Shown piece after piece: positions 1-37,958 of a DNA stretch of 37,958 nucleotides. Both the position numbers and the translations under genes were made by a program. Position 1 is the first letter of the stretch. The number at the start of each line of letters is the position of its first letter. The notes under the pieces were generated by a model. That model was not told the origin of the DNA, did not search any database, and worked only from the letters and a program-made list of their open reading frames with translations. Origin of the DNA: an uncultured Oscillospiraceae bacterium (lineage in GTDB: Bacteria > Bacillota > Clostridia > Oscillospirales > Oscillospiraceae); NCBI GenBank assembly GCA_905235655.1, contig CAJOMA010000001.1:1-37958 (forward strand), written 5' to 3'.

Positions 1-32
1 ACGCTTGCTTCGCAAGGATTTTGACTTACTGC

Positions 33-80
33 GCAACTTGCACTCTACCGTATCTATATACGCCTACGAGTGCAAGTTGC
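33..80. repeat. 13-bp perfect inverted repeat (gcaacttgcactc / gagtgcaagttgc)
   Basis: 33-45 pairs with 68-80, 22-nt loop; read directly. Confidence 0.7.
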
Positions 81-109
81 TTGTCTTCCGAACTTTTTGA
101 CAGCCTGCC

Positions 110-167
110 AGCGTGTCGAAAAAAGGTTTTTCGACACGCTGAGAAGGACATCCGCGAGGATGTCCTT
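110..167. terminator. Two consecutive hairpins upstream of the tRNA (agcgtgtcgaaaaa/tttttcgacacgct and gaaggacatcc/ggatgtccttc)
   Basis: Perfect inverted repeats with short loops. Confidence 0.6.
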
Positions 168-295
168 CTTCGTCTTGGAGAGAACGCAAAATGAGGAAAA
201 CGAAAAAATACGGAAATTGCAAAAATAATCCTTGCATTTCCTGTTTGCATCTGTTATAATTCTTTTGCGCGTTAGAAATCGCGCCAAGTGAATAT

Positions 296-371
<76 letters not shown>

Positions 372-520
372 CGAAAAAGTTCTGAAATCAGAAGATTTCA
401 GGGCTTTTTCTTTTCTTTTTCTTGCGAAAAAGTTGGTGCTCTTGAAGCCGTCAAGCGCTCTCCCAGCGCATATCTAACACTTTTTCTAACACCTATCAAA
501 CGGGGTTGTGATGTGCCAAA

Positions 521-1684
521 TCAGCCGGACAAGGCCTCCGCCATTGACAGTTTCCGCTTTGCGTCGAGATGACCGTAAATATTCGCCGTGGTCTTAATGT
601 CGCTGTGACCGAGCCATTCCTGCACGTCCTTGAGCGAAAAGCCGAGATTCAGCAGATTGCTCGCGGCGCTGTGGCGGAGTTCGTGGAAGCGGATTTTCGG
701 CATCCCCGCCGCCTTGAGCAGTTTCGGAAACTTGCCTGCCACGTAGTCCGGCGAGAAAGGTCTGCCGTCCGGCCAGCGGAACACATAGTCGCTGTCCCGG
801 TATTCCTTGCCGAAAAACTGCCGATCTTTCGATTGCTGCGCTTTCATATCCAGCAGCAGCTGCTTGACGTCCGGCGTCATCGGGAAAGACCGGCGGCTGG
901 AAGTGTTCTTGGTCTTGTCCTTTGCGACGACCGTCATGACCTTCGACACCGTGCGGCGGATCGTAATGGTCTCCGCCTCAAAGTTGACGCAGTCCCAGCA
1001 AAGTCCCAGCGCCTCGCTGCGGCGCAGTCCGAACAGCGCGGTCAGTCGGATCAGCGGGTAAAGCGGCTCGTCTTTGATCTTCCCCAGAAACTCGTCGATC
1101 TGCGACTTGGAATAGAAGTTTGCCTCGAAGCGCTCGCACGTCGGCAGCTTCACGAACTGGCAGGGATTGTTCGGGATCATTCCCTCCGACACGCAGTAGA
1201 GCAGCGTCTGGTTGAGAATGTTCTTGATGAGCTTCAAAGTGCGCGGCGACAGACCGCCCTTGCCGTCCATCCTGCCGGATCTTGCCTTTTCGTTGATATA
1301 GACCTGCAGGTTGTTCTTCGTGATCTCGCAGAGCAGGAAGTTATTGTCGCGAAAATACGGCAGGATTTGGCGCTTCATCAGCAATTCATAGCCCTGCTTC
1401 GTTACCGCGTCGATGGGATGCTCGAAGTCGGCGCATTTTTCCTGGTACCACAGCTTGATCGCGTCTTCAAAGCGCATCGTCGCGCGGCTCGCCTCCTGCT
1501 CTGCGCGGAGCTCCTCGGCTTCTTCATATTCCTTGAGCGTTTCGCGCAGCAGTTTCTGCGCACGAGTCTTGTTGCCCTTCACGGGAAGATCGGTCGAGAT
1601 CCATTTCGGCTTGCGTTTTCCGTTTTCATAAGTGTTGAGAACAATATAATACTTGTTGTATTTGATTTGCAGACTGCCTGTCAT
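521..1684 (-). CDS. int: Tyrosine site-specific recombinase / phage integrase
   Basis: C-terminal RFHELRHSAASNLLNLG...QEWLGHSDIKTTANIYGHLD motif; AAGGAG RBS before ATG at 1684; adjacent to attL. Confidence 0.93.
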   Translation of the reverse strand: MTGSLQIKYNKYYIVLNTYENGKRKPKWISTDLPVKGNKTRAQKLLRETLKEYEEAEELRAEQEASRATMRFEDAIKLWYQEKCADFEHPIDAVTKQGYELLMKRQILPYFRDNNFLLCEITKNNLQVYINEKARSGRMDGKGGLSPRTLKLIKNILNQTLLYCVSEGMIPNNPCQFVKLPTCERFEANFYSKSQIDEFLGKIKDEPLYPLIRLTALFGLRRSEALGLCWDCVNFEAETITIRRTVSKVMTVVAKDKTKNTSSRRSFPMTPDVKQLLLDMKAQQSKDRQFFGKEYRDSDYVFRWPDGRPFSPDYVAGKFPKLLKAAGMPKIRFHELRHSAASNLLNLGFSLKDVQEWLGHSDIKTTANIYGHLDAKRKLSMAEALSG

Positions 1685-1767
1685 ATAAACTCCTTTCTGT
1701 TGACAGGATGAATCGTCCGCCGTTGCAATTCTATTATACAATGCAGCGGCGGACAATTCAAGCGAGA

Positions 1768-2010
1768 TCAACTGGCTTTTTCGTCGCCTACCAGAAATTT
1801 CAGCACATCTTTTTTGCGGATGCGGATGGCGGTGCCGATCCTGCGGCACGGCAGCTCGCCGTCGCGTATCAGCTTATAGATCGTGTTCTTGCAGACGGAA
1901 AGCAATTCCGCTGCTTGCAGCACGTTCAGTACGTCGGGATAATCCTTGAACTGCGTTTTGGGGAAAGCCGGACGCTCCGGCTGCGGGGTGAGAAATTGAA
2001 TATTCGGCAA
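1768..2010 (-). CDS. xis: Excisionase-family helix-turn-helix protein
   Basis: VLNVLQAAELLSVCKNTIYKLIRDGELPCRRIGTAIRIRKKDVLKFL, HTH_17-like; TTG start with GGAGG RBS. Confidence 0.85.
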   Translation of the reverse strand: MPNIQFLTPQPERPAFPKTQFKDYPDVLNVLQAAELLSVCKNTIYKLIRDGELPCRRIGTAIRIRKKDVLKFLVGDEKAS

Positions 2011-2057
2011 AGATAATACCTCCTGTTATCTTGAGAATTCGGAACAAGTGAAAACTT

Positions 2058-2129
2058 CCGTACTTGCGTACATACGTACCGCTTCCTGCGCCCTGCGTCG
2101 GCTTTTGGTACGCAAGTACGCTTGTACGG
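2058..2129. promoter_or_regulatory. 23-nt imperfect inverted repeat built from GTAC-containing 8-mers
   Basis: ccgtacttgcgtacatacgtacc (2058-2080) versus reverse complement of 2107-2129, 19/23 identical. Confidence 0.6.
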
Positions 2130-2153
2130 ATGATTTAATATACCGGCGTTGTT

Positions 2154-3443
2154 TTATGCCTGCGGCAGACGGATGCCCAGGAAGCCCCGGACGCGCTTCC
2201 CGCCGAACAGGCGGATGTTGTTCGTGGATTCCAGATGGTATTCGTCCTGATGCTCCGTCAGGAACTGGCTGAAGCTCCGCGGCGAGTACGGCTTGTGTGC
2301 GTTATCCTCGCACCAGTTCTGATAAACGGCATAGAGCTGTTTGGAGCTGGCTTCTGCGTCTGCCTTGAATTCGAAGTAGCCGTCGGATCGCAGGAATTCG
2401 ACGATGTTGTTGCCGTCGGAGATCGCCTCGTTCATATTTGCCCGGGTGCGTTCGCTGATCGTAAACTGATAGTTTTGCTCCAGCAGCCGCTGCAGGCCGT
2501 AGAAGCACCAGAGGAAGATGCCTTCCGCCTCGGCGGTCAGCTTTTCCGACAGATAGGGATCGTCCTTCCGGTTCGGATCTTTCCGCTTCGCGCTCAGGAT
2601 GATCTGCCTGCGGAAGAAGCCGTTGCTCCGGTCGTACAGCGCTTTGATCGTGCCGTTCCCGAAGCCCAAAAACCGGGAATAGAGTTCGCCCTGATAACTC
2701 TGCTTGCTCTTGCGCTCCAGATCAAGCGGGATGTCTGCGGTGATGATCATTTTCAGATAATTCGTTTCCGGCAGGCCTTCCATCTGCATATCGTCGTCCA
2801 CCATCACGAGCGCGTGTTCCAGATCGGCGCGGGCGAAGCGGTTGGTCTCCACCTTGGCGAGATTGCCGTTGACCATATTGGAGCCGAAGACGGACCGCAT
2901 CACAACGCCGATGCGGGATTTTCCCTCGCCGCCGCGGCCGATGATCATCAGCATTTTCTGCGCTCGTGTGGTCGGGATCAGGCAGTAGCCGATGAACTCC
3001 TGCAGGGTGAAGATGTCCTCCACTTCCAGAAGCTGATCGAGGAAAGAGATCCAGACGCCGGGATAGCAAACATCCGGGTTGTACCGGACGGGCAGGCGGT
3101 TGCGGCAGATCTCCTTTTCCTCCGTAAATCTGCCGTCGAGAAAGAGCGTGCCGTTCGCTACATGGATGCGGTCTGCCTGCACCGGCAGTTCGGAAAGATA
3201 CGCTTCGGAGCGAAGCACGCCGATGAGATTGTCGGTCTTTTTTGCAAGGCCGGCAGTCACCCAGGGAGAGAGTTCGTCGTAGATCGCTTTCCGCAGTACG
3301 GTTTCGTCGCCGATCCGTCCGTCCACCGTGAAAAAGCTGTTGTTGACGCAGACCATCGGGTGCCGTTTCAGAAAGTCTTTGCAAAAAGCGACTTCATTGA
3401 CTTTGCCGCCGTCGTACCATTCGGGAAATTCGTTGTTGTTCAA
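2154..3443 (-). CDS. P4/D5-family phage/plasmid primase C-terminal SF3 helicase-like protein
   Basis: Walker A GRGGEGKSRIG, Walker B ALVMVDDDM, NxFFRRQIIL arginine-finger-like segment. Confidence 0.85.
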   Translation of the reverse strand: MNNNEFPEWYDGGKVNEVAFCKDFLKRHPMVCVNNSFFTVDGRIGDETVLRKAIYDELSPWVTAGLAKKTDNLIGVLRSEAYLSELPVQADRIHVANGTLFLDGRFTEEKEICRNRLPVRYNPDVCYPGVWISFLDQLLEVEDIFTLQEFIGYCLIPTTRAQKMLMIIGRGGEGKSRIGVVMRSVFGSNMVNGNLAKVETNRFARADLEHALVMVDDDMQMEGLPETNYLKMIITADIPLDLERKSKQSYQGELYSRFLGFGNGTIKALYDRSNGFFRRQIILSAKRKDPNRKDDPYLSEKLTAEAEGIFLWCFYGLQRLLEQNYQFTISERTRANMNEAISDGNNIVEFLRSDGYFEFKADAEASSKQLYAVYQNWCEDNAHKPYSPRSFSQFLTEHQDEYHLESTNNIRLFGGKRVRGFLGIRLPQA

Positions 3444-3559
3444 TTACCATTCCTCCATAAGGGTTTGTTTTGTGAAAATATGAAATTGTCAAGGTGCACG
3501 GACGCGGTGGTCAAGGATACGCTGCGACGTCGCAGCGCCAGGTTTTACGCATAAGAAAA

Positions 3560-3586
3560 GCTCCTTTCGCGCGAAGCGGAAGGAGC
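3560..3586 (-). terminator. Intrinsic terminator (11-bp stem, T-rich tail on minus strand)
   Basis: gctcctttcgc-gcgaa-gcggaaggagc; minus-strand tail ttttctt. Confidence 0.8.
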
Positions 3587-3725
3587 CTGATTTATAGCAT
3601 CGTATGATGGGCGGAGCGTAAAAAACACCGCACGACAACAGAGCATAGTCTCCTATGCTTGTCCATCATACGGTGCCTGGGTAGTCTCGGCTGTTCAGGC
3701 CGGCTCCGCTTACTCGCTATAATGT
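3587..3725 (-). ncRNA. Candidate structured RNA with possible pseudoknot
   Basis: 3592-3598/3716-3722 (7 bp), 3601-3610/3663-3672 (10 bp), 3642-3647/3654-3659 (6 bp), 3611-3617/3703-3709 (7 bp, crosses the 10-bp stem); lies just before a terminator. Confidence 0.5.
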
Positions 3726-3728
3726 GAT

Positions 3729-4022
3729 CTAATATTGATTTTGGTCTTGTTCAAGGGCTTTCAATCTGCCAAGGTATTTTGATGTATAGAAATAGCCCAA
3801 ATTCACAATAGCAGTGCCCTTGCACTTCCGGCATTTCACGCGAAGATGCCCGCTTGTGTCGCTGAATACGTGCGTTAAGGGAAAATGGCAGTAAGGACAT
3901 TTTACTTCCCGTTCCGTCAGATTAACACATTCCTCGGTCGAGATTCTCATAAAATACTCAACCTTTTCCGGGACGGGTGCGCTCTGAAACTTCGGTTTGC
4001 GGTTAGCTTCCATTTTCATCAC
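3729..4022 (-). CDS. Small zinc-ribbon protein
   Basis: CPYCHFPLTH...VKCRKCKG, two CxxC pairs. Confidence 0.65.
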   Translation of the reverse strand: MMKMEANRKPKFQSAPVPEKVEYFMRISTEECVNLTEREVKCPYCHFPLTHVFSDTSGHLRVKCRKCKGTAIVNLGYFYTSKYLGRLKALEQDQNQY

Positions 4023-4095
4023 CGAACCATCTGAGCCGCCTGCGCTCCGGATAATCTCCGAAGCGTGTTAGAACGCGCGTTATTTTGCTGTTCAT
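4003..4095 (-). CDS. Possible 30-aa sORF overlapping the zinc-ribbon gene start
   Basis: MNSKITRVLTRFGDYPERRRLRWFGDENGS; aggga upstream; below ORF-track cutoff. Confidence 0.3.
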   Translation of the reverse strand: MNSKITRVLTRFGDYPERRRLRWFGDENGS

Positions 4096-4646
4096 TGCAT
4101 CACTCCCTAAAGAACAGAACGGTTATTTACGAACAAATGTTTGATTGCGATGTCATTATAATCCAGTCGGAGAGCATTGTCAATAGGTTTTTTTCAAAAA
4201 AATTCTCGTGTCAGTTTTTGCGGACACATAGCGTCCGATAATTGCAGTGGAAGCGCCCGAGGCGCTGATTTTGCCCTTGTCATCCATCCGATCATCGACT
4301 ATAATGGAACTATACCAAAGAAAGTAGAAATCTCGACAAATCGGGATTTGAAATCCCCGAAATCATAGGCATCCGCCAGTGATTATAGGGCTTTAATGAA
4401 ATCCTCTGAAACCGTTGAAAACAAAGGATTTTCCGCAATATGCTCACCGAATCCCTTTATTAATTGTTACACCATTTCAACGACGCCCCGGCTACTCATA
4501 AGGGCAAAAGCAAGGGCAAGAAAAATCCTTAACAGGATATAACAAGGTGTGGCAATCGGGAGACTGTGACATATGTGCGAATACATCAACGACGCTAGAA
4601 TCCACTGTCTTGGCGCGATTAAAGCAACTATGTCGAGGTAACCGTT

Positions 4647-4832
4647 ATGAAGCAAATCACAATTAAAGAATACGAAGAGTGGCAAAAAAACAAAGCTGAG
4701 AAGGCAAAAGGCCATATCCTGCTGCCAGATACTGTCCGGTTCATCTGCGAGGCCAACGGCTATGACGCTGAGAAGATTGGTCAGCACTTCCTTGAAATTC
4801 TACCGCAGATCTGCCCACCCGAGCAGAAATAA
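4647..4832 (+). CDS. Small conserved-looking mobile-element protein, unknown function
   Basis: 61 aa MKQITIKEYEEWQKNK...FICEANGYDAEKIGQHFLEILPQICPPEQK; C-terminal part repeated at 7841-7963; followed by a terminator hairpin. Confidence 0.55.
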   Translation: MKQITIKEYEEWQKNKAEKAKGHILLPDTVRFICEANGYDAEKIGQHFLEILPQICPPEQK

Positions 4833-4886
4833 TAAAACGCCTCCGACCCGATGTGGTTCAGAGGCGTTGCTGCGTTTATGAGATCA
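4710..4886 (+). repeat. Direct repeat copy 1 flanking the RiPP cassette
   Basis: Aligns without gaps to 7841-8017, about 18 mismatches in 177 bp. Confidence 0.9.
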
Positions 4887-5834
4887 ATCCATAACTACGA
4901 CTATCTTTCCGTCTACACCTTTTTCTTGAGCTTTGATGGCCCGTTTTATGTTTGAAAACTTAAAGGAGGCGCCTATAAAAGGAGTAATATTGTGCTCGTC
5001 GATAAAGGCAAAAATCTTGTCTATTGTAGCCTGAGTGGGATAGTTTGAGAAAAAACCGGTGAGATAACATCCGTTCGGTATTTCCTTTATCGGATCAAAT
5101 CCGTTCAAATAATATTCTCCACCTAATATTCCGGTATTACAAACGATTCCTCCGTGGTAAAGATGACTGAGAGAATTTCTGATTGTCTTCGGGCCAATTA
5201 GCTCTAATATCTTATTTGCATAAAGTCCGTCCGGCAGTTTGTTTGCAGGATCAAAGACAGCTTCACATCCGAGGTCGGTGATCAGATGCATTTTCTCTCT
5301 TTTGTGCGTTGTACCGTACACTTTGCATCCGAGTGCTGTTGCGATTTGCATGGCGGCATATCCCAGCGCAGAAGTAGCACCTCTGATAAGCAGTATATCG
5401 GTCGGTTGCAGGTTCAGGCATTCAAACAAAGACCCCCATGCCGTAAAAAAGGTCTCCGGAATTGCTGCAAGATGTTCCGCATCAAGATTTGAAGAGATGT
5501 GAAACACTTTCTGTACAGGCAAGATGGCATATTCTTCATAGGAACCGTTAAAATTCCTTCCGAGTCCGCCCATCAGAGAACAGACCAGATCACCCTTTTC
5601 AAAACCGTCATCAAGTGAGTCCTCAACAATTCCCACGCATTCAATCCCCGGTACGATCGGCTTCTTGATATAATCTGCACGAATTTCATTGACACGAAGC
5701 ACGAGCTCCGAGTGGTTCATGCCAAAGGCTATTATTTTTACGAGTATCCATCCTTTTCTGGCCTTCGGCATTTCAAGATCTTCAAGGACAATATCGTCAC
5801 TGTTGGCAACATCTTTTAAGACTACAGCTTTCAT
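4884..5834 (-). CDS. MDR-superfamily (quinone reductase-like, Rossmann) oxidoreductase
   Basis: IVPGIECVGIV, ATSALGYAAMQIATALGCKVYGTT; start overlaps the stop of the radical SAM gene (ATGA). Confidence 0.85.
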   Translation of the reverse strand: MKAVVLKDVANSDDIVLEDLEMPKARKGWILVKIIAFGMNHSELVLRVNEIRADYIKKPIVPGIECVGIVEDSLDDGFEKGDLVCSLMGGLGRNFNGSYEEYAILPVQKVFHISSNLDAEHLAAIPETFFTAWGSLFECLNLQPTDILLIRGATSALGYAAMQIATALGCKVYGTTHKREKMHLITDLGCEAVFDPANKLPDGLYANKILELIGPKTIRNSLSHLYHGGIVCNTGILGGEYYLNGFDPIKEIPNGCYLTGFFSNYPTQATIDKIFAFIDEHNITPFIGASFKFSNIKRAIKAQEKGVDGKIVVVMD

Positions 5835-6871
5835 TCTTCAACCTCCATCCAGCACTGCGGATCTGCGTCATACATATTATGTGTATATCCGTAGGTGACG
5901 GACGGACAGCCGCGACAGTATGCCTTCAGCTTGCATTTATTGCATTTTACAAATTTATCATACTGTCTGTATTCATCAAACCTTGATGATGTCCACAGGT
6001 CATACAGGTCCTCGGTCATTACCGATCCTATCTCTGATTCCATTCTCCGACAGGCGTAGACTGCTCCCGTCGGGAGGATCGTCACGTGGTTACGCCCGCA
6101 ATTACAACCATCTACAATGGCATTGGCAGGAAGGGCCTCATCCGGAGAAAACAATCCTTTTTCGTATTGATATAAAGTCCACAGATGATCCTTCAGCTGA
6201 TAAGTCGTTTTTGAGTCCTTGTGTGTCATGTAACGCTCGTAGCACTCATCCATATATGCCTTATACTCCTGTGGAGTCATGTGAATATCAGGATCATACG
6301 CTTTTTCAATGCTTGTCGGACAATAACGTCCAATTGCGTATACATCAACGCCAAGTTCATCGACCAGATCTATCAGGGCAGGGATCTCTTTATGATTTGT
6401 TTTGGAAACGGTAGACATGACCGCTGCCCACATTCCTGACTCTTTAATGAGTTTGATTGCCTTAAGTGTAGCCTTGAAGCTACCCGGTTTGCGGAACATA
6501 TCGTGCGTTTCTTCCAAGCCATCAAGGGAGACCTGATATTTGACGCAGCCGAGGTCATGCATTCTTTTGCAGACGTCCGCAGTCAGGTGGAACGGATTCC
6601 CCATGATGCAGAAGCGCAGCTCTTTTTCATGAAAATATTCAAGCAGTCTCCAGAAGTCCGGGTGAAGGATCGGATCGCCGCCAGTGAGATAGATATATGG
6701 TGTTCTGTTGATTCTGTCGCAGAAGTCGATGATCTGATCTGTGACATAAATCATATCCTCGAAGGGCATTGTGACGAGCGCAGGGTGCCCTTCAGAAAAA
6801 ATATAGCAATGCTTACACCGCTGATCGCATACGTCAGTGATGTGCCATTGGATCGCAAAATAACTCTTCAT
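5831..6871 (-). CDS. Radical SAM/SPASM peptide maturase (ACGX-type system)
   Basis: CDQRCKHC (CX3CX2C), GGDPILHPDF, C-terminal SPASM Cys set CNCGRN...YACRR...CNKCKLKAYCRGCP...C; adjacent Cys-repeat peptide. Confidence 0.92.
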   Translation of the reverse strand: MKSYFAIQWHITDVCDQRCKHCYIFSEGHPALVTMPFEDMIYVTDQIIDFCDRINRTPYIYLTGGDPILHPDFWRLLEYFHEKELRFCIMGNPFHLTADVCKRMHDLGCVKYQVSLDGLEETHDMFRKPGSFKATLKAIKLIKESGMWAAVMSTVSKTNHKEIPALIDLVDELGVDVYAIGRYCPTSIEKAYDPDIHMTPQEYKAYMDECYERYMTHKDSKTTYQLKDHLWTLYQYEKGLFSPDEALPANAIVDGCNCGRNHVTILPTGAVYACRRMESEIGSVMTEDLYDLWTSSRFDEYRQYDKFVKCNKCKLKAYCRGCPSVTYGYTHNMYDADPQCWMEVEE

Positions 6872-6890
6872 ACTAAAAAACGCCTCTTGA

Positions 6891-6929
6891 TAAAAACGAA
6901 GGCGTCAACTCGTCCGGAATTGACGCCTT
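6891..6929 (-). terminator. Attenuator-like intrinsic terminator between precursor and maturase genes
   Basis: 10-bp stem 6899-6908/6920-6929 followed on the minus strand by cgttttta. Confidence 0.75.
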
Positions 6930-6935
6930 GCTTCT

Positions 6936-7127
6936 TTACTTTGCTTCCGGATCTTTGGTTCCGCAAGCAGGTGCGGGTTCTGGATCTTTCGTACCGCAAG
7001 CAGGTGCGGGTTCCGGATCTTTCGACCCACAAGCAGGCGCCGGATTAGGATCAGCAGTTCCGCAGGCAGGTGCCGGAGCCGGATCTGCAGTTCCACAAGC
7101 GGTGCTTGCAACCTTTTCGTCGAACAT
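6936..7127 (-). CDS. ACGX-repeat RiPP precursor peptide
   Basis: MFDEKVAST + ACGTADPAPAP / ACGTADPNPAP / ACGSKDPEPAP / ACGTKDPEPAP / ACGTKDPEAK; ggaggaaaa RBS. Confidence 0.92.
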   Translation of the reverse strand: MFDEKVASTACGTADPAPAPACGTADPNPAPACGSKDPEPAPACGTKDPEPAPACGTKDPEAK

Positions 7128-7257
7128 GGCGTTTTCCTCCTTTCAAAGATTCTATTTATATTTTACTGAGATTCCAGAAAAAAGCACTGGTCAAATATAG
7201 ACTAAGAGTCGGATTTTGTGATATAATAAGCAAAACTACGCATAAGGAGTTTCTTCC

Positions 7258-7839
7258 ATGAGTCAATATAAAGAAGCCAGAGAGCGCACGAAGGCAAAGA
7301 TCGAAGATGCCTACTGGAATTTGATGATAAACAACGAGCGGATAACGGTAAAGAAAATCATCGAGAAAGCCGGTATTCACAAGTCCACTTTCTATTTTTA
7401 TTATGAATGGGTCGATGATGTTCTGGCAGAGATCAAAACACGGATGATGAATCTGCTTATATCAACGATTGAGAGTAAGAATCGAGATAAGGGCAACTTT
7501 CAGCAGGTCATGGTAGAAATGCGTAAAATGTTTCAAGAAAATCGAAAGTATCTCATCCCGTTGGTTTTAGAGCAGCGTGGCGGAGAGTTTGCTGTAAATT
7601 ATCGAGAATTCATCAAAGAGCATTTTGCAGAAGATATCGGTTTGGATTACAAAACCGGCAACGATGTAAAAAATGATGTTGCAAATTGTGTTCTGGCCGG
7701 ACTGGTCGAAATAATGCTGTATGAGTTATCCAGTGAGATAATTCCTGACGAGTTTACCTATAAGATTGGAGATGGCATTATTAAAAAAGGCGTTGCGCTG
7801 ACATTAAACGATGATTTGAATATCAAATTTGGAAAGTAG
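7258..7839 (+). CDS. TetR-family-like transcriptional regulator
   Basis: ITVKKIIEKAGIHKSTFYFYYEWVDDVLAEI HTH; divergent from the precursor gene. Confidence 0.8.
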   Translation: MSQYKEARERTKAKIEDAYWNLMINNERITVKKIIEKAGIHKSTFYFYYEWVDDVLAEIKTRMMNLLISTIESKNRDKGNFQQVMVEMRKMFQENRKYLIPLVLEQRGGEFAVNYREFIKEHFAEDIGLDYKTGNDVKNDVANCVLAGLVEIMLYELSSEIIPDEFTYKIGDGIIKKGVALTLNDDLNIKFGK

Positions 7840-7840
7840 G

Positions 7841-8017
7841 GGCCATGTGCTGCTGCCGGATACTGTCCGGTTCATCTGCGAGGCCAACGGCTATGATGCC
7901 GAGAAAATCGGCCAGCACTTCCTTGAAATCCTCCCGAAGATCTGCCCAACCGAGCAGAAATAACAAAACGCCTCTGATCCGATGTGGTTCAGAGGCGTTG
8001 CTGCGTCTATGGGATTA
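7841..8017 (+). repeat. Direct repeat copy 2 (truncated sORF C-terminus plus terminator)
   Basis: Constant +3131 offset to 4710-4886, ~90% identity. Confidence 0.9.
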
Positions 8018-8407
8018 TGCCTTGATCTCGGTGCCGTCCTTGAAGGTCACCCGGATGTCGTTCTTTTTGTGAACGGTGATGTAGTCCACCATCGCCAGCC
8101 AGTCTGTTTCCCGGAAATCCGTCAGCGGCTCCCGGCTCCGCAGGTTCTTCAGGTAGGTCTCGATTTGGTGTTTTCGGGCCGTGCGCTCGGCAATCGGGTC
8201 GATGACCTCGGTATGTCTGGCCTTGGTCTTATCGAACCGGGCTACCAGACCGTCGTAGCGTTTCTGGTATTCAGCCTGATCGAGGGCAGCGTGAGCGTTT
8301 TCCTTGATGCACTCCTCGATGAGCTCGGCAGCGATGTTTATCTCTGCTTCCAGCTCGGTCAACTCTCCCTCAATCATCCTGCTCCGTTTTTCTTTTATTC
8401 TATGCAA
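8015..8407 (-). pseudogene. C-terminal remnant of a large serine recombinase
   Basis: ALDQAEYQKRYDGLVARFDKTKARHTEVIDPIAERTARKHQIETYLKNL...DGTEIKA resembles Tn4451/TnpX-class recombinase C-termini; catalytic domain absent. Confidence 0.75.
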
Positions 8408-8573
8408 TCGTTCGGTTTTCCATTTTGGTGACGTGGAGCAAGAACGATGTACCGTCTTTCATCAATACGGTGAACGTGTTTGCTCTGTCGTCGCTCTGAA
8501 TGTCGGCGACGTCGAGCGCATCGCTCTCATTCATCAGATCGAAAAGAATATCCTTGAAATAGTTTACATCCAT
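8400..8573 (-). CDS. Small hypothetical protein (57 aa)
   Basis: MDVNYFKDILFDLMNESDALDVADIQSDDRANTFTVLMKDGTSFLLHVTKMENRTIA; overlaps the start of the recombinase remnant. Confidence 0.55.
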   Translation of the reverse strand: MDVNYFKDILFDLMNESDALDVADIQSDDRANTFTVLMKDGTSFLLHVTKMENRTIA

Positions 8574-8595
8574 GCCGCAGCCCTCCGACAAAAAA

Positions 8596-8755
8596 GGCGC
8601 ACACCGAAGTGTACGCCCGAAAAACACACAACTCCGATTGCTGCAGCACAATCTTACTTCCAACCACGTAGGCGTATGAAAGCGGGGCGTGTGTTTTTAC
8701 CAAAAAAAACACACACCTACATAGTTGGAATTATTATAAAATTGTGCTGCAACGC
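8596..8755. other. Long imperfect hairpin / nested inverted repeats upstream of the 57-aa ORF
   Basis: ttccaaccacgtagg vs cctacatagttggaa (13/15), gcagcacaat vs attgtgctgc, gtgtgttttt vs aaaaacacac, plus ggcgcacac-cgaa-gtgtacgcc. Confidence 0.55.
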
Positions 8756-9053
8756 TATTGTAGCATAGCTTCGGGAAAATAGCAAGAACTTTGATTTGCT
8801 TGATATGCAAGAGTCGACAGCAGCGAATGAAAGTTTTGTGTGGGCGGCGCGAGATCGCGGCGATTCTTTTGCTGCGAAGCAGACCGTCCGCAAAAACGTT
8901 TCATGGCAATCGGCGTAGAGACCGAACGTGTTTCATTTTGCCTTCACGCAACGGACGGCAGCATAAATAATTCACAAAGCGCCGGCGAGGCGCGCGGTTG
9001 CGGATTTGAAAAATCTGCAAAGAAGGTCTTAGGGTGATGCCCTAACAAGACGC

Positions 9054-9081
9054 ATCCCGGGATTTTTCTACCCCGGGATGC
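9054..9081. terminator. GC-rich hairpin catcccggg...ccgggatg
   Basis: 9-bp stem with T-rich loop. Confidence 0.5.
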
Positions 9082-9471
9082 CCTGCTTGCGGAAGAGAAA
9101 ACTGCCGCTTTTTCGTTCTCCGCGTTTACGAACTTTTTTGCGAGAACCATTTTTAGCTGCGCCAATCATTGAGGCGCAAAAATATGGTTTTTTGTTTTGG
9201 CAAGCAGTGCATCTGTGGGGACAAAATCTCCCCGATGCTGCCTGCAATGGCCTCGCCCTTGAACCCGCTTCGCAGAAAAAGTGACACACTTTTTTCTGCG
9301 ACTGCGCGCCGTCCCGGCGCTGTTTTTTTCGGCGGCTGGAAGTGTCTGTGCACTTTAGGTGAGCATTACTCGGCACTTGCTCTATAAGCACAGTCTGCCG
9401 CAGAATGCGCTGGATTTCCAGCTGCCCTTGTGATATGATAGTATTAATCCATTGGATCGGAGGGATCCTGT

Positions 9472-10035
9472 ATGGCAAGCTTTATGAAGAATGAGATCAA
9501 ATCGACCTTCTTGCGCCTTTTGGAGGAACGGCCGTATAATCAGATCACAGTAAAGGATATCGTCAAAGAATGCGGCGTCAACCGCAATTCGTTCTATTAT
9601 CACTATACCGACCTTCCTGCGCTCGTCGAGGAGATCATCGACGAGGAGATCGGCCGCTTCGTGCGCGAGCAGAATTCGTTTTCCTCTCTGGAAGAAAGCA
9701 TGACGGAAGCGCTGTCCTTTTTCCGCGAACATCGCAGGGCGGCCTACCACGTCTATAACTCGATCAATCGTGACGTGTTCGACCGCTATCTGATGAAAAA
9801 CTGTGAATCCGTCGGCGCCGGTTATGTCGATTCTCTGCTGAAGGATGCGCCGCTCTCTGAGGAGGACCGTCAGACGATCATCCGCTTTAACGCTTACATC
9901 TGCTTCGGCGCGGTGACCCGGTGGCTCGAAAGCAATATGGATTACGACATCCACGAGGACTTTCGCCGCATTTTCCAACTGATGATCGAGCCTGCGATGA
10001 AGCAGCAGGGTTTGCCTGTTGAGGGGCTCAAATAG
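9472..10035 (+). CDS. TetR/AcrR-family regulator
   Basis: ITVKDIVKECGVNRNSFYYHYTDLPALVEEII HTH; ggaggg RBS. Confidence 0.85.
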   Translation: MASFMKNEIKSTFLRLLEERPYNQITVKDIVKECGVNRNSFYYHYTDLPALVEEIIDEEIGRFVREQNSFSSLEESMTEALSFFREHRRAAYHVYNSINRDVFDRYLMKNCESVGAGYVDSLLKDAPLSEEDRQTIIRFNAYICFGAVTRWLESNMDYDIHEDFRRIFQLMIEPAMKQQGLPVEGLK

Positions 10036-10045
10036 ATTCCCGTTA

Positions 10046-10094
10046 TGCAAAAACAGTCTCGTGTCTGAAATTCAGACACGAGACTGTTTTTGCA
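10046..10094. terminator. Near-perfect 23-bp-stem bidirectional terminator
   Basis: tgcaaaaacagtctcgtgtctga-aat-tcagacacgagactgtttttgca. Confidence 0.85.
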
Positions 10095-10150
10095 CGTTCC
10101 ATTCTCCTGCCTGCCGCCATATAGTATAAGCGAAATCAAAGAAGGAGCGT

Positions 10151-12259
10151 GTGGACTACATGCAATTGGCAAGAAAGATCGTAAAGCTGCGGGTGCCGAT
10201 CCTGGTGCTTGCGCTGCTGTTGCTCATACCGTCTGTCATAGGCATTGCGGGTACGAGGATCAATTATGATATTCTGACGTATCTGCCCGAGGATATGGAA
10301 ACCGTCGTCGGGCAGGACGAACTGATGAAGGATTTCGGCAAAGGAGCGTTTTCCCTTATTGTAATCGAGGATATGCAGCCAGAGGAGGTTTCGCAGCTGC
10401 GAAAATCCATCGAAGCCGTCGATCACGTGGATTCGGTGATCTGGTATGACAGCTTTGCGGGATCGTCGATCCCGATGGAACTGCTGCCCGAACACCTGTA
10501 TAAGGCATTTAACGCCGGTGACGCCACAATGATGGCAGTCTTCTTCGACAGTTCTACCTCCGCCGACGTGACGATGGACGCTGTGGCGGAGATCCGCTCA
10601 ATCTGCGGAAAGCAGTGCTTCGTCGCAGGAATGTCCGCGCTGGTGCTGGATCTAAAAAACCTCTGCGAAAAGGAAGAGCCGGTCTACGTTGCGTTAGCTG
10701 TCGTGTTTGCAGCGGCAGCCATGGTACTCTTCCTCGACAGCTGGCTTGCGCCGCTGATCTTCCTTGCCTGTATAGGTATGATGGTGCTGCTGAATCTCGG
10801 CACGAACGTCTTTTTCGGCGAGATCTCCTACATCACGAAAGCGCTTGCCGCCGTTCTGCAGCTTGCCGTCACCATGGACTATTCCATCTTCCTGTGGCAC
10901 AGCTACAACGAACAGCTGAAAACCCACCCGGATGATCACAAGGAAGCGATGGCACTGGCAATCCATCACACCTTTACGAGTGTGCTGGGAAGCTCCGTAA
11001 CCACGGTCGCAGGCTTCATCGCGCTGTGCTTTATGACCTTTACGATGGGGCGGGACCTCGGCATCGTTATGGCAAAGGGCGTCGTTCTCGGCGTGATCGG
11101 CTGCGTGACGGTCCTGCCTGCGCTGATCCTTCTGCTGGATAAACCCCTTGAGAAGACAAAGCACCGCAGTCTGATCCCGGATATGACGAAAGTGTCCCGG
11201 ATCCTGCTCAAGATCGCGCCCGTCCTCCTGGTCGTGTTTTTGATCATTGCGTTCCCCGCCTGGTACGGCTATCAAAAGACCAACGACGAGGTCTATTATG
11301 ATATGGGCCAGTGCCTGCCGGAGGATATGGAGTACGTGATCGCCAATTCCAAGCTCCGCGACAAGTTTGACATCGCTTCGACTCATATGGTTCTGGCGGA
11401 TACGTCCACCTCGGAGGCGGACGTCCGGGCGATGCTCGGTGAAATGGAGAAGGTCGACGGAGTGAAAGAGGTGCTCGGCCTGGAGACGCTGGTCGGCAAG
11501 GACGTTCCCATGGAGATCCTGCCGGACCACCTGCGGCGTGTTCTGGAAAGCGATCACTGGAAACTCTTTTTGATCATCTCAGAGTACAAGGCTGCCAGCG
11601 ACGACGTCAACGGACAGATCAACGAACTGAACGGGATCCTGAAACAATACGATCCGTCCGGTATGCTGATCGGCGAAGCGCCCTGCATGAAGGATCTGAT
11701 CGAGACCACGGGGCATGACTTCAACGTGGTAAACGCCATCTCTATCGCGCTCGTCTTCCTGATCATCTTCTTCGTGTGTAGGAGCGTCACCCTGCCGATC
11801 CTGCTGATCTCCGTGATCGAGGTTGCGATCTTCATCAATCTCGGTTTGTCGCATTATTTGGGGACCTCGCTTCCCTTTATCGCGCCGATTTCGATCAGCA
11901 CGATCCAGCTCGGCGCAACGGTGGACTACGCGATCCTGATGACGACGCGATACAAAAAGGAACGTATCGCAGGACAGAACAAGCATGACGCCGTGCAGAC
12001 CGCGCTTTCCACGTCGATCCCGTCGATCATCGTATCCGGCATGGGCCTGTTCGCGGCGACGTTCGGCGTAGCGGTCTACTCCAATATTGACATCGTCAGT
12101 TCTATGTGTATGCTGATGGCACGCGGCGCATTGATCAGTATGGCGTGCGTCATTCTCGTCCTGCCGGCGCTGTTGCTTCTGTTCGATCGGCTCGTCTGCG
12201 CGACGACCGTCGGTATGCGCAAGTTATCACACAAATCCATCGCCAAGAGTTCTAACTGA
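10151..12259 (+). CDS. MMPL/RND-family membrane transporter
   Basis: Two repeated halves with sterol-sensing/MMPL motifs (AAVLQLAVTMDYSIFLWHSY, ISTIQLGATVDYAILMTTRYK). Confidence 0.9.
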   Translation: MDYMQLARKIVKLRVPILVLALLLLIPSVIGIAGTRINYDILTYLPEDMETVVGQDELMKDFGKGAFSLIVIEDMQPEEVSQLRKSIEAVDHVDSVIWYDSFAGSSIPMELLPEHLYKAFNAGDATMMAVFFDSSTSADVTMDAVAEIRSICGKQCFVAGMSALVLDLKNLCEKEEPVYVALAVVFAAAAMVLFLDSWLAPLIFLACIGMMVLLNLGTNVFFGEISYITKALAAVLQLAVTMDYSIFLWHSYNEQLKTHPDDHKEAMALAIHHTFTSVLGSSVTTVAGFIALCFMTFTMGRDLGIVMAKGVVLGVIGCVTVLPALILLLDKPLEKTKHRSLIPDMTKVSRILLKIAPVLLVVFLIIAFPAWYGYQKTNDEVYYDMGQCLPEDMEYVIANSKLRDKFDIASTHMVLADTSTSEADVRAMLGEMEKVDGVKEVLGLETLVGKDVPMEILPDHLRRVLESDHWKLFLIISEYKAASDDVNGQINELNGILKQYDPSGMLIGEAPCMKDLIETTGHDFNVVNAISIALVFLIIFFVCRSVTLPILLISVIEVAIFINLGLSHYLGTSLPFIAPISISTIQLGATVDYAILMTTRYKKERIAGQNKHDAVQTALSTSIPSIIVSGMGLFAATFGVAVYSNIDIVSSMCMLMARGALISMACVILVLPALLLLFDRLVCATTVGMRKLSHKSIAKSSN

Positions 12260-12278
12260 CTAAGGAGGTCGTTTTGAT

Positions 12279-14537
12279 ATGAAAACCATGCAAAACCGCG
12301 CTTTGGCAGTGATCCTGTGCTTCGCACTGCTGTTTGGCAGCGTCGGTCTGGTCAATGCCGTCAATTCCGGAAAACAAGCCGAAGAGGAGACAGCCGTGAA
12401 CACAGCGGTTACGGAGTCGCCGTCCGATACGGTATCCGACAGCGAAGCGGTCTACGTTCTTACTGACGCCGCCGGCACCGTGGATAAAGTCATCCTCAGC
12501 GATCGACTCCAACAGGAGAAGGGGACTTCGCAGCAGGCGGAGGATATCCCTGTAGAAGTGCGCTTCACCTACCGCCTGGACGGCCGCGAGATCGCGCCGG
12601 AAGAGCTGGCGGGCAAGAGCGGCAAAGTGGAAATTCGCATTGACTATAAAAACCTCGTCAGTGAGAAAAAAGAAATCAACGGAAAGCAGGAAACGCTTTA
12701 CGTCCCGTTTTTGATGGTTTCCGCGCTGCTGCTGGACAACGAGCATTTTTCAAACGTCGAAGTTGAAAACGCCAAAACGGTCAACGACGGCAGCCGTACC
12801 GTGGTCATCGGCTATGCACTGCCCGGAATGAACGAAAGCCTTGCTCTGCCGGAAAGCATTGACCTGACGATCCCCGATCACGTGACGATCACCGCAGACG
12901 CCAAGGTTTTCCAGCTCGGCTCCGTCTATACCCTCGCGACGAACGAATTGCTCCGTGATTACGATGAAAACGATCCGGATGCGTTGAACAAACTCGTCTC
13001 ATCTATGAACGACCTCACGGACGCGACAGACCGCCTGCTGGACGGCGCGAAGGCGCTGAACGAAGGTCTTAACACGCTGCTGTCCAAGTCGGGCGTCCTG
13101 AGCGACGGCGTGGATTCCCTTTGCAGCGGCGCTGATCAGGTGGCTGCCGGCGCGGGCACGCTGGCAAGCGGCGCGAAAAGCCTCGCTGACGGCGCGAAGA
13201 GTGTCAACCACGGTACGGCACAGCTCGCTGATGGCGCGGGCAGCCTTCTCGCAGGCGCAGATCAGCTCTCCGCAGGCGCGGACCAGCTCAGCGCGGGTTT
13301 GGAGCAGTTGAGCGGCAACTCCGCCGCCCTCAATCAGGGCGCGGAAGCGGTCTTTGCTTCGCTCCTGTCCGCCGCGCAGACGCAGCTCACATCAAACGGC
13401 CTGAGTGTCGCGCCGCTGAATATCTCCAATTATCAGAGCGAACTAAACCGGATCATCGCCTCTCTGGATACCGATGCGGTCTATGCCGCCGCGCTTGCGC
13501 AGGTGACTGCGGCGGTCGAGGCACAGCGCCCGGAGATCGAAGCAATGGTCACCGCTGCCGTGAAGGAACAGGTGACCGCCGCGGTCACTGCTGCGGTGCA
13601 GCAGAATGTGAGCGAGCAGGTCAAGACCGCTGTGGCGGAGCAGGTACGCGCGCAGGTCATTCAGGCGGCAACGGGTATGACCGTGGAAGAATATGAAGCC
13701 GCCGCTGCAAACGGACTGATCGACGAGGCCACGCAGGCCGCGATCGAAGCGCAGATCACCGCGCAGCTCGCCTCCAGCGACGTGCAGGCGCTGATTGCGC
13801 AGAACGTCGAGGCACAGATGGCGTCCGAGCAGGTGCAGGGGCTGATTGCACAGAATATCGAGGCGCAGATGGCCTCTGAGGAGATCCAGAAGACCATCGC
13901 CGACAACACGGAGGCGCAGGTGCAGAAGGCGATCGCCGACACGATGGCAGGGCCCGAAGTGCAGGGACAGCTTGCGGCAGCCGCGGAGGGCGCGCAGGCG
14001 GTCATCGCGCTGAAGACCTCGCTGGATCAGTACAACGCGTTCTATATGGGCGTAAAGAGCTACACCGCCGCCGTTGACGCGGCCGCCCAGGGCGCCGCCG
14101 CCCTCAGCAGCGGCGCAGCCGAGCTGAAAACCGGCGCAACAAGTCTGGCGGATGGCAGCGCACAGCTTCTGTCCGGCACGCAGACGCTGTCCGGCGGCGC
14201 GGGCGACCTTTCGTCCGGCGCGGCGGCGCTGTCCGACGGCGCCGATCGCCTTGCGGCCGGAACGCACGACCTGCAGAACAATCTTCCTGCCTTGCTGGAA
14301 GGTATAACGAAGCTGCGCGACGGCTCACAGGAGCTGCGCAGCGGAATGACGCAATTTAACGAGGAAGGGATCGAAAAACTCTCGAAGCTCGTCACCGAGG
14401 ATGCCGAGGGACTGGCGGAACGCCTGAAAGCGATCGCGGCGCTCGGCAAAGCATATCCTGCCGCGTATAGCGGTTTGAACCCGGAGACGGTCAGCGGACT
14501 GCATTTTATCTACCGTACCGCTTCCATCGGCGAATAA
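12279..14537 (+). CDS. Secreted/anchored X-X-X-Leu-X-X-Gly heptad-repeat protein (YhgE/Pip-related)
   Basis: N-terminal signal/TM; repeats such as LASGAKSLADGAKSVNHGTAQLADGAGSLLAGADQLSAG and LSSGAAELKTGATSLADGSAQL. Confidence 0.85.
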   Translation: MKTMQNRALAVILCFALLFGSVGLVNAVNSGKQAEEETAVNTAVTESPSDTVSDSEAVYVLTDAAGTVDKVILSDRLQQEKGTSQQAEDIPVEVRFTYRLDGREIAPEELAGKSGKVEIRIDYKNLVSEKKEINGKQETLYVPFLMVSALLLDNEHFSNVEVENAKTVNDGSRTVVIGYALPGMNESLALPESIDLTIPDHVTITADAKVFQLGSVYTLATNELLRDYDENDPDALNKLVSSMNDLTDATDRLLDGAKALNEGLNTLLSKSGVLSDGVDSLCSGADQVAAGAGTLASGAKSLADGAKSVNHGTAQLADGAGSLLAGADQLSAGADQLSAGLEQLSGNSAALNQGAEAVFASLLSAAQTQLTSNGLSVAPLNISNYQSELNRIIASLDTDAVYAAALAQVTAAVEAQRPEIEAMVTAAVKEQVTAAVTAAVQQNVSEQVKTAVAEQVRAQVIQAATGMTVEEYEAAAANGLIDEATQAAIEAQITAQLASSDVQALIAQNVEAQMASEQVQGLIAQNIEAQMASEEIQKTIADNTEAQVQKAIADTMAGPEVQGQLAAAAEGAQAVIALKTSLDQYNAFYMGVKSYTAAVDAAAQGAAALSSGAAELKTGATSLADGSAQLLSGTQTLSGGAGDLSSGAAALSDGADRLAAGTHDLQNNLPALLEGITKLRDGSQELRSGMTQFNEEGIEKLSKLVTEDAEGLAERLKAIAALGKAYPAAYSGLNPETVSGLHFIYRTASIGE

Positions 14538-14617
14538 TGCCGGAAGGGACCGTCGAGAACTTACACAGAAATAGCACGCTGCAATTCTTTACGATTGCAG
14601 CGCGCTTCCATAAGAGG

Positions 14618-14647
14618 GCGGTGCCTGCCGCAAAGCAGGCACCGCCT
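14618..14647. terminator. 12-bp-stem terminator
   Basis: ggcggtgcctgc-cgcaaa-gcaggcaccgcc then tttt. Confidence 0.8.
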
Positions 14648-14657
14648 TTTACGTGGA

Positions 14658-15032
14658 TTAAGTGTAGATCAATTCATGCATTACGATTTCTTCTGCACGG
14701 TTGCGGATGCTGTTCATTCGCCGCACCCACGCCATTTGGTCGTTTGCTTTGAGGCGCTCGTTGACGCCCTCGCGTTCTGCCAGCTGCCGCGTCAGCCGGT
14801 CGAGCATTTCATTCGCCTGCCGATCGGTTTCTTCGAGGTATGCGTTCAGCTTGCCGTCGAGCAGCATCGTGTTGAACAGGCACGCGCGATGATCTCTCAA
14901 ATAGCGAAACAGCATCCGGCCGTATTTGCCGATCTTCGGTTCAGCCGGTACGGTCAGATCGGGCAGGGAGTAGTCTCCAACCTGCGTATAAGTCAAGCTA
15001 CGGCGTTCGTTGGTAGTTGCATTTTTCATCAT
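14658..15032 (-). CDS. tnpV: TnpV-family transposon-encoded protein
   Basis: YTQVGDYSLPDLTVPAEPKIGKYGRMLFRYLRDHR...LKANDQMAWVRRMNSIRNRAEEIVMHELIY. Confidence 0.85.
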   Translation of the reverse strand: MMKNATTNERRSLTYTQVGDYSLPDLTVPAEPKIGKYGRMLFRYLRDHRACLFNTMLLDGKLNAYLEETDRQANEMLDRLTRQLAEREGVNERLKANDQMAWVRRMNSIRNRAEEIVMHELIYT

Positions 15033-15317
15033 AATTATCCTTTCATCTGGCATCTTGAATAGCGTTCAAGATTGCTTTGTTTCGTAATACGGAAAAAATC
15101 CTGTGACCTCTTGAACGATAGTTAAGCAACGACGTACGATTTCCTGTCTATCTTGAATCTTACAAAAATGCAAAAAAACTAAAAAATCCGGCAATTCAAG
15201 AGGCACAAGGGTTTGCGGCTCTCACGTGCAGAAAACCCTTGATTTTGCTGAAAAAACTGTGGTATTTGATGTGCCGGGAAAGGACTCTAAAATACCCCAT
15301 GTGACGGGTTATCGGGC

Positions 15318-15363
15318 AATGGCATTCAAGAGGTCAGCGGTTCGATCCCGCTTATCTCCACCA
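15318..15363 (+). repeat. att repeat, right copy (attR)
   Basis: 46 bp identical to 326-371. Confidence 0.9.
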
Positions 15364-15371
15364 AACTTTTA

Positions 15372-15399
15372 AGACCGAAAACGGATTTGTTTTCGGTCT
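15372..15399 (+). terminator. Intrinsic terminator after attR (probably the ancestral tRNA terminator)
   Basis: agaccgaaaac-ggattt-gttttcggtct followed by atttgatttattttt. Confidence 0.8.
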
Positions 15400-15532
15400 A
15401 TTTGATTTATTTTTGCAACTATTTAGCAGATAACGATTATTCGGTTTTCGTTACTCTCTTTTCAAAAACCCATACAAAAACCCATACGGGGAATAAAAAT
15501 GCCGAGCAGACGCTTGATCTGCCCGGCATTTT

Positions 15533-15735
15533 CTATGCCTGTTTTCGCGCGATAGCTTCCCGGAATGTCTCGCTTGCCCTCTTCTCGCTTTCATCGTTTG
15601 CGTGTATATATATCCGAAGAGTAATAGCAACATTGGCATGGCCGAGTTTTCTTGAAATGGCGGCTATGTCGGCACCGTTTGCAATCGCAATGCTTGCGAA
15701 TGTATGGCGCAGTTTGTGTAGGTGCAAATCCTCGA
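15533..15735 (-). pseudogene. C-terminal remnant of a second tyrosine integrase
   Basis: LHLHKLRHTFASIAIANGADIAAISRKLGHANVAITLRIYIHANDESEKRASETF. Confidence 0.8.
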
Positions 15736-15846
15736 CGCCATTGCCAAATGCTACACCGAGACACTCGGCTTTACCGAAGCGCCGTCCTACGCCTGCCGTA
15801 TGACAGACGCCCTGTTGCAGACCCTGCGTCAGAATACTTGATACAA

Positions 15847-15883
15847 AGACCACCGGGCATCCGTCGCGGACGCCCGGTGGTCT
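15847..15883. terminator. GC-rich terminator (gggcatccgtcgcggacgccc core)
   Basis: agaccaccgggc.tccg/cgga.gcccggtggtct. Confidence 0.75.
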
Positions 15884-16000
15884 TTGAGCGTGTCAAAAAA
15901 GGTTCTTAAATCGGCTTTGGAACGCAGACTGCCAGCAATGGGGAGAGAACGGCAAGGCAGACGGGGCAGGGCGTGCCCCTTGATGGTCTCATAGACCGGC

Positions 16001-18187
16001 TCAGCTGTACAATAGTTGTTGCCGCGCAATCAGATCGGTGAAGACGCCGCCCTTTTCGAGCAACTCGTCGTAGGTTCCGTCTTCCACGATCCTGCCACCG
16101 TCCAGCACCAGAATGCGGTTGCAGCGTTTGATCGTAGAAAGCCGGTGCGCAACGACGATTCGGGTGCAGTCCATGGCGTCCAGCGCCTCGGAGACCTGCT
16201 TTTGCGTCTTGTTGTCCAATGCGGAGGTCGCCTCGTCAAAGATGAGCAGCTTCGGCTTCGGAGCGATGGCGCGGGCGATCATCAGCCTCTGACGCTGCCC
16301 GCCGGATATGCCGCCCTGCCCTTCGGAGACGACGGTAAACATCCCCATGGGCATGGCGCGGATGTCGTCCGCGATTCCCGTCTGCTCCGCCGCCGCCCAA
16401 GCGTCCTCCAGAGGCAGCTCGGGACTGGTGATGACGATATTGGAATAGATGTCGCCCTGAAACAGTCCGGCGTCCTGCATGACGGTGCCGATCCTTCTGC
16501 GCAGGGAGAGCAGGTCCAGATTCTTGACGTCTTTGTTGTCATAGTAAATCGCGCCTTTTTCGGGCGTTTCAAAGCCTAACAGCAGCCGCACCAGCGTGGA
16601 TTTGCCGCTGCCGGTTCGCCCCACCACGGCGATGTATTCGCCGGAGCTGATTTTCAGCGACAGGTCGTCAAGAACATACGGCGACTGAGCATCATAGCGG
16701 AAGCTTACATGCTCCAGCACGACGTCGCCGGAGATATCGCTGACGATCTGCTTGCGCTCCGCCGTCTCCGGCTCGGTTTTCAAAAACGGATCGGCCAGCT
16801 CCAGAGCAGGCCGGATTTGCGCGGCGGACAAAGCGATGGAGGACACTGACAGAAACGCACCCATCAGCATGCCGTATGCCGCAGTGAAAGCAAAGTAATT
16901 GGACTGACCGATATTGCTATTTGCTGCCAGATAGTACAGCGCGATGGTTGACGTCAGACTGATGGCGGCAGAGATCACGCTGTTGATTTTGAGGAACGTC
17001 GGCGGATTGTAGGTGAGCGCAGCACCTTCGGAATACAAATTCATCCATTTGGCAAAGACGCGCTTTTCCGCGCCGGAGAGCTTGATCTTCTGCACCCCGG
17101 TGATCAGACTGTAGCTCATGCCGGACTCCTTCGCATTGTGTACCATCTTCTTTCGGTTGATCCGAATCTGCGCCAGTGTGGAGGCGACGGAAAAACACAC
17201 CGTCACGGCAACGATAAGGAGCGACGGAAGCGCCAGCGTCGGGGCGAAGCGGAAAATCTGGGTGACGTACAGCAGCGAGGTCAGGGCGGTCAGAGCGGTG
17301 CTTACGACCGTGCTCAGCAAGGTTGCGCATAGCTGGTTGACCGACCCGGCGCGGCATTTCAGATCGCCGGGGCTGTAGTTGCGAAAGAAACCTGCGGGAA
17401 GAGACAGCAGCCGCATCATCATAGACGCCTGTACGCCGAGGGAGACCTTGGCGTCAAGCCTGCTTTGCACGAGAGCTTTTATGACGGACAGGAGCTGCGA
17501 GGACAGCGATACGCAAAGGATGCAAACGGCGGCGCCAATGAGAGCGCTTGCCCGTCCGGAGTTCAGCACCGGACCGGTCAGCGCACGGATGATGCGCGGC
17601 ATAAACATCCCGACCAGCGTAACGGCAAGGGTCGCCGCCGCGATTAGAATAATATCGCTGAGAGACACGCAGCGCTTCATATACAGCAGCAGATCGGGAA
17701 TGCCCAGCTTTTTCTGCGGAAGCGGACGGTAGAAGCAAACAGCCTGCGCTGCAAAGAGGGGAGCGGTCTTCGCGTTCAGCCTTACCCGCTTCCCGGTCTT
17801 CGGGTCGTTGAAACGGTAGCCTGTGACCGCGCAGGGCAGCAGCGCGACCGGGAATCCGTCCTCTTTCGTAAAGGCGAGGATCGGTCCGCTGGCGTTCTTG
17901 TACCAGCCGTCTGTCAGCTCCACGTTTCGGCGCATGAGACCGTAGGACCGAAGACAGTAGTCCAACTGCTCGTCGGCAGCTTTGATCTCTTCGGGAATCT
18001 CGACCGGTTTATAGTGATAATATTTCAATATTTCGTCGATTGCGCTTTTCGTTACGATACGCGCGTCGCCGATTTTTTCTGCGCCGCGCGTTCCCAGCAC
18101 GACCCCGGTGATCCGAACAAACGAATCCTCCAGAAGCTGCTGATCTGCGTTGCGCCGTTCTTCGATTTGACTTTCAAACCAATTCAT
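16001..18187 (-). CDS. NHLP-type peptide export ABC transporter, permease/ATPase lacking the C39 domain
   Basis: Walker A VGRTGSGKST, signature ISGGQRQRLMIARA, IFDEATSALD; long non-peptidase N-terminal region. Confidence 0.88.
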   Translation of the reverse strand: MNWFESQIEERRNADQQLLEDSFVRITGVVLGTRGAEKIGDARIVTKSAIDEILKYYHYKPVEIPEEIKAADEQLDYCLRSYGLMRRNVELTDGWYKNASGPILAFTKEDGFPVALLPCAVTGYRFNDPKTGKRVRLNAKTAPLFAAQAVCFYRPLPQKKLGIPDLLLYMKRCVSLSDIILIAAATLAVTLVGMFMPRIIRALTGPVLNSGRASALIGAAVCILCVSLSSQLLSVIKALVQSRLDAKVSLGVQASMMMRLLSLPAGFFRNYSPGDLKCRAGSVNQLCATLLSTVVSTALTALTSLLYVTQIFRFAPTLALPSLLIVAVTVCFSVASTLAQIRINRKKMVHNAKESGMSYSLITGVQKIKLSGAEKRVFAKWMNLYSEGAALTYNPPTFLKINSVISAAISLTSTIALYYLAANSNIGQSNYFAFTAAYGMLMGAFLSVSSIALSAAQIRPALELADPFLKTEPETAERKQIVSDISGDVVLEHVSFRYDAQSPYVLDDLSLKISSGEYIAVVGRTGSGKSTLVRLLLGFETPEKGAIYYDNKDVKNLDLLSLRRRIGTVMQDAGLFQGDIYSNIVITSPELPLEDAWAAAEQTGIADDIRAMPMGMFTVVSEGQGGISGGQRQRLMIARAIAPKPKLLIFDEATSALDNKTQKQVSEALDAMDCTRIVVAHRLSTIKRCNRILVLDGGRIVEDGTYDELLEKGGVFTDLIARQQLLYS

Positions 18188-18240
18188 AGATGGTTTCTCC
18201 CTTCGCGTGGGGTAGAGTGGAGAGTGGGGAGTTTTGCTTG

Positions 18241-18588
18241 TTATTGAGAATTGCGAATTGTTTTTGTGGATGCGGAAAGAAGCTTGCGCAATTCCTCAGC
18301 ATCCCGAAACATGCTGTTGTATTGTTTTTCCGTCAAATAACCTGTTTTTTGCAGAAGCTCCAGCCAATACAGGGTTTCTGCCGTCTCTTTTAATGCAATG
18401 TAGAGCTTTGCCTGAAAGTCGTTTCTGCTGATCGCGCATTCCGCTTCTGCCAGATTGGCACCGATCGACGTCCCGGAACGAAGCAACTGCTTTGACAGCA
18501 CATACTCATGCTTTTCCTGCCGCAAGAACTGATACAACCGTACAATCCGGATCGCAAACTCTTTGCTTTTATTGATGGTCAAACTCAT
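18241..18588 (-). CDS. Four-helix-bundle protein (S23/IVS-type)
   Basis: KSKEFAIRIVRLYQFL...LLRSGTSIGANLAEAECAISRNDFQAKLYIALKETAETLYWLELL. Confidence 0.9.
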   Translation of the reverse strand: MSLTINKSKEFAIRIVRLYQFLRQEKHEYVLSKQLLRSGTSIGANLAEAECAISRNDFQAKLYIALKETAETLYWLELLQKTGYLTEKQYNSMFRDAEELRKLLSASTKTIRNSQ

Positions 18589-18638
18589 TTTGCAATCTCC
18601 CTATTCCCCAAAACTCCACTCTCCACTCTCTAAACTCC

Positions 18639-20816
18639 TCACTCAGAAGTTACTAACTCCGCGTAAGCGCCGTTCAGCTTCATCAGCTCGTCGTGTGTGC
18701 CGCGCTCGACGACACTGCCGTGGTCGAGAACGATGATCTCGTCGCAGTCGCACACAGTGGAAAGGCGGTGGGCGATGACGATGCAGGTGATGCCCCGATC
18801 CCGGATGGCGTTGACCACCGCGTGCTCCGTTTTGGCGTCGAGAGCGGAGGTCGCCTCGTCAAGGAGAATGATCGTAGGGTCCTGCGCCAGCACGCGGGCG
18901 ATTTCCAGCCGCTGGCGCTGCCCGCCGGAGAAGTTTCTGCCGCCGCTGACCAGCCTGTGCCGGTAGCCGCCGGGAAGCTGCGTAATATCGTCGTGGAGTT
19001 GTGCGTCGCGCGCCGCCAAAATCATTTCAAAGTCCTGGATGGAGTCGTCCCACATCTTGATGTTGTTCGCTATGGTGTCCTCAAACAGGATGATATCCTG
19101 ATCTACCACCGCCAGCGAACCGACCATGACCTCCCGCGGATAGGCGGATCGCGGCTTGCCGTCAAAGAGGATCTCGCCGCTCCATGGCTGATATAAGCCC
19201 GAAATCAGCTTGGAGATCGTGGATTTGCCGCAGCCGGAGACGCCGACGAGGGCGATCCGCTGTCCTGCTTTGACGGACAGGGAAAAGTCGCTGATCAGCG
19301 GCTCTTCCAGCCGGGAATAGCCAAAGGTGACGTTTTTCAGCTCGACGTTGCCGCGGAGCTTTGTCAGCTCCGCCACCTCTGTTTCACGCTCGACGGTGTT
19401 TTCGTCCACGGGGTACTCCATCACGTCCTCGACGCGCTCCATTTGTGTGCGCATTTCCTGCATGGTCTGCCCCGCGCCGACCAGCGTCATGGCAGGGGAG
19501 AGGAAAGAACCTAAAAAGCCCTGAAACATCAGCACCGCGCCGAGGGTGAAGCTGCCCTCCATGGTCATCCACACGCCGACTGCCAGCACGGCGCAGTTGG
19601 CAAGTGTGGAGAAGAGCGCGGGGATCATCCCGAGAAGCTGGTTTGTTTTGGCCGCCTTGACACTCTGCGCGTTCACGGACGCCTGATAGCCTGACCACTT
19701 TTGAAAGAATCCGTTTTCCGCGCCGCTTGCCTTGATGGTCTCGATCATGTCGATGCCAGAGACCGTCATCGCCTCCAGCTTGCCTGCGTCGCGCATCTGG
19801 ATACGGGCGATGTTCATGCGCTTTGCGGAGATGATCCGGGACATGACGGCGTTCAGCGCAAGGGTCACGATGCCAATGAGACTCAATAGCGGGCTCTGCG
19901 TCAGCATCAGAACCAAATAGAATATCACCAGGACGGAGTTCAGCAGAAGCGGCGCGAAGGTGCCCACCAGCGTCCCCGCGATGGAGGCGTTCATGGTCGC
20001 GCGGCTCTGAATATCGCCCGCCAGCCGCTGCGAGAAAAATTCCATAGGCAGGTGCAGTACCTTCCACATATAGCCGGTGCTGCCGAGCACAGCCATTTTG
20101 CCGTTGATCCGAAGGGAATAGACGGCCTGCACCCAAGCGACGATCAGTTGAACCGCCGCCAGCAGAAGCAGCACGGAGAGGAAGGGGTACAGCCAGTCCC
20201 GGTTGCTTCCGGTCAGCAGGCGATCCATAAAAATGCGGGAGGCAACCGAGTTTGTGATTCCGAACAGATAGCTGATCGCAGTAGTCAGCATGACGAACAC
20301 TACGGCAGCGCCCGCGCCGATCAAACGTCTGCGGGCAAAATCTACCGTGCTGCGGCGTTCGCCGCCGGGCAGGAAGTCCTTTCCCGGAACGGGAATGATG
20401 ACTACGCCGGTAAACGCCCTGTCAAATTCCTCCCAACTCAGCTTGACCGACCCTCTGGCGGGGTCGTTGATGTACACGTGTCTGCCCTGAAACCCGCAGA
20501 GCACGACAAAGTGGTTCATGTTCCAGTGAAGGATACAGGGGAACTGTCCCTTTTCCTTCAGCGTCTCCGGCTCCATGCGGAACGCCTTTACATCGAAGCC
20601 GTAGCGCTCGGCGGCACGGTAGATATTCTTCGCCGTCGCGCCGTCCCGGCTCACGCCGCAATCTACGCGCGCCTGCTCCAGCGGCACCCATTTGCCGTAA
20701 TACGCCATCACCATGGCGAGCGCGGCAGCGCCGCATTCCGGCGTCTCCAACTGCATCACGACGGGGACCTTGGCAACCCCGCTTGTCCGTGTGAGTTTCA
20801 CTTTGCGTTTTCCCAT
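18639..20816 (-). CDS. NHLP-type ABC transporter with N-terminal C39 peptidase
   Basis: C39 motifs ETPECGAAALAMVMAYYG, HWNMNHFVVL, INDPARG; ABC motifs GVSGCGKST and FSGGQRQRLEIARVL. Confidence 0.92.
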   Translation of the reverse strand: MGKRKVKLTRTSGVAKVPVVMQLETPECGAAALAMVMAYYGKWVPLEQARVDCGVSRDGATAKNIYRAAERYGFDVKAFRMEPETLKEKGQFPCILHWNMNHFVVLCGFQGRHVYINDPARGSVKLSWEEFDRAFTGVVIIPVPGKDFLPGGERRSTVDFARRRLIGAGAAVVFVMLTTAISYLFGITNSVASRIFMDRLLTGSNRDWLYPFLSVLLLLAAVQLIVAWVQAVYSLRINGKMAVLGSTGYMWKVLHLPMEFFSQRLAGDIQSRATMNASIAGTLVGTFAPLLLNSVLVIFYLVLMLTQSPLLSLIGIVTLALNAVMSRIISAKRMNIARIQMRDAGKLEAMTVSGIDMIETIKASGAENGFFQKWSGYQASVNAQSVKAAKTNQLLGMIPALFSTLANCAVLAVGVWMTMEGSFTLGAVLMFQGFLGSFLSPAMTLVGAGQTMQEMRTQMERVEDVMEYPVDENTVERETEVAELTKLRGNVELKNVTFGYSRLEEPLISDFSLSVKAGQRIALVGVSGCGKSTISKLISGLYQPWSGEILFDGKPRSAYPREVMVGSLAVVDQDIILFEDTIANNIKMWDDSIQDFEMILAARDAQLHDDITQLPGGYRHRLVSGGRNFSGGQRQRLEIARVLAQDPTIILLDEATSALDAKTEHAVVNAIRDRGITCIVIAHRLSTVCDCDEIIVLDHGSVVERGTHDELMKLNGAYAELVTSE

Positions 20817-20820
20817 GCAT

Positions 20821-21243
20821 TCACCTGCTTTCCAGCAGGAAGCTGATGGGATGCGCCGTTTCCGTCACGACGACGCCGTCGTAGGCGCCGTCCGGGAGCT
20901 CGACCTCCGCCGTACCCACGGAGCGGCCGTATTCATCCGACGAGGCGGCGGCAATCCGGTATTCCTGTCCGGAAACGCGCAGCGTCATCCCGTCCGCCAG
21001 CGTTTCCGAGGCGAGCGGAACAATCATCGCCGTGTGATCCTCGACGATGACCTTGACCTCCGCAGTGGTTTCCAGCGTTCCCATCATCGACCATGCAAAG
21101 ATACCGACCAGAAGCAGAATTACCGCGGCAAGAAGCACCCAAATCCCCGGATTTGTCACGCGAAGATAGCCGTTGAGCTGCTCCGGAGAGGAAATGCGGT
21201 CTATCGTTTTCTGTCTGAAAATTTTTTGATCGTTATCTGACAT
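20821..21243 (-). CDS. Short HlyD-like NHLP secretion protein
   Basis: ISSPEQLNGYLRVTNPGIWVLLAAVILLLVGIFAWSMMGTLETTAEVKVIV, one TM plus short periplasmic/extracellular part; GGATGGAG RBS. Confidence 0.75.
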   Translation of the reverse strand: MSDNDQKIFRQKTIDRISSPEQLNGYLRVTNPGIWVLLAAVILLLVGIFAWSMMGTLETTAEVKVIVEDHTAMIVPLASETLADGMTLRVSGQEYRIAAASSDEYGRSVGTAEVELPDGAYDGVVVTETAHPISFLLESR

Positions 21244-21368
21244 CTTACTCCATCCTTCCGTTCCGTTCGGCAAACATTTTGCTATTTTATTTTATTTTAT
21301 CATATAATCCTTGCTACGACAAGATTATTATGGTAAAATAAAATACAAAAGAAGTATCAATTGCAAAC

Positions 21369-23192
21369 TTGATGGAAGGCGAAACGACATATTTCTTCGC
21401 AGGCTCCTGCTGCGGAAAAAAGAAGGTGAGAAATACGAAGCGGCTCTTATGGCTGCTCCTTGCGCTGGGCGTTTTGCTCGGCACGCTTGCCGACGCCGTC
21501 GCGGCATCTGACGGCTCGGCGGAAGGAGCGGACTATCTGATAAAATATAAGACTCCGCCGGATGAAGAGCCCTTCCATGTGGTCGGCGCAGCGGAGCTGG
21601 AGCGGCTGCTGGAGAAGGACGCGCTGCTCTGGTATGAGCCGGATGCGGAGCTGCCGCTGAACGACCTCCTGCCGCCGGAGGCGGAGAGTCCGAAGCGTTC
21701 GGCGCAGGATCGGTGGGCGACGGATATGATCGGCGCCTCCGCCGCCGTGGAGGCAGGCTTTATCGGTCAGGGCGTCCGGGTCGGCGTCATCGACTCCGGC
21801 GTTGCGCCGCACGCCGATCTGTTGGACAATCTTGCTGCAGGCGGAAACTACATTGAGGGCGCAACTGACCCGTCGGATACCTCTGACTCCTACGGACACG
21901 GAACCAGAGTGGCGGGCTTGATCGCCGGACACGGCGAAACGTCAAGTACCGGCGCCGCCCCGGGCGCAACCATCGTTCCTCTCAAATGCACCGACGGCAA
22001 GACGGTAAAGGTCAGCGCGATTTGCCGCGCCGTCTACGGCGGTGTCGACGACTTTGATTGCGATATTTTGAACATGAGCCTCGGCTTGACGACGGATTAC
22101 GAGGCGCTTAAAGAGGCAGTGGCTTATGCGCAGGCAAACGGTGTTCTGGTGGTTGCCGCTGCAGGCAACGGCGGAGGCACGGCTGTCTACTACCCGGCAG
22201 GCTACGAGGGAGCGCTCGGCGTCGGCGCGGTGGATCGTGACGGCGTTGTCTTCAATAACTCCAACCGCAATCAAACGGTCTTTTTGACCGCTCCCGGCGT
22301 CAGCGTTCCGACGCTTCACCCGCTCGGCGGCTATACGACGGCAACCGGAACCTCCTTTGCTGTGCCGCTGGTCTCGGCGTCTGCCGCCGTGCTCATGAGC
22401 GCGGCGCCCTCCCTCACAGCGGAAGAAATCTCTGCGCTGCTCCGGGACGGTGCGCTCGACGCGGGCGTCGAAGGATGGGATTCGTCCTATGGCTGCGGGA
22501 TTGTCAACCTTGAAAACAGTTTGGCATGCCTGCGGAAAGACGATCCTCCGGCACCGCCGGAGCCGTCAGTCTTCGCACTTGTCTCCACTTGCGAGCAGGG
22601 AGCGGAATGCCCTCTGTATCGCTTTGCGGATTTACATCCGAACGCATGGTATCACGACGGCGTCCATTTCGTTCTGCACACGGGCTGGATGGCTGGGATC
22701 GCCGAGCAGCGCTTTGACCCGGACGGCATTACCACCCGCGCCATGCTGGTAACAACACTCTACCGCGCAGAGGGAGAACCGGAGAGTCAGAGTGAAGCCC
22801 CGTCTTTCCCGGATGTAATCTCTGAACGGTATTATACCAATGCGGTTCTTTGGGCTGCCGAAACACAAATTGTAACGGGCTATCCGGACGGCAGCTTTCG
22901 ACCGGACGAACCGATCACGCGAGAGGAAACGATGACGATGCTCTGCCGGTACGCCGCATGGAAAGGCGCGCCTGCCTCACAGGAAGGGGAGCTGCCGGAC
23001 TTCCCCGATGCAGATCAGGCGGCGGACTACGCACAAGACGCATTGCGCTGGGCCGTGCGGGCGGAAATCCTGCGCGGCACAACCGCCCCGGACGGGCAAA
23101 CGCTGCTTGCCCCCAAAGCTGCCGCGACCCGCGCACAGCTTGCCGCCATGCTGCTGCGGCTGTGCAAACTCTTACGGAATCAATTAAAATGA
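21369..23192 (+). CDS. S8 subtilisin-like serine protease with C-terminal SLH domains
   Basis: Triad contexts VGVIDSG, GHGTRVAG, GTSFAVP; three SLH-like repeats (NAWYHDGVHFVLHTGWMAG...). Confidence 0.92.
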   Translation: MMEGETTYFFAGSCCGKKKVRNTKRLLWLLLALGVLLGTLADAVAASDGSAEGADYLIKYKTPPDEEPFHVVGAAELERLLEKDALLWYEPDAELPLNDLLPPEAESPKRSAQDRWATDMIGASAAVEAGFIGQGVRVGVIDSGVAPHADLLDNLAAGGNYIEGATDPSDTSDSYGHGTRVAGLIAGHGETSSTGAAPGATIVPLKCTDGKTVKVSAICRAVYGGVDDFDCDILNMSLGLTTDYEALKEAVAYAQANGVLVVAAAGNGGGTAVYYPAGYEGALGVGAVDRDGVVFNNSNRNQTVFLTAPGVSVPTLHPLGGYTTATGTSFAVPLVSASAAVLMSAAPSLTAEEISALLRDGALDAGVEGWDSSYGCGIVNLENSLACLRKDDPPAPPEPSVFALVSTCEQGAECPLYRFADLHPNAWYHDGVHFVLHTGWMAGIAEQRFDPDGITTRAMLVTTLYRAEGEPESQSEAPSFPDVISERYYTNAVLWAAETQIVTGYPDGSFRPDEPITREETMTMLCRYAAWKGAPASQEGELPDFPDADQAADYAQDALRWAVRAEILRGTTAPDGQTLLAPKAAATRAQLAAMLLRLCKLLRNQLK

Positions 23193-23218
23193 TTATATTT
23201 TTCAGGGAGGATCTTATC

Positions 23219-23380
23219 ATGGAAAACAAGAAGCTTGACAAGCAGGAAAAACTTGAGGACGTAGTGCTCGAACTGACGCAGGACGAGCTTGCAAGGGTCA
23301 CCGGCGGCGACGATCCCTTTGCCAATACAGACCGCGTACCCGAGCAGCCGATCGACGATGAGCTGCGTGAAGACGGCTGA
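23219..23380 (+). CDS. 53-aa double-glycine leader peptide (putative exported peptide precursor)
   Basis: MENKKLDKQEKLEDVVLELTQDELARVTGG / DDPFANTDRVPEQPIDDELREDG; GGGAGG RBS. Confidence 0.8.
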   Translation: MENKKLDKQEKLEDVVLELTQDELARVTGGDDPFANTDRVPEQPIDDELREDG

Positions 23381-23452
23381 GGCACCAAACCTTCTTCGCA
23401 TACGGGGGGAGCATATCCCCCTCTTACATCAAATGAAAGTGATGGGAAAACC

Positions 23453-26400
23453 ATGAAAAAAACGTTGTCGCGGCTGCTTTCCGCATGCCTCTGCATGTTG
23501 ATGCTCTTCCAGAGCTCCGAGGGCATCATTGCCCCCGTTTACGCAGACCCCGTAATCGACATTCCGCTCTCTGTGCCGCAGACGCTGCAGGACGGCGGCA
23601 ACTATTTCTTCGTCCGCGAGGATTACAGCATATCCGAAAAAAGCGAAGGAAAGCTCTATATCCCCGTCCAGAGAACCGGCGACCTCAGCGCGGAAGCGGA
23701 CATTACCCTGAAGCTGGTGGATATGACCGCCCATTACGGCGTCAACTACACCGCAGAAATACATAACGCCGAGCTTGATCCCACGATGGAGCTGGGCGGC
23801 GTCGCCGTGGTGGACCTGTTCCTGAACGGCGAATACGAGGAGATCGACCCCGACGAGTACAACGACGCGATCGGGCAGGCGGTCTATGAGGCAGGCGGCG
23901 CGGACCTCCTGTCGGCCGACGGCGAGGTCATCGGACATTTAACGGGCTTTCCGCTCGATGACGAGGGCAACCCTGTTTTGACAGAGGAAGCGGCAGCCGG
24001 CGCAGCAAATAGCAACGTGACGCCCGAAGCAGCGCCGCAGGCGATAGCTGCCGACGCAGCCACGTCTGACGCGCAGTCGCTGCGCGCGGCGAGGGATTCT
24101 TATACCGGCACGGTCTCCGACCGTCAGCAGTTAGAGGGGCCTGCCGGCTTTGCAGACGCCCTGTCTGGCGCAAATCCGCTCTCCGGGACGGAGGCGGTGG
24201 CAGAGCAGGCCGTTGAGGACGCCTACCCGGGCAGAGATTACACCCTGCATTTTGACGCCGGAGAGGAAGCCAAATTTCTGGTCGTCACACCCCTGTATTC
24301 CGAAGCGGCAGAGGGCGACAGCATCATCATGCTGATCCTCAAGGATCTGCCGGAGGGCTACACCGCGCCGGAGAACTTCAATCTGCGCTCGGTCGTCATC
24401 AGCGACGAGGACCCGCGGACGCCGGTCACGGTCAGCTTTGCGCAGGCGGAAATCAAGGCAGAAAACGGCACCGCCTCCATCACGGTCACCCGTGAAGGGC
24501 GCGTCAATTCCGTGGTCGGCGTGATGCTCCAGTCCGCCGACGGCACCGCGACCGCCGGCGACGACTACGGCGGCGTCGGCGCGAAGCTCTATTTCTCCAT
24601 GGGCGTCACGCAGCGCACCGTGGAGCTCCCTGTGACCCACGACGTCACGGAGAAGGATTTTAAGGTCTATCTCTCGCCGCTGCCCGACGACGGCGGCGTC
24701 ACGATCGGCACGTCCTCTGCGCGGGTCGTCATCCCCGCCGCAGAACGCGAGGCGGAGCTGATGGAGGCGAAGGACGCCGACCGCCTTGGCGATCAGTGGA
24801 ACCTGCAGGATCGTTTCGACGAAAAGTCGAGCCATGTCAGCTACCGGAATAACGGCTACGGCCTGTATATGGAGACGGAGGAGGACAAGTGCTGCGGCGA
24901 ATACTTCGATGTTTACGTTTCCAGCAGCTATGCATGGGACGGTATCAGCGTCTATTGCAAGCTCCATACCTGGTACTCCATGATTCAGTTTATTATCCGA
25001 ACGTGGGGACGGAGCACGAGCTCGTGGACCACGCTCTATGATCATAAATACGGAGACTGCGAGACCAAGGACAACCAGACCGTAGAGGTCTATTACGGAA
25101 CGGAGGAAACTCCGAGCTATATCAGACTCAAGGACTGGTGCTACGAGGTGCACAACGGCTTCCGTGACAGCTATACGGACCTCACGATCTATTCCGTCCG
25201 GCCAATCAAGCGCAAGTTCACCGTCCAGTTACAGCAGCCGCAGGTTCTGCACTATGAGGGCTTGACGGACGAGCAGATTCTGGACAGCTACGAGCACGTC
25301 GTGCTGGATGACAGCTTTGAGACGACCGGCACCTACTGGACGAACGGACATTTTTCCGTTTCCCGTCTGGGATCGCAGGAATGGTCCAGATTCTACCAGT
25401 TGGTCGCAGTGCATCCCACGAACGGCTCGACCTACACGCTGGGCACGAACAACGGCAACTCCGGCTCTATCAGCGTCGACCTCACCGAGAGCATCATCAA
25501 CGCGCTCGCGAACCGCGGCTACATTACCTGGAGGAGAGCCTCCAACGGCTCTTATTCCGGCACCATTCAGATTCGGCCGGTTTTCAAATACGTGAAGGAC
25601 GTCACCGTGCAGGTGCGCGATACCGGCTATGGCGGCGTGGGCATCGAGGGCGCGCCCGAGCTGCTTTGGGATTTCAATGCCGACGGTGCGATGAGCGCAG
25701 TGATGGGCGCAGGCTCCCTGCATAACGTCAGTTGGGCGGGAGAAAAAGATGCCGAGGGCAACAGCTATTATACCTTCACTGCCACGGCGGCGGACCCCTA
25801 CGTCTCCATTGATATGCCCTACGACAACGCTTCCAATCTCGTTTGGGCGGCGGTACGCGCCAAGAACCTCTGCAATGCGGACGCCATCGAGCTGTACGGC
25901 AGATTCAACGACAGCGGTCCCGCCAGCGCGTCGTGCGTCCACGTCGATTTGGAGCACGACACGCAGTGGCATACCTATCTGATCAACGTCCCGGAGGAGA
26001 ACGTGCGGACGGTTAACGCCTTCAAGGGCGAGACCATCACCCAGACGGCATGGAAGGGCAGGGTGAACTGGCTCCGGATCGATCCGATCTGGTATCAGAA
26101 CGGCACGGAGATATCCGGCGACCGGATCCAGATCGACTATGTTGCCTTCTTCCAAACGAAGGAGGCGGCGGAAATCTACCTTTCCGGAACGGGTGCTGCA
26201 AAAGTGCTTGCTCCCGGGAAGCATACCTTCCACTACGGCGACAAGCTGACCTTCCTGCCTGTCAATACGCCTGAAAGCACGGCTGCCGCCCTGACTCCCG
26301 TGGGGATCGGCTACCTCAGCCGCGCAGGCGGCGCCTCCGGTGCGTTGACCGGCGAGACTGATTGCAGCTATTTTGTGAAAAGTCTCGATCCAAAAAAGGA

Positions 26401-29400
26401 CGATTCTCCCACGTATCTTCTGACGGAGGATTATTATGAATTCTGGCAGGTGTTCAGCGATAAGGCAAATGCCGTGCGGCTCCGTGTGCCGGAAAGCGAT
26501 CTGCAGTATCTCGACACCGGCAAGGGCGTCTTTACCGGTCTGACGCCCACAGAGACCAGCGGCGGGTACGCGTACTATACGGTGAAGCCCTCCGTACTTA
26601 CAAACGAATTCATCGAGCTGACCGCGCTGACCAAGGACGGCACGCACGTGCCGCTGTGGTCGCTGCCGAACAACAGCAAGACCTACTCCGGCAACGTCTT
26701 CTGGTTCTATGCCGGCGTCAAGGCGGGCGACAACGTCGTTACCCTGCGCGTGGATCGCACCGCATCCGATCACGCCTACTATGCCTTTGACGGAACGGCG
26801 TACACCTCCACGCTGAACCTCACCACCGGACAAAACGCAGACGACATCATCCCCGTGAACGGAGCCGGCATCGAAATCCCGTTCGGCGGCGCAACCAGCT
26901 TCACGGACGGCGCCTTCACCACCTCCGCCATCTATCTCAAGGGCGGCACATGGCTGCGCTACCTTGTCTCCTACAACGGGCAGACTGCCATTCGAGAGGT
27001 CAAGCTCGCTGCGGCGAGCGCGCCGAAGCAGGACGCCGTCCATAACGAGCTGCAGGGCGGCGCGCAGACGAAGGTGCAGGCAGTGCCCGTGAGCCTCGGC
27101 GGCGTGCAGGTGCAAAGCTGGGCGGCAGGCGGCGCACGCTTTGAGAACGTGACCGTGAAGCTGAACGGCTTCAACTGCAAAGCGATCAGCGCCATGGAGA
27201 TGAACGGCAAGAAGCTGGAGATCGACGTCACCGTCGATCCAGGTCTTGGCTACCTTGGCACCGACAAGGACGGCAATACCGTCACCATCCCCGAAAAAAT
27301 CGTGGACGTAACGCTCTACTTCCAGAATCAGCTCACGGGCGAAGTCCACGGGGTATACTCCACGACCTCGGAGGAGGATGGGAAAAAACTGAAATGGGAC
27401 GCGCAGACCAACACCGCGACACTGACCATTATGGAATTCTCCCCGGAGAGCCCGACGCTCTACACCTACGGCGACGTGCTGATGGCAAGGCTGACCACCG
27501 ACCGTCACCCGGGCGGCCTCTCTTCGGAGACAAAAATGGTCTATCAGCCCGCCTCGACCGGCTTCACGGTCATCGCCGATCAGGACTTTGAGCCCAAGAC
27601 CATGGACCTCGAAGTGAACTTCGCCGACTTCCTCGCGGGCGACGGCTTGCAGGAAGGCAGCCGCCGCAGCTTCGGCCAGTGGCCGTGGATGGGCGAGATC
27701 ACCGCTGTCGTCCATACCTTCAACGTCCTCTCCGCCTCCGTGTCCGACCGCGGCGCGCAGGAGGTTATTAAGGCGCTGGAAGACATGGGGAAAAGCGGTC
27801 TGCAGTCGGACGACGAAGCGGAACTGATGGGCTTCGGCCGCCAATGGGCGGTCAGCGCGGCGGCGGTCGTCAAGGAGACCATGAACGGCGGCGTGCGCGT
27901 GATGGTCGGCGTGGCGTTTACCACCGGCACCGAGGGCTTCCAGAAAACAGCCAATCCCTACGAGGCAAAACAGAACTTCGATTTCTGGGACGAGTTCCTC
28001 AGCAGGGGCGTTCACGGTTACGGCGACCCTAACAAGGCGATGGAGAAAATCTTCAAGAGCACCTTCGGCGGGGGCGCGTTTACCTTCAGCCTCTATCTGG
28101 GACTGTACGTGGACTTCGGCTTTATCGCCATTCAGGATACCGACGCGAGCGGTCATACGGAAATCAGCCACGATCACGTGCTGCTCGGCGCAGGCGGCTT
28201 CGTCGGCGGCAAGGTCACGGCAGGCTATACCTTCGCCTTTTACACGGTGATCCCGTGGTACATCAACTTTGAGGCGGCGATCGACGTCACGGTCTTCCTC
28301 GGCGCAGAGGCAGACCCGAACAAAACACTGGACGAGGCATATTATAACTCCGATCAGGTCTTCGGCAACGACTGGGGCTTCAACGTGGAGCTCGTCGGCA
28401 GAGGCGGCTTCTCCGGCACTGTCGGCGTCGGCGCGTATAAGATTATCGGCGTTCGCGCCACCGCGACAATCGGCGTCAATATGGGCATGAGCAACAATAT
28501 GGGCGAATGGTATCCGTATCTGGACGGAACGAGCTGGATCAGCTACTCCACGGACTTCACTGCCACCGGTACCATCGACTTTATTTTCGGCTCCATCGAG
28601 CTCTTCAGCGCCTCCTGGCCGCTGCCCTTCAACGACGGCTGGCTTGGCTGGTTCCAGCAGGCGAGCCGCGCCGAAAAGCTGATTCTTCTTGCAAATAAAG
28701 GCATCAACGCCGGCCGCGGCACGGCGGCGGCTCGCGCAGAGGCGCGCAGACAGGTCGACGAGCTGGCGGCATGGCTGGATCTTTATACCGGCAGCTATCA
28801 GGACGTCCGCAAACGTGTCAACGCCGTGCAGGAATACTGCTACGATAACGGCATCATCACGTGGAATGAGTATAATTTGATCGACATGCTCCGCATGTCC
28901 GGCATTGTCGGTGGCGCGATCAATCAGGCGTACCTGACCGAGAACCCACAGGACACATCCCTGTCCTTCCACGTCAATGACCACGTCAATTCCAACTGGG
29001 TCGCGGACGACGCCTCCCTGATGTCGGCATTCGGACAGGTCAGCAGCCATCCGGTTCTGGAGAACGCGCCTGCGTCCACCGCCAGCAAGATCATCGCTTT
29101 GGGCGATAACCGCTTCCTGGTGACCTTCCTGAACGACGACAACACCCGTGACCGTCAGCAGGCGTATGCGCTCAGTTACTCCGTCTACGATGCAAACGCC
29201 GGCACATGGACGGCGCCGAAGGTCATTCAGGAGGACGAGACCGCAGACAGCAGCGCCAACTTAGTGGACGCGGGCGATAAGGTCATCGTCACATGGACAT
29301 CCGTCGCGCAGGAGAAGTATGACGCGCTCAAGGCACAGGTCGCCGAGGAGCTTGCCGCGCAGAACGGCGCGCCCGCCACAGACGGGCTGGTACAGGACGC

Positions 29401-32400
29401 TTTGGAGCGCGATCCTTCCAGACTGCTGGAGAAGATGGACGTATTCACCGCCCTCTTCGACAAGGCGACCGGCACCTTCGGCCCGATCGAGCAGCTCACG
29501 GACGACGATTACTTCGACGCCACACCACAGGCGGTCTACGACGCCGAGACCGGCGACTATATCGTCCTGTACTACAAGACCGCGCAGGACGACGAGGAAT
29601 ACGCGACCGCAGAAGACAAGCTCAACAACCTCCTCAGCTCCAACCCGGACGAGCATACTTATTCCGTCCTGTGCTATATGCTTTACAACAACCAGACTGA
29701 CTCGCCGGACGCCCTCGGCAACACCCACGAGCCGGGCTGGGCGCGGGATTACTACTTCCCGAATGAAACCTCCGCTTCGCCGGAGGCACAGGCGCAGCTG
29801 CTTGCAAGATGGAAGGGACAGCGCTTCCTCAACTCCGCGCTGCGCGACGAGGACGGCGGGCAGACCGACATGCCCATCTCCGATCTGGCCGTGACGCAGG
29901 GCTACAACGGACTGGCGGCATTCACCTTCACCGTGGATAAGGACTACAATCTGGAAACCCCGGACGATCGCGATCTGTATATGCAGTTCTATCGCTTCAA
30001 GGAGCACAGCATCTACGTTCCGATCAAGGTTGCAGGCGAGGAAGAGGTGGAGGAATACGACCCGCTCACCGGCGACCTTACCGGCACGGCGATGCAGGAG
30101 GTCGGCGTTTCCGATCCCAAGCTGATCCGCGCAGGCGGCTCTACATGGCTCTTCTGGCGGCAGGATGACGACGGTCTGCGCTATCTGAACATTTCCGCGC
30201 TGCTCAACGCGCAGGTGCCGGTCTCCGTTACGCCGAGCGGCGACGGCGAGTGGTACTATGACGGCAGCACGGAGATGACCTACGCGCTTCGCAGCGACGG
30301 CACCTTTGCCCTTGACGCCACTACCGGCAAGCCCTATCGTCCGGACGTGCAGCGCGTGGACTTCGGCTCCGTCATGACAGACAACGACCTCAACGCCACG
30401 GAGTATCAGGTCATCACCGACAAGGACGATAACATCTATGTGGTCTGGACCGACACCGCAACCTGCACCGAGGATTACGAAGGCATTGCCGTCAACTACC
30501 CGACGCTCGGCATCTACGCCTCCGCCATGATCAAGGAGGAGGATCGCTCCGGCGATAAGGAGGAGGGCGAGGAAGCCGTCTACGTCGCCGCCTGGTCCAA
30601 GCCGTACCTCCTGACGCGGGACAACAGCTACAACGACGGCATGTCCATCGCACTGGCAGACGACGGCAGCCTCGTCATCGTGCACAATCAGCTTCGCATG
30701 CTCTATGCCGACACCGAGGAAAAGCAGGCAATGATGATCGACAAGGGGCTGGCAGGTGTGCAGGAGATAGACGGACGGCTGTACTTCATCGGCTCTCCCT
30801 TCTATCCCTCCGACATCAGTCTGAACGTGACCACCTTCGCGCCGATCGGCTCGGTGGAGGCGACCGAGTTCCGCTTCTCTGACGACACGCCCGTCGCAGG
30901 ACAGACGATCAGCGTTGCCGCCATCCTCGAAAATACCGGTCTGACCGCCGCCGCCGGCTGCGACGTCACCTTCTATGAATGCAAGGACGGTCAGCGCGGA
31001 AAAGAGCTATACTCCGCCGAAAGCGACGAGCGCTTCCCCGTGAATACGGCGCGGAAGGTCGTCTTCGACTGGACGATTCCTGCCGACGGGCCAGAGGGTT
31101 ATACGCTGCTGGCGGTGAGCCGCGAGAAGAAGGCGGACGGCACCTATTACGATCCCATTGAAAACACCTCCGCCGCTTTTGCCCTGCAGGCGGTATATGA
31201 GCTGGCAGTGGACAGCGCGGTGCAGAACGGCGACAGCTTCCGTATGAAGTACCATGTCACCAACACCGGCAATCTTCCCGCGCCCGAGGGCTACAGCGCA
31301 ACGCTTGAGCTGGAAGCGCTCTACGGCGACATCACGGAACGCTACGGCATGGATGACGCCGTTCTGATCCGGGAGGACATCTCCGGGCTCAAGCCGGGTG
31401 AGACACGGACGCTGGAGAAGACTATCGAGCTTCCGGTGAGCGTCTTCGCATTCTGCGGCTACGACGCTGTTTCCGCGCTCGTGCGCGATGAGCGCGGCAC
31501 CGCTGTTGCCTCAACGGAGCATACCTTCATCACCATGGACGCGCCGATCCATCTTGCGCTGAACGACGGAAGGACGCTCTGCGTCGAGGTCGGCAAGCAG
31601 GCGCCGGCAAGCCTCAGCTACGAGTCCACCCTGTTTATGGACACGAGCGGCGCCGTGCTCTACTCCGTTGCGGATCCCGCGATTGCCAGCGTGGACGCAG
31701 ACGGCAACGTGCTCGGTCTGTCGAACGGGACGACGACCCTGACGGCGACCCTCCTTCCCAGCGGCTCGAGCGTCAGCATTACGGTCAAGGTCGGAGACGG
31801 GGACGACTGCCCGAAGGACAATACCTGCCCGATGGCGGCGTTTAACGACGTGAATATGAATGCTTGGTATCATGACGGGATCCACTGGGCGCTGGACGAG
31901 GGCGTCATGGTCGGCATCAGCCAAACCACCTTCTCGCCGAACACGCCGACGACCCGCGCCATGCTGGTCACCATGCTGTGGAGACTGGAGGGCGAACCGG
32001 AGCCTGAAAAGACCGAGACAGCCTTTAACGACGTCGAGGCGGGCAGTTGGTATGAAAAAGCGGTGCTGTGGGCGACGGAAACGGGGATCACGCTCGGCGT
32101 CAGCGATACGACCTTCTCTCCGAATACCGCGCTCACCAGGCAGCAGCTTGCGACCTTCCTGTATCGGTATGCCAAGCACAAGGGGCTGGACGTGAACGCC
32201 GGCGCAGACGCTGACCTTTCCGGCTTCACGGACGCAAGTGCGATCTCCGACTTTGCACGGCTTCCGATGCGGTGGGCTGTTGCCGCCGACATCATCAGAG
32301 GCACCTCTGACACGATCCTCAATCCCGGAAAGAGCGCAACCCGCGCCGAGGTCGCCACGATGCTGATGCGTTACTGCACCAACGTGGCAAAACTCGAATA

Positions 32401-32401
32401 A
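23453..32401 (+). CDS. Giant 2982-aa surface protein: signal peptide, Calx-beta domains, CARDB/Big_2-like region, C-terminal SLH domains
   Basis: Calx-beta-like SADGTATAGDDYGGV...; Big_2 DPAIASVDADGNVLGLSNGTTTLTATL; SLH NAWYHDGIHWALDEGVMVGIS... Confidence 0.88.
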   Translation: MKKTLSRLLSACLCMLMLFQSSEGIIAPVYADPVIDIPLSVPQTLQDGGNYFFVREDYSISEKSEGKLYIPVQRTGDLSAEADITLKLVDMTAHYGVNYTAEIHNAELDPTMELGGVAVVDLFLNGEYEEIDPDEYNDAIGQAVYEAGGADLLSADGEVIGHLTGFPLDDEGNPVLTEEAAAGAANSNVTPEAAPQAIAADAATSDAQSLRAARDSYTGTVSDRQQLEGPAGFADALSGANPLSGTEAVAEQAVEDAYPGRDYTLHFDAGEEAKFLVVTPLYSEAAEGDSIIMLILKDLPEGYTAPENFNLRSVVISDEDPRTPVTVSFAQAEIKAENGTASITVTREGRVNSVVGVMLQSADGTATAGDDYGGVGAKLYFSMGVTQRTVELPVTHDVTEKDFKVYLSPLPDDGGVTIGTSSARVVIPAAEREAELMEAKDADRLGDQWNLQDRFDEKSSHVSYRNNGYGLYMETEEDKCCGEYFDVYVSSSYAWDGISVYCKLHTWYSMIQFIIRTWGRSTSSWTTLYDHKYGDCETKDNQTVEVYYGTEETPSYIRLKDWCYEVHNGFRDSYTDLTIYSVRPIKRKFTVQLQQPQVLHYEGLTDEQILDSYEHVVLDDSFETTGTYWTNGHFSVSRLGSQEWSRFYQLVAVHPTNGSTYTLGTNNGNSGSISVDLTESIINALANRGYITWRRASNGSYSGTIQIRPVFKYVKDVTVQVRDTGYGGVGIEGAPELLWDFNADGAMSAVMGAGSLHNVSWAGEKDAEGNSYYTFTATAADPYVSIDMPYDNASNLVWAAVRAKNLCNADAIELYGRFNDSGPASASCVHVDLEHDTQWHTYLINVPEENVRTVNAFKGETITQTAWKGRVNWLRIDPIWYQNGTEISGDRIQIDYVAFFQTKEAAEIYLSGTGAAKVLAPGKHTFHYGDKLTFLPVNTPESTAAALTPVGIGYLSRAGGASGALTGETDCSYFVKSLDPKKDDSPTYLLTEDYYEFWQVFSDKANAVRLRVPESDLQYLDTGKGVFTGLTPTETSGGYAYYTVKPSVLTNEFIELTALTKDGTHVPLWSLPNNSKTYSGNVFWFYAGVKAGDNVVTLRVDRTASDHAYYAFDGTAYTSTLNLTTGQNADDIIPVNGAGIEIPFGGATSFTDGAFTTSAIYLKGGTWLRYLVSYNGQTAIREVKLAAASAPKQDAVHNELQGGAQTKVQAVPVSLGGVQVQSWAAGGARFENVTVKLNGFNCKAISAMEMNGKKLEIDVTVDPGLGYLGTDKDGNTVTIPEKIVDVTLYFQNQLTGEVHGVYSTTSEEDGKKLKWDAQTNTATLTIMEFSPESPTLYTYGDVLMARLTTDRHPGGLSSETKMVYQPASTGFTVIADQDFEPKTMDLEVNFADFLAGDGLQEGSRRSFGQWPWMGEITAVVHTFNVLSASVSDRGAQEVIKALEDMGKSGLQSDDEAELMGFGRQWAVSAAAVVKETMNGGVRVMVGVAFTTGTEGFQKTANPYEAKQNFDFWDEFLSRGVHGYGDPNKAMEKIFKSTFGGGAFTFSLYLGLYVDFGFIAIQDTDASGHTEISHDHVLLGAGGFVGGKVTAGYTFAFYTVIPWYINFEAAIDVTVFLGAEADPNKTLDEAYYNSDQVFGNDWGFNVELVGRGGFSGTVGVGAYKIIGVRATATIGVNMGMSNNMGEWYPYLDGTSWISYSTDFTATGTIDFIFGSIELFSASWPLPFNDGWLGWFQQASRAEKLILLANKGINAGRGTAAARAEARRQVDELAAWLDLYTGSYQDVRKRVNAVQEYCYDNGIITWNEYNLIDMLRMSGIVGGAINQAYLTENPQDTSLSFHVNDHVNSNWVADDASLMSAFGQVSSHPVLENAPASTASKIIALGDNRFLVTFLNDDNTRDRQQAYALSYSVYDANAGTWTAPKVIQEDETADSSANLVDAGDKVIVTWTSVAQEKYDALKAQVAEELAAQNGAPATDGLVQDALERDPSRLLEKMDVFTALFDKATGTFGPIEQLTDDDYFDATPQAVYDAETGDYIVLYYKTAQDDEEYATAEDKLNNLLSSNPDEHTYSVLCYMLYNNQTDSPDALGNTHEPGWARDYYFPNETSASPEAQAQLLARWKGQRFLNSALRDEDGGQTDMPISDLAVTQGYNGLAAFTFTVDKDYNLETPDDRDLYMQFYRFKEHSIYVPIKVAGEEEVEEYDPLTGDLTGTAMQEVGVSDPKLIRAGGSTWLFWRQDDDGLRYLNISALLNAQVPVSVTPSGDGEWYYDGSTEMTYALRSDGTFALDATTGKPYRPDVQRVDFGSVMTDNDLNATEYQVITDKDDNIYVVWTDTATCTEDYEGIAVNYPTLGIYASAMIKEEDRSGDKEEGEEAVYVAAWSKPYLLTRDNSYNDGMSIALADDGSLVIVHNQLRMLYADTEEKQAMMIDKGLAGVQEIDGRLYFIGSPFYPSDISLNVTTFAPIGSVEATEFRFSDDTPVAGQTISVAAILENTGLTAAAGCDVTFYECKDGQRGKELYSAESDERFPVNTARKVVFDWTIPADGPEGYTLLAVSREKKADGTYYDPIENTSAAFALQAVYELAVDSAVQNGDSFRMKYHVTNTGNLPAPEGYSATLELEALYGDITERYGMDDAVLIREDISGLKPGETRTLEKTIELPVSVFAFCGYDAVSALVRDERGTAVASTEHTFITMDAPIHLALNDGRTLCVEVGKQAPASLSYESTLFMDTSGAVLYSVADPAIASVDADGNVLGLSNGTTTLTATLLPSGSSVSITVKVGDGDDCPKDNTCPMAAFNDVNMNAWYHDGIHWALDEGVMVGISQTTFSPNTPTTRAMLVTMLWRLEGEPEPEKTETAFNDVEAGSWYEKAVLWATETGITLGVSDTTFSPNTALTRQQLATFLYRYAKHKGLDVNAGADADLSGFTDASAISDFARLPMRWAVAADIIRGTSDTILNPGKSATRAEVATMLMRYCTNVAKLE

Positions 32402-32425
32402 GGATAAACACGCAAGGATACGAAA

Positions 32426-32456
32426 CCCCCGGGCGTCCGTCGCGGACGCCCGGGGG
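32426..32456. terminator. GC-rich terminator after the giant gene
   Basis: cccccgggcgtccg-tcg-cggacgcccggggg; same core as 15847-15883. Confidence 0.75.
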
Positions 32457-32527
32457 CTGCTGCATTAACTCAGTTTTCGATTTCGGTGCCGTGGAGCAAA
32501 AATGCGGCGGGAAATCGTGAAGAAAAG

Positions 32528-33250
32528 TCAACGAATATAGCGGTCTTTCTTTGACATTCTGCCGACAAGGATATAGGAGGCGAGGAACATCACTGCGATG
32601 AATCCGACGAAAGGCCACTCACTGGTTTCGGAGCTTGCAAAATAGTCATACGCGCCGTGGAGCAGCGCGGGAAGAATGACGGACAGAATGCAAAACACAC
32701 GTGACGCGTTTCGGTTTCCGCGGTAGTCATGCCGCCTGGCGATCCCGTAGAAGGCACCCATAAAGACGCCGAAGCAGGCGTGACCGGGAATCGCGGTCAA
32801 AGCGCGGACGATCGCCGTGGAAAGCCCGTAAGACATCACGTAGCTGATGTTCTCCCAAAGCGCAAAGCCGAGGGAAACGAACACGGCGTATACCACGCCG
32901 TCATACTGGCAGTTAAACTCCGGAGAGTTCCATGACCGCCGCTTCAGCATAAGGTACTTCGCGCCCTCCTCGGCGAACGCGACAATGCCGAAATAGAGAA
33001 TGACATTGTAAATAGCGCTCTGCTGCGAAACCGTGCGGGCAAGGAGCTTGCCAAGCGCCCACTCCGCCACCAGTGCGATCAGAGACGAGAAAATCCCTGC
33101 CTTGACCAGCGTCCAGAGCATTGCGCCGGATTCCTTTTCCAAGCGATCCGAGCGGTAGGACTTGAGCATCAAAAGCGCTGCCGGTATCACGGCGGCAAGA
33201 ACCAAAATGACATGATACGTCATCAGGGTGGGCAGAAAAAAATAAAACAT
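32528..33250 (-). CDS. PrsW-like intramembrane metalloprotease
   Basis: VAFAEEGAKYLML, GFALWENISYV, HACFGVFMG, HGAYDYF; GGAGG RBS before ATG at 33250. Confidence 0.85.
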   Translation of the reverse strand: MFYFFLPTLMTYHVILVLAAVIPAALLMLKSYRSDRLEKESGAMLWTLVKAGIFSSLIALVAEWALGKLLARTVSQQSAIYNVILYFGIVAFAEEGAKYLMLKRRSWNSPEFNCQYDGVVYAVFVSLGFALWENISYVMSYGLSTAIVRALTAIPGHACFGVFMGAFYGIARRHDYRGNRNASRVFCILSVILPALLHGAYDYFASSETSEWPFVGFIAVMFLASYILVGRMSKKDRYIR

Positions 33251-33399
33251 AATATTCCTCCATGCAATAATCCGTTTGCGTCGTCGTATCTGTCTCCGAT
33301 CAATTTTATTTCTTAATTGATTATAACAATTCGATTGGACTTTGCAATAGAAATCTGCTATACTTTCATTAGAAAACAAAAACACGGGAGGAGAACACG

Positions 33400-33438
33400 A
33401 TGAAAACGCTGATTGCGTTCTTTTCCGGAGCGGATTGA
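33400..33438 (+). pseudogene. 12-codon mini-ORF resembling a flavodoxin N-terminus
   Basis: RBS gggaggag + MKTLIAFFSGAD*. Confidence 0.4.
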
Positions 33439-33451
33439 GGAGGAAAACGGA

Positions 33452-34585
33452 ATGAAACAAGACAGATTCTTTTCGGAGATTCACGGCAACTTCGGCTTTG
33501 GCTGCATGCGCCTGCCGATGAAAAACGGCGAGGTGGACTATGCGCAGTTCTGCGCCATGGCGGACGCCTTTCTCGACGCAGGCTTCAACTATTTCGACAC
33601 CGCCCACGGCTATCTGGGAGGCAAATCCGAAACCGCCATCCGCGACTGCGTGGCAAAGCGCTATGACCGGAGCCGCTTTCTGCTGACCAATAAGCTCACC
33701 GATCCTTTCTTCAAAAAGCAGGAGGACATCCGACCCTTCTTCGAGCGGCAGCTTGCGTGGTGCGGTGTGGAGTATTTCGACTTTTACCTGATGCACGCGC
33801 AGGATCACAACAACTATGAAAAGTTCAAGCGCTGCAGGGCGTATGAGACGGCTCTGCAGCTCAGGCAGGAGGGGAAGATTCGGCACTTCGGCATCTCCTT
33901 CCACGACAAGGCGGAGGTGCTCGACCGCATTCTCACCGAGCACCCCGAGGTGGAGATCGTCCAGATTCAGTTCAATTATGTCGATTACGAAAACGACGCC
34001 GTGGAGAGCCGCAAGGTCTACGAGGTCTGCGAGAAGCACGGCAAACCCGTCATCGTCATGGAGCCGGTCAAGGGCGGCAGTCTGGTCAACCTTCCTGCGC
34101 AGGCGGATCGGATTCTGCGCGAGCTGAACGGCGGCTATTCCAACGCCGGCTACGCGCTCCGCTTTGCCGCAAGCTTCCCCAACATTGCGATGGTGCTCTC
34201 CGGCATGAGCGCCATGGAGCAGATGGAGGACAACCTGTCCGCCATGCGGGACTTCCGTCCGCTGGACGAAACGGAATGCGCCGCCATTGATCAGGTCTGC
34301 GAAATCTTCCGCGCACAGAATCTGGTGCCCTGCACCGGCTGCCGCTACTGCGTCGACGAGAACCAGTGCCCGAAGAACATTCTGATCCCCGACCTGTTTG
34401 CGGCTCTCAATGCGCACGAGACCTTCCACAACTGGAACACGGGCTTTTACTACAGCGAAATCCTCACCTCGGGGCACGGCAAGGCTTCTGAGTGCATCAA
34501 ATGCGGCAAATGCGAGCACGTTTGTCCCCAGCACCTTCCGATTCGCGACCTGCTGCAGCAGGTTGCAGAAACCTTTGAGCACTGA
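33452..34585 (+). CDS. Aldo/keto reductase with C-terminal 4Fe-4S cluster motif
   Basis: NYFDTAHGY, LTNKL, DFYLMHAQ, CIKCGKCEHVCPQHLPI; AGGAGG RBS. Confidence 0.92.
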   Translation: MKQDRFFSEIHGNFGFGCMRLPMKNGEVDYAQFCAMADAFLDAGFNYFDTAHGYLGGKSETAIRDCVAKRYDRSRFLLTNKLTDPFFKKQEDIRPFFERQLAWCGVEYFDFYLMHAQDHNNYEKFKRCRAYETALQLRQEGKIRHFGISFHDKAEVLDRILTEHPEVEIVQIQFNYVDYENDAVESRKVYEVCEKHGKPVIVMEPVKGGSLVNLPAQADRILRELNGGYSNAGYALRFAASFPNIAMVLSGMSAMEQMEDNLSAMRDFRPLDETECAAIDQVCEIFRAQNLVPCTGCRYCVDENQCPKNILIPDLFAALNAHETFHNWNTGFYYSEILTSGHGKASECIKCGKCEHVCPQHLPIRDLLQQVAETFEH

Positions 34586-34677
34586 GCGCGGTAAAAGACG
34601 ATAATTGCAGGAGGAGTACTAAAGCATTTACGAGCTTTCGCTCGTCGGACTGAAAAAATCTTGAATTAACGGAGGAA

Positions 34678-35850
34678 ATGGAAATGCTCGGAAATTTCAG
34701 CTACAAAAACGCAACCAAGCTCTATTTCGGCGAGGACTCGCTGCAGTACCTCAATGAAGAGCTGCCCAAGTACGGAACAAACGTCGTTCTCATCTACGGC
34801 GGCGGCTCGATCAAGAGGAGCGGGATTTACGACGCGGTGAGGAAGCTGCTCGCCGAAAACGGCAAGAACGTCGCCGAGGACGCGGGCGTTATGCCGAACC
34901 CGACGGCGGATAAGCTGCGCGAGGGCGTGAGGATCGCCCGCGAGCACAAGGCAGACCTCCTGCTCGCCGTGGGCGGGGGCTCCTGCTGCGACTACGCCAA
35001 GGCGGTATCGGTCTCGGTCAACTGCGACGAGGACCCGTGGGAGAAGTATTATCTCCGCTTCGAAGAGCCGACCTGCCGGATCGTCCCCGTCGGCTGCATT
35101 CTCACGATGGCGGGCACCGGCTCCGAAATGAACGGCGGCGCGGTCATTACCGACCATAAAACGCACCAGAAGATCGGCCACGTCTTCGGCGAGGAGGTCA
35201 TGCCGAAATTCTCGATCCTCAATCCGCGCTTCACGATGAGCCTTCCGAGGCGTCAGATGGTCGCCGGTATCTACGACATTTTCAACCATATCTGCGAGCA
35301 GTATTTCTCCGGCGAGGACGACAACGTCAGCGATTACCTCGCCGAGGCGCTGATGAAATCGGTCATCCGCAATTCGCTGATCGCCATTGATCATCCCGAG
35401 GACTACGAAGCGCGCTCCAACCTCATGTGGGCGGCGACGTGGGCGCTGAATACGCTGATCTCGCGCGGAAAGACCACCGACTGGATGGTGCACATGCTCG
35501 GTCAGGCGGCGGGCGGCTACACCGACGCGACGCACGGCATGACGCTTGCGGCGGTATCGCTCCCGTATTACAGACACATCCTGCCCTACGGGCTTGCGAA
35601 GTTCAGGAGATTCGCCGTTGAGGTCTGGAACGTCAGTCCGGAAGGCAAGACCGACGAAAAGATCGCAAACGACGGACTTGCCGCGCTGGAAGCGTGGATG
35701 AAGAAGCTCGGCGTCACACTGACGCTCTCCGAGCTCGGCGCGACCGAGGACATGATCGAGGGCATCGCGGACGCGACCTTTATCCTCGACGGCGGATACA
35801 AGGTCCTGACGCGGGACGAGGTCGTAAGCATTCTGAAAGAAAGTCTCTAA
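34678..35850 (+). CDS. Iron-containing (BDH-type) alcohol dehydrogenase
   Basis: YGGGSIKRSG, VGGGSCCDYAKA, TMAGTGSEMNGGAVIT, HGMTLA. Confidence 0.93.
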   Translation: MEMLGNFSYKNATKLYFGEDSLQYLNEELPKYGTNVVLIYGGGSIKRSGIYDAVRKLLAENGKNVAEDAGVMPNPTADKLREGVRIAREHKADLLLAVGGGSCCDYAKAVSVSVNCDEDPWEKYYLRFEEPTCRIVPVGCILTMAGTGSEMNGGAVITDHKTHQKIGHVFGEEVMPKFSILNPRFTMSLPRRQMVAGIYDIFNHICEQYFSGEDDNVSDYLAEALMKSVIRNSLIAIDHPEDYEARSNLMWAATWALNTLISRGKTTDWMVHMLGQAAGGYTDATHGMTLAAVSLPYYRHILPYGLAKFRRFAVEVWNVSPEGKTDEKIANDGLAALEAWMKKLGVTLTLSELGATEDMIEGIADATFILDGGYKVLTRDEVVSILKESL

Positions 35851-35869
35851 TCGGAAAGGAAGCATTAAA

Positions 35870-36346
35870 ATGAAGAAAATTCTTGTCGCGTATTTTTCCG
35901 CGAGCGGCGTCACCAGAAGGGTCGCCGAAAAAATGGCACAGGCTGCAGGCGCGGACCTGTTTGAGATCGCGCCTGAACAGCCCTATACCCGCGCCGACCT
36001 GAACTGGATGAACAAAAACAGCCGCTCCACGCTGGAGATGCAGGACAGAGACTGTCGTCCCGCCATGGCGGCAGCGCCGGACGTCGCCGGATATGACGTC
36101 GTTCTTGTCGGCTTCCCCGTCTGGTGGTACCGCGAGCCGTCGATTATTGATACGTTTATGGAGAGCACGGATTTCACCGGAAAGACCGTCGTGCCGTTCT
36201 GCACGTCGGGCGGCAGCGAGCTGGGCGACTCGGCGCAGAATCTGCAGAAGCTCGCGCCAGGCGCAAGGGTGCTCGACGGCAGACGCTTCCGCTCGTCAGT
36301 TACTGCGGAGGAGCTCAAGCACTGGGCGGAGGCTTCCGTCCTTTAG
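35870..36346 (+). CDS. Flavodoxin
   Basis: MKKILVAYFSASGVTRRVAEKMA; VGFPVWWYREPSII. Confidence 0.9.
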   Translation: MKKILVAYFSASGVTRRVAEKMAQAAGADLFEIAPEQPYTRADLNWMNKNSRSTLEMQDRDCRPAMAAAPDVAGYDVVLVGFPVWWYREPSIIDTFMESTDFTGKTVVPFCTSGGSELGDSAQNLQKLAPGARVLDGRRFRSSVTAEELKHWAEASVL

Positions 36347-36410
36347 CCAGACGCGGGAACGCTCGCAGTACGGACGCGCGACGGCAAAGGTAAAACCCGC
36401 GCTTGCCGTA

Positions 36411-36558
36411 TTGACAAACTGCGGTTTTTACGGTAGGATATCAGTATCATGCAGGCACGAAGCCTGCAAAATGCGCTGAAGCGCTTGCTGCGAGCATTTC
36501 CATATGTGCGTTATGAAGGCGCACGGCTTTTCTGCAGAGAAGCGCCGTGCGCCTTTTT
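36411..36558 (+). promoter_or_regulatory. Promoter plus structured leader ending in an intrinsic terminator
   Basis: TTGACA (36411-36416) -17 bp- TAGGAT (36434-36439); hairpin gcaggc-acgaa-gcctgc; aaatgc/gcattt stem; terminator ggcgcacggc/gccgtgcgcc + ttttt. Confidence 0.6.
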
Positions 36559-36597
36559 GCGCGTTGCATGCAAAAATCACAATCGGAGGTACATACA

Positions 36598-37011
36598 ATG
36601 GCATGTTTTCTTGTTCCGGCTGCTGAAGCAGTCCTCACTACGGTTGCCGCAAAGGTGATCAAGTCCAAAGAAAAGGAAGAGACCGTCAGCGTTTCCATGC
36701 CGGACGGCACGGTTGCGGAAGCGATCCGGACCCCCTTTTCCACCAAGCTGGGCTGGCTGAACAAGCTGCTCTGGGGCGGCTCTGCGCTGCTTGCGTTTGA
36801 GCACGTCTGGCACGGAGAGGTCGTACCGTTTTTCCCGTTCCTGACGGCGGTTAAAAACGGTGAAACGACTGAAATGCTCGCGGAGATGAGCAGCGCAGGC
36901 GTTATGATGGCTGTGATCGTCACCGCCGCGTGGGCAGGCATGCTCGCGGTATCCGCTCTGATCGAGAAGAGATCGCTCCGCGCCGCCGCCCCTGGCAGGG
37001 AGGAAGCGTGA
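36598..37011 (+). CDS. Small membrane protein upstream of larB
   Basis: Two hydrophobic segments; ggagg RBS. Confidence 0.7.
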   Translation: MACFLVPAAEAVLTTVAAKVIKSKEKEETVSVSMPDGTVAEAIRTPFSTKLGWLNKLLWGGSALLAFEHVWHGEVVPFFPFLTAVKNGETTEMLAEMSSAGVMMAVIVTAAWAGMLAVSALIEKRSLRAAAPGREEA

Positions 37012-37332
37012 ATGACGCTGCTGACGACGGCGTTTGCGGCGATCATCTGCACGATCGTCTGGTACAAAAATGCGCCGAAGAGCGAAATGAAGGTCGGGAT
37101 TCTTTGCTGGCTGTTCTGGGGCGCGTCGCTCATGTGGCTCGTCGACGCCATCTTTGAATACGCAGAGCTCGGCGCAGCATACTTTACACCCGCTCCCGCC
37201 GACATGCTCAACGATCTCTTCCTCAGCTTGTCCGTCGTTGCCCTGGGGCTGATCATCTGGCTTGTGATCCTGCTGATCAAGGACCCCAGAGGCGTGATCA
37301 AGGCGGCGCTTTTCAAAAAGAAGAATCAGTAA
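37012..37332 (+). CDS. Small membrane protein upstream of larB
   Basis: Three hydrophobic segments; starts immediately after the preceding stop codon. Confidence 0.7.
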   Translation: MTLLTTAFAAIICTIVWYKNAPKSEMKVGILCWLFWGASLMWLVDAIFEYAELGAAYFTPAPADMLNDLFLSLSVVALGLIIWLVILLIKDPRGVIKAALFKKKNQ

Positions 37333-37398
37333 ACACGAACGAGAGCGGGAATGCTTTTTCGGCAGACCCGCTCTTTTCTCAACAGACAGGCAGGTACT

Positions 37399-37958
37399 AT
37401 GAAAACAGAAATCAAAAGCCTTCTGGAAGGCGTTAAAAGCGGCGCGATATCGGTAGACGACGCGCTTCTGAAGCTTAAGAAGGAGCCGTATGAGGACCTC
37501 GGGTTTGCAAAGGTCGATATGCACAGAAGCATTCGGCAGGGCGAAGCGGAGGTCATTTACGGCGCGGGGAAAACGCCGGAGCAGATTATGGGCATTATCG
37601 CCGCCATGCGGAAAAACGGGCAGGAAAGAATCCTGATCACAAGGCTCTCGCCCGAAGCGGCGGAAAAGATCGAGACAGCCTATCCGCTCGCGTACCGAAG
37701 CGACGCGCGCATCGCCATGCTCGGAAAGACGCCGCCCCATAGCGGGATCGGCACGATCGTCGTCGCAACGGGCGGCACGAGCGATATCCCCGTCGCCGAA
37801 GAGGCGGCGCTCACGGCGGAGTTTTTCGGCAACGACGTCGTGCGGCTCTATGACGTGGGCGTTGCGGGACTTCACCGCCTGCTTTCGCATACCGACGAGA
37901 TCATGCGCGCTTCGGTGATTGTCGCCGTCGCGGGGATGGAGGGCGCGCTTGCAAGCGT
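37399..37958 (+). CDS. larB: Nickel-pincer cofactor biosynthesis protein LarB (partial, runs off window)
   Basis: AEVIYGAGKTPEQIMGII, TIVVATGGTSDIPVAEEAALTAEFFGNDVVRLYDVGVAGLHRLL. Confidence 0.88.
   Translation, partial: MKTEIKSLLEGVKSGAISVDDALLKLKKEPYEDLGFAKVDMHRSIRQGEAEVIYGAGKTPEQIMGIIAAMRKNGQERILITRLSPEAAEKIETAYPLAYRSDARIAMLGKTPPHSGIGTIVVATGGTSDIPVAEEAALTAEFFGNDVVRLYDVGVAGLHRLLSHTDEIMRASVIVAVAGMEGALAS

Follow-up and report, generated by a model that had tools for sequence, protein, structure and literature searches.

A radical SAM enzyme encoded next to a short cysteine-repeat peptide raises the question of which reaction the enzyme may perform on that peptide, and what the product does in the cell. 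We analyzed such a pair in a 37,958-nucleotide stretch of DNA from an uncultured Oscillospiraceae bacterium (assembly GCA_905235655.1, contig CAJOMA010000001.1), here called the window. An initial annotation, made from the sequence alone, had described five 11-residue ACG[T/S]xDPxPAP repeats behind about nine leader residues, next to a CX3CX2C radical SAM enzyme with a SPASM cysteine set. The features referred to below are the following.

4710–4884, plus strand: left copy of a 175-nt direct repeat that brackets the cassette
4884–5834, minus strand: NAD(P)H quinone oxidoreductase-like MDR reductase, 316 aa, overlapping acgM by 4 nt
5831–6871, minus strand: acgM, radical SAM/SPASM enzyme, 346 aa, 502.6 bits against TIGR04340
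6899–6929, minus strand: 13-bp hairpin with a T-rich run behind it, in the acgA–acgM gap, likely an attenuator or partial terminator
6936–7127, minus strand: acgA-like precursor peptide of 63 aa, in which nine residues are followed by five ACG[TS]xDP units
6939–7100, minus strand: repeat array (repeat family D1) with a period of 33 nt or 11 aa, from A10 to K63
7136–7141, minus strand: AGGAGG ribosome binding site of acgA, of which GGAGG is retained in relatives
7180–7217, no strand assigned: non-coding block, conserved in an alignment of 13 loci, that separates the regulator from acgA; candidate operator/promoter
7258–7839, plus strand: divergent TetR-type regulator, with weak matches to TetR-family models, conserved in cassette relatives
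7841–8015, plus strand: right copy of the direct repeat, also 175 nt, matching the left copy at 90% identity

AcgA and AcgM within the ACGX family

Translation of the minus strand at 6936–7127 gives MFDEKVASTACGTADPAPAPACGTADPNPAPACGSKDPEPAPACGTKDPEPAPACGTKDPEAK (63 aa). Nine residues precede the repeats, as had been estimated, and the five ACG[TS]xDP units stand, with a 33-nt periodicity that was recovered independently at the DNA level. The PAP spacer occurs four times, between units, and the fifth unit ends as ACGTKDPEAK. ACGxxDP is found five times in the real peptide and never more than twice in 200,000 residue shuffles. An antisense ORF at 6928–7200 on the plus strand was dismissed as a by-product of the acgA repeats. 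The acgA reading frame and its repeats are confirmed as real.

The neighboring enzyme was correctly described: the CX3CX2C cysteines of AcgM (C15, C19, and C22) and its seven SPASM cysteines (C256, C274, C310, C313, C319, C322, and C340) are all invariant in our alignment. The ACGX label given in the initial annotation is borne out by profile search: AcgM reaches 502.6 bits with TIGR04340 (radical SAM/SPASM, ACGX system), above its cut-off of 400, and so belongs to this family. Since NCBI annotates such peptide/enzyme pairs as acgA/acgM, the ACGX kind is already known; the literature searched (ACGX, TIGR04340, acgM/acgA) yielded no characterized product chemistry. New here are the window's subtype, its cassette, and a link to SbtM, within a family that is itself known and uncharacterized. 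AcgA matched no NCBI or Pfam family (E ≤ 1) and stays below the 28-bit cut-off of TIGR04341, the NCBI precursor model, against which a Roseburia peptide scores 73.8 bits.

The radical SAM core of AcgM begins right at the N-terminus, which leaves no space for a peptide-recognition domain. Its predicted structure has a mean pLDDT of 71, with values below 50 in the C-terminal SPASM region. As this region is poorly predicted, the fold search with the model, topped by BlsE, SkfB, anSME, and SuiB, confirms the general fold only. A role in defense was also considered and rejected, the sole matches being weak ones to viperin models that reflect the shared radical SAM fold.

Our survey covered 391 genomes of one class and found AcgM over the cut-off in 16 of them. 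Cultured carriers of the system include Blautia schinkii and Roseburia sp. 831b. In a quick tree with long branches, the enzymes of the window's group make up a clade of their own (99) next to the canonical one (87), and they are always accompanied by a regulator of TetR type and an enzyme resembling quinone reductases. Absence of the ACG repeat beside related enzymes would have counted against the initial annotation, and the relatives do retain it: an AcgA-type peptide lies 5′ of acgM in every related locus covering that region, with two (L008) to five units. In the window's subtype, the repeat cysteine is preceded by Ala and followed by Gly in 51/51 cases each, and position +4 is Asp in 51/51, so that every repeat is CX3D. 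Canonical AcgA peptides (ACGSACGAADKPEEKPA and similar) have Gly at +1 in 137/137 CG sites and Ala at −1 in 136/137; their position +4 is Asp in 74 and Cys in 50 of the 137.

The window shares with the ACGX system (TIGR04340/TIGR04341) an AcgM above the cut-off, ACG repeats directly upstream, the gene order and, in most loci, the hairpin in the gap. It differs from canonical loci in its peptide, where ACGxxDPxPAP units unmatched by TIGR04341 replace ACGSACGAADKPEEKPA, in a TetR-type instead of an HxlR regulator, in an MDR instead of a nitroreductase, in having no SirTM or macrodomain gene, and in its separate enzyme clade. The genome of the window has one more ACGX locus (contig C24; L001, L053), a canonical one whose regulator is of the HxlR type and whose ACG-repeat peptide is longer. 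The Methanosphaera plasmid pNP174 (L041, 5673–8024) carries an archaeal ACGX-like locus with ACGxE repeats and the same kind of MDR; AcgM is split by a frame disruption in this record, with 4Fe-4S and helix-turn-helix genes upstream and BREX downstream. Because its ACGxE repeats lack Asp at +4, ACG emerges as the part that never varies, usually joined by an acidic residue close by as a second element. A distant AcgM relative (L060, 4504–5583; 37% identity, 308 bits, below the cut-off) adjoins a gene for a putative membrane protein, and no ACG peptide was found near it.

A four-gene cassette between direct repeats

The MDR (4884–5834), the regulator (7258–7839), the hairpin between acgA and acgM, and the redox context of the relatives were all absent from the initial annotation. 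A locus scan of bacterial and archaeal genomes, with a reach of close relatives, returned 19 loci, nearly all of them in metagenome-assembled genomes from ruminant guts and labeled Clostridia, Oscillospiraceae, Solobacterium, Bacilli, Erysipelotrichaceae, or Spirochaetia. The order of divergent TetR-type regulator, peptide, AcgM, and MDR is constant in loci whose AcgM is 76–99% identical to that of the window, and the genes outside the cassette are different at each locus. In cassette relatives, there is usually a 4-nt overlap between the end of acgM and the beginning of the MDR gene. The MDR itself is present in 16/16 cassette loci covering the region, and also in L041, L049, L054, and L056. 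Comparison with L006 gave dN 0.04 and dS 0.53 for acgM, and dN 0.03 and dS 0.60 for the MDR gene; both genes are under strong purifying selection.

The acgA–acgM gap contains a stable hairpin in every cassette relative examined and in the majority of canonical ACGX loci, and the hairpin sequences are often unrelated. Its natural reading is a partial terminator, which would leave the peptide in excess over the enzyme. Neither an exporter nor a protease was found in or beside any cassette examined.

Each copy of the 175-nt repeat carries the end of a small ORF and a AACGCCTC...GAGGCGTT hairpin, and a sequence search detected only these two copies in the genome. Because the cassette exactly fills the interval between them, we read it as a discrete unit that was inserted or captured between direct repeats. 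Genes for a tyrosine integrase (521–1849, minus strand) and a P4-type primase (2154–3443, minus strand) adjoin the cassette and suggest an integrated element nearby. We discarded a phage or virus origin of the cassette, as no match was obtained in phage records or viral contigs. The search for plasmid copies gave four distant plasmid records, none of the window's subtype.

Elsewhere in the window, an NHLP-type bacteriocin export pair lies at 16001–21273 on the minus strand. It comprises a C39 peptidase/permease/ATPase (18639–20816, minus strand; TIGR03796, 907.8 bits, cut-off 853.3) and a partner ABC protein (16001–18187, minus strand; slightly below the cut-off of TIGR03797), accompanied by a small ORF with a hydrophobic stretch (20821–21273, minus strand); no precursor peptide for this pair was identified in the window. 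A subtilase with S-layer homology domains (21369–23192) precedes a 2982-residue protein (23453–32401, plus strand) with S-layer homology, Calx-beta, and Ig-like domains.

Candidate chemistry of the repeat cysteines

Outside its own family, the best model for AcgM is SbtM (TIGR04082), with 193.8 bits for the window's enzyme and 165 for a canonical AcgM, both far below the cut-off of 350; the PapB model gives 74 and 65 bits, respectively. In the tree, which is a quick search with long branches, AcgM and SbtM share a branch (99) that excludes the SCIFF/PapB-like maturases and the AhbD-type enzymes. Since no PapB reference over the cut-off was found among 299 genomes, the ranthipeptide side of this tree is made up of SCIFF-type maturases and below-cut-off matches to the PapB model. 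AcgM and SbtM both conserve, among other residues, F5, Q8, D16, C51, F73, G91, P93, Q113, M152, R182, A273, R275, and S279, which do not occur in the ranthipeptide-type and AhbD-type sequences used for comparison. Both enzymes also have the motifs F-x-x-Q-W-H-x-T-x-x-C-D, at the radical SAM cysteines, and A-C-R, at a SPASM cysteine; F5, Q8, D16, A273, and R275 belong to these motifs. Judged by sequence, AcgM is specifically related to SbtM, its nearest characterized enzyme, although it lacks the N-terminal part of about 190 residues found in SbtM.

In SbtM loci, taken from genomes of the phylum of L021, the substrates are peptides with repeated [GS][CU]G. The SbtM locus L103 encodes a pair of SbtA-like peptides, of which the first has Sec (TGA) and the second Cys in the same kind of motif. 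AcgA has the repeated small residue-[Cys/Sec]-Gly pattern of thio(seleno)oxazole RiPP substrates, and differs from SbtA by containing Cys only, by having almost no leader, and by its Asp at +4. SbtM converts Cys or Sec to a thio(seleno)oxazole, a product that has lost four hydrogens (review PMC11002830). AcgM is kin to SbtM, and its Ala at −1 and Gly at +1 of the substrate are nearly invariant, much like the [GS][CU]G in substrates of SbtM; we therefore favor conversion to a thiooxazole, at −4 Da per repeat, with a probability of about one half. Against it, SbtM substrates generally lack Asp at +4, so this chemistry leaves the Asp of AcgA unexplained. It is plausible that each AcgA repeat receives one modification.

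5-Thiooxazoles are also formed in EGKCG repeats by MNIO enzymes, which are unrelated to radical SAM enzymes. The resulting peptides bind copper and are tied to oxidative and metal stress, in one case without a nearby protease. These captophorins and bufferins resemble AcgA in being Cys-Gly repeat peptides with an intracellular stress role proposed in the literature; they differ from AcgA/AcgM in enzyme type, in having an RRE partner, and in their leader peptide. No copper gene was seen in the cassette, though thiooxazole peptides bind copper.

The main rival is a thioether between Cys and Asp, the change of −2 Da per cysteine that the initial annotation had put forward. It is possible because every repeat of the window is CX3D, as in the substrates of PapB, which makes Cys-Asp/Glu links in CX3D/E at −2 Da each and tolerates other spacings (PMC9413430). 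CX3D holds across all 51 repeats of the subtype, L056 keeps ACGxxD in 5/5 units despite diverged linkers, and the archaeal peptide retains a Glu at +3. The thioether is nevertheless not the best supported chemistry, the nearest characterized enzyme being SbtM. AcgM reaches only 74 bits against the PapB model (NF047865, cut-off 340), for which SCIFF-type maturases score about 290, and it falls outside the thioether-maturase branch. A SCIFF maturase (TIGR03974) had no match in the window's genome (E ≤ 1e-80), and AcgM lies outside the SCIFF branch. On the substrate side, +4 is Cys rather than Asp for 50 of the 137 canonical cysteines, and the invariant Gly at +1 stays unexplained because PapB tolerates varied intervening residues. 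AcgA thus resembles freyrasin (PapA/PapB) as a multi-site substrate with one CX3D per repeat; the freyrasin and SCIFF systems differ from AcgA/AcgM in that the enzyme belongs to a different branch, AcgA has little leader, and an invariant Gly follows its Cys. Taken together, we put the thioether at about one fifth.

An equally modest probability goes to another change at Cys, Gly, or Asp, such as an alpha-carbon thioether, an epimerization, or an oxidized Cys, which would still make AcgA a multi-site RiPP. SPASM chemistries are diverse and the heme synthase AhbD is among the nearest characterized relatives, so that homology alone leaves the reaction unfixed; the residues common to AcgM and SbtM, together with the small-Cys-Gly motif, favor an SbtM-like chemistry instead.

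Redox setting and proposed role

In canonical loci, an HxlR regulator lies upstream, and the slot after acgM is taken by a nitroreductase or by an MDR like that of the cassette. Further on comes a PNPOx-like protein fused to ferredoxin domains, often with a protein-ADP-ribose hydrolase macrodomain and a SirTM-type sirtuin. Canonical loci running into nitroreductase, PNPOx-ferredoxin, macrodomain, and SirTM genes are L040, L043–L048, L051, L054, L055, L057, and L059. SirTM matches were obtained in 65 of the 391 genomes and in 15 of the 16 with acgM (Fisher p 7e-12, uncorrected for kinship); in 12 of these 16, comparison of positions placed SirTM downstream of acgM at a distance of no more than 5 kb. 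The window's own genome has no SirTM match (E ≤ 1e-40), and its cassette is not part of a SirTM extended operon. The literature connects SirTM/Zn-macrodomain systems with the response to oxidative stress and describes what they target outside GcvH-L operons as unknown (PMC11490716, PMC4518038); neither of these two papers contains the terms radical SAM or SPASM. The cassettes lack an exporter and a protease, and the relatives have nitroreductase, HxlR, and SirTM/macrodomain genes as neighbors; the system therefore probably serves redox or soft-metal handling inside the cell, rather than making an antibiotic.

The best explanation as a whole, which we hold tentatively and somewhat short of an even chance, is a distinct, transferable ACGX subtype whose enzyme installs thiooxazoles in the manner of SbtM and whose product is an intracellular thiolate peptide. 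The regulator, on some signal, would free acgA transcription, and the hairpin 3′ of acgA would let only some transcripts pass, giving more peptide than enzyme. AcgM would recognize the Ala-Cys-Gly unit itself, not a leader, and oxidize each Cys by four electrons to a 5-thiooxazole fused to the preceding Ala, five per peptide. Modified AcgA would be neither exported nor trimmed by cassette products. It may function within the cell as a thiolate peptide that binds soft metals or is redox-active, and the NAD(P)H-dependent MDR encoded by the overlapping gene would be its redox partner.

A more specific and rather doubtful proposal is that modified AcgA serves as a ribosomally made sulfur redox carrier, analogous to lipoyl-GcvH-L. 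Both the SirTM/Zn-macrodomain operon and ACGX loci have a candidate small sulfur carrier with oxidoreductases; the window's cassette differs from the SirTM extended operon by having no lipoylation genes and no SirTM in its genome. The oxidoreductases serving the carrier would, with the same low probability, be the nitroreductase, the PNPOx-ferredoxin fusion, or the cassette MDR. No more probable is the remainder of this proposal, in which SirTM and the Zn-macrodomain would ADP-ribosylate the canonical form reversibly, perhaps on the Asp of ACGxxD, and the window's cassette would be a stripped-down version that dispenses with ADP-ribosylation. If true, it would provide a candidate target for SirTM/Zn-macro pairs that lack GcvH-L (PMC11490716).

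It is improbable that AcgA works through its free cysteines, as a metallothionein-like or sacrificial thiol peptide, while AcgM acts on another target. AcgA is indeed Cys-rich and leaderless, its cassette has no exporter, and relatives have redox neighbors; however, acgA and acgM are adjacent in every relative examined that covers both regions, usually with a hairpin between them, and metal thiolates need no invariant Ala and Gly around Cys. Least probable of all is a secreted antimicrobial or signaling RiPP exported from elsewhere, for instance by the NHLP pair at 16001–21273: repeat precursors near radical SAM enzymes are mostly filed as RiPPs and a C39-peptidase exporter lies about 9–11 kb off, but no exporter or protease adjoins any cassette relative, the flanking genes vary by locus, and AcgA has no double-glycine leader.

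For ACGX, a family named and modeled at NCBI, this analysis supplies two competing chemistries, a tie to SbtM, and a redox setting. For the five-repeat AcgA, the two chemistries predict −20 Da (thiooxazole) and −10 Da (thioether), which a single mass spectrum would separate. Being compact and nearly leaderless, the cassette may also be a convenient tool for multi-site modification. The link to SirTM offers a concrete candidate for SirTM targets beyond GcvH-L operons.
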